Part shown: one piece after another, positions 1-64,000 of the stretch
Layout: every line of letters starts with the position of its first letter
Numbering within the stretch: position 1 is the stretch's first letter
NCBI RefSeq assembly: GCF_000003815.2
Contig: NC_049987.1
Location: 21,274,187 to 21,338,186, forward strand
Source: Branchiostoma floridae
Lineage: Eukaryota; Chordata; Leptocardii; Amphioxiformes; Branchiostomatidae
Direction of reading: 5' to 3'
DNA: 64,000 bases
The notes under the pieces: generated by a model
What the model was told of the DNA's origin: nothing
What the model saw: only the letters and a program-made list of their open reading frames with translations
Database searches by the model: none
Translations under genes and position numbers: made by a program

Positions 1-756
1 TAAGACATCAATAGAACAAATTTCAACAAAACTTCGGTCAACTATGCGGTGAAATTTAGGAAATGCTCACGGAGGTTTGTTCTTTAGTAGTTGCCTTCAA
101 AGGTGAAAAAGGGTCTATCAAAACCAGGTCGCGAAATCAACATTCACAAAAATATCCGCATCATCAACGACACCCGTTGGTTTAGCCATGATGTGTTTGT
201 GATATGTCAATTATGTGTGGCAGGAACAGACAACGTTAGTGTTGAGAAAAAACTTTTTTTTTAAATCAAGATTTACCACATTTGTGGAAGGATTGACATA
301 ATAGGTGACTATCACCTTTGCAAGATGTCATCACGGAGACCAGACTGTACTCTTTTCGAAAAGTGCGGCGGTTTCCTTAACGTGTTCGAGGTGCGGCTCT
401 CCTCAGACACGGGACCTTCATAATAGAAGCTAAGTACTCATTTCCAGATATTCTGCCCTGTCACCAAATCTAAGTAACAGTTACGATTATATATATATTA
501 CATTTTGTATTATCTATAACGTTTCTGCCACTTCGTCCAAGAAATGGAGAACTTTGGGTCAACCGAGGTAAAGGTGTAGGACGTAACGACCGATTCCAAG
601 ATTTGGATCAAATGTTACCCAAGGTTAGCCACATTCTCCTGCTCAATTATTCTCCTAATTGGGAAAATCTCGAAAATCCGTAGAACTCCTGTCATTCAAC
701 TAGCACGTTACTATTGTACTCTGCTTGCCCGCGGCCAACACGACACAGATCGGCCT

Positions 757-948
757 TACTGTAAATGCATTTAAGTTCGCGAGGATTAAATTTCGCGGTA
801 GCGGGGAAAGGACTATTCGCGGTAGCACTATGCACTGTAGTCGCTTGCTGCCATGGAAAATGTTCTCGGTGGTTTTAAATTCGTTGTAAATTTGCAACGC
901 GAAAACCGCGAACATAAGACCACCGCGAAAATGCCTGCATTTACAGTA
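757..948. mobile_element. MITE, TACTGTAAATGCA family, copy in the CpG-rich region
   Basis: Left end TACTGTAAATGCA (757-769), right end TGCATTTACAGTA (936-948). Internal GTTCGCGAGGATTAAATTTC and AAAACCGCGAACATAAGACC match the copy at 40842 in inverted layout. It retains more CpG than the intronic copies. Confidence 0.75.
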
Positions 949-1404
949 CTAGTATACGACTTAATAATGAGTCAGGTTCGTCACAGCGCCGCATGCATGG
1001 CGCAGCGGCGGCTAGACTTGATTACAGGATTGCCACAAGAATGGCGGGATTGCCACAACAATCAGAAGATCGCCACAATTTTGACACGTTTATAGAACAG
1101 GTATAGAACTGGGGTCAACTCAGGAGAAGGTCTCTGTCCTGTTAACACCTGCGTCTCGACAACTCTCACTTTCTAAAAATAGTTTCACTAAACTTTAGTT
1201 AATGTATGTGGAGGTAGGGGGACAGCAGGACGATTGTCCCTAAACTAGATATTTGTAGGATCGAGTTATCATTGATGTTAGATAATTGGAGGAAATGTTA
1301 TACAAAATGAAGATAAGAGAAAATAAGTCCGACCTTTACAATGAAAAGGACGTTTACGATGTTTAAAAGGAGTAGGGGAAATGTTGCGTTGTGGGTTTTG
1401 ATGT

Positions 1405-1574
1405 AATCCCCAAGCAGATCCTACAGTAGCATAAGATAGTTTCAAAAGCTGGTAGAGGAGTGAAGCCGACCTAGAAGTGTAAATGTCCGACTGACTCCCT
1501 TTGGACTTGGTCGGCTATACTCCTTTGTCAGCTTCGATACTATCTTATGGCACTGTAGGATCTGCTTGGAGATT
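1405..1574. repeat. 170-bp foldback element, CCAAGCAGAT family
   Basis: Arms of about 65 bp: CCCCAAGCAGATCCTACAGT..GATAGTTTCAAAAGCTGGTA..GTGAAGCCGAC against GTCGGCTATACTCC..GTCAGCTTCGATACTATC..CTGTAGGATCTGCTTGGAG. Another right-half copy follows at 1626-1693 and a left-half copy lies at 8742-8811. Confidence 0.75.
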
Positions 1575-1625
1575 AGCATAGCCGGTCAGATGGAGTCAAG
1601 CAGGCACCGGAGCATACACACTCCT

Positions 1626-1693
1626 AGGTCGGCTTCATTCCTCTGCCAGCTTTTGATACTATCTTATGCTACCGTAGTATCTGCTTGGATATT
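1626..1693. repeat. Half copy of the CCAAGCAGAT foldback
   Basis: GGTCGGCTTCATTCCTCTGC, CAGCTTTTGATACTATCTTA and CCGTAGTATCTGCTTGGAT match the right arm of the element at 1405-1574. Confidence 0.65.
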
Positions 1694-1699
1694 ACTTTT

Positions 1700-2520
1700 G
1701 ATCGGCAAGTTGCTGGACGAGATGAGGCTTAAGTATGTCATCTTCAGCGGCCAGGTCAAGGCCCGTCGCTTTTATGTCCGACACGTAAAACTGATATAGA
1801 AGTGAAGGGTCAACAAGGGAGAAGGTCTCTGTTCTGTTTGTTATTCGGGTGATAACCAAGTACGTCAGACAGCTGATTGGAGATAATCATCATCACTTGT
1901 AGTCAGAACTATTTGCTGTTTGTTGCTAGTATTGTAGATGAGCTGTCTCCTATCGCTTAGACAAACTTCTTCGCTCGTGTATCCGACACGTACAAATGAT
2001 GTAGAAGCATTGGGTCAACGGGGGAGAAGGCCTCTGCTCTGTTTGGTATTCAGCAAGTACGTCAGGTAGCTGATTGGAGATGATTATTAGCACTTGTAGG
2101 TAGAACTGTTTGCCGGTTGTTGCTGGTTATTGTAGAGAAGCGGTCTGCTATCGCTTAGACAAACCGACATCGCTGGTAGAGGGATTAAAGGATTTCGTCT
2201 TGTTGTCTTTTTCCGACAAGAGCTGCCGAATTAAGGGCTTAAGGAACGGCGTACTACCGGGAGCGATGGCACTTGCCGCCATCTGGTAGGACATGGGAGG
2301 GGTTTTAGGATAGATCAAGATAACTTCACGGTTTTCACCACTCTCCTAGCTTCGTCTGTGCTTTCGTATTCGCTGTTAGCTTTCTGGTTGTGTACCGAAG
2401 CCTCATCTTCTGCTAGTTGCTTCATTCCGATATCGAACAGGGGGAAGACGCGTTATCAGTCCCCTTGCTCCAAGCAGATCTTCCGATAACAAAATCTCGT
2501 TCTGTGAGACAGTGCCCATG
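1700..2520. repeat. Diverged direct repeat around TCAACRRGGGAGAAGG
   Basis: GGGTCAACAAGGGAGAAGGT (1807) and GGGTCAACGGGGGAGAAGGC (2013) begin two copies of about 200 bp that share GTACGTCAG.CAGCTGATTGG and ATCGCTTAGACAAAC. An earlier partial copy starts near 1112 (GGGGTCAACTCAGGAGAAGG). No coding content recognised. Confidence 0.65.
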
Positions 2521-2524
2521 ATCC

Positions 2525-2690
2525 ACTTAGCCTTTTTTTTCGTTTTTTTTTTTCTCATGATACATTTTTGCCGGGCCGGCAGCACAAACGACCTAGTACA
2601 AAAAGAAACGGCCAACAAAAGCGTATTATGAGGGAAAGAACGAAAAAAGGCCCATAAAGCCTGCTATGGAGGCTAGGGCCACCGGTGTCG
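2525..2690. repeat. Copy of the AGCCTGCTATGGAGGCTAG repeat family
   Basis: TAAAGCCTGCTATGGAGGCTAGGGCCACCGG, the adjacent AAAAAAGG and CATGATACATTTTTGCCGG strings match the repeat cluster at 15838-16111 in changed order. Confidence 0.5.
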
Positions 2691-2885
2691 GCGTTATTCG
2701 CACCTACTTTCTAAACGCTATTTGATTAGGTAACAATTTGCTGTTAATGAGCTTGTCCAATGCGTTTTGCAAAATGGGGAGTAATTGCCCAGGAGGCTCA
2801 GTCTCAACTGCGGTAGCCAAACTCCCCTGGTAATTATTCTCCCCATACATGCCATAGCCTGTGTACTAGTAGTAAGTAGTGACTA

Positions 2886-3182
2886 ATCTCCAAGCAAAGG
2901 TTAGGCTCCGGTTGTTTTTAGTCGTTTTTATCAATGACAATGACAATGACAATGACAATTTATCAGGCTTTCTATTTTGTCATGTTTCTTGGTGTTCGCT
3001 GGCCTTCTCCCCAAGCAGAGGCTTGGCTGCGGCTGTTTTTGACGTTTTTTAATCGTTTTATCTGACTATCTATTTTGTCATGTTTCTTCGAGACATCAAG
3101 AAAGAGTTCAAGATAGAAAGCCCGATAAAATTACTTTAAAGGGGTAATAAAAAAACAGCCGGAGCCTAACCTCTGCTTGGAG
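2886..3182. mobile_element. Foldback/MITE element with CTCCAAGCA ends and 9-bp flanking repeat
   Basis: The left end CTCCAAGCAAAGGTTAGGCT (from 2888) continues CCGGTTGTTTTTAG; the right end reads TAAAAAAACAGCCGGAGCCT then AACCTCTGCTTGGAG (to 3182). Direct repeats TAGTGACTA flank it at 2877-2885 and 3183-3191. Inside, a second left-end-like copy starts near 3010, so the element holds an internal direct duplication (both followed by TCTATTTTGTCATGTTTCTT). A (CAATGA)n-like run lies at 2934-2958. Confidence 0.75.
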
Positions 3183-4300
3183 TAGTGACTACAACGCCTT
3201 AAGTATCGCAGGCTCCCTGCTGTGTACCAACGTAGGCGGGCCTAGATGCTGTAGTACGATATGTCGCAAAAACGTGTCGTGCGACGCTTAAGTTATTCCA
3301 CTTTACACATAAAAAATATATCGTACACTCGGTGACATTTGGCTGATATGGATTACTTTCTTTTCTTGCTCATCAAGCCCTAAACCCGGGCACCTTCCGA
3401 CCCTGGCCGGCGGCAGAACATCGCCCTACTTCCGAGAACAGTCTGGGCGGGGCGCGGTGTCTCGCACGGGCGGGCTTTGTTCACCTGTCAGACACTGGTT
3501 CACGCGTAAGCACTGTTCGTGTCTGTTCGGACTGTGCGACCCTCACCTGTCTGTTAAATTGGGACGGGAGGAAAACAAAAATACGGTCCAAAACTAGGTC
3601 TACTACGGGCCACATACCAAATCTCAAGACAATCCGTCCAAGCCTTCGAGAGTTATGCTGTCCATCCACATAGACACACCAATCTCTACCGAAAACATAA
3701 CATTTTAGTTTTAGCGAAGGTAACTACATGTATTCTGACTTTTAGGAAATGTTTGATAAAATTGCAATTACCTTACTCAAGGAGGTTATATAGACATATA
3801 ACCTCCTTGCCTTATTGCTGGCAATATATGGTAAATTACCGCCTGTAACTCTTAGAATTTGATGTATTAAGTTAAGAATTATCATCATCGTGGTTTGCAT
3901 TCCGTTTAGTCATACAATTGTCGTTTTGTAGACACAATTTCACAACCACACCGCGATCTAATGCAGGTTGTTATGTTTTAGTTTATCACACTTGTGGCTT
4001 CTACCATTGAATATCAACACAATAGAATGTCGACACTATATTTGCAACTGTAAGATATTGTCTATTCAAACACACGATCAAACAACCAACTAATCTATGG
4101 AGAAAAGAGTTCGCAAAAGACAAACTGTCTACTGCCGAAGTTCAACAAAGGAATTTCAGAACAATAGTATATCGAAGTTCACTTTGTCCTTGTAAAGCGT
4201 TGTCTTGTCTCGCACGTAAGGCGCTGAAATAGTGACTTTCGTCGACAAAAAACGTCGACACGATGCTATTGTTCTGTCACAGATTGCTATTCTTATTGAT

Positions 4301-4412
4301 CTCCAAGCAGACGTTGGGAGACACCATATTTTACCAGCTGTTTGTTAGGGGAACAGTTTGCAAAAGAAACGGGCAGTTAGGAAAACGTAACGACCCCTAA
4401 CATCTGCTTGGC
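4301..4412. repeat. Short CCAAGCAGAT-terminated element
   Basis: CTCCAAGCAGACGTTGGGAG at the left and CCCCTAACATCTGCTTGG at the right face each other over about 110 bp. Isolated right-end motifs follow at 4467-4487 (ACATCTGCTTGGAGATTAG) and 4525-4545 (TATCTGCTCGGAGATTA). Confidence 0.5.
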
Positions 4413-5239
4413 GACCAATGCTTGCTAAACATGACTCGACACAGCAAACATGAAATCGTTACGATCCCCACCCTACATCTGCTTGGAGATTAGGCACATC
4501 CAGCGTGAAAACGCTACCGTTCCTCCCTGTATCTGCTCGGAGATTACTCAGCCCTTGCGCGCCCGTGTGAGGGGTCGTGCGGCCCGTGTGTCAATTATTG
4601 ACAGAACCTTCCACAAGTCGGGAATAATCGTGGAGATCTGCCGACCGCCCACTCCATACGGTACTTACAGCGGTACTTAACACAGAAATGTTCCACACGA
4701 CAATGTAATAACGCAGCTTACAACCCCGCATCGGCCTCGTGCCTTTAGCTACACCTAAAACCTCCTTGGCAGCACGTCTTCTGAGGGAAGGGGCGTTTTC
4801 TTAAGAAGGTAGCATGCCTTTCGAAAAGGTGTACCCAAATTGAAGAAGTCCTTGCCATCCAGCTAACATATGTCGTTAAAGAGGACGAAACAAACGTTCT
4901 CTGCTGAATAATACCCAACTAACTTATAAATATGCAAAGTACTCAAGCTTAGAAACTGGAGTTCTTCTGTCTGAAAATCTGTTTTAACTACACCAAAAAA
5001 TGTTTTCTGGTGGATACAACCACGACTTAACCGCCGTTCTAGTTTTATATTCGATATTAGACCAACCGTGTGCCTATAATTACCCTTCGAAGACTTTGTG
5101 GTATAGGATTTAAATCGCTTTTGTATTTTATTCTCCTCCGTGCTTTTCAAGCAACAGAAGTTGAAAAAAGCTATTATAAACTCAGAGCAAGCCTAAACAG
5201 AACAACACAACAAGACCCTACGTCCTCCCAGGTGCGGAA

Positions 5240-6060
5240 ACACCTATGAAACACAGTCCAGCGTACATGTACGGAGTGTCCGTCGGCTCAGAGAACATCA
5301 GACACCAACATTACCGAACATCTGTCCCCCATGGGACGGGTAAATCCGCCCCAGCCCACTGGCACACATCTGTCCCGTCCGCGGCACGAGTAAATCACAG
5401 CACGAGCTACAGGTGGGCTGTACAATGCCAAACTCTCCTCCCCAACACACGCGCGTGATTCTTTAAGAAAAGTTTAAGACTTGTACTCACCCCGGCCTTC
5501 CGCTTCCGTCTGTGTCGGTCCATGTCTGGCGGTTCTCCCGTCGTTCTGCTGCCGTCTAGCTGCCGTGCGGGGCCCGGTGGGCTGTGGACGGACAAAGGGA
5601 GCGGTCAGTACGGAACAGACGCGCACATTCTCATGCAGATCGGCCCGCTGTATGTAAACTACTCCCTGTGTAAGCCCTACATACGGCCGGCGGGACAACA
5701 ATACAATCTCGGCGATCGCTTCTCCTGTGGTTGAAGTAGGGATTCTAGAGAGGAAATAGTCTACACGTTGCCGTACCTGTCGGGGCAGGAGTCGCCGCTG
5801 GTGGACTGCGGGGAGTTCATGGCGGAGGCCCCGAGGAAAATTCCCGGGCGCGCGGGGGTGATTATCGGGGGCGAGCTTACGCGGGCGGGCGCTGCGGACG
5901 TGACTGCGGGTGTGTGGCGAGTGGCCGGCCGCCTGCCTATGATGAGCGCCCGAGGCCAGACCCACACACGCCACGCTCCAACACACGCCTATTGTCCGCA
6001 CGGGGACCGTCCGGTAGTCGCGGGTCAGGGGTCGCGAGTTCGATTCCCATGGGGTCAGTT
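5240..6060. other. GC- and CpG-rich island without a recognised gene
   Basis: Dense CG from about 5320 to 6060 (for example GCGGGCGGGCGCTGCGGACG near 5880). Overlapping ORFs exist in several frames on both strands, a usual result of high GC, and none shows a known domain. At 6020-6055, GGTCGCGAGTTCGATTCCCA resembles a tRNA B box, perhaps a SINE remnant. Confidence 0.5.
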
Positions 6061-6699
6061 GATATCAAGGACGTACTACTACTAGTTTATTAAAATCCAC
6101 AACTCGGAATGAGGAACATAACCTTTCCGCGCTGGTATTGTAAGGACGAGGTAATAGACACTCTCAGTGTTATAAAATACTTTGCAATGTTACCTGTTAC
6201 GACTACGGTGTATTGACTCGAACCAGTATTATTCATTCCTTATTGATATATCACATGATGACGTCTTGCAAGATAAAGTGCAAATGTAATGTGGATCACT
6301 ATTGATATGTCCGTATAGTTGTCTACAAAGCCCAAAGACGACGGTTGGACAGACAAGATAAAGGTCAATTCTACCGTGGTGTTTAAGACTGAGAAATATA
6401 CAAATGCTTGCTGTAACTTTGGTGGATCACGGAATTAAAAATACAGGACATTAAACGTTAACTTCGTTACCAGCACCACTAGACGTCTTTTTATCAAGAG
6501 AAGGGGTAAAAACAAGAGACTGATCGAAACACTATCTACCGTGATCATATATAAAACCAAGGCTACGATGTAACGTCCTTGGTACGTCAAAACTTCTGTC
6601 TACAGGAACGTCAGAAGAGTCCTGCTACTGGTCGTAGACCCTAAAACACTACCGAACTTTCCCTGATAAATTACTAATACATACTTCATACCTGTTGCC

Positions 6700-6830
6700 C
6701 ACCCGACCAATGGCAGCGCGCGTTCTATCGCCCCACGTGTGTAAGCGTGTCTGTGCGACCAATGGGAAGAGTTGTGACATGCCGGCACGTGCGCTATTGT
6801 GGCGTGTGGTGGGGGTGGTCACGTGGCGCG
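6700..6830. promoter_or_regulatory. Compact CCAAT and CACGTG cluster in a CpG-rich patch
   Basis: Two CCAAT boxes in the same GACCAATGG context (6707-6711 and 6759-6763) and three CACGTG E-boxes (6734-6739, 6786-6791, 6820-6825) within 120 bp. This density suits a CpG-type promoter or enhancer. No gene is recognised within several kb on either strand. Confidence 0.35.
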
Positions 6831-7184
6831 TAACGCACACAGCGCGGGCCGGACTCGGTAAACACTCAGGAGATAACGAAACAAACGACACAGATCGTTA
6901 ACCGGACTCATGACGTCTGCTGGGAGCTATTCCGATCTGCAAGCAGATATTGGGTTTGGCGATTGATCTGTTAGTGGCTGCCCCGTTTTTCTAGATCTCA
7001 CATATAACGTTATTTGTGTTAAGTAAATTTCCCCACTTCAAATACTTGAATAGTAAAGAGAAATTTATATTCCTGTATTCGCTTTTGATAAACCAACTCT
7101 AACCAACCATACAGCTAGCTACATCTATACAATTACCAAGAAGCGAGAGGAAGTCGAATGTCCTAGAATAGATAAGACGCATAT

Positions 7185-7185
7185 G

Positions 7186-7236
<51 letters not shown>

Positions 7237-7250
7237 ATATATGTGTATGA
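7185..7250. repeat. (TA)n(TG)n microsatellite
   Basis: TATA run from about 7185 followed by TGTGTGTGTGTGTATATATG. Confidence 0.95.
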
Positions 7251-8741
7251 TTGTTTCCATTGTTACAGATACATGTATATGATTGCTACCATGTGACCTT
7301 TACTTAGCCCAGTGGGGCAAAAATATGCAATAAAGGTCTTCATCCATTTATTTCTAGGCTATAGGAAACCAAAATTTCGAAATTAACGCTTGAAATTGAA
7401 AAAAGTCAAGAAAATCCTGAAAGAAATAATGCGCATATAGCGCATGCTAGTTCTTCGCCAGAAAACTATCAATGTAAAAAAATACTGATTTTCACACCGC
7501 AAGTCTTGCACGCAATCCCTGTAACCCATTAAAGTTGATATTTCAGGGCGAAAGTGAAAGAAGTATGGTAAAGAAACGGACACACAAATAAAGATCATCG
7601 CGGGTGGTTTTAAAAGAATAAGCACAATAGGATTATGAACATGTAGTTTGCAAAACAAAGAAGGCAGAAAATGAGAGTGACAGTGTGACATGTGGTATTC
7701 ATGTCACTGCCACTGGTGATTAGCAAATGACGACGCTTTGGTCCGCTCCGTAGGTACCCCCACCCGCTTCTCTTTAGCCTCCACCAGGCCTTCCCACGGG
7801 GGTGCGGGGATTGTAGAATTCACCCCCCAAAATCGGGAAATTAGCCAGAGGAGTCAGTCCAGCTTAGGTTCATGTTTTCCCTCGGCTGCGCGGCCGACAA
7901 ACTTCTCTAGTAGCAAAACTCCCCTGGCAAGTTATTCTTCATATAATAGCCAACGTAGTCAGTCTGGTCAAGGATCTTTTGTCTGGTAGAGACTAGCCGG
8001 GGGGATACCAACGTAAGGTAACATTCAGCTAGCCTTAGTTGCAGAGTCCCTCCAACTGTTTTCTTGTAGGTACCACTTTCTTATTACACCATCATTTCCT
8101 ACTACAAGTCCGCGCTAAGTTTATAGTGATGAGGATGACTTCTTTATCAAAGATTATATTAAGTATTTTAAAGTCGCAGCCTATTGGCTGATTTGCGAAT
8201 TCATGACAATTGTTATCAAAACTAGTTCTAAAATACTACAAATCCTTATTATCATTCATATCTATAAAACACTGTAATAACGGTTGTTGATTAAACATTG
8301 ATGGAACCATAACACGAGTATGTAACGATAATTTAGAAGCCTGGTAGAATACAATGTAATAAGAAAATAACTACAGCCAGTTGGAGTCTGCAACAGAGGC
8401 TAGAATTTGGGCTTGCTGAGTGAGCCGCCGTCTGGTGAAAAAAAACTGATTACATTTTCTACTCCTTTTCCTTTGTCTTCCTGATTGTGGGGCGAGATGT
8501 ACGTAGTGGTGTTTCACCTAACGCCACCTTGCATCGATGTAGTGAACTGCATCGAGCAAAGTTGAAAGACAACCGCGAGGTAAACGTTACTCACACACTT
8601 CCTTAGCCTAGTATGGCGGAGACAATAAAATGCTACAACGTTCAGAACACCAACATCAAGAATCCAAGAAATTTTCTCTTCTATCTAATTGAAACTAGAG
8701 ACATTGTATTTTAAGTGAAGGGAGGGAATATTATTCGGTTT

Positions 8742-8811
8742 CATCTCCAAGCAGATCCTACGGTAGCAAAAGATAGTATCAAAAGCTGCCAGAGGAGTGA
8801 AGCCGGCCCAG
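8742..8811. repeat. Half copy of the CCAAGCAGAT foldback
   Basis: ATCTCCAAGCAGATCCTACG, GTAGCAAAAGATAGTATC and AAAAGCTGCCAGAGGAGTGA match the left arm of the element at 1405-1574. Confidence 0.65.
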
Positions 8812-8999
8812 GATTGTGTTTGGCTCCGATAGCCAACACACTCCGTGGTAACCGCTGGCTCAATTGTTTCGCTTGCTAACCGTAGTTTGCAAGCGAAAAC
8901 ATACATTCAGCAAGTGGTTGCTACGAAGGATGGCGCCCAGCTAGGCTAGTAGGAATCGCCAAGAAAAGACAACCGTACATTGCACGTACCTATCGATCC

Positions 9000-10800
9000 T
9001 TCGTCATTTTCAACCAGCCGAGGGCAAGGCTACCTCGCAAAATGCGCACAGCAGGTGGTTTGGTAATACCTGTTTTGACACCAGACCGCTTTAGTACCTT
9101 AATCTACACAGAAAGCACACTGTTAGTGAAAACTGCAATAACAAATCGTCGCTAAAATGTTTGTATGGAAACTGAAACTGATTTTCGTCGTGTTTGTTTT
9201 AAAGTTTGTTTGCGAATTGAACCTTCGTGTGAAGCTAGCTCCAAATCGACGTCCAGGCCGCGTTCCATTGAGGTCATGGAGGAGGAGGCGGCGAGGTGGT
9301 GACCATTTCCAAAACCATACACAGTTGCTTGAGTAACTGCTTTTTGGCGTATCTTATTACCCGGATGTCTAACCTTTATCGACGTGCGTGACCCATAATT
9401 AGAATATGCTACAAAATGAGAAAAAAAATGTAGGCAACAAAATAGACAGTACGTTTTTGAGAAAGTAGTAGTTCAAAAATGACAAAAATCACTCATTATT
9501 TATGAAATTCCCTAAGCGATCTGTTAGGTCTTTGGTTGCTCCGTAGTTTTTTGCGCTCTCGCAGTGGAAAGCGGCACACAAAATATGAACTGTAAGCTGT
9601 GGCCTTGTTGTGGGTGTGTACGTAGACACTTAGACCCGTGCACTATTATTAAGGACAGACTCTGAGTCGGCATATATAATCATACCCATAGCCACAGCCG
9701 TAATGTGTCTTGGCAGTTTCCTAAATTGCCGACTGTCTAAAAAACTACCCTTGTTCCCCAATTTCCCTGGAAAATACAACATGATTCAAGATAGACCAGT
9801 AGCCAAAAACAGTTTGTATGTGTTTGAATTGAGCCCAACGTTTGCCGAAATCACCAAACTCCTAACCTGGGTTATTTATAGTTAAACACGCTGCTTAAAC
9901 TTACAAAAAGCTAAAATCTTTCCAGCGACTTTAAGATGAAAAGGACAGAACCATAAGGTCACCGTTTAAGCTGGCGTAAATACTAGTTACTTTTCTATAT
10001 ATAGAAGACGATTGCATGAAGCTAGTGATCCAAACAAGCGTCTTGAATTGAACTTTGAGATGCTTCTTGCACCTCTGAGTTGTATGTGTCAGCAGCTAGT
10101 AGTCTTTTTCCGAGTATTTTACATTGCAATTTTTGTTTTACGCAGTTCAGGTATCATAGTCTGTATATAGACGGATTGACAGTACTACATTGCAGTAGTA
10201 TTTACAAGACGAGCACGGGGATTGTAATCGCACCCGACAGTTGAGCGCGGTTTTTACTCCACCTCTCTGCCTCCCTAAAACATCGCTCCAGGCTGGAAAC
10301 ATTAGCCGAAGACTTGAAAGTCCGAGCTGCGCCTGCTAATACTCAACCCAGCCTGCTTTTAGATCTCTTTTGACACATGGCGTGAAGACGGCAATTATCG
10401 GATCGAACCGTCGAACACACGTTGCCATGTCCTTGGTGTGATTGACATCTCCGGCAGACGATATTGTGTCGCCGTCATGCCGGCACAATGTCCGGATCTT
10501 AGGCGTAATGTAGAACTCATCGGACCAAAAGGCGGACGAATATCATAATGATAGGGACAGGTTAAGTCTTTGGTAAAATCGCACAATCATTTCACAATTA
10601 CTCGAGGCCAAGAAGCTAACTTGTCGCCTTGAAGGTCAAATCAAGAAGGTCAAAAAACTCCATTGATTTCAATTTTTCTCACATGAAAAGAAAGATGTAC
10701 GTGGCTGAACTAAATATTTTGAGGAAAAAGCACATCTGATATTTCAGCTGGACAGAGTGTCTTTTACCTAACGTTATCTCTCTTTGTCCCTCTCCCGCTC
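9000..10800. other. No gene recognised
   Basis: Unique-looking CpG-bearing sequence with only short ORFs that resemble no family I know. Confidence 0.5.
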
Positions 10801-10802
10801 AC

Positions 10803-11052
10803 GCACGCACGTACACACACACACACATACGCACTCATAGAAAGAGAGAAATGCACACGCAAACGCACACATGCGCGCGCACACACACATACACAGACAC
10901 TGAAATGCACACGCAAACACACACATACGCACACGTACACACTCAGAAATGCACACGCATACGCACACATACACACATACATATACAGACGCACACACAT
11001 ACAAATACACACTTAAACACGCACACAAGACACACAAGAACACACACGCATA
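10803..11052. repeat. (CA)n-rich microsatellite with GAAATGCACACGCA units
   Basis: CA runs with recurring AGAAATGCACACGCAAACGC-like units about 50-60 bp apart. Apparent ORFs on both strands are artefacts of composition. Confidence 0.92.
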
Positions 11053-11699
11053 CGTAGAAAAACTTGCATATCGATATCTGGCTTATGTCAGGAGGGGCTC
11101 CATTAGTTGAAATTATGTTGTAAGACTCTCGGATCACAACCCAGTAATTAACTTTACAACATGCAGGAGTCGGGATTGTAATTTCCGGCGCCTTCAAGCT
11201 GCGCTAGCGACAATCAGTGACAAAGACCTTTTAACAGGTTTTAAGAGCAGGCATTAAAATCAGATACTTATCTCACTGGGCTTTGTCATGTTGTACTTGA
11301 AAGCTAGACCCCATTAGCTTTTTATACAGGTGTTTGCGCTATGAGTAAAACTATGTAAATGTCACATTTCTAAACCTTAACTGGGCCCGGTTGGACTGTT
11401 TGCGGGAACGAACCATACAAGCGTGCACCAAGAATTATGCATAGATTATGCTCATGACTATTGTTTTGTGTTTTGTTGTCTTTTATATCGTACTTTTATT
11501 TCCCGCAAACTACCCGATCGGACACCTACTAGATATCAACGTGACCATAGCTATAGGTTTATATGTATGTATTATGAGTAGGTCGATGAAGGTTAGACAT
11601 CCAGGTAATGATATACGCCAAATAGCAATTACTGAAGCAAACTGGATATGATTTTGGAAACGGTCAGACGCTTCAGGTAGAATCCACTACCTTTCGTCA

Positions 11700-12510
11700 G
11701 TGACACTATGTGTAGATTCTTTACTTAGAACAACGTCACTAGCGGAGTTTCCAAATTTCTGGTGACCTACATGTATGCCAACGAGAAATTCGGCAAGTTG
11801 CTGGACGATACGGGGCCGAAGTGTGACATCTTTAGCCACTGGGTCAATGCCCGTCGCTATTGTGTCCGTCCCGCAAAACTGACACTTCATAATGACTACT
11901 GAATGTCATGTTGTGTTTGGAAGTTGTCACTAACTTTGTTCAGAGAATGTGAGCCACGACAACGAGTACAGAATTTTTTGGTCTGTTTTAAATTTTAGAT
12001 CTTAATCTTTGTATTTGTAGTAAATTTTAAACTCGTACGTTGTCGCTATAGTAAAGCTCGCAACTTTCTTGTAAGAGGTATAAACGATAACAACAAATTT
12101 CCTTCCATCTGTCCAGACGATTTGATCTTGGGCTTTGTCATGTTGTATTCGGAAGTCCTCGTTAACTCTGTAACAAAGATATCTTAATTTTTTTTTCCTT
12201 TTTCTAAATTCACTCTTTGTAGAAAAATTTGAACTCGTACGTTAACGTTGTTGCTATAGTAAAGCCCACAACTTCCTAATGACATATATAAAGGATGACT
12301 ACAAATTCCCTTCCACCTCCCCAGACGGTTTGATGAGCAGGTTGATTGACGAAACGAGGCCGAAGTGTGACATCCTTACCCGCCGGGTCAAGGCCAGTCC
12401 CTTTTGTTTCCGTTCCTCAAAACTGACGCTTGGTGGCGGTCAGGGCACGGTCCAGTTGGCCCGGCCTTGGGCCGTGTCTGACCAACAGGCAGGGTACAAA
12501 TTTGTGTGAC
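11700..12510. repeat. Diverged direct repeat around AACTCGTACGTT
   Basis: GAGGCCGAAGTGTGACATC (12353) resembles CGGGGCCGAAGTGTGACATC (11812), both followed by GTCAA(T/G)GCC(C/A)GTC; AAACTCGTACGTT (12029) and GAACTCGTACGTTAACGTT (12231) recur with CTATAGTAAAGC. This points to a duplicated noncoding unit, also echoed at 1720-1790 (GGTCAAGGCCCGTCGCTTTT). Confidence 0.6.
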
Positions 12511-13031
12511 ACTTAAACTAGAGTTTGTAAAAGTTCCAGGAGACTTAATTAGGGGGCATGAACCTAGACCAAGGTCTATCTACCGTATATAGTACTGTAT
12601 ATTCAGAAGAAAACGAGGGGTTCTGCTGTAGTACCAAGGCAAACTGTCAGGGGGGTATTATCTATATGATAGGACAAGACCTAACCATACATATCAAATT
12701 TCATAAACCACCCATAGCTTTTTTAGTCATGCTGTGGGACCACAAACATACATACGGACGTCCAAACAAACAACAAACATGCATACACAAACGTTACCGA
12801 AAACATAACCTCGGTGACGGTAATGTTGCGTGGTTAACATTTTAAGCTTCAAATGCCACACCTCGTTCTGAACCAACCACACAGCGACATTCCAAGCTGA
12901 CGCTTTCCTACTCGTTTACGTCATAACATTAAAAGACGCTATGGTTGATGCCATGTAAGCGGCCGCAGCTCAGACCAAGGCTCAGACCAAGGGCAAAGCT
13001 TCGCAACAACTTGCATAGTTAGCCAAACATA

Positions 13032-14203
13032 CCGGTGTGACAGCGATCTCGCCCCCCCGTGATCTCGCCCCCCCGGGGGCGAAATCACTAGCGATCTCGC
13101 CCCCCTGGGGCGAAATCGCTAGCGATCTCGCCCTCCCCGGCTAGTGATCTCGCCCCCCTACCTCGCCCCCCTTTAGCGATTTCGCCCCCCCCCCAAAAAA
13201 AAAACGGGTTTACATGACATTTTAGAAGTTGATTGGTATAAATCACAAAATGCAGTTTCAGAATGATATAAGTACACGAGTTTGATACATAACTCCATTC
13301 ATAGTATCAATATTAACGTAATTAACGTAATATTAACGTAATAAGATAGTTGAACTTGTTTCAGACAAGGAGGGTTGGGTCCCTTGTATTCCCATTATTG
13401 CATATACCTGAGTCTTGACATAAGATGTATTTCATTGTATTCACCTGTCCTCAAACAACCTATATATCTCCAATATGAAGTCTCTACCATGAAGTGACCA
13501 CAAAAGAACTATGTAATGTCTTTATTAATTATGCAAATATTAGGTATTAATTAGAATAACGCACATTTTGGTATATGCACCTGGCCAAGGGATATCTTCA
13601 CCTCCAACATGACTGTTTTTTCTAGTATTTAGGAACTGATGCTTTTTTTACCCGTGTTTCTTAAGACTGGTACTTTATCAGTGTTTGTGTAACATTTAGC
13701 AACAGCTATATCAACTTGCGCGTAGATAGTGTTTATAATGAGAAACTATTATTCACGTGTGTTTTTGTTAGTGCTTTGGAAATGTTTCCAGCACAAGAAA
13801 GAAAACACTGTGACAAATTGAAAACATATAGCTGACGTATTCCGTACCATAGACGGTGTTGATTTATACGTTCGCAGTAGCACTGTTTTTATGCCACCTC
13901 AGCTGCAAAAATTGTCTTTTTCATTTCAATGTCATGTTTGCACCGAACAATATAGTATCGACTTTCGAGGTATGACAGGCATCTTACGGTACGGTAATAA
14001 GGTGCCATAAGGTACCAGGTAACACACCATACACGTTACTCCCCAGGTGCAGTATAGTACCAGGTAGCGCACCTGTAATATGTAGTAACCAGCTGCTCTG
14101 GGGGGGGGGGGGCGAAAACGCTAAAGGGGGGCGAAAACGCTAGTGATCTCGCCCCCCGGGGGGGCGAGATCGCCGGGGGGGGGCCAGATCGCTGTCACAC
14201 CGG
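13032..14203. mobile_element. 1.17-kb terminal-inverted-repeat element with GATCTCGCCCCCC subterminal iterations
   Basis: CCGGTGTGACAGC (13032-13044) is the exact reverse complement of GCTGTCACACCGG (14191-14203). Next to each end, near-inverted GATCTCGCCCCCC(C)G runs and GCGAAAACGCTA/GCGATTTCGC units repeat several times (13045-13195 and 14100-14190). The central 0.9 kb is AT-rich and encodes nothing recognised. Most likely a non-autonomous DNA transposon; no target duplication seen. Confidence 0.78.
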
Positions 14204-15720
14204 GTCACCCCTACTCTTTTCAATAAGTGTGTTGGGTTCTTTTACGTGCAGAGGTTTGAGGCTTATGCCTGAAGCTACCTCGTACACGCTACCGGTTTTA
14301 CGTCACCCTCTGAAATGACGAATGCTAGGTGGGTTCACAAATGCGTATATATTCAAATCCGTTTGATGTGCGCATGAAGCTCTTAGTCTCTACCAGGCTC
14401 CACAGGTCGCGGGAAAAATACTACAAATTGGACAAATATAGATACATAACATGCGAGATGAGTTAGCCGACCGAGAAGTATGGTTAGCGACCCAGCTAAC
14501 TTGTCTGACATGTTACCTGTTTACGTTTGTCCAATTTCTATTATTTTTACAACGACCTGTGGAGCCGGGTGGAGGCAAATACTCCCATGCGCGCCTCATA
14601 CGGACTTAAATATATACGCACGTGTGATCCCACCTTTACAACATGCACTCGCAAAGATAACGCGTTCGAAATGTACAAACGAGAAGTAACAATTAAAAAC
14701 AAGACCCAAACGTGCAACATAGTTAATTTGTTAAGAGAGATGAGAGGTGAAGCGAAAAGTTAACAAACGACGTGAATAATTTATGTCCCTCCCTTTGTTC
14801 GCCATGTGCACCATCGCTATGCGTGATATCCAGCCGATGTCGGTCCAGAGATTTTCAGGGATTTGACCATGGTTTATCCATGTCAACCATACCAAATTAC
14901 AGCTTGTTTGGCGTGTTGTGGAATTTACACCGAAAATACGTTAAGCAACAAACTATTCCCCAGACTTTTGGGCTTAGAGATGTTGGCTCAAAACACGACA
15001 ATGTCGCTGTTAAGGTGGCCTAATGGATATGTCCTTAGGCGAGGCTTACTCAGATTTTCCACCAGTTGCATACCGGCTGAAAGGTTGTATTTTGCGTATT
15101 CGAACGATATTTTGGCACCAACCCAAACAGTGTGGTAGAATAACACCTTTCTCTGCTATAAAAAGGTAAAGTACATGTAATGCTAGATACAAACCACTCA
15201 TTTGGGCGTTAGTTTCGCTCTATGCCTGGTGTTAGTTGGCCGTAATGCTGAATCTAACAGGTGTTATGTAGCCTATAAGGATGACTGTCGCGTCCGGTGA
15301 AGCAGGTAGAAAACACAGATCAATGCCGATAGTAGGAGCTTTAATGCGAGGATTACATGAAGTTCTATGGTCCTTGTGTCAGTCAATAATAAAGACGACA
15401 AAGCTGGCAACGCTCTGTAAAAGACTTTTCCTTCTGGACTACAAATCTATTGTCTTCAGAAAAATTAAGACTTCATCTTGTTTAGGGCGTGTCTTTGCAG
15501 GTTAAGTACTTTTTATTGCGAGATATAAAATAAGTAAATACACAGAGTTGCCGTTCTCAAGCAAATTTCTCATATCAGAGAACAGTTGATACGTTCCTGC
15601 TACGTTCTTCAAATGTAATCGCCTTCCAAAGTTGCAGCAAAACAACTAAAACTTACCGAAAAGCACCAAAAAATTGTCGCGCGGCGGACAAAAAGACGAA
15701 AGACATTTCTAAAACTAACC
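14204..15720. other. No gene recognised
   Basis: Short ORFs on the plus strand only, with no recognisable motif or splice context. Confidence 0.45.
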
Positions 15721-15837
15721 ACTCTTTACTCTTATCGGATCTATATGTTTTTTTACCAGATGTTTACGGGGATTTGTTTCGGGAGTTCCTGTCAGAGTGA
15801 TGGCTTCTCTATCAGTGTTGTGTGCGCCGCTCCCCCG

Positions 15838-16111
15838 GCTAGCCTCCATAGCAGGCTCTGTACTGTGGGGCCTTTTTTGGCTCATAATACACTTTTTCTG
15901 GCCATTTCTTTTCGTACTGGGTCGCTTGACCATTGGCCCCGTAGTAATCCGCGACGGTCGACAATCGGTAGCCGCCATAGAAGGCTCTCTGGAGCTTTTT
16001 TTCCGGCTCATAATACACTTTTGCTGGACATTTCGTTTTGAAATGGGTCGCTTGACCATTGGCCAAAAAGGACGGGAAAAGGGCCCCAGAGAGCCTGCTA
16101 TGGAGGCTAGC
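15838..16111. repeat. Direct plus inverted repeat cluster
   Basis: Two direct copies of about 95 bp (15845-15939 and 15973-16062) share CATAGCAGGCTCT/CATAGAAGGCTCT, GGCTCATAATACACTTTT and GGGTCGCTTGACCATTGGCC. An inverted end follows at 16081-16111 (GGGCCCCAGAGAGCCTGCTA, TGGAGGCTAGC) matching 15838-15872. The ORFs seen across it on both strands follow from this repeat structure and are not credible genes. Confidence 0.7.
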
Positions 16112-16379
16112 CCCCGGCGGTGTCTTGGCCTTGCGAGTGACACGCGATCGACGCGAGACCGGTAATCACCAATCATGGCTGGGGCGTGTGCAATCAACTG
16201 GAACAGCCGCCGCTGTTCTAGCCACCGGGCGCACCCCTGTTTATTCACAAGCGTCAGTAATTTGCTCCGAATTCAACGAACAAAACTTAATGGGTTTTCC
16301 CAATTTTAATTACACCACTACAACTGTCTCTTTCATGGAAATAGACATAAGATTAATCAACACAGCTTATGTGTAAGAC

Positions 16380-17640
16380 TGCACCAGGCCAGGACTGAAA
16401 TGTAAAAGTTGGATTGGGACCAACATTGTCGGACAGGTATGCAACCTGCAAGTATTAGATCACAATCTCTGGAAATAAACAGATGCTATCATTTTGGCTG
16501 GAGGCTGCGCATACCCAAACATTTACACAATAATTCACGCCACACAAAGGAACCAATTGTTAAGCTACGCGTTAGATAGAGATAAGTTATGGCTTTTAAT
16601 TACACTTTCGATAAATGATAGGAGCGTTTAGACTTAATGATAATAATATACGTAGAGGTTGGATCGAAAAGAACCAAATAGACATTTATCTACATTTTTG
16701 TTAACCCAAACATACAAACGTCGACAACTTTAGCTGAATGTCGTTTAATGTCCGACGTTTTTTTATATCAATTTTAAAATGAACAAAGTGCTACCAACAT
16801 ATCCCTAATATTATTACTAAACTATATTTTAAATTATACAGCCTAAAACGCCTCTAAATACGGGCCGGCTAAAAACAAATGATTTTGATGAGAAAAGCCT
16901 TTGGTAGTAAATAATAGAAACGTCAGTGTGTCCACTGCCCAGGCTTCCAATGTGTCCTGTCAGCTTTGGCCAACTGAAAATGCTACTTTCAGCAGTTTTT
17001 GTTCTGCATATCGTTTAAGATCCAAGTTGTTTCAGTCTGCAATGTTGTGAATCAAACAGATTTCAAACAAAATTTCAAATAGATAGCTACGGCCCACAAA
17101 ATTAGATCTTGTATTTATGTTAAGATATGAGTTACATTTTTGCATCAATAGTACATGTAAGTGTCTATACCCCCTGTGATAACAGTTATAGTATTAAGTC
17201 CATGTAGTACCGTACGTATCGTATGTACGGATACGGGGGGAAATGGTGAGAGTTCCTTTGCATATGTAATACTACTATAATACATGTAGTACACATTTGA
17301 TTTAAGTTAGCAAGTCACCGACGATTGTTTGATGAATTGCTAGAAACGGAAAGTGTTCACCCAGTTGTTGATATGTATATATCTACTAGACTCGTCCGGC
17401 TAGATAACTTTGATGATATTCATCAAATTTTGACCAGAATGTATGTATGTATGGTTCGCTTCGTTTCTGGTGGCGCATGCTGATTAATGTGTCCAAATGT
17501 TATTCATTAAAACACACTTTGTGTGAAAACACACTTGATGTAAAATACACTTTGCACGCTACACATAGTTGGGACTAGATAAAACCTTTATTTATTCGGT
17601 CCGTTTGAGAGAGTTGTTGCGGAGGCTAGCCTAACTACGC
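16380..17640. other. No gene or clear repeat seen
   Basis: AT-rich sequence with no ORF worth reporting. Confidence 0.5.
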
Positions 17641-17874
17641 TGGATTACTGTGATCACTCTCCCTGTCAAACTATCCACACAACTTTACCATATTCCACAA
17701 GCCTTGATCCCTTTAGAAAGCCTGTTGGTGGCTAGGTGGAGATCATGTATTGATAGCAGGATTGAAACAGGAGTGGCGTCTTTGCCGCAACTACCAAACT
17801 CCAAATGTGGCTTGAAAATAGTAGGGACAAATTTACAGACAAAACGCCAGAGGAGGTAGCCAGCCCAAGATTAT

Positions 17875-18250
17875 AGTCAGCAAAAGACTGTGGTTGTTGA
17901 TCGTCTAGTTCTTCTGGTATGTTATCTGTAAATTTGGCCAATCTCTATTACATTTTCAAGCAACATGTGGAGCCTGGCAGGGGCTAGTGGCTTTGTAAAA
18001 CAAGCGAAAACTGAAGTTGTTGATCGCCTAGCTCCACTGGTATGTTATCTGTAAATTTGGCTAATCTCTCCTACTTTTTCAAGCAACATGTGACGCCTGG
18101 CAGGGCTAGTGACTTTGTAAAACAAGCGAAAAACTAGTTGTTGATCGTCTAGCTCCTCAGGTATGTTATCTGTAAACTTGGCCAATCAATCAACCAATCA
18201 ATCACTACATTTTCAAGCAACATGTGGAGCCTGGTAGTCGCTTTGTAAAA
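17875..18250. repeat. About 124-bp tandem repeat, three copies
   Basis: Each unit carries TTGTTGATCG(T/C)CTAG, GGTATGTTATCTGTAAA, TTGGCCAATC and TTTTCAAGCAACATGTG followed by GCCTGG(C)AG..CTTTGTAAAA. The third copy has a small (CAAT)n expansion at 18182-18203. Confidence 0.88.
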
Positions 18251-18259
18251 GACGCATGG

Positions 18260-20180
18260 AACTGATTTATGTGTCTAGCGTGAGTCCAAACGGTTCTACA
18301 AGTATTCTAAATATCCCCGAGCAAAAGACATTACTAGTGTAAAATACAAGCGGAAGGGCGTGAAGGGTAGCTGTAAAAATGAAGCCAATTAACCAAATAT
18401 ATCATGCTTAAAAGTTCACAAGTTTATGAGGTCAACCACCCCCGTCACAAGTGCGTGTGTGTAAGTAGTTACGAGTACGTCTGACATCTGCTTGAGCTTC
18501 TCTCTAGTAGACCTCTAAGTTACTCAGTCTATTAAAGCGGACTGTAAATGTGGTAAAAATTGGCAAAAGTACGGGTCTATATTCAGAGGACTTGGTCGGT
18601 TCTAGCCGAGTGCAGATTTGTCCACTAAAGATGTGCCAATCGTAAATCTATGGCTGGCTAATTCCTCTGTCAAACTATTCAACATATTTGACCAATTTCT
18701 AGAATTTTTCAAATGAACCAACGTTGTCTTGCAAAGACTATGCTTGTGTCCACATTTGAGATTCGTTTCCCTAAAGTAAGCACAACCGTTCCGGGCCTCA
18801 TCAACTTCCTTGTCTACAGATTTTTACACACTGTAAATCAGATATGGCTATAACTGTGGATACACGGTTAAGGTAACCTTTCAGAAGATTTTACCTGGGA
18901 ACAAGGCAGTATCAGAAGCCAGGCAAGCAGTATCCAACTGCCACTGGCTTTTGAGTATTCTATGGCACCCCTTAAATCTGCTGGGAGATTACATACACTT
19001 AACACAACCTGTATCCTGATACAGAGGTCTTTAGGACAAGGCAGTTATAGCTTTTAAAAATTCCTGTGGTTGAATTGTTGTATGATGATGATTTTATTAC
19101 ATATAGTTTTGTCGAAGTCTGATTGCAAAGAACAGACTGTCAGACAGAAAGACAAACTGAAGAACAATTCAACATTTGACCTGTCTGAAAGCTGACTCTA
19201 ATCTAAACTTGTTGACTTTCACTTATCTTTTTCTGCTACATATGAATTCATCTAAAATGTCATAGATCTAGATCTGGATTTAGAAATGATTTGACACTTT
19301 ATCCCCGCATTAAGGGTGTTCACAAAAAAGTGCCTGCAACCCAGGTAGAGTGAAAATTGTGTAAAACAATTATTATCTCTTGTATTGTCTCTTACTATTC
19401 AAGAAAGGTACAATCCCACGAGGCAAGGGAAACTTTCCCTATCGAAACTACATGTGCAAATGCTGGTCTGCAGATATACTGAAGCCCGACATGTTCAGTT
19501 GAGGAGAACGCTAGTTACTTAGAATTAGCAAGATCACCACGTGCTTCCAAAGTTCAATGTTATAAGCCTTGAATTTATACTGTACATTGAAGCACATTAC
19601 ATACATGTACCTTAGTACAGAACAGCATAGATTAACTTGAATGTTTGTATGCATTTCGGTAAGTAATGCAATCTTGATGTCTGCTATAGATACGGGCATT
19701 TACGGTTATAAATAGGTAGTGAAGATTATACATTTATTTCGGTAACCAGAGTGCTATATTTAAAACAACAACCCCCAAAAAGCAATCATTCAATCCCTAC
19801 CTGTTGCTTCTTCAGGTTAGGTTGGTGGGGTCGGCGAGAGAGAGAGGGTGCCGACCGAAGACCTGTCTGTCCGTCTGTCTGTCGGATTCACAAACAAAAT
19901 ACAAATGTAGCAACTTTAAGATAGACAGATCTAGCGACTGCAGTGATTAGCACACAACCACACAGCCTGGTCTGACGGCAAAGTTTTCAGTAAGAGTTTA
20001 AAAACTTGAAATCGCAATCCCGATCAAGTTCGCTTTGCTGACAAGCAAGATGATCCTATACCTTCCGCTGGTCTCGACGAGAAGAACTCTGACTCTTTGA
20101 AGCAGCCACAGGTTCAACGTACAGCGTAGAAATACTTAACTCAACTCGTCACATAGAATAACCAAAGAACCACTGCTTAA
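18260..20180. other. No gene recognised
   Basis: Contains scattered CCAAGCAGAT-family end motifs (ACATCTGCTTG near 18485; AAATCTGCTGGGAGATTA near 18975) and otherwise unremarkable sequence. Confidence 0.5.
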
Positions 20181-20189
20181 TGTCAGTAA

Positions 20190-20450
20190 GCACGCCTTAA
20201 GACCTGCCCTCGCCGTGTGTTCCGGCGGGAGTGGCGTGGCAGGTGGAACAGCGGGGCAGATGTGCGAAGTCGCGTGCAGCCCGGCCAGCCGTTGTGCCCG
20301 CGGGCGGCACCATTGTTCCCGCACCAGGTGCGGAGCACGGCAGGGACAATAGCGGCAGCGGGCAGGTGTTTAAGGCGCTTCCGTCATTAAACGTTCGTCG
20401 GGGTGAGGGGCCGCGAGGAAAGGGGTCAAGTAAGGGGTAAGGGAGGGTAG
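20190..20450. other. GC-rich island without a recognised gene
   Basis: CpG-rich stretch (AGCCCGGCCAGCCGTTGTGC and around). Several short ORFs on both strands, none with a recognisable domain. It could be an unmethylated regulatory island. Confidence 0.45.
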
Positions 20451-20467
20451 AGAGACACTGGCTTTTG

Positions 20468-20694
20468 ATCTCCAAGAAGATGTAACGCTAGTTCACCTTT
20501 ATCCGAAGGGTAACTTATATCCGTTGTATCTAGAAACCGACGGGTATATAAGAAAATTAAGTCAACAGGCAGTGGTTTAAAACTACACTGAAAATATTGC
20601 AACTTGAAACCACCGTCAGTCTACTTGATAATTCTTAATACACTTTTAATTTACCGCACATATAAAGGTGAACTAGCGTTATGGCCTTGGATTG
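20468..20694. repeat. 227-bp foldback element with perfect 19-bp inner repeats
   Basis: TAACGCTAGTTCACCTTTA (20483-20501) is the exact reverse complement of TAAAGGTGAACTAGCGTTA (20663-20681). Outer ATCTCCAAGAAGAT and ATGGCCTTGGATT pair partially and link it to the CCAAGCAGAT family. Confidence 0.7.
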
Positions 20695-21120
20695 CTTCGG
20701 TGCGCATTTTTCGCATTTCTTCTGGCCTTCTTATGTTTTTTCTCTCTCTATTAAAGACAGTTTCACATCACTTGAAAGAATCAGAAACGACAAACCCATA
20801 TCTGCTTGGAGCGTAGTCTGTAAGCGTGAATGGCTAACGAACGCGTCAGAATTACCGTTACAGCTATCATGATTATGTAATTCATTGTCATAGAAAAGAC
20901 ATTTTAAGTCATAGAAAAGACATTTTACGATGTATTCTGTTGCAAGCCGCAATCAGGGTCATTGTTTGATTTCTTTTCGTTTTGTTTTGCTTCCATGAGC
21001 TATCATTATACCGATTTCCTGTTTAACAATAGTTATGACAGTCACGACTTCCTGAATCGTCGGACGGTTGACCGATGTTTTCTGTTAATGACAGTGATAA
21101 ATTTGGAAATAATTTGTGCT

Positions 21121-21269
21121 GCTACACACACACACATAGATACACACACACAGGCACAGGCACACACACACACACATACACACACAGGTACACACACAAA
21201 CACACATGTACACACAAACACAAGGTACACACACAAACACACACACAGGTACACACACACACAAACACA

Positions 21270-21307
<38 letters not shown>

Positions 21308-21370
21308 CACACACAGACAGGTACGCACACACACACACACACACACGCCACGCACTCACACACACACAGA
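21121..21370. repeat. (CA)n-rich microsatellite
   Basis: CACACA runs broken by GGTA and GATA (CACACAGGTACACACA). ORFs here on both strands are low-complexity products. Confidence 0.95.
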
Positions 21371-21559
21371 TGCCTTAGGCCGCGTCTTCTATGAGTCCAA
21401 GTCTCTAAAACAGAAGATAGGTTATTGTGACAACTGTGTAAGAATCCCATGTCAAATCATCATGGTTCTCCCATCGTCTACGATGTCATATATGTTTTGT
21501 AAATGTGTCTGCTTGTCACATTTGTTATGATTTTGATATTATTGACCTATTATATACTC

Positions 21560-22220
21560 TGTTAACAAGAGGCTGGTTAACCAGCAGTTGGTTAACAGGT
21601 GGTTTGTTAACAGGTGGTTGGTTAACAGGAGGTTGGTTAACAGGAGGTTGGTTAACAGGTGGTTGGTTAACAGGTGGTTGGGTAACAGGAGGTTAGTTAA
21701 CAGATGATTAGTTAACAAGTGGTTAGTTAACAATTAGTTAACATGAGGTTGGTTAACAGGTGGTTGGTTAACAGTTGGTTGGTTAACAGGTTGGTTAACA
21801 GGTGGTTGGTTAACAAGTTAGTTAACATGTAATTAGTTAACAGGCGGTTGGTTAAGAGGTGGTTGGTTAAGAGGTGGTTGGTTAACAGGAGGTTGGTTAC
21901 CAGGTGGTCGGTTAAGAGGTGGTTGGTTAACAGGAGGTTGGTTAACAGGAGGTTGGTTTACAGGAGGTTGGTTAACAGGTGGTTGGTTAACAGGTGGCTG
22001 ATTAATAGTTAGTTAACAGGAGGCTAGTTAACAGGTGGTTGGTTAACAGGTGGCTGATTAATAGTTAGTTAACAGGAGGTTAGTTAAGAGGTGGCTGGTT
22101 AACAGGCAGTTGGTTAACAGGTTGGTTTACAGGAGGTTGGTCTACAGGAGGTTGGTTAACAGAATGTTGGTTAACAGGTGGTTGGTTAACAGGTGGCTGG
22201 TTAATAGGTGGTTGGTAAAC
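21560..22220. repeat. 15-bp minisatellite, GGTGGTTGGTTAACA
   Basis: About 44 units, with GTTAAC in nearly every unit and variants GGA/GGT/AGA. The unit length is divisible by three, so open frames such as (LTGGW)n arise without meaning. Neighbour to a CA-repeat block and close to the change in CpG density. Confidence 0.95.
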
Positions 22221-22224
22221 TGAG

Positions 22225-24245
22225 AAAACCGAGACAGAACAAAATCTCCAGCCTCTAGCACAATTCTAATAGTAATACAAAATTTGAAATATAAATAAAT
22301 ATCATTTTATGTACAATAACATATTATACAAGTAGGCTAAGAAGAAAATAACACAAAGAAGCCAAGGACAACATGGACATCTTTTCCTTCATTTTAATCA
22401 TTGAAAAGGCATGGAATATCTAACTGTTAAATAATAAGCACACTGTGCTGTGATCATGAGATTTGCGAGCAAGTAATATACACTGTGTAATATACATGGA
22501 TATGAACATATACAGCAGCTTCAAAATCATCACAAATACAACATAATTTTTTGCAGCATACACAATATCATTCTTACGTTTTTTTCTCAAAGATATGTAT
22601 TTTTTCAAAGTGACATATTACACAGAAGACACACACACTGAGACTTCACAAATATATATATATAAGATATACATATACGTGATAACTTGCAAATATAAAC
22701 ATCACCATCAGATATGATATAACTTCATTGCAATATAACCAGCATGCCTGCAAAGCTGGTGTGTTATGCTAAAGCAGCACATATACTAGCTATACAACAC
22801 AATTCAGACACATATTTGTACACTGATACATACAAATGTAGGGACAAAACACATCAGAGCCTTCTTAGCAGGTGCCTTGGGTCTGGCAACCTGGACAGAT
22901 ATCAGAAATCAGGAACAATCAGGAACTTATTCACAATGTACACATGTACACACGTGTATTTGTACGTGTACACTCAGATAATAGGGCACAACAACAAGAC
23001 CAAATAAAAAAAGGCCAGCCACAGAGCCTAACACAAGAGGACCAGACTCACGGTTTCCATGGCCCATGAAGGACAACTTCTCAGTTCTAAGACCAACATG
23101 CCCTTTAGGTGGACCCTCTGGTTCAGGGTCTACCTCACCGGGCCACTGGCTTCCAGGCTAGGGATTCTTCTTACATAACCAAAACTATCTTTCCTGTTAA
23201 TAAGGTGTCATCAGACACTGATGAGGGAACCAGAGCAATATCCAAAACTTGGTCAACTTTTGGTTGCATAAGAAAAATCCTATGCTCTCATTTTCTGATA
23301 ATTTGTACCATCTTAAATGGATAAAAAAATCACTTAACACCAATGGCTCAAATGGTTGCCGAGAATAGGTGTAGGCTATTGGAAGTTTCCAAACCAGGGA
23401 TCACGATCAAGAGCACAACAGCTAGACTAGTACTAGTATGGTAGTTTGTTTGCCTGCATGTTTTTTCGGTACATTTTTAGGAATAACTGTTAAAATTTGC
23501 CCTTGATCCAGCCCTTGATATTTGACCGTCATCAATTGAGGAAAATTTTGACACCAGAATTCGAACAACTTTGATGCCAGTTTTGGCATTTCAGACCACA
23601 AAGACTAGATTCTTTGATAACATTTATGTGCGTTGGTTTTGGCAGGTTTTCTGTTTAAAACATATCTCATACAGGTTGCAAATAACAAAGTTCAGTGCAA
23701 CGAAGAGAGAACTGTATTATCTTAAAACATTTGGAGTCTCTAACAAAATAGTCATTGATAAAAGTAGGTCTCTGCTGCCAAATATATAACTGGAAGATAA
23801 TGCGCTCCCTATTCTAAAATGACATGTCTAGAAAGAAAAAGAAGCCATTGCATCATTTGCCATCATTTTCTATACCAGACACCCTTCAGGAAGTCGTGAA
23901 AAAGTCATATCATACAATGTCATGTAGGTCGGCAATATAATTTCACAGTCGCTTTCCTTGTTTGTTAGCTTCCTTGTAACTTTTTTCATGGTCCCTCTGG
24001 TATGATTTCTTACACAGTTTTCCTCTAAAAACAGACCTTCTCAATAGTTCATTTTTGCACACTTAGAGCACTTGGTATCATATATCTCATTTCTGAACCT
24101 GTTAAAAATCAACCAGCTTCAAAACAAGGTCATGTTTTGCCCTCTCAAATTCATTGATCAAGTAGAGATATAGAATATGAAAAACAACATCAGTTTTGCA
24201 GATACATGTAGATCATTATCAATCAATGAAACTAATAGAAACAAG
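22225..24245. other. Intergenic, CpG-poor, no gene recognised
   Basis: AT-rich 3' flank of the FAAH2-like gene, with only short ORFs. No convincing poly(A) signal on the minus strand was identified. Confidence 0.45.
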
Positions 24246-24249
24246 ACCT

Positions 24250-24535
24250 TTGCAATAGCCAAGTGAGTAGAGTATTCGCCTTGCGTTCAGTAGGTCATGA
24301 TTTTGATCCCCAGAAAAATGACTTGAAAAATGGTACATACTGCTTTGTCAGCTGAGCACTCAGCATTTGGGAAATAGTACAGTAATTAAACACAGTCACA
24401 CACCACTACCAGTGGACTAGCCCCCTGCTGTAGGGATCACATAGAGTTGTGTGGCCTAAGGGCTATTAAAATGGAGATGGCCACCACCCTATGCACCATC
24501 TGTTGGGTAAGTACTTAACTAAACTAAATAAGTAC
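24250..24535 (+). mobile_element. tRNA-derived SINE copy
   Basis: TAGCCAAGTGAGTAGAGTAT resembles a tRNA A box and GGTCATGATTTTGATCCC a decayed B box. The body then reads AGCTGAGCACTCAGCATTTG and ends TAAGTACTTAACTAAACTAA. Lies in the 3' flank of the FAAH2-like gene. Confidence 0.6.
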
Positions 24536-25006
24536 CAAAAAAGTTTTCTGTAAGTAAACCACAGCTGCTGTGCTAGTTGGTTGATTATCTTGGTACTAAA
24601 TATATGTAGGTCTCAAAAACAGAACAGACAAGAAGTAGAATACAGTTTTTCCTGTGACCCTGTTTTGAGACAAATACTAGCTAGTCCTGATTCCAATGAA
24701 TTTACTTAATTCTCAGGTAAAATAAAAACCAATTAAAAGACAATTAAGTATCAGAGTTAGGATTATCCTTAAGTAGACTTGATGTTGGAGAACGTGTTTG
24801 CTAAGATGCCTGCGAGTGTTTTCTTAATACTCAGTTTCTCCATATCATTTGAGAAACAGTGGGAAACAAGAAAGCTTGTTGGTGTGGTATGATATACCTG
24901 TAATATCCTGTGGTGTGTAAATATATGCAATGGCAGGTGTTAAGTTATCTAATGTGGTGAATCTAGACAAATAAACAAGTAAACAAACTTCTGCTGTTGT
25001 TGTGTA

Positions 25007-25444
25007 TCAGTCTCCCGGTTCCTCCACCCTCCCCGGATTTACCCACCCCCCAAACGCCTTCTCCAGTTCCACGGCCACCGCCAGGGTCATGTGATCATTG
25101 TAGGGCAGGGCCACGACCTGTAACCCCAGGGGCACGCCCTCTGACCCCAGCCCCAGGGGAACCTGGGTAACCGGGAAACCCAGGACGTTAAAAATCCCGG
25201 TGTACGCAAAGTTAAAGGGGGTGAGGAGGGGTGCGTTGTGTTTGGGAGCAGGCTTGGGGTGCGAGGGGTAGAACAGGATCCCCTTCTCTCCCAGCATGTT
25301 CTCAAACTCTGTCTTGAGGTTGGCACACATCTTGATAAAGTTCTTGTTCTGCTCGGTGGTCAGCTGGGTCACCTTCTCAGTCATCCCCAGGCCGATGGCT
25401 GGTAGGGTGTGCTCCGACTTCCCAAACATCCACTTTACAAACTC
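25007..25444 (-). CDS. FAAH2: FAAH2-like terminal exon G
   Basis: 438 nt with the stop TGA at 25009-25007. Acceptor TTATCCCACAG before GAGTTTGTAAAGTGG. It encodes EFVKWMFGKSEHTLPAIGLG, a helical stretch, ILFYPSHPKPAPKHNAPLLT, PFNFAYTGIFNVLGFPVTQV, and the C-terminal PLGLQVVALPYNDHMTLAVA and FGGWVNPG blocks, which are close to vertebrate FAAH2. A truncated upstream copy of its start lies at 25490-25592. Confidence 0.93.
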   Translation of the reverse strand, partial: EFVKWMFGKSEHTLPAIGLGMTEKVTQLTTEQNKNFIKMCANLKTEFENMLGEKGILFYPSHPKPAPKHNAPLLTPFNFAYTGIFNVLGFPVTQVPLGLGSEGVPLGLQVVALPYNDHMTLAVAVELEKAFGGWVNPGRVEEPGD

Positions 25445-28400
25445 CTGTGGGATAAAAACAACAGGAAAATAGTACACTTTAGTTCATAACTCAGTCATCC
25501 CCAGGCCGATGGCTGGTAGGGTGTGCTCTGACTTCCCGAACATCCACTTAACAAACTCCTGCAGAATAACACAACAGGAAAATGGCTGGGTAAAGTGTTT
25601 TCTCCTAAACCCAACAGTACATACTTCATAGCCATGATCTTCCTCAGGCAGCACAAGTGACACATAATTCCGGCACATAGATGGCACATACATTGTAGTC
25701 CATTAAAACATTGGCCAGTCATCAACTGTGATTGTGTTGAAGGAACCTTACATTTGTATATACCTTGAGGAAAAGACACTCAAATGCTTAAGTTTCAAAC
25801 CATGTTCTAGATGATGGGACTTGAACCCGTGATGCATGGTTTAAGTCACTATGTGTCTATCCACAATGATGCAAGTGGAAACAATGGACCGATCCTGTCA
25901 AACGCCATATCGAACAGATAGAACTCCCTATTCTATATCGAACACCTCCATCAAAAACTGCCCCCATTTGGACAAAAATAGCTATTTTTGGCGGAGGTGT
26001 TCGAAATAGAACCATGATCGAGTAGGGGGCGGGGTTTTGGGATCGGTCCATTCCCTGTCGTTGAAAATAAGACCTTATAAAATTATATGCATTTCTGAGA
26101 CCAGTCCTTACCTTATATGGGTTGACAGGGTTACTCTCATTGTGCGACATGAGCTCACAGAAGGTTTGGTTGTCAGCTGACTCTGACATCATCGCCGTCC
26201 ATATTTGGAATGAGTACTTCAACTTCTCCATCTTCACCTCCTGAACTTTGACCCCCAGCTCCTTCTCCACATGGGTCACCACCTGCAAGGTCACAAAGTG
26301 TTTATTGTAATGTTGTTTCCATTATATGTTTTGTAACAGTATGATGATGAATGATGATGGTAAACATTCTTTCATCTTGTTTTTGATGTGTGTGGAAAGA
26401 ATGATGATGGTGTCACATTCCTTCAGCTTTTGATACCAGTGCATTGCTATACAGTAAACCTGTGTGTCCTGTCCTAGTGACCAACTAATACATAAGGACC
26501 CAATGACCTGTCTATAGTGATCACCTGTCCACATAGAGCACATTTTTTATGAGTGGTCTTCTTGGGCAGCTTTGACTGTATGTGCATGATGCAAAATATT
26601 GATGTCATTGTTGCTGTCCAAAGAGACAGCAGTCAACACTTCCCAATAGTCTTTCCACTTTTGCCTTGTTTATCATTACCTCTAAGAACATGTCCCCAAA
26701 TCACAAAGAAAATCTAAAATAGTATGCAATTTCTTTCTTCTGGCTTTGTCTTTCATACCGGGTAGTATCAAGTAAGTTTCAAGTCGAATTCTACTTTTTA
26801 TTCCCTTTCCTTGGCTTTGTCAGAAAGAAGAACTGGTATCTCATATCAGCATGACACTGGACTTCTGCCACTTGGACACTTACAGCAGCTCACATTCACA
26901 TTGAACAGGAACAACACTTCCTCTTTTTTACATTAAGCCAAAGCCAAAGAAAATGATACAGTACACTATCAAAATAATTTAAGTTTCACAAGGTGGGTAA
27001 AAACAGAACCACTCTATGTTACATTAACGGTCAAAAACAATTCAAGTTGCACAGTTGGAGAGTGGTGCAGGTCGAACAGACAGTAGACTTTTTCACCTCG
27101 TCTTAGATCAGGGAACTTGGAATTCCTTGAACTATCTCAACATTAATGTCTCTGTGACCTTGTGTCTGAGGTGCTTATCAGGACAGGAGAAGCTAAACTT
27201 AGAAGTAAGTCTCCTTTTATACTTCCTCATTTTAGTCTCAAACTTATTAGTGCATTTGAAGGCATGTCTGAGAACTAATAGTATTGTCTTGTTTATACCC
27301 GTCAATTTGATTTCATAATGAATGTAGTTTTAATGCCATTTCCCTGGCAAGCAAGTAAGTAAGAGTTTATGTTTGCTAAAAACAACTAATAATCCAGTAA
27401 ACTTGAAGTACACTGTTTTTGTAGATATAATATTCTTCCTTAACTGTTACACCCCTATATGTTCCGACACTCCTTAGTGCTTGGACACCCCTTGGACACC
27501 TGTATGTTATGACATCCCTACATGTATGTTCCAACACCTAACCCTAACATAGAAATTGGGGTAGAGGTATCGGAACATAGGGGCATCAGATCTTTTAAAA
27601 AATATAGGGGTGTTGGAACATAGGGAAGATGGAACATAGTCATGTTGGAACATAGGGGGATAAGAACTTAGGAAGATCAGATCACATTCTTTCAATTTTA
27701 TTCTCTTTTTTTATCAGACTCTGCAAAGTCAATGTGACTGAAGCTATAGGTAGCAGCTAATCTGTATCGACAAGAGGCAAACTACTGTGGACAATCTCTG
27801 GATACTAGTCTGTGACTGTTTGTACTGTGACCCAGGTGAGACTGTCCATTTGCAAATGTATTGAAAGATATATCATGTATTAGGTCTTGAGGTAAACACA
27901 GAATCTAAATGTTTTGAGTTCAAATCCATGGCAGGCTTCACTGTGTTTTGTGCTCTTGGGAAAGGCACTTTGTACCTCCCTCCTTGCTTTTTTGTAGAAA
28001 TTTTTATTTGTCCATACATGTTCAAAGTCTACAACCTCTTTGATACGTACCTGTATATACGTAGTGCTAAGATATGGTTGCTGAAAGTGTATTTTACTTG
28101 AGAATACCGATATCCTGAATCAAGTCTCAATCATGACAATATGTCCGACTGGCTGGACGTAATCTGCTTTTCCAGGCAACATGTCCGCCAAGCTGAAGAG
28201 ACTGCTGGTTCTGCTGCTGATCATCCTGAAGGAAACTGGACTGACCACACCCTGCAGCAGCAGCTGTTCATCATCCTGTAACTGTGGAAGTAGGGGCCTC
28301 AACAGTGTTCCTCAGTTTTTGCCTATAAGCATCACTTATCTTACCTTGTCTGACAATGAAATCACAACCGTGAGGCAGTATGACTTTACGAGGTATAAAG

Positions 28401-31400
28401 CCTTGGAAACATTGAATCTTATGTATAATCAGATTTCATCAATCAGTAGCAAAGCATTTTATAATGCAACCACTATACGTAAGATACGGCTTTATATGAA
28501 CCAACTGACCAGTCTCCGAGTTCATATGTTTGAGGGACTTGAGAACCTGCAGACTCTTGAACTACGTTGGAATGGCATGAACAATATTGAAGCAGGCACT
28601 TTCAATAGTACTCCAAAGCTTCAAACTCTAGATCTTAGCTACAACAGCATCAGCATCATTGCAGCTGACATATTTACAAATCTGCCCCAGTTCAGCAGTC
28701 TGGACCTATCATACAACAGCATTAGCACCATTGAAGCTGACGCATTTGTGAACCTGCCACAGTTTTCAAGTCTGGACCTATCATACAACAGAATGAACAC
28801 TTTCCCTGTTGGTCTCTTTTCAAATCTTACTGTGTCAAACATTGATATAGAAAACAACCAAATAGAGACGCTGCCACCCATGGCATATGACATACTGGCC
28901 TCCATCTCAACAAGTAACCTTGGCTCTAACCCCTGGCAGTGTGACTGTAGGATGCTCCCCTTTAAACAAAAGATGACTGGCTCTTACCTTTTTGAATATA
29001 CAATCACATGCGCAGGACCTGGCAGCTTTCAGGGGAAAAGCTTACTACAGGATGTAAATCCTGAAGATCTGATCTGTGTAGAGACAACAGCTTCTCCCAG
29101 ACCAAGCACCTCGTCTCCTGTAGTTCAGCCAGGAGTTTCTACATCTTTGCTTTCTACATTCTCCAAAACATTCAGCACAACACACAACGCTGTCTCTACA
29201 CCAGGTCTGTCTACAGTCAGTCCTTCTCCTTCTGATAATGTAGAGAAATCAACATCAACTGTGCAGCGATCTTCAACAACACTCATGACCAGTGTAACAC
29301 ACATTGCTGACTCTACACCTAGCTTGTCTGATCCTGCAAAATCATCCCAGGGCCTGCCTTCTACAACACCCAGACCTACATCAGCCAGTACACATGTTCA
29401 GCCCAAATTGACAGAAATCAAACCTGGTCCTTCTCTTGTTTGGTTCTCCTTGCCTTCCTTCCTCAATGGTCTGCTGGGTGCTGCAGTACTACTGGTTGGA
29501 CTTTTTATCATCTGCGCCATCATCTTAACTATAAGGTGCATCCATAAGCGTAGGACCAGGGAAGCTCCTTCGAGCCAAAACTCTACAGTTTCCTTTGCCA
29601 ACACAAACCTACCATCTGCTGTCACTATCAGTGGTCAGGTCCAGACTGGGCAGGATAGGAGTAGCACAGCAACAAGTACAGGGGGTTATAGTGATGTCAT
29701 TCCATCACAGCCAGGTCTGAGGCAGAACCTGTACAGGACTGATGAACAAGGCAACCAGATTCCCCCTCCTGCAAATGGATCTGGTTCACGGGCTGGTTAC
29801 CAGAATGTGTCAGCTGCTGCACATGGTGCTGTTGCCCCTAATCATTATGAAACTTTGATGCACTAAATAATCTTAAGGGGGTTTACAACAATACGTTCTG
29901 ACCCCCCTATGTTTGACACCATGATGTTCTAACACCCCCTATGCTCCCACTTCCCTATGTTCCCATATTCCTATATGTTCTGACACCTCTATGTCCCAAC
30001 ATCCCTATGTTTTAACATTCCTCTGTTCCGAAACCATCATGTTCTGATATTGTTGTTGTTGGCATCCATCTGTCTCGGAAGACAATGGTAGGCAGACGGG
30101 TTTTCAGGCGACCCGTCTGCCTGGCCTGCACTTGGGTTTTTATGGTGAAGGAGGGGTGTGCGCGTCCTTCCCCACCCTCTCGTCCACTGGCGCACTAGTC
30201 CTATAGGGGCAACTGTATGCAACGTGTAAGACGGCCCCAGCAGATGCAGGTTTGTTGTTTGGAGTTTCCGTCTCCTAGGAGGACTTCCGACCAAGGATGC
30301 AAGGGGTTCCTCCTACCCCTGACTCGTGTGTCATGGCGGGTGCGTCATGCCCGAACATGCCCCTATGGCCTGTCACCACCACAAAGGCCTGTCACTGCCA
30401 CTAGCCGCAGCTAGGTACTCATTCTCACCTGAGTTAAGTGAGGAAAGTCGTGTTAAGTGCCTTTCCCAAGGGCACAAGACCGGTGACACGACAAGCGGAT
30501 TCGAACCCAGGACCTCTTGGGCTTGAGACCAACGCGCTGACGATCGTGCCACGCGGTCCCACCGCGTTCTGATATACCCTTACCCTAACCTTAAAAAACA
30601 TTGGAGTGTGGGAACATAAAGGTGTCAACATATAGGGGCATTATTGGAACACACAAATGTATAGGCCTGGGGTATCAGACCATAGGGTTGCCTTCAGTCA
30701 AGGGAAAAAGGCTTACAAGAAACTAGCATATGTCAACCTGCTAAAGAGGCTAGCATTAAACAGTTGTAACTTTTATAGGATTTCTTTCTTTTTAGAACTA
30801 TCTGAGACAAATACAATTTACAGCAGGGACATTCTGATGTCATCTCTGTATCTGTAAACATTGCTTGAAATTACGTGTCACTGTGGATTGATGTGCATAT
30901 TTTAGGTGGTCATTGGAATTGTTATGTAAGCAGCCACCATAGAGTGCCTACAAAATTGGTTACACTGTTCTCCCAAAGGGAAGTTATACTGTACAGCTAC
31001 ACATTATGTAGATCATGATTTGTCAGGAACTAGATACCCAGAAGCCATGAAATGTGTGGATTCTGCACCAATTTATGTTGAAGACATCTTAAAATAGTTT
31101 GTGTGGTGTAGAAGGCTAAATGACAAAACAAAGGATACAGGTAAAATTATGATTTTAGTTGGATACTATATATAATTAAGCAGGATATAAACACAGCTTC
31201 AGTTTTCAGCATTCTAGGACAACATGATATTTGCTTGCTATACAAGAATCATCAGAATTGTTTGTATTCTTATCAATACAATTTTTTTGCTGTTAATACA
31301 ATTTACCTTATCATTTATGGTATATTTGGTGAAAATAGGACTTGTTTTTGTGATACAATGACTTTTTCTACAATAACTTTTAAGTCATTGGTGTAAGGCT

Positions 31401-34400
31401 TGATATCATAAGGATTAAGCAGTTGTTTGATAACATGATATTTACTCAGATGCTCAGATTTAGTCTGTTTGTGGATACCTTAAGGTGTGAAAAATGCAGT
31501 TTTTGACCTGTTATGTTCTGACTTGTTTCATTGTTTGCTGTGTGCTGTTTAAAATAATCTCCACAAATGGGTTTCCATTTGACAGGCTTCAGCCTTGTCA
31601 CCAGTTTTCTTGTTTGATCCATCAATAAAGTTTCAGTCTGAAAAATAACTTCTTATTTCTACTACATGTATTTTTATGTTTGCGTTTTTTGTGATGGCCG
31701 CTTAACTGCCAACTAAAACCATCACAAACACTTTTCCATTACAGTATGTGACTACAGCATATGGCGCTACCACAACGTTTAACTCAAAACTACTGCACAC
31801 ACTCCATTTTCCCGCTACCGAGAAATTAGATCCCTGCAACTTAAAAACATTTAAATTTTTACAGTATATTCTGACAACGTGACCTAAAATCACAAAGAAA
31901 ATGTTATGTTAAGCATTGCCTTTTCTCTGTTTTTGTCTTGTCTGGATTTTTTTTTACTTTCTTTGTTAAAAGAGGAACTAGTGTTCAGTTTCAGCATGAA
32001 GGCATTTATTTCAGAGGAGCTGGATGCTGTACTGGCAACAGTTCACTTGAAGTAAATGCATCCTATACATGTACATGTACGTACATGTCCTACTGAAAGT
32101 CTGTATGACACAAGTTCTTGTTTCGAAAGACCAAAGCCATGGAAAACCACCATCCAAGCATAACATCAACATGCACCCTGAACAATCTAAATCTCACAGT
32201 TGCAAGGTGGGGTGCAGGTGCAACAGACACAGTTTATAGGACGAGACATCTTCAACTTATCATAGTTCAAAGCTGCCCAGGAATTAAGACAACAGGAAAT
32301 GCTGAGACAAATTCCTTAAGACAGTCTCCTTGTGACCTTTCTACCAAAGGTGTCAACAAGTAAAGGACTTTGGAGCTAATCTTAAGTAAGTAAGCCTCAT
32401 TCTTTGCTAGTCTCCTTTACTTTCATTTTCTAGTCTCAGAGCTTGTATGTTCCTTTGATGAGAACACCTTGAAACTGACCATCTTAAAGTTTAATATGTA
32501 ATGCCATGTTCATGGTCCATATGTACATTTTGTATGGTGCAACTGTTATCACAGTTTCCTGATGAGGAAGTGAGATCCTTTTATTTCACTAGATTCTACA
32601 TAGTCTATGTGACTGAAGCATTGCTGGACAGATACATGTAGCAGCAAGTCTGTGTGCAACAAGGTGCAACAACTGCAGATAATTTCCTTGCTGCTGGGCA
32701 TGACAATCTGCTGTGATCCAGGTGAGACCAAAATGACTGCAAGGTACTTGGAAACATTATANNNNNNNNNNNNNNNNNNNNNNNNNNNNNNNNNNNNNNN
32801 NNNNNNNNNNNNNNNNNNNNNNNNNNNNNNNNNNNNNNNNNNNNNNNNNNNNNNNNNNNNNGATCATGGACTAATTTTCCTATCACAAAGCCTTTAATTT
32901 CCTAATGCTAGGTGCCAACAAAGAGACACTTTACCATTTTTTTCTATTTGCTTTTGGACAGACGAGGACAATGTGGCACTGCACTCAAGTTTTTGTAACT
33001 TATATTAACAGTGTCACATACACAGTACAGACAGAAGGTAAAGTAAAGGTAGTCTTTTACCTCCACAAACAAAGTCAGGTACCCATTTGTTTACACCTGG
33101 GTGAAGTGAGGAACTTACTATTATGGTAAAGGGTTTATGGAAAATGCTGGGCTGTCAACCCTGCTAGGCTACCCTCTCAGCTGGACCAAATGGGGTTTTT
33201 GCCTCTGGAGAAAAACTACTTCAATGACGATCTTAGATCAAAACTGCTGCCCTTGTGGACTTTTGTGGTATCCAAGTCCTTGTGCTTGCATGATACAGTG
33301 GTTGAAATACATTCTATGTAAATGCAATGAAACAAAAAGCATGTAGCTACCCATAACAATTTAATTTGTAGGTTCTAAGCTTTTTGAAAATTGCTAAGCT
33401 GGAATATTAACTATGAGGAGAAATTCTGTATTACTATCTGTTGTGTTTTGTTCAGGCAAAATGAAGAGACTGCTGGTTCTTCTGCTGATCACCCTGAAGG
33501 AAACTGGAGCGACCACAGCCTGCAGCAGCATCAGTTGTTCATCAACATACTGTAACTGTGCTGCTCAGGGCCTCAACAGTGTTCCTCAGTTATTGCCAAC
33601 AAATATGGATTATGTTATCTTGTATGGCAATGAAATCACAGCTTTATGGCAGTATGACTTCTTAAGGTATTGGCACTTGTTAGTATTAGATCTTGGTTAT
33701 AATCAAATATCATCAATTGATAGCGAAGCATTCTACAACATGACCATTTTATATGATCTAAGGCTTCATGGCAACCAGTTGACCAGTCTCCGAGTCAATA
33801 TGTTTGCGGGACTTGATAACCTAGAGGTTCTTCACCTGTATAATAACGACATCAGCAGTATCGAGATAGGCACCTTCAGTAGCACTCCAAAACTTGCAAC
33901 TCTAGTTCTTCGGCAAAATAGCATCAGCGCTATTGCAGCTGGCACACTTTCAAATCTGTCCCGGTTCAGAAGTCTGGACCTATCCAACAACAGAATCAAC
34001 AATTTCCCTGTCGATCTCTTAGCAAATCTTTCGACACTGTCACACCTTGATATGGAAAACAACCAAATGGAAACACTGCTACCCATGGCATATGAGATAA
34101 TGACCTCTGTCTCAACAACTAACCTTGGCTCTAACCCCTGGCAGTGTGACTGTAGGATGCTCCCATTCAGGCAAAGGATGACAGGTTACTACTTTTTTGA
34201 ATATTCGATCACGTGTGCTGGACCTGGTAGTTTTCAGGGAAAAAGCTTACTATATGATATATTCCCAGAAGATCTGACATGTGAACCAACAACTTCATCT
34301 GCCCACACAAACGTCACATCCCTGCCCTATTCCATGTGTGGTCCTGATTCTCTAGAACTCAAAGTACTTTTCCTGCCTGTTTTCCTTAGTGCTTTTCTGG

Positions 34401-37400
34401 GTGTACTAGCTGCAACTCTCTTTGTCTGTGCCATTTTCTTTGCCATAAGGTGCACTAAAAAAATCAGGACAAGGAACACTTCTTCCAGTACACATGTAGA
34501 CCCTAGTGCTGGTGAGCCTAGCGTTGTCTTCACCAACACAAACACCACAGCTACTGCAACCATTGATATCGGTGGTCATGGCCAGACTGGGCAGGATAAT
34601 CGTGTTGTGGGTTCAAACATTGTGACAGGAGAATATGAGGACATCAGCCGTCAATCAGGCTCAGGTTCAGGTCACAGGCAACAAGCTCTTCATTCTGGAC
34701 AGGGCTATGAGGAAATGGCTCCTTCCCTTCCCCCTAGAAATGCAGCTGGTCCACAGGTTGTTTACCAAAATGGGTCAGACTCTGAAGGTGCACATAGTGC
34801 TGATGCTCCGCATTATTATCAGCCTCTCAGGAGGAACTTCAGGCAATGTGAAACTGCCCATTAGCTGTCTAATGATTTTTCAGTAGGGGTGGGTACCAGT
34901 ACAGAAAATTCAGGTACAGGTACAGTTTAGGTCCAGAGGATCAGGTCTAGGTCCGGACCTGAACCTGGATCTCATATTGTTTGTTAAATTTTGTAAATGG
35001 GCAATATTAAAAACAATGGTCCAATTTTGCACAAAGGAATCTATTTGGCAAAATATCCAGCTCCCACTGGCAATTTAAAATCCTGTCTTCATGTAAACTC
35101 TGTAAGTTTGACTGTAGAAACTTGGTAAAAATGACTATCAACTCTACTCTACTTTGCTCTTGTCATTTTCATGAATCGGTAAATTCCTGCAGATATAATC
35201 TGGTCATTTTGTACTTGGTCTAAAATTAGATCCACTGATTTTTTCAGACAGGTCCAAAAAAGAAAGGTTTTGTACAGGTACAATGGTACCCACCACCCCT
35301 ATTTGTCAGGGATCATGATCCAGCCAAAGACCTACTTTTTTTATTTAAAGAAACTTCATGTGGCTACGAGTCAATTCTGAGAATTCTGTTCCCAGCAGTC
35401 CAATCCTAGCAGTTCATAGCCAAAAATGATCATTCCTCATGCATGCATTTCCATCAAATCAGAAAACTATACATATTTTGTATCTATGACAGTCTAACTT
35501 TGTAAAAATACAATTAGGAACAAAGTTTGAACACTTGATAGATCTTTAGAGTGATCATGAGACTTACATGTGTGACACTGGCCATCTTTCATATAATTCT
35601 ATTGTGTGATAATGGTCTATTGAATAAATAGTTTTGCTGTAAACTAAGAAAGTTTCACTGAAATAATCAGTGCCTACTAACAACTCTATGGTGTAAGGAT
35701 TTGATATGGCAATCATTGAACAGTTGTTTTTGATATCATTTACTTACCTGAAGATACATATCACTCAGTTTATGAATACCCAATATTCAACTTGCCAGTG
35801 CTTTGTGTTTTGCATGTGTGAGACAATCTTCACAAGTTGTTTTCCAAGTTGTTTTGTTTCATTTATCAATAAAGTTTCTGTCCGTCAGAGCAATATCTTA
35901 TAATAGAACCATTGACTATCAAGAGTAGGCAAGTTGCACAATATAAAATATAGAATCTGATACACATCATCATCATCATCATCATCAACCTCACTATTCA
36001 TCTCTTTCTGATGTATAGAAATGAAGTTCTTTCAGCACTTTTTGTCCTTTTTGTCCTATATAAGCAGTTTCCCAGTGACGCTTTAGATTAATGTCTTTAA
36101 AGTACACATAGTACACAACTCTGAGTTTATCACAAAGTATAACCAAAACTGACATGCGGCGAAGAAGAAGAAGAATACGGAATGAGCATACACAATGTAA
36201 GAAAATCTTTGGATTAATTTTGTAGCAAGTTCCATAAGAATAGATTGATCAAAGTAATAGTACCATGTCTAGCCCTTGACCTAAATGCCAAGTGGGTTAT
36301 CATATGGCAGGGGTCAGCTTATATTTGGAGGGACAATGTAATTTGTATTACAAAGAAATGAACAAAAATTCTATGAAAATACACTGTTAGGACAGACATA
36401 CACTGTTAGGACAGACATACACTGTTAGGACAGACAAAAAAGAGTGGAATACTCCAGGATTTTCCAAATCATTCAGACATACAATGGGTATATATTTAAC
36501 CCTTAAACTGCCAAGCCCGGATAATTAGGGACTTCGGTCTTGTTTGCGGGTTTCTTTTGGGTGGTCAGCGGCCAACCCTGGCACTGATAGCATTTTATAG
36601 AGCTGAAACTCTGGCAGTTTAAGGGTTCTAACATAACCTGATTGTGTTCATCTTTTAATCTATCTATGGAGTTTTTTTCCTCCCGATTAGCTTTCAATTA
36701 CAAAAACCATCAAAAGGTTGTGACCCATGTAGATTAAATGTTACATTAACACCTGACTTTTCCTGATAATGAGACACTTCTGACATATGACAAGGCCAAC
36801 TTGCTTTCATGGAGCAATGGAACAATAATGATTGTAGTGATACCCATTTCTCCTTGGCCTAAATGACCACTGGGTTGTCTAATAAAGAGATTGTATCGAA
36901 TAAAAGCATAATTACTTTGTGGAAAATGTGACTGTCACATCAATCTTCTTTGTTAAATGTATTGTGAACTTACAAACAAAGCTTACTGACCCCAAAACTC
37001 CAATAATATATAGTATTCAACAAACCTACAAAAAAATAAATTTTAAGTATTACACAGAGGAACTTCAATAGAAAACTTTTTTTGTTTTAAGAAGTGAGAA
37101 GTAGCAACCCAATCGTGATGAAGATAGTAAGATGTTTGGTTTTCACTACTTTCAAAGGTTCATCTCAGTCCAACATTCTAGAATTACATCTTGGACTTAC
37201 TCAAGACTGTCAACAGCTTTAAGAATTATCTTACATCAGTGACTCCCAAAAGGATAACTCCTTGGCTGAATAGTTGAAGTTTTCTGATACTAACACCTTA
37301 AAGCCAGGAGGCCTTGCATCTCCAATTATTGTATGTGCTACACATGTCACCAAAGATAATTGCCGATTATCTCTTACAGGACATGGACTCATGGACTCAA

Positions 37401-40400
37401 ATTAATCATGTTCTACCTAAAAGACGGAAAGATCCATAAATCAACTTCTTTTCTGGGATTTCTCACCCAAAGGGTGAAGTCAGGTGTAAATAAAGTGTTT
37501 ATCATTGCATGAGTTTGCGTGACAAAGTCTTTATTCTTTCTTCCGTGACTTTGCGCATTTTCAGACAGATCCTTGAAGTTTGTCCTTCAATAACCTTGGT
37601 GTAATGTCTATCTGACTTGTTTGTTTATTTATTCGCACACAAGTATTACATTAAAACACAAAACGAAAACAATGGATAAAACAGGTGCAGGAGGAGGGAA
37701 AAAGCTTGTGAAGCTTATACTTAGCCCTCCTCCCTTAAACTAAACAAAATTGATTATGATATATAATAATAAAGTAAAGTTATACATAGAATAATAATGA
37801 TACAATAAGGATAAACAAGTAATTAATGGTATGACTTAACAATAAATAATAAATCAGCATAATACTTAGAAAATTATAATAGTGCAATAAGGATAATCAA
37901 ATAATCGAATGAATTAATATAATATGATTAAAAAGAAAAAAAATGTGGCTACTACAGGGGGCTCGGATGGATTAAAAGATGGATTTTCAGATTACGTTTA
38001 AAAGTCAGGAGAGAGGAGGTAAGATTCTTAAGGGAGGGGGGAAGATCGTTCCAGATTTTAACACACATGTATTTAACAGACATTTGGGCAAGAGAGGTTC
38101 TGAATAGGGGGATGTGCAGATTTGTGCTTTGGCGAGTTTGATAATTATGAAACTGCGAGCGAAAATTAAGAAAACTGTCAAAGGTATCGGGGAGAGTATG
38201 GTTTATGTGTTGGGCTGTGAATAGAGCAAGTTGAAATCTGTTAACGTCATAGATATTCAAAATTCTAAGTTTCTCAAATAGTGGTGAAGAGTGAGTATAG
38301 AAACTCGAACATGTCGCAATGCGTAGAAATTTTTTCTGTAGAATTAATAAAGGGTGTAGAGAAGTTTTGTAGGCGTTTCCCCAAACAATATTACAATAAA
38401 TGAGATATGGATAGATCAGACTGTTATATATGGTTATTAAGGTTCTCTGGGATAAAAGATGTCTAATTTTCCCTATGATCCCGATAGTTTTTGAAATTTT
38501 ATTTAATATCATAGCAATGTGGGGTTTCCATGTTAGTCGATCATCAATAAGTACTCCTAGGAACTTAGCCTGGCATTCTTGGGAGAGAGGAAGGTTCTTT
38601 AGGAAGATATTGGTATTTTTCTTATTATAAGTCTTGTTTTTACTACAAAAGATAAGATAGTACGTCTTTTTAATATTAACAGATAGCTTGTTGGTTTCGA
38701 ACCATGTGATGACTTTTTCTAATTCCTGATTGGTTAGACGTATTAACGAATCATAGTCTGCATGTGAGAGGAAGAGATTTGTATCATCAGCAAATAGGAT
38801 AAAAAAGAATATTTTGGATGCTTCAGCAAGATCATTAACATATATTAAAAACAATAAGGGTCCCAGAATTGATCCCTGGGGAACTCCACAATTTATCAGT
38901 TTGCATGAAGATGTATAGCCATTGAGGGTGACATATTGTTTTCTATCAGATAGATAGCTCTTAAACCACTTGAGTGCCGTGTCATTAATGCCATATTTAT
39001 TTAGCTTTTTGAGAAGAATAGAATGGTTTACCGTGTCGAAAGCCTTACTTAGATCTAAAAATATTCCTATGGTAAATTCATTGTTGTCAATAGCTGTAGT
39101 AATTCTATCGATTAATTGAATAAGTGCCATGGAAGTAGAGAATCCCCTTCTGAAACCATATTGATGTTTGTATAGAATGTCATTTTGATCTAAATGCTTT
39201 AAAAGACGATTGTATATCAATTTTTCGAGAATTTTGGAGATGCACGGTAGAACTGAAATAGGGCAGTAATTACTTACCGAGGTAGAATCATTACTTTTAA
39301 ACATAGGAATCACTTTGGCAATTTTGGTTGATTTAGGGACCACACCGCTCTGAATGGATAATGTTAGGATATGTATAAGAGGACAAATAATATAAGGTAG
39401 GGATATTTTGATTATTTTTGCGCTGATTCCATCGTGTCCAGCAGCGGAATCTTTCAGGTTTCGTACTGTATCTAAAATTTCAGCAGTGGACGGGGGTTCA
39501 AATGACGTTAGTTGCCTATTCAGATGAGTTTTGATGTAATCGAGGGGATCTTTTGCTACGATGGGTATTTTGCTTTCTAGGGTAGGGCCGACATTAACAA
39601 AAAAATCATTAAATTCTTCGCACATCTTATTTTTATCTGTGATAGATCGGGCACCGGTTTGTATTTTGTGTGGGGCTGCTTTAGATTTAGTAAGTCGTTA
39701 ATTACGTTCCATGTTTGCTTTACATTCTTGGAGGCCTCTGTGAATTTCCTGTGGTAATAATTCTTTTTGGCAGTTCGTAATGTATGATTTAATTTGTTTT
39801 TGTACACTTTGTAGGTACTCTCAGACAGAGGGGTAGGGTTTTTAACATATTTCACTTACTGCTTTAGTTCTACCATGAATACTTGAAGAGCGTCTGATAT
39901 CATGAGATGATTTTTGATTCTTATACGGCAAATAAAATGCAAAATAAATCCATCGTGGAGGAAAATTCAAGTGAACCTCAGTCTTTATATTTCTACAATT
40001 GCTCAAAACATTAAGACAGAGTATTTGGCGCCTTGCTTACTAAGTTTTAACTACTCTCTTTGAAAACTTAGAATTGCAAAACATTACAATGTTGTAAATG
40101 AACTCTGTTGACCCGGGGTATGGATAAGGTCAGTGTTCTAGCCAGCTGGAATTTTTTTCCGTCCCCTGGATTTTGAATGGAAATCCTGTCAAAGATGCAA
40201 CGATCCTAGGGCAATCCCGGGGGTATGCTCCTACAGAAATTTTGAAATCTAGACCCTCTGAAATGCTATTTCCTTTATTTTGAGGGGAAAATTTTATTGG
40301 TAGACTCAGCTTGGTTCAATTAATTTACATGCCATCACAGAGGACAGAATGGGCAAAACTTTTGTCCGTACCCAGCAGCAAAATTCCGTCAAAGGACAGA

Positions 40401-43400
40401 AGGACGAAAGCTGGCTAGAACCCTGGATAAGGTGCTTCGCAACCATCTAAAAAGCAAGACTTCTAATGTTCAGTGTTCAGTGAAATAACTAAATGAAATT
40501 GTCTGCAAAGACATTCACTAGAGGTCAATACCCTCAGACACCACAGGTGACCAGGTACGGTCAAAACATTTCTAGTTAATTCCAGTCGTTACATTAGAAA
40601 AGGTTTTGGTGATTTCGTTAACCGGATTAACAGTGTTAACGAGCTATAAAAATCATCTAGTTTCTGCTCTGAGACTACTATAAAAGGTTAAGGCTTCAAG
40701 ATTCATTGAGACACATTTGTGAAAAGTTGACATAACAGGCAACTATCACCATTTCAAGATGTCCACCTGGAGGCCATACTGTAGTAGTTGTAAAGTTGAC
40801 TAAAATCCACAAATTTTTAGTGGATTGTTCTTGATTCTGTGTACTGTAAATGCAGAAATGTTTGCGGTGGTTTTATATTTGCGGTGGCCACTTCACCGCA
40901 AACTTAAAACGAACGCGAATATTTTTCCCTTATAGTTTTTGTCCACAGGCTATGGCGCTAACGCGAACTTTACACCACCGTGAAAACTACGCTTTCCCGC
41001 TATCGTAAAATTAAATCCCTGCGAACTTAAATGCATTTACAGTACTAGATAGGCAAAGGACAAAGTACTTAATAAATAACCCAGTCAACTCTTAGAGAAC
41101 ACAAATCTGGACAAAAATACAGTACCCTGGTTGTTGTCAAGGATGAGAGGAACATGCAAGGCCAAAAAACAGTTCCAACCAAGTTTGACAAAGGGTGAGT
41201 AAACTTACATGGCCTGATCAGAAAAAAAGAAAAGTCTCTCCAAGAGGCAGTGGATTATCTAAGCTGCAGTTTCCACACAAATCAACAGGTAGCGCTGCAG
41301 AGTGGACCATAAAATGAAGTTTCCTGTAACAGTTGCAGATCGGGACCTACAATATTTACTTTGATGATCTTGCTGACTGTGATGTACATGTTAGCAAACC
41401 TCAAACACAAAGAACCAGTAGATAGTTGTGTTAGACTACATGTATTTTGCAGTAGTGACCATAGTCCAGTGATAAGAGAGACAGAGCCACTGGGCCAAGA
41501 AGCTGTGAGTTCAAATCCCGGCTGTGTTGCACAACTGGCATAATGCATGCTACAAGAAAGGGTTGGAGTCTTTAGGATGGGAGGTTAAGCCAATTGGTTA
41601 TTTGCCTGACAAGTGTTTATTGTGCAAGAGCTAGAGGAATTTCCCCAGCACAACAAGCCTGATATGGTGCAGTCTGCCTAAACACCTCAAACGACCTTAA
41701 ACGGCTTAAATGTATCCAGAGCGCCACACAAGGTGGTTGCCCCATGTACACTGCATATCAAATCCGTTAGAGGCTGTTTGTGGTGTTTAGATTCAATATA
41801 TAGTGTCTCTCTTCTCTGTCATAACCAGTGGAATTGCAGCTCTTCAGTAAGTTAGACTGATATGAGATCACTTTCACTCACCATCTTCTGCGCCTGCTTG
41901 AGCTCAGGGTCGACTGCGGTGCAGAGCCAGGACCCGCCGTCATCCTCGATACTGTAGAAGTTCAGCGCCTTCAGGTCCACCTGCGTGGTACAGAATAACA
42001 GACAAGCTTGTAAATGCAGCAAGAAAGTATACCTTTAACTAGCCTGGTAACCATACCATCGGGTGCTTGCTGTTAACTCTACAGTGCTGTAGGGGTTACA
42101 AGCCGACCCGTCCAGGTAATTAGCACAGGCCCGGGCAATTTTTACAGTGTTGGGTTTTAAAGCTAATTTTAACCGCATTTCTATTTGCTTTGATTATGAA
42201 AATTATTTGCATCTACTGGTAATTATGTTAACCTTTACATAAGCTTCAATTTACATACAATCCTCTTTCAAAGTCCAGCACAAAAATATGCCTGGGCAAG
42301 ATCAACATTAGTAGACAATAGTTGTCAGATCAGGAAAAAAGGTGTGCTATTACCGGTAATGACTTTGTACAGTGAAAGCTGAAATCTGATCTGTGTGCTA
42401 ACCAATTAGCCCATGGACACACCTACCATTCAGAGGATGACAACCAAAACTGTTACCAAGACAGGGCGAACTTCACTGGCTTGCTAGTGAAAATACAAAA
42501 TGGCGACTGCACAATCAAGTTTAACAATCGAGGAAGATGTGACCTGCACCATCTGCCTGGAGATGTTCACCAGGCCCAAAATGCTGCCCTGTCAGCACAC
42601 CTTCTGTCAGGAGTGTCTACAGGTCCTTGCAGCAAAGGAGGCAACCTTTGAGTGTCCATACTGTCGTCTGCCAGTTAACCTGCCATCTGAAGGGGTTGAA
42701 GGTTTGCCTGACAACCGTCTGATTGCAAGTCTGTGTGAGAGACTAAAAAAACAGGAACTGTCAGAAGAAACAAGGGAAGAATTCGAAGGAAACAGGTGCA
42801 GCTTCCACCCCTCTCAGCAAGTACAGCTCTATTGTAAACCATGCAATTTGCCTGTCTGTGAATTGTGCTTAGAAGAGACTCATGATAGTCACCTCACAAC
42901 CACCATTGTAAGGGGTGCAAAGGATAGGAAACCTAAAATCCAGGCCTTGATCAAGGATGGGAGGAACATTATGGAAACTTACAGTGATTTGAGCAAACAA
43001 GAGGAAGCCCTGAATGAGCAGAAACAGCAGACAGACAGAAGTATCAATCTGGCTTGTAACCAAATGGTGCAGAAACTTATGCAGAGAAGAGACCACCTCT
43101 TGTCTGAATCTGAACAAAATCACATCAAGACCCTAGAAAAAATACAGAGTGGAAGAGTTTTGAGGAAAGAACTGTCAGATGCCTGCGATCAAGCAGAACT
43201 GGCAATGGAGCATGGGGGAATCAGACTTCTTAGGCAGGAAAACATATTGACAAAAGTAGTTGGAAAGCACCAACTTGCTGGAAAAGCAGCACCAACTCCT
43301 GTACAAGCCCAACCTGCTGTCTTTCAGCCCACAGACACCCCAGTACCAATATTGGGACATGTGACTATTCCGTCTCCCCCATCTGCATCTAGCAACACTG

Positions 43401-46400
43401 CAACAAGGGAAACAGGTCAGGCTGTGAAGCACATATATCAAAACAGAAAGTTTACTGGTACACAGGGACCAAAAATAGATGAGTACAACAATCCAACTGG
43501 TATTGCAGTGTCAGAAGAAGGGGAGATTTTTGTAGCAGATCAGAAGAACCGTAGAATCCAAGTCATCACCCTGCACCAGGATGGTTTATCATCAGGACGT
43601 CAGTTCCCAACAGTGCTACCAGATGGTCAGAAGATGGCACCTCATGATATAGCCATAGACAGTGAGGAGAACCTGTGGGTTGTCGGGGGTGTAAATTCAG
43701 CTAACTTTGCTGTGCAGTACAACAAGCAGGGTATCTGGGTACTGAGGATGATTGAGCTACAGTACACAAGGTGGATAAGAGGAATTGCATTGGACACCAG
43801 AAGGAACCACATCCTCATCACACAAACCACAGGAGAAAAGGACGACATGCATGGTGAAGTGCTGGTGTTCACACCTGAAGGGGTGCTTCTTAAGACTGTC
43901 GGTGCAAAGGATCATGGAAAATGGAAGAAACTGAGACAGCTAGTGGGTCCTGGGGGTGGGTACCGGAGGATGAAGCACCCACTGTACATCACTGTGGATA
44001 GGGATGGGAACATTCTTGTGTCAGACTGTGGCAATAATTGTATCCATGTTTACAATGAGGACGGACAGTTTCTGTTCAAGTTTGGGGTAGGTCAGCTGCA
44101 GGATCCAAGAGGCATCTGCATAGACAAGTCAGGAAACATCATTGTGGCAGACAAGAAAAACAGACAATCAGAGCTGTTTAACAGTAAAGGAAAGTTCCTC
44201 CGATACATCAATGTTGTCAGCTGCAAACGGACTGCACTTATAGGCGAGGGGATTATATCTCTATATAGCCCCCTTGATGTAGATAAGGTGGTACCTCAGG
44301 CTGTTGCCGTTACAAAACAGGGCCATCTTGTGGTGACTGATTGTGTACATCACCAAGTTGTAATGTATGAAGGAGACATAGGCTGTAAATAAACCATAGA
44401 TTTTGTGCTGGTCTGGTTAAGTTTGTCTGCTTCCATGGTCTGTTATTCATATACATTTGTATTACTTGAATTCCCTGAAGTGGATTTGTTTGACAGAATG
44501 GTACCCAGACTAATTGAACATATTGTATGAAAATATTCTCACTTTGACTTTTAAGTAATTCATCCTGAAATACTTCATGTTTACACTTGTTGTGCATCTT
44601 TTTTCCAAAATGGAAACTTATGGGTGGTTGGCATGCTGTCCTGGATATGTCAAATCAATACAATTACATCAACCTCTTTCTGAAAATAATTTCACTTCTG
44701 ACTAGAGTTCTGCCTCTCATCGCTACATGTAGCCGATGCTACATATGGCAGCGAGAGGCAGAACTCTAGTCATGATGAGAAGCTCTGAGAAAGGTGTCTG
44801 AGTGACATCGAAATGTAAGCAAAAAAATGAGTACAAATAAGTTCTGTAAAAGAATTCTAATATATCCAATTACATCAACCCCTGTAATGACCAGTGACAG
44901 GTGCAAATGACACTTACTAATACATGTATTGATGCCTATCTGATGTTTTGTGTTTTATGTTTCACAAGTTTTTTCTACACTTTATCTTCTAGCTTTGATA
45001 TGGTTAAGTGTCAGGAGTTGATTAACCATTTTGTCTCTCAAGCTCTTAGATGTGTTCAGTAACAAGGATATTGGAAGTTTTGTGTCCATGTTGATTATCA
45101 AAAGAATTGTTAAGTTAACATACTCCAGGTGCATTTACATGTAGTTTCAACATTTAATTCAGTACAACAACTATTTCCATTTGTGTTAAGGGTTACTAGT
45201 AAATAGATTTTGACCTATCTTGACTTTGTGTCAGTAAATTTTTTGTTATGCTTTTGCCAAGTATAGATCTGTGAGAAGCCTAGATGGCATCCTCATGCAG
45301 AGTTACAAGTGCTGCACAGTCATGTCAGACATTTTTTGCAGCACTTTTAGTGTGTGACTTATTATCATTATGGTTTGTACCATCTGAGGAGGATGTAGAA
45401 TAAGTTTGCAAATGGTGAATTGATATTCAAGATAGCTGTAAAATAAATGCAAATTTCTATTAGACACCTAGTCTTTTTTATTTATCAATAAAGATTCCAG
45501 ATTCGCGACACACCGTTAGCCGTTGTTCCCAGTCTTAAAGTTCTTGGACTACACGTCCAAAAGGATCTGCGATGGGACAAACAGGTTGACCAAATGCAGA
45601 AGTCCTCGTCGAGGAAGCTCTACCTCCTCAAACGGCTAAGGAAGTTCGCGCTGTCATCAGCCGACTTGACAACTATTTACACAGGCTATATCAGGCCAAT
45701 TCTTGAATATGCGGCCCCTGCATGGTCACCTGGGCTGACACGCATCCAATCGGACAAGCTGGAGAGAATCCAGAAGCGAGCGTGCCGCATCATCTTAGGC
45801 AATGCCTACACAGGCTACCTTCCTGCACTGCAAACACTCGGACTTGTTACCCTAGCAGAAAGAAGGGAGCAGCTCTGTCTCAAGTTTGCACGGACATTGC
45901 TGAACTCGGAATACAGAGAATGGCTGCCTGCGACTAGATTCCAGATCTCGGGTCGAGCCACCAGAAATAGCCACAAATTGAACAGTCATATGTCCAGAAC
46001 AAACCGATATAGCAACTCACCGATTCCCTATATGAGCAATCTGCTCAATGCATACGGACCATAATTCCAGCATTAGTCATTACCATATCCACATCACCAA
46101 AATAATACTCCCCTGTTATCAGACAATCGTCCAGATGAAATTTTAACCTATGTATATATGTATATAGTACTTATTCCTACTAGTAACGTGTAATATTTGA
46201 CTGTTTTTATTGTGTGTTTCGAATGTAAATTGAATTCAATTCAGTGGTCACACTGCGAATTTTCAATAAAGTCATCATCATCATCATCAATGATCAACTT
46301 TATGGCTAGTAATTCTTTAAGATATTTTATGTATTGCCATGATCTCAAGTGTCCTACTTCAGTGCCTTTTTCCACATACAAAGTTGGTATCTTGACAACT

Positions 46401-49400
46401 CCACTTTGTAAGCAATGTCCTCTCCCAACCCAAGTATAAGCAATGTGACAGCAAGTGTGTATCTTATTTATGTCATTCCCGGGTCAGAAAACACTGTTCT
46501 AATTGCAGAAAACTACTCATAAAAAGGATAAAATTTGACACATTGTTTTAACCTGCACCAACAACTTTATTCTTTAAGAACATCAATTCGATAAAAATTC
46601 GAACAAAAGAACTCCGTTCACTTGCACCTGTGATTTCATAAATAGCAACGGCGGGCGTGGAGTGTGTTCTATTTAATCAATGGAAGCCTGTGTGAAACAA
46701 CTAAGAAGCCTGTGTGATACTGAAAATCATCATCCGGTCCGGAACACCTGTAGCAAATGTTATCGTGGCCCAGGTATGACATAATAGCCCCTATCTTTAC
46801 CCCACACATTTTGCAACATGTTTTTTATGAAAAAGAAAATCAGAGAACCAACAAATTAAAATTGGTGTGGCGTAAAACAATAACAAAAAAATAACACAAC
46901 AAACCTTCTCCTCCAGCTTGAGCTGTACAGTGCTGGGTCCCGCCATGATCTTCAGCATGGGCAGCAGGTCCTCCGCAAACCGGCACATCGGCCCCGTCAC
47001 CAGGAACTCTGTCCGCTGGCCCACCGCATTGGGGAACTGGCCCTGGTTAGACACAATTCCTGAAACATGGGGGGTACAGATATAGAGGGGTTGTAGCTGT
47101 GAGGTATACACATGTAAGGTGACAGGTCCTCTGCAAACCGGCACATCGGCCCCGTCACCAGGAACTCTGTCCGCTGGCCAACAGCGTTGGGGAACTGGCC
47201 CTGGTTCGACACAATACCTGAAACATGGAGGTACAGAGGGTTGGAAACTTTTTAAAGTACTTTGGTGAGGGCTTTAGAACAAGAACTGTGTCCTACAGCG
47301 TTGGGGAACTGACCCTGCAGCGCTGGTTCAACACAATACCTGAAACATGCATGGAGGGCCAATTGCAAACAGTGGGGTGGGAACTATTAAAAAGAATAAA
47401 CGAACAAATGGGAAACTGTGAAAAGAAAAAACAGAGAACTCTGTCCTCTGTCCCACAGCGTTGGAAAACTGACCCTGGTTTGACACAATACCTGAAACAT
47501 CGGGAGTCATACAGAGGGGTGGAAACTATGTTCAATCTGATGGGCAACAGTCCAAAGGGCTTGGGAAAATGGGAGGAATTAAGGTATATGGGAAACAGAG
47601 GAAAGAAACAAAAGAAGGGCAAAAAAATAACAAAACTAAGTAATAACTAAACTTGAAGTTAAATGATAAAAAAATAAACAAATCAAACTTAAGATTTATA
47701 AACCTTCAAATGACAGCATAGAGCAGCTTTAATTAATTGATAACTTACTTTTTAACTGGCAGTTGCATGGATTATGAATTTTGTCTTAAAACAATAATAC
47801 AGGTATCTGAATGAAATTTGGTCTGTTACGGTAATTGATATTTAAAAGATTTTATATGCCTTTTCCGTACACACACAAATTCCATTCAGGTCACATGACA
47901 GAGGCTTTGGGATACTTCAACGTGAGAAGGGTTTGAGGACTGACCGAAAGCTTACTGGTAAGCATTTGATATGTAACTTTGTGTACAGAAGTAGCACACA
48001 AAATCTTATCAAAAAGAAAACAATTCACATACTTAACACTCCCATACATAATTTCTTTTTATAAGCTTTACTTTTCCCCTCACCTGAGGTCGGCTTGTGC
48101 CCAAAGATGCCGTTGAAGAATGCTGGCATCCTGATGCTGCCCCCGATATCTGACCCCACCCCCATCACCGACCCCCCCGCAGCCAGGATGCACCCCTCTC
48201 CACCTGTAAAACATAGTTACATAAGACTTGTGTAAAGACTTTTTACACCTGACATCTGATGCTGCCCCCGATGTCTGACCCCACCCCCATCACGGACCCC
48301 CCTGCTGCCAGGATACACCCCTCCCCACCTGTGAAAGATACATACAACTCGTGTAAACTAAGGTAGCTTGGTAAAGGTACATCCGTAAATAGTTTCATCA
48401 GATTGGTAGATCAAATGAAAGTCTTCGTTACACAAAAATTTTAAAAGAAGGTTGTGTAACGAAGAAGACTTTGTTGAAGTAGGTAAAGGTAGTGCCATAG
48501 CCTTTCGTTAAGGTTGTTGGGGGAGTGGGTTGTGTCTAGGGCAGAGCCCATCCCTCTCCTTCCACCACCTTTTACCTATCCAACTGAAGTCAGGTACCGG
48601 GGATCTATTTTTACACCTGATAAATATACATCTTTAGATATCCCCGATGTCTGACCCCACCCCCCTCCCCCTGCTGCCAGGATGCGCCTCAAGACCTGTA
48701 GGGTACAGTAAACAAAAACTTTTAATGTGTAGATATCGTGGACGACATGTAAAGACTGAAATGTCAAATTGTACATCACAGTATTCCATTACGCCATTTA
48801 CATTCATATTCCCATAGTCCAAGAACTTAGACGAGACGAGTATACTGTATAGACTGATNNNNNNNNNNNNNNNNNNNNNNNNNNNNNNNNNNNNNNNNNN
48901 NNNNNNNNNNNNNNNNNNNNNNNNNNNNNNNNNNNNNNNNNNNNNNNNNNNNNNNNNNGGCATCTTTCATTTCGGATTCATCCACCAGGTAACATATACA
49001 AATGTAACACATCACATTAAAAACAGTGTGTTTGAATCAACAGTTCTCCAGTTCGGCATCTCTCAGACGTGCACAGTTTAGACATGCAGGACACATGTGA
49101 CCTCGCATAAAAATATCTAGCAGACGTTGCGCAGTGAAAAATCTTTTGGTTGCATTGCCAAACCAAATATGTAACAAAACAAACATATTCATTGTATTTA
49201 TCAAGCTTCCTCTTTTCTGCCAATTATGTCAAACTCTATATTGTTTGCGTATCTGTTGAAGTCATTTGAAAAGTCCCTTTCCAACATTTGCACTTACATC
49301 ATTCAAAGTTCCCTTAAGTAACAATTTAGCAGACATTGCAAAAATCATCACAATGCAAGGAAATGTTTCCATCTTCTCTATTTAAGCTTTAATATGAAAT

Positions 49401-52400
49401 ATTCATGATATCACATCTAATTTCACGGCTGACTAGCTTTATACCTACTATTGGGTGTGTCAACATTAGCCAAAGATACATATACGGATAGAATTTTCAA
49501 ACTGTGTTTGTTTGTGTGTTTGCTTTAATATGATTTATGATAAAAAACATTTAATTGCAAATGTTACTCTAGAGTTTCATCATCCTGTGAACTTCACCCT
49601 TGAACAGATGACATTGTTAGATAAAACCAAAAGGTCACATTGAATGCAAGTCAGCTACATTTAAACATTGCAATGCTGTGCAGAATAACATGCCAGACAG
49701 CATATTTTCAACTGGACGTTTTGCTTGTTTTGTGGCCTGGCCAAAGAAAGGCATAAAGTTACTAAATTCCAAAACAACAACTTCCTTCTTTGATGCTTAC
49801 TTGGCAAACAAACAACAAATACAGTAAATCATCTACGTGTCAGGTGACATGTTGCCATTGTGATCCCTGCACGTAACCAGTAACAAAAAAAAGTCCCTGG
49901 GTATTCCCCTTACACCTACCTAATCAACAGGACTGGCTCTGCTAACTTAAGTAAGGGGTAAGACAGCATTTCTCTCTGAGTGAAGTAAAAAAAAAACAAC
50001 TGAAGTTCACTGAATTTCTCAGAGACTCTCTATTGTTTCACATCTATGAAACTTATTTCACAATGATAAGAAAGGAAAAAACATTGATGACCTTATGGTT
50101 AAAGTAGAACATCTGCCCTTAGTACATCTTACACCCCATGTCAAACATGTACTCAACCAAAAAAATTCCCTGAATCCAGTATCTGTTTAGCGGAAAACAG
50201 GCAAGAGCTTTCTAACCGACCTTTTCCCTGACAGGATACATGCTACAAATTACGGTAAGTTCTTAAAGTTTCCTAACTTACTCAGTGGCAAATTTGATGA
50301 CTGCCTTTAACATTGATCACAGGTACAACTGAGGCCTCATATACATACATTGTGTACATGTAGCTTCATGTACATGTATGGGTCACAGAACAGACTAACT
50401 CAGGTATAATAAAGACTCAAAGTTCATACTTTGCCCTTAAAGTTTGTACGTTTTCTATCTTCAAATTTAGTCTGTGAAACTTGTGAAAAATGCAAGATTT
50501 GTGTGTTCAAAGTTTTCTGTGTCAAAACCAGCAGCACAGCATATAAATCATTGTATTCGTCAATAAAGCATCAAAACAGGCTGCTTTGTCCAACAAATGA
50601 TGTGTTGATTTTGTTCATAAACTCGGTGTCCAGCTATCTTTGCCTCAACATGTTAAAACTCTTAAATTCAACTTAAAAGTTAGTCCATACTGTACATAAC
50701 TTGGTGTCTGACTTCTTTGCTGGAATGAATGTGTCTATAAAAGTAAGTAAAAGCACATTGAAGTAAAATGCAAATTTTGTACAATCTGTTTAACATCTGT
50801 TTGACATTTTAGCACTTAGAACTCTAAATCCTTTTCTTGAATTTTAGCCATTCTTAATCACCACAATGCATAATTTTACATCTTCAAAAGTTTACCAGAC
50901 TGCCCATTAATCAAATTTACTTGAATGCCTTAATGAGAGTTTGCTGCTACTTAAGGTAAGATATGTGGAGTTTGGTATTAATTGTTTGGTTGACAGGCGT
51001 GGTGATGTTACCTCTCCTTTCCTGCATTTTAGTGCCATGAATCACTTGGGTGTGGTTACTCAAAGTTCCACCCCATGGCCACAAAATCTTAAAATTAAGA
51101 CAGTCACTGTAATAATACAGATCAGGTTTGCATCTATAGTAATTATAACATTAAGTAACTTTTTTGATAGTGTTTGCAGAAGTGACCACAAAATCCATTG
51201 ATGTTGAAACAGGAAGTTAGAGTTCTAATCCATCAGTCCCCTGATGAAATTGAAACAAAGTAAGTTTTGTTCAGTCTCCAGACGTTACGTTATCCGATCA
51301 TAAGGAAGTGACCTCAGCGTATCAAAACCAAAAAAACATTCTCACACTTCACTTCAATTAAGTCAAACCAACCGTTGTACTTTGAATTTGCCCTTTGACT
51401 TAGTTCATTTGTCTGAACATTTTAACTTATACAATGTAGTTGCTAGTGTCAAAGTACACTGAAATATCAAAGATTTTATTTTGATCATAAAGTTGAATAT
51501 GAAAAAAATCAACGGATCATACATATTTCCTTTTTATATCTTATTCTATTTAGCATTTACTGTATGTGCAACTACACACAAGAAGAACAGGAATATGACA
51601 TAGAAGCAAAGTTACGACCTGAAATTACAAACAATGTGAAAACTGCCTTAAAAACTATTATCAACAATAATGAGATGAAAAAGTTCCCAGCAGCTGTTAA
51701 GCTAATAGCACTTTTGACCTTGAGTAATCTTCCAAATATGGTATATGTTGCAAACAAGAACAGCATCAGAATGATTGGGTGAAGAACCCAAGCTTTCAGA
51801 TTGTTGCCGCATTGAGAAAACCTATGGGAGACCCCTACACCCCCCAAGACTGAAAAGAGGAACTTCTCAATTTATCTCTGAAACCCATGACGATAGGGAT
51901 TCCCCGTGGAAATTGAAAGATGACGTTAGACAAACACAAGAGACGGAAATGAAAGCATTTAGAATTGCGTGTTGTGATTGGTTGGTTGTTGCTAATGGCA
52001 ACCATTCAAATTCAGTCACAATGGTACAAAGTAAAACTGTTTGGGTCATAGTTTAATCAACAGTATTGTAATGATATTAGGATTTGGTCAAGTGGTTTCC
52101 TTGCCACTTTCAGTAATTCTACATAAGGCCTCTTATCTAAAAACTTAAAGGCAAACACCTACATATAAGAGTATAACAAGTTACGTCTTAGAGTATAATA
52201 AAAATGGTTATAATTTTGACCGCTTTTCTTGCTCTGTAGCACCACCTAGCAACACAAGTCTGTACTGCAGTAGAGGTAACTGGATACCTCCATGGCAACA
52301 ACCTTGAGCGACATTTCTTTTGAATAACACCTTACGTAAACATTAGTCACTGTGTCAATAGCAGGAAGTGAACAATAGTCTCAAGCTTCCCCTACTGAAC

Positions 52401-54034
52401 ACGTGGTGAATTTGCTAGAGTGATTTTACGAGGTAAGCCTAAGTTGAGTTCTTCTATGTGCTCCCCTGACCACAAACTATAAATGGGAACTGAAATATTC
52501 TTGACAAATAATGCTCAATAATCAATTTTCAAGCAGGATTTTCCATGAAAAAAAAGGAATTTTGTAAGTAGTTTGAAACATTGAAGTTGCAGCAAAAAGT
52601 GCAGCAATTTTGTTAGAAGGTTTATGTATTTTTTTTCACAAGAAAACAGGCCGCTAGTGATTTTGTAGTAATTGGGCAATGCAGTTTGCTACAACTTAAT
52701 GGCACCAACTATCCTTACTATGTTGAAGGTATTGTTTCTGGTCCAATAGGTATGGTTGGATTAGGATATAGGGATCGGGATTAGATCTATGCTTGAGTTT
52801 AGGATTAGAAGTTTCAAGGTTTAGGATCAGTATGTGGTTATATATTAATTACCTAAACTCCCTCCAACAATCCTTCCTGTACATGTGTTGTAGGCATTGT
52901 TTGTGGTGCGGTAGACGTTGTTGGGTTCAGATTACAGTTAGTAATAGGGATTTGGATTAGGATTGATTTAGGATTAGGGGTTTGAGAGGTTTAGGATGAG
53001 TTACAGTATGGTTAGTTACCTGAACTCCCTCCGACGATCCTTCCTGTGTTGTAGGCATTGTTTGTGGTGCCGTAGACGTTGTTGCTCGACTCGTACCACA
53101 TACAAAGCTCACTGCAGTTTGTCACAGCTAGCGGAATCGCGCCCGCCTGGCGGAGGTACGTCACCACGGTGGCGTCGCTCGTGGAAACGATGTCCTTCCT
53201 CGCTACCAGGCCTGATGTGTTGGGTAGTCCTGCCAGGGGGTAACCAAGGGATTTGTCAGGGTTACAAAAATATGTTGAAAAAATCTGACACAAAATGTCT
53301 CCTACTAGTCCTAGCCTGGATAACGGACCCCAGTACAATCTCAAAAAACAGCTATTCCGCACGATAGAGATAGAGATCGGGCTGGGGTCTGGTATATACG
53401 ATAAATGTCTCCCTTTTCCTTTAGTTTGTTGGACTTACATGTCTACTGTTCTTTACAGGTTGGAGATAACATTTGACTTGGCTGCAGATCGAGGGTGCCT
53501 AAACTTCTTCATTGGTAAGTATGCAGCTGCTATACAATGTTGTGTCAATGAATATGTTTAATGTGTTTGTGTGTCTATATGTGCCTGTTTGTGCAATGTA
53601 TATACAATATCTGTTACTAATTCTTATTAGGAAAAGCTTTAGGACAGTTGGAATTCATAACCACTTACAGTATCCTTACAACAAAAGATATAACTGAATG
53701 TCATCTGTGAAACAGCAGTGTTGATATTTTCAGTATCAGGACGGTATGTTAAATGCACAATGTCGCATTAATGTAATTGTAGTGGAGACATTGTTCAATA
53801 CAAAAAGGCCTCACCTTTTACTGTAAACGCCTCCTTGGCCGTGAAGGGCACGCCGAGAAGCGGCATACTCTCTACCGGATAGAGGTTGTTGGGATCGCCC
53901 GCGTCGAGCACGGTGTCGATGTCCCGCGCCTGTTCCTGCGCCTCCTCAAACCTGTCCGCCACCACCGCGTTGATGATGAAGTTGACATGTTGGATGCGAT
54001 CGATGTAGCTCTTGATAACTTCCTCACACTTCAC
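25007..54034 (-). CDS. FAAH2: Fatty-acid amide hydrolase 2-like amidase, seven exons, 5' end missing
   Basis: Gene-level entry; exons are 54034-53815, 53229-53020, 48203-48084, 47059-46905, 41980-41882, 26282-26112 and 25444-25007 (named A to G below). All junctions are GT-AG with matching phases (A/B, B/C and C/D phase 1; D/E, E/F and F/G phase 0), giving 1413 nt, 470 residues plus stop. Vertebrate FAAH2 is about 530 residues, so roughly 60 N-terminal residues (membrane segment region) are missing. Family knowledge: these serine hydrolases cleave fatty-acid amides such as anandamide and oleamide using a Ser-Ser-Lys triad. Seen here: the Lys in TAKEAF (exon A), the cis-Ser in GGSSGGEG (B/C junction), the nucleophile in GSDIGGSIR (C), and the C-terminal PFNFAYTG-type core (G). 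Introns measure 585, 4816, 1024, 4924, 15599 and 667 bp; the two largest after 4816 hold plus-strand genes. No exon upstream of A and no convincing poly(A) signal was found. Confidence 0.9.
25490..25592 (-). repeat. Truncated upstream copy of terminal exon G
   Basis: A tandem copy, offset 114 bp, of 25376-25478. It carries a good acceptor (GTTATTCTGCAG) and an open in-frame copy of EFVKWMFGKSEHTLPAIGLG followed by MTEL and a TGA. Splicing of exon F into this copy would end the protein about 120 residues early. It lies between exon F and true exon G, so splicing machinery meets it first. Confidence 0.85.
25750..25860 (-). mobile_element. tRNA-derived SINE fragment
   Basis: On the minus strand: CATGCATCACGGGTTCAAGT, CCCATCATCTAG (B box region) and TTGAGTGTCTTTTCCTCAAG, the same head-plus-body order as other SINEs in the window. 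Lies in the F-G intron. Confidence 0.5.
25883..26052. mobile_element. 170-bp palindromic MITE in the F-G intron of the FAAH2-like gene
   Basis: Terminal AATGGACCGATCC (25883-25895) and GGATCGGTCCATT (26040-26052) are perfect inverted repeats. Inner arms TCGAACACCTCC and GGAGGTGTTCGA flank the central palindrome AAAAATAGCTATTTTT. No clear target duplication. Confidence 0.8.
26112..26282 (-). CDS. FAAH2: FAAH2-like exon F
   Basis: 171 nt, phase 0 at both ends. Acceptor GACCTTGCAG, donor TATAAG/GTAAGG. It encodes VVTHVEKELGVKVQEVKMEK then LKYSFQIWTAMMS and ends NPVNPYK; family members have 'MKYSFQLWIAMMS' here. A palindromic MITE-like element lies just downstream in the F-G intron (25883-26052). 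Confidence 0.88.
27440..27690. repeat. CTATGTTCCRACACCCC foldback repeat upstream of LRR receptor 1
   Basis: Left arm repeats ACCCCTATATGTTCCGACAC-like units; the right arm repeats the reverse, TGTTGGAACATAGGG, several times. About 15-20-bp degenerate units. The family recurs at 29890-30660. Confidence 0.75.
27715..27834 (+). other. Untranslated 5' exon of LRR receptor 1 (3' boundary supported)
   Basis: Conservation with 32590-32719, upstream of the paralogue, covers AATGTGACTGAAGC, GCAGC..GTCTGT, the ACT(G)CxGA..ATxTC stretch and the end TGTGAYCCAG/GTGAGAC, a strong donor. The matching acceptor is TGCTTTTCCAG just before the ATG at 28181. No useful ORF spans it, so I read it as a noncoding first (or internal 5' UTR) exon. 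The 5' limit is uncertain. Confidence 0.6.
27885..27995 (+). mobile_element. tRNA-derived SINE fragment
   Basis: GAGTTCAAATCCATGGCAGG (B box) followed by GTGCTCTTGGGAAAGGCACT, matching the body of the SINE at 30051-30565. Lies in the 5' UTR intron of LRR receptor 1. Confidence 0.55.
28181..29866 (+). CDS. LRR type-I membrane receptor 1, single coding exon
   Basis: 561 residues. Hydrophobic signal peptide (about 1-23), cysteine-rich LRR N-cap (25-36, CxxxC...CNC), about eight LRRs (50-235) with LxxLxLxxNxI spacing, LRR C-cap (NPWQCDCRMLPF at 250-261, closing Cys near 277 and 299), a Ser/Thr/Pro-rich stalk (301-415), one transmembrane helix (about 430-451) and a basic-start cytoplasmic tail with Tyr503, 518, 540 (YQNV, a YxNx Grb2-type motif) and 556 (YETL). 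The ATG lies 5 bases after an acceptor-like TTTTCCAG, fed by an untranslated exon near 27.7-27.8 kb. It is nested antisense in the F-E intron of the FAAH2-like gene. The ligand is unknown; amphioxus-type LRR receptors are often immune or adhesion proteins, but nothing here decides that. It differs from its paralogue by one extra LRR and the long stalk. Confidence 0.9.
   Translation: MSAKLKRLLVLLLIILKETGLTTPCSSSCSSSCNCGSRGLNSVPQFLPISITYLTLSDNEITTVRQYDFTRYKALETLNLMYNQISSISSKAFYNATTIRKIRLYMNQLTSLRVHMFEGLENLQTLELRWNGMNNIEAGTFNSTPKLQTLDLSYNSISIIAADIFTNLPQFSSLDLSYNSISTIEADAFVNLPQFSSLDLSYNRMNTFPVGLFSNLTVSNIDIENNQIETLPPMAYDILASISTSNLGSNPWQCDCRMLPFKQKMTGSYLFEYTITCAGPGSFQGKSLLQDVNPEDLICVETTASPRPSTSSPVVQPGVSTSLLSTFSKTFSTTHNAVSTPGLSTVSPSPSDNVEKSTSTVQRSSTTLMTSVTHIADSTPSLSDPAKSSQGLPSTTPRPTSASTHVQPKLTEIKPGPSLVWFSLPSFLNGLLGAAVLLVGLFIICAIILTIRCIHKRRTREAPSSQNSTVSFANTNLPSAVTISGQVQTGQDRSSTATSTGGYSDVIPSQPGLRQNLYRTDEQGNQIPPPANGSGSRAGYQNVSAAAHGAVAPNHYETLMH
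29890..30665. repeat. CTATGTTCC foldback repeat in the LRR receptor 1 3' region, split by a SINE
   Basis: Left arm (29900-30040) repeats CCCTATGTTC..; right arm (30595-30660) reads GGAACATAAAGGTG and AACATATAGGGGCA. The SINE 30051-30565 interrupts it. Confidence 0.75.
30051..30565 (-). mobile_element. Full-length tRNA-derived SINE with 10-bp target duplication
   Basis: Flanked by perfect GTTCTGATAT repeats (30041-30050 and 30566-30575). Read on the minus strand it starts with a tRNA-like head: GTGGCACGATCGTCAGCGCG (A-box region) and GGGTTCGAATCC (B box), then a body with TTGTGCCCTTGGGAAAGGCA and ends (CAA)n-like (GCCAACAACAAC). It inserted into the CTATGTTC foldback repeat downstream of LRR receptor 1. 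Confidence 0.85.
31624..31629 (+). terminator. Poly(A) signal of LRR receptor 1
   Basis: AATAAA inside CCATCAATAAAGTTTCAGTC, with the equivalent TTATCAATAAAGTTTCTGTC after the paralogue at 35868-35873. Conservation in the two duplicated copies supports it. It implies a 3' UTR of about 1.8 kb including a SINE and the foldback repeat. Confidence 0.6.
31660..31868. mobile_element. Decayed MITE, TACTGTAAATGCA family
   Basis: GGCGCTACCACAACGTTTAA, TTTTCCCGCTACCGAGAAAT and ATCCCTGCAACTTAAAAACA follow the order seen in the right half of the 40842 copy, and GATGGCCGCTTAACTGCC resembles its left part. CpGs are largely decayed to TG/CA. Confidence 0.6.
32590..32719 (+). other. Untranslated 5' exon of LRR receptor 2
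   Basis: Counterpart of 27715-27834, ending GTGATCCAG/GTGAGACC at 32719. The acceptor is at 33456 before GCAAAATGAAG. The intron contains the assembly gap 32762-32861. No long ORF crosses it. Confidence 0.6.
32762..32861. other. Assembly gap (100 N)
   Basis: A run of exactly 100 N in the intron of LRR receptor 2. The round size suggests a placeholder of unknown true length. Confidence 0.98.
33025..33120 (+). repeat. Possible SINE body fragment
   Basis: AAAGTCAGGTACCCATTTGT then TTACACCTGGGTGAAGTGAG, a string typical of tRNA-SINE bodies; a related GTCAGGTACC..TTACACCTGA occurs at 48590-48622. No head is visible. Confidence 0.35.
33461..34864 (+). CDS. LRR type-I membrane receptor 2, paralogue of the gene at 28181
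   Basis: 467 residues from the ATG at 33461; the upstream ATG at 33413 lies before the acceptor TTTTGTTCAG and would be intronic. Signal peptide (1-18), cysteine-rich N-cap (21-32), LRRs (about 46-212), C-cap (NPWQCDCRMLPF at 225-236, later Cys at 252 and 274), a short linker, transmembrane helix (about 303-329) and a tail with EYEDI (Tyr392), GYEEM (Tyr416, a YxxM PI3K-type motif), VVYQNG (Tyr435, YxNx) and PHYYQPL. Ectodomain cap and signal sequence are very close to the first gene, but the tail differs in its motifs and the long Ser/Thr stalk is missing. Nested antisense in the same FAAH2-like intron. Predicted surface receptor, ligand unknown. Confidence 0.9.
   Translation: MKRLLVLLLITLKETGATTACSSISCSSTYCNCAAQGLNSVPQLLPTNMDYVILYGNEITALWQYDFLRYWHLLVLDLGYNQISSIDSEAFYNMTILYDLRLHGNQLTSLRVNMFAGLDNLEVLHLYNNDISSIEIGTFSSTPKLATLVLRQNSISAIAAGTLSNLSRFRSLDLSNNRINNFPVDLLANLSTLSHLDMENNQMETLLPMAYEIMTSVSTTNLGSNPWQCDCRMLPFRQRMTGYYFFEYSITCAGPGSFQGKSLLYDIFPEDLTCEPTTSSAHTNVTSLPYSMCGPDSLELKVLFLPVFLSAFLGVLAATLFVCAIFFAIRCTKKIRTRNTSSSTHVDPSAGEPSVVFTNTNTTATATIDIGGHGQTGQDNRVVGSNIVTGEYEDISRQSGSGSGHRQQALHSGQGYEEMAPSLPPRNAAGPQVVYQNGSDSEGAHSADAPHYYQPLRRNFRQCETAH
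35868..35873 (+). terminator. Poly(A) signal of LRR receptor 2
   Basis: AATAAA in TTTATCAATAAAGTTTCTGT, conserved in position with the signal at 31624. It gives a 3' UTR of about 1.0 kb. Confidence 0.6.
35959..35987. repeat. (ATC)n microsatellite
   Basis: CATCATCATCATCATCATCA just downstream of the LRR receptor 2 poly(A) region. Confidence 0.9.
35990..37610. other. Intron sequence (FAAH2-like F-E), no gene recognised
   Basis: CpG-poor intron with one 19-bp triple repeat. A short inverted pair flanks 36499-36628 (ACCCTTAAACTGCCA and TGGCAGTTTAAGGGTT), a likely small foldback element. Confidence 0.5.
36379..36435. repeat. 19-bp tandem repeat, three copies
   Basis: ATACACTGTTAGGACAGAC repeated three times without a mismatch. 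Confidence 0.95.
37616..39870 (-). mobile_element. 5'-truncated non-LTR retrotransposon with near-complete reverse transcriptase
   Basis: Minus-strand frame 39625-37952 (557 residues) carries the RT core: [77 protein letters not shown], the catalytic FADDTN and the thumb LGVLIDDRLTWKPHI, then the C-terminal YPYLIYCNIVWGNAY. An upstream frame (39855-39577) continues the linker (NPTPLSESTYKVYKNKLNH) in another phase, so there is about a one-base frameshift near 39660-39690. The endonuclease domain is absent. The 3' end is AATAAATAAACAAACAAGTC on the minus strand (about 37616). It sits in the F-E intron of the FAAH2-like gene in the gene's own orientation. It is probably no longer mobile. Confidence 0.9.
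40131..40425. mobile_element. Non-autonomous hAT-type MITE with 8-bp target duplication
   Basis: Terminal inverted repeat CAGTGTTCTAGCCAGCT (40131-40147) against AGCTGGCTAGAACCCTG (40409-40425), continuing weakly inward (CCGTC..GGATTTTG / CAAAATTCCGTC). Perfect 8-bp direct repeats GATAAGGT flank it at 40123-40130 and 40426-40433. An 8-bp duplication and CAG(T/G)G termini are typical of hAT transposons. No coding capacity. Confidence 0.88.
40842..41044. mobile_element. Palindromic MITE, TACTGTAAATGCA family
   Basis: TACTGTAAATGCA (40842-40854) is the exact reverse complement of the right end TGCATTTACAGTA (41032-41044). Internal arms TTTGCGGTGG.. and CACCGTGAAAAC.. also pair. Possible TA target duplication (TA/CTGTAAATG...CATTTACAG/TA). 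Family copies at 757-948 and about 31660-31868. Confidence 0.8.
41455..41790 (+). mobile_element. tRNA-derived SINE copy
   Basis: TCCAGTGATAAGAGAGACAG (A-box region) and GAGTTCAAATCCCGGCTGTG (B box) form a tRNA-like head; the body runs on through AGCCAATTGGTTATTTGCCT to about 41790. Lies in the F-E intron, 90 bp short of exon E. Confidence 0.6.
41882..41980 (-). CDS. FAAH2: FAAH2-like exon E
   Basis: 99 nt, phase 0 at both ends. Acceptor GTACCACGCAG, donor AAGATG/GTGAGTG. It encodes VDLKALNFYSIEDDGG, SWLCTAVDPELKQAQKM; family members have a comparable 'L.FY..E.DGGS' stretch after the catalytic domain block. No duplicated copy was seen beside it. It is the last exon before the large intron that holds both LRR genes. 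Confidence 0.85.
42500..44392 (+). CDS. TRIM-NHL type RING E3 ubiquitin ligase, intron-less coding region
   Basis: 630 residues. RING finger C3HC4 with C16, C19, C31, H33, C36, C39, C52, C55; B-box type 2 with C100, H103, C112, C115, C120, C123, H128, H131; coiled coil about 140-255; a Pro/Thr-rich linker (265-310); then NHL-type beta-propeller repeats (about 325-625) with recurring 'P.GIAV...G.I.VAD..N.RIQV' units. No filamin domain separates the coiled coil from the NHL repeats, so TRIM56/TRIM32-like or an expanded invertebrate group is more likely than TRIM2/3/71. Start context ACAAAATGGCG is favourable. Expected to ubiquitinate substrates recognised by the propeller; substrate unknown. 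Nested antisense in the E-D intron of the FAAH2-like gene; poly(A) signals at 45442 and 45487. Confidence 0.92.
   Translation: MATAQSSLTIEEDVTCTICLEMFTRPKMLPCQHTFCQECLQVLAAKEATFECPYCRLPVNLPSEGVEGLPDNRLIASLCERLKKQELSEETREEFEGNRCSFHPSQQVQLYCKPCNLPVCELCLEETHDSHLTTTIVRGAKDRKPKIQALIKDGRNIMETYSDLSKQEEALNEQKQQTDRSINLACNQMVQKLMQRRDHLLSESEQNHIKTLEKIQSGRVLRKELSDACDQAELAMEHGGIRLLRQENILTKVVGKHQLAGKAAPTPVQAQPAVFQPTDTPVPILGHVTIPSPPSASSNTATRETGQAVKHIYQNRKFTGTQGPKIDEYNNPTGIAVSEEGEIFVADQKNRRIQVITLHQDGLSSGRQFPTVLPDGQKMAPHDIAIDSEENLWVVGGVNSANFAVQYNKQGIWVLRMIELQYTRWIRGIALDTRRNHILITQTTGEKDDMHGEVLVFTPEGVLLKTVGAKDHGKWKKLRQLVGPGGGYRRMKHPLYITVDRDGNILVSDCGNNCIHVYNEDGQFLFKFGVGQLQDPRGICIDKSGNIIVADKKNRQSELFNSKGKFLRYINVVSCKRTALIGEGIISLYSPLDVDKVVPQAVAVTKQGHLVVTDCVHHQVVMYEGDIGCK
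44700..44771. other. Long hairpin in the 3' UTR of the TRIM-NHL gene
   Basis: Left arm 44700-44718 (GACTAGAGTTCTGCCTCTC) is perfectly complementary to 44753-44771 (GAGAGGCAGAACTCTAGTC). The inner arms (CGCTACATGTAG and CTACATATGGCAG) pair imperfectly, leaving about a 6-base loop CCGATG. Just downstream is TGATGAG...TGACATCGAAATGTAAGC, a layout reminiscent of Penelope-like retroelement ends, but this is only a resemblance. Confidence 0.8.
45487..45492 (+). terminator. Likely poly(A) signal of the TRIM-NHL gene
   Basis: AATAAA in TTTATTTATCAATAAAGATT, similar to the context of the LRR gene signals (ATCAATAAAG). A second AATAAA lies at 45442. A truncated LINE begins about 10-20 bases downstream. 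Confidence 0.5.
45505..46290 (+). mobile_element. 5'-truncated non-LTR retrotransposon (reverse-transcriptase C-terminal part)
   Basis: An open frame ending at 46064 encodes a typical LINE RT thumb and C-terminus: VLGLHVQKDLRWDKQVDQM, KLYLLKRLRKF, TIYTGYIRPILEYAAPAWSP and ERIQKRACRIILG. The frame is open from the left edge, where it is cut off. The 3' tail runs through AATAAAG(TCATCATCATCATCATCAA) at about 46265-46290. CpG-rich compared with its surroundings, consistent with a young insertion. CR1/Rex/L2-like class by motif; family not determined. Confidence 0.85.
46905..47059 (-). CDS. FAAH2: FAAH2-like exon D
   Basis: 155 nt, phase 1 in, phase 0 out. Acceptor CATGTTTCAG, donor GAGAAG/GTTTGT (a weak-looking donor). 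It encodes IVSNQGQFPNAVG, then VTGPMCRFAEDLLPMLKIMA and GPSTVQLKLEEK, which align with the family block after the nucleophile (family members have NKGQFP and TGPMCRYAEDL). Three truncated copies of the acceptor side lie upstream of it in the intron. Confidence 0.9.
47113..47219 (-). repeat. Truncated copy D2 of exon D with intact acceptor
   Basis: The acceptor TTTCAG lies before GTATTGTGTCGAACCAGG (exon start at 47217), 158 bp from the true exon start. The frame is intact through VSNQGQFPNAVGQRTEFLV and CRFAEDL, then departs (SPYMCIPHS). No matching donor is visible. The near-identity to exon D over about 100 bp marks this as a recent duplication. Confidence 0.85.
47278..47341 (-). repeat. 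Truncated copy D3 of exon D boundary
   Basis: The reverse strand reads TGTTTCAG/GTATTGTGTTGAACCAGC (start 47339), then GCAGGGTCAGTTCCCCAACG and CTGTAGGACACAGTTC. The match covers about 60 bp with a small insertion (GCGCTG) that breaks the NQGQF reading. It is offset 122 bp from D2. Confidence 0.75.
47432..47493 (-). repeat. Truncated copy D4 of exon D boundary
   Basis: The reverse strand reads TGTTTCAG/GTATTGTGTCAAACCAGG (start 47491), then GTCAGTTTTCCAACGCTG and GGGACAGAGGACAGAG. It is offset 152 bp from D3. The intervening sequence includes TTGCAAACAG and TGGGAACT-type strings also seen near D2 and D3, so the repeat unit includes intron. Confidence 0.75.
48084..48203 (-). CDS. FAAH2: FAAH2-like exon C (nucleophile Ser, amidase signature)
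   Basis: 120 nt, phase 1 at both ends. Acceptor ATGTTTTACAG, donor CCTCAG/GTGAGG. It encodes GEGCILAAGGSVMGVGSDIG then GSIRMPAFFNGIFGHKPTS, the centre of the amidase signature; the Ser of GGSIR is the nucleophile. Of the three acceptor-bearing copies of this exon, only this one is full length with a donor in frame with the next exon. It follows GGSSG of exon B without loss of frame. Confidence 0.93.
48252..48330 (-). repeat. Second, 3'-truncated copy of amidase-signature exon C
   Basis: A tandem copy offset 125 bp from the true exon. Its acceptor (ATCTTTCACAG, exon start at 48328) is intact, and the reading frame is open through GEGCILAAGG and GSDIGGSIR, including the nucleophile Ser. It then diverges and reaches a stop four codons on (RCQV, stop), although a GT follows CAG at 48252-48246. 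It could act as a decoy or cryptic exon, or be inert. The high identity to the true exon, including synonymous sites, suggests a recent copy. Confidence 0.85.
48620..48700 (-). repeat. Third, decayed copy of exon C boundary
   Basis: The reverse strand reads CCCTACAG/GTCTTGAG, then GCATCCTGGCAGCAGGGGG and GGGGTCAGACATCGGGG. The match to exon C is clear, but a deletion removes part of the VMGVG stretch and shifts the frame. The ACACCTGATAAATATA side matches the intron next to the second copy, so the same repeat unit is involved. Unrelated, SINE-like sequence (about 48360-48600) separates it from the second copy. Confidence 0.7.
48859..48958. other. Assembly gap (100 N)
   Basis: Exactly 100 N in the B-C intron of the FAAH2-like gene, about 160 bp beyond the third exon C copy. 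True length unknown. Confidence 0.98.
49000..52680. other. Intron sequence (FAAH2-like B-C), no gene recognised
   Basis: AT-rich and CpG-poor with short ORFs only. Confidence 0.5.
52684..52930 (-). repeat. Two decayed copies of the exon B 3' end with donor site
   Basis: On the plus strand, ACCTAAACTCCCTCCAACAA (52851-52870) and what follows match the end of exon B (from 53019), including GGCATTGTTTGTGGTGC and GTAGACGTTGTTG. The copied exon would end at 52853 followed by GTAATT, so a donor is retained; the offset to the true donor is 167 bp. A third, more diverged copy lies at about 52690-52750 (ATCCTTACTATGTTGAAGG and on). Between copies runs TTAGGATTAG-rich intron sequence. The copies lack the upstream part of the exon and any acceptor. 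Confidence 0.8.
53020..53229 (-). CDS. FAAH2: FAAH2-like exon B (cis-Ser)
   Basis: 210 nt, phase 1 at both ends. Acceptor CCCCTGGCAG, donor TTCAG/GTAACT. It encodes GLPNTSG, then the family-typical TNCSELCMWYESSNNVYG, and ends IVGGSSG where the amidase signature begins. The serine in GGSSG is the cis-Ser of the Ser-Ser-Lys triad. The 3' end of this exon together with its donor site is repeated, with decay, further into the intron (see 52684-52930). Confidence 0.9.
53815..54034 (-). CDS. FAAH2: FAAH2-like exon A (catalytic Lys)
   Basis: 220 nt. Acceptor TGATGCAG before GTGAAGTGTGAG, donor AAAG/GTGAGG. It begins in phase 0 with VKCEEVIKSYIDRI and ends VPFTAKEAFTVK plus the first base of a Gly codon. 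The Lys in TAKEAF is the expected triad Lys. The segment VNFIINAVVADRFEEAQEQA matches the alpha-helical region before the amidase core in family members. The exon is strikingly richer in G, C and CpG than the introns on both sides. The preceding coding exon should end in phase 0 and lie at a higher coordinate; I could not find it in the window. Confidence 0.88.
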
Positions 54035-54690
54035 CTGCATCAACATCAAACAATCAAATGTTTTTTTTATTAATGAAAAGTAAGAATGTTGCAACCATAG
54101 ACTGAATCATGCCAAAACATCTTTGCATTAAAACAAGTTCAAAATACTAATCAGGCATGAAGTTGATTAATTGAAAAATATTTCACATTTAAATTTAGGA
54201 AGTAACACTTATTCTGTAAAATTGTCATCTGGCAAATTTTTATTTTGGGTTTAATATAAATGGCAACAAAGCAGGAAAAGGAGTTAGAATGGCCTGTGAT
54301 GAATTCAGGCTGTTACTAGTACAGAGCTCAAGAGTCTTTGTGCACAATTATCTGTACAAGAAAAAATATTCCTGCACCATTCTTACCTAAAAGTAGAGGG
54401 GGCAGGCAGGGAGATATCATGACATATGAAAATATGTTATAGAATATCATCATGGTATATCAGATGGTTTACATTTATGTCTGTCACTCTGTGTAAATTT
54501 CTTAATGATACGTTATAGAATATTATGGTGTATAATATGGTTTACATTTGGTTCCATGCTTGACAGTGAAGACTATCAGTCCAGTGATGAATATGTACCA
54601 ACCCATGAGGTAACCTGAATTACCCAGGACATTTCCATCAGGCTGTCTGTGTGAGAGGTGTAAATGGAGACAGATGTGTGTCGGGAGTGA

Positions 54691-54818
54691 CCTTAGGGGG
54701 CAGAACATATCCAGGGACAGCCCATATATTATCCTTACGGGGGCAGGACACATCCAGGGACAGCACATTAATTATCCTTACAGGGCAGGACACATCCAGG
54801 GACAGCCCATTAATTACT
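54691..54818. repeat. About 43-bp tandem repeat, three copies
   Basis: Units CCTTA(g)GGGGCAGRACAYAT then CCAGGGACAGCNCATTAATTAT. The minus-strand ORFs over it are repeat artefacts. Lies upstream of FAAH2-like exon A. Confidence 0.9.
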
Positions 54819-55309
54819 GACTGCATTGATTTCTGATTAAATATGACGTATCATTCCATGATGGGATCAGGACCACACACACTGAACTTTCTGGGTGTTC
54901 TCATTTGCTCAATTCCGGCTTATTCTTAGAAATAAAATAACTACTGCTGCTTCTAACCGAAGTTTCCAACTGGAAGGAATCTTTCTGCTTCTGATATGGG
55001 ACATTGTGCACTCTTACTTCTTACAAATCTTGGGTCTACAGTAGATGCCATCTGAAGGGCATTTGTAAATGATGTCACAGCTGTCATGCTGTTAGGTTCA
55101 AATTCTCATATCCATAAACTTGATGTGTGACTTTTTAAAATGTAAGGCCAGATTTGGCAACTTCTGGCCTTCAGTTGATCCTTTTCGTATTCGTTCCGGT
55201 AATGCGGATAATAACTTAACCTTCCAGCATGGCAGACAATACTCCTGTATTAGCCATGTGAGAGAATAACACTAGAAAACCAGACTTTCTTTAATTTGTA
55301 TTGTTTATG

Positions 55310-55420
55310 TGTTTGTCAGCAGGGCTAGCCCTTTGTAATAGCCATAGGCTAGTTGGGCAGCCCTGGCTGTGTGTTCGGTGCAGCCAAACCAATAAATAAA
55401 TAAATAAATAAATAAAACCA
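55310..55420 (+). mobile_element. 3' tail of a truncated retroelement
   Basis: GGCTAGTTGGGCAGCCCTGG, TGTGTTCGGTGCAGCCAAAC then (CAATAAATAAATAAATAAA)n at 55390-55418. A unique end plus short-repeat tail is typical of a non-LTR element stopped early in reverse transcription. Confidence 0.55.
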
Positions 55421-55429
55421 GACTATAGC

Positions 55430-58400
55430 CTGTTGAGTAAACCCAACAACTGTTTCAGCACCAAGGAGGAAGACAGCCACATGGAGTGGTGTGAGTGAAA
55501 CAGGAAGTTTAACACCTTGCTGAAAGGGGCTGTTCATACAAATATTTTGCAAAACTGACATTCTCTAAGTTCTATTTCATTAGATGTCAACATATATCAT
55601 TTGTATCTGGCAAGTGACCAGAAAACAAATTACAGATAGCATTTCTTTTGCACAACGTTCATCACTTAGTAGAGTGTTTAGTTGCCTAAACATCTGTACT
55701 ACTGATGGTCTGCTATTTTCCTTTAGTGTGAACTTTCTGGAAGACATTTTCCATTGAATCATTTTACACCTTAACCCTTTCAGTTTTCAGATTTCCTTCT
55801 AATTTTCCCATCAGCTCCTAATGTGTTACAAACTGATGAAGGCAATTAGCCATGGATCCTCCTGTAGTTGGATTATCAAGACTTCACCTACAGGCAGGAA
55901 ACATTGATCAGCTCACACAGGGTGATCTTCACAGCCCATTGCCCCACAGGGAGTCACATCGATCATTGCCACCTCCCGTCTCTCTGGTTCTTACCTTCAG
56001 ACTTCATTATACTGATCAATAGGTCAAATCAGGTCATCCTCTAGGCCTAGGAGGATAGGCGTAACACTCTGGAATTATCTTCGAGCAGATGTAAGCAACT
56101 AGCTCTTGTTCAGTGTTCTACATCTGTTTTGCAACACTGGGTAGTAGGTACGCTTTTCTAGCCTTCTACTCAAACAATTTCACTATTCCGACAGTGCAGT
56201 GCTAGCAGATGCAGAATCAGGCAAATGATTAGATAGACTAAGAATGATCCAGATAACTACATATGCTTGGAGACGACTTTTTTGATAGTTGAGGGTACCA
56301 CGCAGCTTTAGGACAGATCAATTACTTTTAGGCCACATGTAATCTTATTAACAAGAGCGTAGAGTTTTAGCCACTGAAGCTCCCCCACACACATACATGT
56401 ACAGGACTAACAGCTTGATGTCCTGCACTAAGGATGAATGCAATTTGTTATCAGCCACAAGAGACCTACTCAGCTACAGTAGATGTATTCAATCCTCCAT
56501 ATATAAACTGCAATTCCATTCAGCCATATTTTCCATTACAAGGAGCAACATCAATTCAATAAGCTTCACTACAAAAAACGCCTATAAAGGCCGCTAAAAG
56601 AAAAACGGAGCCGGACCTCTGCTTGTAGAGTTCTTGTTTACCTTTGATTATTTCATATTTCCACCTTTTACCTTGCTACCTACTTTCACACCTAGTTGAT
56701 ATTTTCCTTACACCAACTAGGAAGGCATCGTCTGACCTCATATGATTTATGTCAAGTTCTAAACTGCGCTGGCTCACACATTGGATATATTTTTTACATT
56801 TATAGCACTTAGACTAAGTTGGTTCATAGAAAAGGCAAGAAAAGAGCATGCTTTGGCAGAGGACACTGCTTGCATGTTCATATGTGTATGTTAAATTCAT
56901 TTACTTGACCTGATTATCTATCTCTTATATTACTGTTTTGCTCAAGGCACTACCGTAACATAATGATACAAGAGAATCACACACCTTTAGGTGACCTTTC
57001 TGTGGTCATTAATGTCACGTCTTCTTACGTATATCAAACAATATATGACCCCCTATGCTCAATCAATATCTCAATTAGGACACTGTAACAATAAAAACTG
57101 ACATATTGCATGACAGCACCATATATAATCATTCCTTATTCATTAGAATAAAAAATCTGATTGCTTCCAGGATATGCTAGACATTTAATACTGACCGGAA
57201 TTCAGGACTTTTTTTATAGGAAAGAAGTTTAGACCTAAAATTACATAGTCCAAGCATTTCAGACCAGCTTAGAATATGCTGAAAGATCAGATTTATATCA
57301 TCACTGCATAAAATCAATGATACATTTTCAGGAGCAACTTACCCATGTCTTACTTTTCAATGTATTTTGATCGAAATCTATGTTCAATACTCACAGAATT
57401 TTCCTAGAACAGTCTATGAAATTAGAAGCTTGTACATGTAGATCCACTCACTCCAGTTAGACAAGTTGTATAATCCTAAATTATACTACTAACCAAAATG
57501 TGAGCATTTTGGGGACAGTTTTTGATGTGTCACACAAAACTCAGCTCTTTTGTGCCAAGAAAAAGTTGTCATACAATCATATACATGTACATTTTTTTGT
57601 ATATCTATAATAGATCTTTTTGACAGGTGGTTCTGCTTCACTGCCAGTGAGGCAAAGCGTTACCCAATCCTATTCATATAGAGTCTAAAAATAGACTCTG
57701 CTCCACCCTTTGCTGACTCCCAAGCAAATGCACCAGGTAAGAAAGCCTGAACACTGTTAACACAGATCCAATTAAAACATGAAGACTGAAAAAAGACTGA
57801 GTTTAAAAGATAATATCATTGGCAATTCATCTTTGAATAATGTAAATTACATAATTGCGCTTCAGAACAATCATGGTGCTATTTGATATTCCACACATTG
57901 TTTTAAAACTGCCAACTTGATGTGTATGTGTAGATTGAACGGAAACCTCCATTTACTGATTTAGATCCCCCCATCCCTCCAACTGTCATTATTGTCAGCA
58001 AAGATATCTCCTTATAGGATTGCACGATTCCAGTTAAACCTTTGGAATATAGATTCTGCTGTACCCTTCACTGACTGCCTCAGGTAGGGCAGCCTTTATC
58101 ACACCAACCATCAACAGTTGGGAAACCCTGATAAAAACGCTGCCTCCTGAGAAGCTCAAACTTGTACAGAATCAATCAATAAGTGTCCCTCACCAGTCGA
58201 CATGCCCAAGGCACCTATTACTGTCTTCTTTAAGGAGATCAACATGCATCTTAGCAAATAGCCAAGAACCTATCTCTTGTGCCTTGGGGGGTTCCTTAAT
58301 GCATTCCCACTTAAACTGTAAATGCAGCTTTGCTGATAAGCATGTCGATGTTGATGGTGTTCCTGCTAACTCTCCATTCAGGCTGATTGGTGCTACATCA

Positions 58401-58430
58401 ACGACTCTCTTTGGGAAGAAGGCGAAGAAT
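55430..58430. other. Upstream of FAAH2-like exon A, no exon recognised
   Basis: CpG-poor. A diverged CTCTGC(T)TG(G/T)(G/A)AG end motif of the CCAAGCAGAT family occurs near 56614, preceded by AAAACGGAGCCGGACC, so a fragment of the 2886-3182 type element is present. Confidence 0.45.
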
Positions 58431-58437
58431 TCATGAG

Positions 58438-58780
58438 GGTTGGCTCCATAGGTTTTGGCAAACTGATAACTCCAAGTGCTATGAGCATGGTGGATCTTGA
58501 CAATTTTGTAAAGTATATCTTCTTAAAGGCCTTGCGCTGTAAAGATGAAGTGATCTTGGCTGCATGGATGGGTTTTTGCAAACTGATAACTCCAAGTGCT
58601 ATAATGAGTGGATCTTGACAATTTTGTACAGTATACTAGTATCTTAAAGCCTTGTGCTGTAAGGACGATGGGATATTGGCTGGCTCAATAGCTTTAACAA
58701 AGTGATAACTCTACATGCTATGAGCGGATCTTAACAATTTTGTTAAGTAAGCCTTGGACTGTAAAAATGAAGGGATCGAG
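58438..58780. repeat. About 120-bp diverged tandem repeat, three copies
   Basis: Units share AAACTGATAACTCCAAGTGC, GGATCTTGACAATTTTGTA and CCTTG(C/T)GCTGTAA. Confidence 0.88.
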
Positions 58781-59239
58781 ACTTAAATCCTGATCAAGAA
58801 ATTCCCTGGTGTCTGATCCAAAAGTCAATACAAAGTTGGTGTCATAATTTCAAGAAAGTTATATGTTTTCTGTATTTTTGGTGCATAGCTGACATCACAC
58901 GCAGGTTTAAATCCCAACGGATGAGCTGCTAAAAATCATCCAAAGCCCCTAGCTAGTTCTTGTGACAGATTTGTGACAGGGTTTTTTTGAGTTCTTTCAG
59001 TTTTAACACTAAGGTCTTAAACACTTCACAATAATGGGCATTTTAATGAATGAAGACCTAGGTTATTGTACATATATTCCCATCAGGTTAAGTACAGGTC
59101 ACAACTAATAAATATTCTTTTAATACGGATATATAAGTATAATGTTGCTGAGGGTTACATGTAGATCACAGTAATGTGGTGCATTTGAATGATGCCGATC
59201 CAATGGCCCAAATTTCTTGCTTTACCAGAGCATATGATG

Positions 59240-59680
59240 AAGTGGTGATTGCCAAGAGCACTTCTGGCACCGAGTTTGAGATGAGCTTTTGGATGCTGAA
59301 CACACTTTCTCACTCGTGACTGGGGCCAGACTTATTTCATCTATTGGTTCCTGCATGAAAAATTCTAAAGTATGATACATGGAAAATTGAAAATTCTAAA
59401 GTATGATACTACATGCTTTACAGAGAATGCTATGATGGTAAAAGTATGATACTACACCCAATTTGGATGCTGAACACACTTATCCCACTAGGGCCATACT
59501 GATTTCATGGAAAATTCGAAAGTATGATACTAACGATACATCGGTACATACAATTTGAGGGAGTGAATATAGATAGTCAAATTTGAGACTTGATAAAGTG
59601 TTCATTACCAAGAACACCCCTGGTACAGAGTTAGAGATAGATCTCAACACACCTTCCCACTTAGAATTCCAGTTATGTTA
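59240..59680. repeat. Irregular repeats around TTGGATGCTGAACACACTT
   Basis: TTGGATGCTGAACACACTT occurs at 59290 and 59462, (C)CAAGA(G/A)CAC(T/C)(T/C)CTGG at 59256 and 59609, and GAAAATTCTAAAGTATGATAC-like strings three to four times. No coding content. Confidence 0.6.
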
Positions 59681-60839
59681 CCATGGCACTTTATCAAAAT
59701 GCGCTGAGTCTGCAAGTCCAAATCAATAACTCTACAGACAGAAGCCCCATTTGCTTATGCCAAGTGAGCCGGTGGAGTGACTGACATGTGATAATAAGTG
59801 AGGGAATTGCCCATTACAGCCCAGTTATCAGGGTCATCTCTATAACATGCCGGTACCAAATTAGGTCAGACTGTACATCTTTTAACATCTAACAACGCTT
59901 GAGCTCCCCGACAAGTATGTAATTCTGTAAAGCTACAAAGCACCAACAGTGTATAATCCTCTGCCAACATTGTCCAAGGCAGTGTTTTACCCTTGCTATA
60001 CATACCAGTATCATACACTTTCTCAGCACATTTCTTGAGGTTAAGGCCTATGAGACACATCTCACCAACATCATATCATGGCAGGCATTACTTCATTGTC
60101 ATTTCAGTCAAGTTGTTGGTACTAACAAGCAATAAAAAGAAAACTTTCCTCAATGATAAAAAAGTTTGTAATATTCAAATCTATTGTCACTGCAAGAATC
60201 AAAACTGGCTAAGGTTATCTGCAATCATAGTACATGTTACAGTAGTAGTCTGCAAAATGATTAGATTGTGATTTCTATAGAAAAGCAACAAGTTTCAGGC
60301 AAAGCTTATTCATTTGTCAGGGAAAAAATGTTTAGAAATATAATTATTAGTCAAACGACACCTCCTGGAATCTACCCCTCATTGATTGACAATGATACAT
60401 GTTAATGATCATATGAAATGAAAAATTCCTCCTAACTTGGTGACAGTGGGAATAACACTATATGATCTATGATGGATAGACACATGCAGCTCAAACCATG
60501 CATACTAATGCAAATATGATAACCTTTATGACATGCTAAAAAATTGCCTTACATAACTTATTTTTTTAAAAACAAAGATACCAAAACGTAGAATGATCAA
60601 CCTCCATAACACTTACCTACTCAGTTACATAATATTCACTACCTTCACAGTGCACAAGAAGGATCTCTGTATAGCACAAGTTTACCTATCCAGGAGTGCT
60701 TTATAATTACTGTATACTGGGAGATGTTGTATTGGAGATCACTTTACTAGTAGATACATTTTCCAGGGTGACATATGTATGTGACCTTAGCGGAATTATG
60801 CTAGTTGACGCGAGTTGATAGACGTTCTTCTTGCTCTAA

Positions 60840-61745
60840 GAGCTTTGGTCACACTGACTCCATCTGAGAGCTTTGGTCACGCTGACTCTATCTAAGAGCT
60901 TTGGCCATGCTGACTATCCTCTATGTGCCCTTGCTGACCCTACCTACACCACCAGAACCATTTGTAGGCCACGTGATCGCTCTTGAGCAGTACAAATATC
61001 ACTGTAATGTCTGGTTTATTGTCAAGTTTGTGGGTATTAAAAGCATTCATTATAATTTTAAAAAGACAATGCAGTTGAACTTACATTTTTGCAAATAAAG
61101 CTAAAACAGTCAGTGGATAACTCTCAAATCACTGCTCTAGAACTGTGTTTTCTTACTGCCCCTATGTGCTTTGTATCGTTAAATTCACATAACATCAACC
61201 CTCATAATTTCACTAGACATTGTCCTTGCTCTAAGAGCTTTGGCCACGCTGACTCCATCCTCTACGTGCCCTTGCTGACCCTACCTACACCACCAGAACC
61301 ATTTGTAGACACTCGTGATCACTCTTGAGAGGTACCCATCACCATGGTGCACCTGAGCCTACAAACTCCATTACCTTGTTGTTACCGCCCTTTGGGAAAC
61401 CTGAACGCAACTTTGCATCATTTTATTACTGCCCTTTGGCAAACCTGAACACGACTTTACAAGATATTTTACACGTCACATAATCTTGTTGGCTATGGTG
61501 CTACACTTTATCTCACTGTAATGTCAGCTGGTTTATTGTTGATTTTGCAGGTAAAGCATTCCCGTCTTTAAAAACACACGTTTAAAAACCCTATACAGTT
61601 GAACTTACAAATTTGAAAATAAAGCTAACACTACACAGTGAGTGTATAACTTTCAGGTCACTGCTCCAGAACTCTGTTTTCTTACTGTCCCTATGTGCTC
61701 TTTATCTTTAAATTGCATTCAGATAACTGTCATAATTCCACCTGG
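60840..61745. repeat. Diverged tandem duplication block
   Basis: TGCCCTTGCTGACCCTACCT, ACACCACCAGAACCATTTGTAG recurs at about 60928 and 61267. AGTTGAACTTACA..TTTGAAAATAAAGCTAA and CACTGCTC(T/C)AGAACT..GTTTTCTTACTG recur at 61075-61160 and 61598-61690. CTAAGAGCTTTGG(C/T)CA(C/T) is repeated three to four times at 60837-60910 and 61230. Confidence 0.75.
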
Positions 61746-62032
61746 TGCCATAATACTGCCACATCAAAAAAATGTTGTTATAGTAACTTACAGAGGCCTT
61801 CTCAAGACTCTAAAGTATCTGAAGTGTGTATGCCTCAGGATTATCGAATGCTGCATTGGTCATTGGTCTTTAATCACTTTACATTCATGAAATGCATCAT
61901 TTTTTTTCTCATGTGATGGCATTATAAATAAATGGCATCCAGTGGAATTATGAGAATTCATGTTATATTGCTAAAAGGATAAACAGTTTTTTAATAGAAA
62001 CTTGAACCAGTAGAGCATTTTTTTTCAAATTT

Positions 62033-62397
62033 TAGGCTACACTAATTCAATTTCTTGGTTCACGGATTTTTTCATAAAAAATATGGAGCGAGAGGGCGAA
62101 ATAAAAATAAAAATTGTAAAATGGTTGGGGTAAAGGTGACGGCTAATCCAAAACATGAAGAAAAATGTTTTCAGCTTGAAAAAAGTACAAAAACACTATT
62201 ATTGTACAGTAACAGCACCTGTATCCACACTTTAAGGAGCTTATAATATAAAGGCCAATTTGCTACACCAGAAAGTTGGTGAATGGTTTCATTAATGGTG
62301 AAAATTTGCTAAGTGGTAATTTTCATTTTTATTTTTTTTTCCAAAACATAGGAGCGAGCGAATCCGTGAACCAAGAAATTAAATTGGTGTGGCCTTA
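62033..62397. mobile_element. 365-bp MITE with about 38-bp terminal inverted repeats
   Basis: The left end TAGGCTACACTAATTCAATT, followed by TCTTGGTTCACGGATT, pairs with the right end AATCCGTGAACCAAGAAATT followed by AAATTGGTGTGGCCTTA. TA-like ends suggest a Tc1/mariner-type target site. No ORF in it resembles a transposase. Confidence 0.8.
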
Positions 62398-62399
62398 CT

Positions 62400-64000
62400 C
62401 TTGTACAAAAGTTCAACAGAACCTTTCCAAATGGCCATTTTTTTTTACAAGCTTTTACAAGCTGAATGGACAATCTCTTTTTCAAAGGTTATCGCAGATC
62501 TCTACACAGTAGCACTGATAACTGTTCCTGTACTGGTCCATCCACCCTGCCAATATTCCTGGCCACACATGGAGGTGACCCTCTGTGCTCTTGGCCTCCA
62601 GGATTACTAATGATCCCGGTGGCGCCTGGCAAATGTGCCATAAAACAGCACCGGTGTCTGCAACCTCGCATGGTTCGCTTGGAAGTCACGTCCACTTGAT
62701 TAATATATGCTATTGTGGTTTTCTCCGCCAAGGCAAGTTACAGTGGAGGCAGGCTTTTAAGTTTTAGCCAGACATGCCTCCAGGCATCATTTAGATGTGC
62801 TTTTCTTAAAATAACAAGAAATTGGACACACTAGATGCCCTTACACTGGGGAGCAGATCCTCTGACTAGCATGAAAATCTGATTGACCAAGGATGCATCT
62901 AGGTCATAGCAACTTAAGGCATATTGTTCTTGGACAAGAATAGCTAAAAGACAAAATGGTACTCATGACACTTATAGCTGAAGTTCAACTCCAATGCAAA
63001 TATTGTTAGGAATTACCTCAGAGATGGAACAGATACCAGTGCCATGACATGACTAATGCACATATCTATAAATGGAAAGAGGACGACAGACTCCAACGAT
63101 ACAGCAAATCCCTTATAACCCCCTAAAATAACCTGCACATAATCAGCTACCCTTGCCACGTTCACAGCAGTTTTAATAGAATAGAGAACTTCAGCAAAGG
63201 GCTTAGTCTGGTGACGTTTTTGATGTAATATTATACTGGCTGGGAAGCTAGCTTGCACCAAGGGACATATACACTTGTTGACTACTGCAAAAATAGATAG
63301 AAATGATGATTAAGTTCTAGTTAAAAAAAATAACCCTTTTGACAACCAGACTCCTGACTGCATTTGATACAGTAACTGTATGGCTACATTCAAGAATTCA
63401 AATGGCGATTTCAAAATACCAGATCTTTGATAATTAACTCCTTATGTACCTATTTAATAAGTTACTCTAAATCATAGCAACTATCATAAGTCATTTACTA
63501 ACATAAGAACTGTAATATTATACCCTAAGCCTTTTTCTTTAATCAAGTCAATTATGTTCTAATTTTGAAACAAGGAATAAAGAGCATCTAATCTGTTGAT
63601 GCATCTACAGAGCTGATATCACTTTGTTTAATTAGACGCTTTCACCCAAAGAATGTGCTCCTTTGTTCCTATCAAGAAAACACTTTGTCTTATAGAGCAA
63701 TTATCAGTAGACCATTACACTGCCTCGTTGTATCGGACAGAACTCTACTCTTCAATCTATCTTACAAATAGGTATTCAGTAGTGTGTCGTAAAAGTGCAA
63801 GACGAGTAGCTTTGCAACTCAAACTTTGTTGTATGGATGTAATATGCTAAATATAGAACGTCTTTTTGTGAGCAGCGTGTATGGGTAACAACAAAACTTA
63901 TACTAATTGTTTGTATACAGTCTCATGTCTTTCTGAAAGAACAACCACAATGCATCCACTTACAAGAACAGACACTAAAGTACACAATACAGGCAACAAA
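62400..64000. other. Upstream flank or intron, no gene recognised
   Basis: 62500-62760 is somewhat less AT-rich than its surroundings with overlapping ORFs on both strands, but no domain is recognisable. No FAAH2-like N-terminal exon was found. Confidence 0.4.

Follow-up and report, generated by a model that had tools for sequence, protein, structure and literature searches.

Mirage arrays at four exon edges of a lancelet amidase gene, with near-exclusively silent differences between the nearest copies and the complete exons

An amidase gene on the minus strand of a 64,000-nucleotide stretch of Branchiostoma floridae DNA (NC_049987.1, positions 21,274,187 to 21,338,186; hereafter the window) carries eight partial tandem copies at 4 of its 14 known exon edges, as recovered by self-comparison and pairwise alignment. 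Edge copies of this class are already known in lancelets as "mirages", and this gene is a further, dense member of the class, with four edges affected. What appears to be new here, and may offer a clue to their origin, is that the differences between the nearest (proximal) copies and the true exons are near-exclusively silent. We propose, with a probability of about 0.4, that these are mirage arrays in which the proximal copies and the complete exons trace back to two versions of the gene, both functional, that had diverged from each other.

The seven exons found in the window join, with AG/GT borders, into a single uninterrupted reading frame that encodes 470 residues and ends in a stop, and the joined protein covers the full Pfam Amidase profile (266.3 bits). 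Its best matches among solved structures (E up to 1e-10) include bacterial-type amidases and urethanases (best 3e-50) as well as fatty-acid amide hydrolase 1 (2e-33); the gene is here called FAAH2-like. A 5' exon sought inside the window gave two weak pattern matches, which were rejected. The further exon was found outside, about 18 kb upstream of exon A and with an in-frame end before a GTAAGT donor, and therefore the last 10 kb of the window lie inside intron 1. The exons in the window are the following:

53815..54034, minus strand: exon A (AG/GT borders, frame, Pfam Amidase 24.8 bits alone); no edge copy found
53020..53229, minus strand: exon B, complete, 210 bases (Pfam Amidase 73.4 bits with flanks, borders, frame)
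48084..48203, minus strand: exon C, complete, 120 bases (Pfam Amidase 54.3 bits in the correct frame, borders)
46905..47059, minus strand: exon D, complete, 155 bases (borders, frame; alone without a Pfam match, within the joined-protein match)
41882..41980, minus strand: exon E (family pattern, borders, frame); no edge copy found
26112..26282, minus strand: exon F (borders, frame); no edge copy found
25007..25444, minus strand: exon G with the stop codon, complete, 438 bases (Pfam Amidase 33.6 bits with flank, borders, stop)

The introns of this gene also house other features. Within an amidase intron lie two single-frame LRR genes, at 28163-29863 and at 33398-34861 on the opposite (plus) strand, that are related to each other, with about 76-79% identity over their aligned parts, and a reverse transcriptase open frame (37955-39697, minus strand; Pfam RVT_1, 115 bits) is located in the E-F intron. 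The D-E intron contains a TRIM-like open frame (42491-44389, plus strand) in which RING, B-box and NHL repeats are encoded. In the F-G intron, nested inverted repeats at 25883-26052, with outer arms of 13 perfect bases and inner arms of 27 bases at 89%, resemble a small inverted-repeat element.

The preliminary description had reported truncated copies at exons B, C, D and G, and self-comparison together with alignment bears this out. As it had claimed, the C, D and G arrays repeat the acceptor and the start of the exon, the B array repeats the end of the exon and the donor, and the complete exon is always single, all eight copies being truncated and in register. The span that it assigned to these duplications, 46905..53229, does hold exons B, C and D, but exon G lies outside it. 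Three copies belong to the D acceptor, two to the C acceptor, one to the G acceptor (all upstream of their exons) and two to the B donor (downstream of exon B):

52781..52923, minus strand: copy B1, exon B end, donor and intron start (alignment to the true donor side, GT retained)
52705..52742, minus strand: copy B2, decayed exon B end without GT (38 bases aligned, 7 mismatches)
48249..48357, minus strand: copy C1, acceptor and exon C start with a donor-like end (alignment, AG retained)
48642..48700, minus strand: copy C2, decayed acceptor and exon C start (alignment, AG retained)
47123..47237, minus strand: copy D1, acceptor and 95 bases of exon D (93% identity, AG retained)
47289..47349, minus strand: copy D2, acceptor and 43 bases, with an 8-base insertion (alignment)
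47436..47520, minus strand: copy D3, acceptor and 56 bases (alignment)
25490..25583, minus strand: copy G1, acceptor and 69 bases of exon G (about 92% identity, AG retained)

The proximal copies D1, C1, G1 and B1 have 95, 72-80, 69 and 65 exonic bases, respectively, in common with their exons, besides 20-67 aligned intronic bases, and lie at offsets of 114-165 bases. They do not abut the true unit, from which they are separated by unaligned spacers of 42 (D), 12 (C), 19 (G) and 28 (B) bases, with weak homology extending into the 42 bases at exon D.

D1 differs from exon D by 6 synonymous and 0 nonsynonymous changes, C1 from exon C by 6 and 0 (6 and 1 including its uncertain tail), G1 from exon G by 3 and 0, and B1 from exon B by 2 and 2. 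When the four proximal copies are pooled and the short terminal block of C1 is left out, the totals are 17 synonymous against 2 nonsynonymous differences over 227 nonsynonymous and 74 synonymous sites (dS 0.23, dN 0.009), a small sample of 19 differences over four pairs. If each copy had been made from the adjacent exon and had been without function from the outset, about 60% of the differences would be expected to be nonsynonymous; the pooled counts depart from this expectation with P 1e-5, and with P 5e-5 to 3e-3 when the C1 tail is included (17 and 3). Across nine settings of transition and CpG bias, P for the silent excess ranged from 1e-5 to 9e-4, and such a bias was rejected as its source, P being at most 9e-4 throughout; letting the true lineage evolve four times faster at silent sites gave P 0.009. 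Tested singly for the codon rhythm, D1 gave P 0.013, C1 0.004 and G1 0.11, while B1 by itself (2 and 2) is compatible with a dead copy. No three-base rhythm was found in 15 non-gene pairs and one LRR repeat, and among background pairs (the 28 best taken, the 23 with at least 3 mismatches tested) 2 of 23 fell at P < 0.05 and 0 of 23 at P < 0.01. The intron parts of the proximal pairs differ at 23 of 141 bases; therefore, these pairs are not simply young.

Among the outer copies, D2 and D3 jointly show 15 synonymous and 2 nonsynonymous differences, although they have changes in common and are not independent, and C2 and B2 together show 6 and 9, as expected of dead copies. The proximal copies compare with all outer copies at Fisher P 0.096, and with C2 and B2 only at 0.0035. 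Taken together, the proximal copies speak against pure slippage followed by drift; C2 and B2 do not. In a limited check of the open-access literature, we found no account of the codon pattern of mirage copies.

Comparisons of three sequences at a time indicate which of them diverged. In the trios D0/D1/D3 and C0/C1/C2, the copies share a state that the complete exon lacks at 6 silent sites, and the proximal copy differs from both other sequences at 2 sites, also silent; the trio D0/D1/D2 gives 4 and 0, respectively. The silent variants that mark the copies are the codons GGT, AAC and GCT in array D and GCA, GCA and GAC in array C. Against equal neutral rates, this asymmetry has P 0.001-0.002, assuming 28-34 silent sites. 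Indeed, because a dead copy is free to change at all sites and the exon only at silent ones, equal rates would predict the reverse asymmetry. The trio pattern thus suggests that in arrays C and D the proximal copies are little changed and that the divergent sequence, the stranger, is the complete exon. The simplest reading is that copy and complete exon come from different functional versions, joined recently. Exchange within the array was also considered; in a small simulation (200 haplotypes, 3000 generations, 6 runs at each of 6 rates), it failed to reproduce the low dN/dS, giving 0.36-0.54 for the proximal copies vs about 0.04 observed.

The sequence shows that short tandem duplications placed a single splice site, together with a portion of an exon, in the adjoining intron. 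In the reading that we favour, the exon now beside each of the four proximal copies was probably not its template. The other version of the gene could be an old allele or a paralogue no longer found, and the two may have been united by repair copying from a homologue or by imprecise unequal exchange, followed by end joining, which would also explain why unaligned spacers are present. Among the outer copies, C2 and B2, and in part also D2 and D3, would be older and decaying. Published mirages whose copy number varies between haplotypes fit this reading. Against this reading, the reported heterozygosity of lancelets is 3.2-4.2%, or 4.39% SNPs (PMC12862219, PMC4284660), and an allele would have to differ at 17 of 101 third positions and 23 of 141 intron bases, far over 3.2-4.4%; an allele as source would need about four times the reported heterozygosity. 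A search of the whole assembly for a second exon C locus found none (the query matched its own locus and C2, and one candidate region was scored, a search that was not exhaustive), which speaks against a surviving close paralogue. As a tentative and somewhat doubtful proposal, mirages may be scars left where two functional gene versions that had diverged were joined by template switching or imprecise exchange; the proximal copy would keep the silent-site signature of the donor, and the complete exon would be the other version.

Short tandem duplication is common in this genome. Local duplications of at least 40 bits at offsets of 40-700 number 37 in the window vs 0 in each of 20 dinucleotide shuffles, so that the copies are not chance similarities; a strict set without the matches at 10.7-11.1, 21.5-22.3 and 28.6-28.9 kb reduces the 37 to 26. 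The window has 19 duplication loci (2.97 per 10 kb) vs 33 in 20 stretches of 10 kb from the same contig (200 kb, 1.65 per 10 kb), in which duplications cover on average 4.7% (range 0-24%). Edge-spanning duplications are also enriched: in the window, 4 of 13 edges are spanned, with P 0.026 (all) and 0.014 (strict) when the edges are slid along the window and 0.022 and 0.012, respectively, under independent placement; in the gene plus intron 1, 4 of 14 edges are spanned (P 0.019 by sliding, 0.013-0.015 by placement), and at least 4 loci touch an edge with P 0.003-0.004. Nevertheless, we regard the excess as modest, because the tests are post hoc, the gene having been chosen for its edge copies, and because copies of conserved exons remain recognisable longer. 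That edge repeats are commoner than expected, a condition on which the preliminary description rested, therefore stands (P 0.012-0.026), but only as a moderate, post hoc enrichment. The further step, from recurrence at four exons to an edge-directed mechanism, finds no support, as intron 1 entirely contains 7 of the gene's 12 strict duplication loci and duplications of the same size occur elsewhere (10 of the 15 pairs outside 25,007-54,034 have offsets of 76-205 bases, the size class of the edge copies).

Other short local duplications in the window are located at 1506-2164, 11793-12431, 15840-16064, 17879-18250, 58438-58777 and 60819-61741, with best pairs of 74-91% identity and no codon rhythm. 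A 15-base minisatellite of about 45 copies occupies 21561-22220, and a 19-base perfect tandem repeat of 3.1 copies is intronic at 36379-36436. Ten stretches, mostly under or beside other duplications, were searched for unrecognised Pfam exons, with none in nine of them and two weak sub-cut-off matches in one.

The abundance of same-size duplications in the window, in intron 1 and in the 20 background stretches is what ordinary minisatellite duplication would lead one to expect. In this alternative, stretches of 100-200 bases are duplicated at any position by slippage or unequal exchange. Duplicates that fall within an exon are eliminated, and edge copies survive, because one complete exon remains, and then drift. 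The dead-copy-like counts of C2 and B2 (9 nonsynonymous, 6 synonymous) and the moderate edge enrichment agree with it, but the nonsynonymous deficit of the proximal copies, the divergence of the complete exon and the gap between simulated and observed dN/dS do not, and we find it doubtful. The codon-type differences could also be those of alleles, if the assembly switched haplotype at exon edges and the overlapping part remained as a spurious tandem copy; the outer copies would then be real mirages. Such a switch would give one proximal copy per edge with coding-type differences, in an animal of 3.2-4.4% heterozygosity; a 100-base assembly gap is situated close to array C, assemblies are known to suffer from false duplications (PMC9516828), and a globin mirage was misassembled in a draft (PMC3087553). 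Nevertheless, the amount of difference (17 of 101 third positions) well exceeds average heterozygosity, array D holds four distinct sequences, a haplotype switch does not produce outer copies, and the PGBD5 repeats were upheld by resequencing (PMC3902484). We consider this artefact unlikely for the proximal copies in general, and more conceivable for exon G, which has one copy only.

The splice signals bear on whether the copies are in use, either as alternative or poison splice sites tuning expression or as incipient exons in the formation of a new intron. AG is retained in six of six acceptor copies, GT is retained in B1 (and lost in B2), few amino-acid changes have accumulated in the proximal copies, and intron gain from mirages has been proposed for globins (PMC3087553). 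However, each of the six acceptor copies, read to the true donor or stop, runs into a premature stop, as does read-through past the exon B donor; therefore, coding constraint on the copies is not expected. Moreover, D2 has an 8-base insertion, and C2 and B2 are decaying. The six acceptor copies, followed to the true donor or stop (with internal splice pairs searched non-exhaustively), yield no frame-keeping new intron, and the truncation of all eight copies, of which C1 alone has a donor-like end (TCAG/GTGTAA), sets them apart from a whole-exon tandem duplication, in which each copy would have both splice sites. By computation, only the exon with both splice sites is predicted to work and the copies would be dead decoys, which makes their use very improbable.

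It has been proposed that mirages supply the material for new introns, and the mechanism of their formation was termed unclear in 2010 (PMC3087553). A gene with four of them permits a codon-position test of origin without experiment, repeatable on all published mirages. If the copies came from diverged homologues, they would be a record of haplotype exchange in a highly polymorphic animal; in the case of haplotype switches, many false exon fragments may be present in lancelet assemblies. If the scar reading is true, the origin of a mirage would be readable from sequence alone, and mirages would mark past exchanges between haplotypes.

The arrays described here agree with known mirages in consisting of minisatellite-like copies that span exon-intron edges (eight copies, four edges), in copying either edge type (acceptor in C, D and G, donor in B) and in unit length (114-165 bases vs published lengths of 10-72, 60, 108 and 150-160 bp). 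The edge duplications of the globin genes BflGb6 and BflGb9 were called mirages with a term taken from Adh3 (PMC3087553), and the preliminary description was right in pointing to an amphioxus Adh precedent. As in this amidase gene, the globin mirages have an acceptor edge (Gb6) or a donor-side edge (Gb9) in tandem with a single complete exon, in units of 150-160 and 157 bp whose degenerate copies include splice signals, but one edge per gene is described in that paper as opposed to the four here (PMC3087553). BflGb6 has 6 and 3 units on two haplotypes, and RT-PCR suggests normal splicing of the globin mirages (PMC3087553); the amidase gene is known here from the sequence of one assembly. The Adh3 mirages (Canestro et al. 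2002, via PMC3087553) are likewise a minisatellite over exon-intron edges, in contrast with smaller units (10-72 bp) and somatic instability. Lancelet PGBD5, in a report that also mentions a troponin C mirage (PMC3902484), differs in that its copy number was compared between two assemblies and found to vary, whereas a single assembly is considered here. Nevertheless, PGBD5 resembles the amidase gene in having, within a single gene, imperfect repeats across 5' as well as 3' splice sites, which in PGBD5 measure 60 and 108 bp and affect two exons (PMC3902484).
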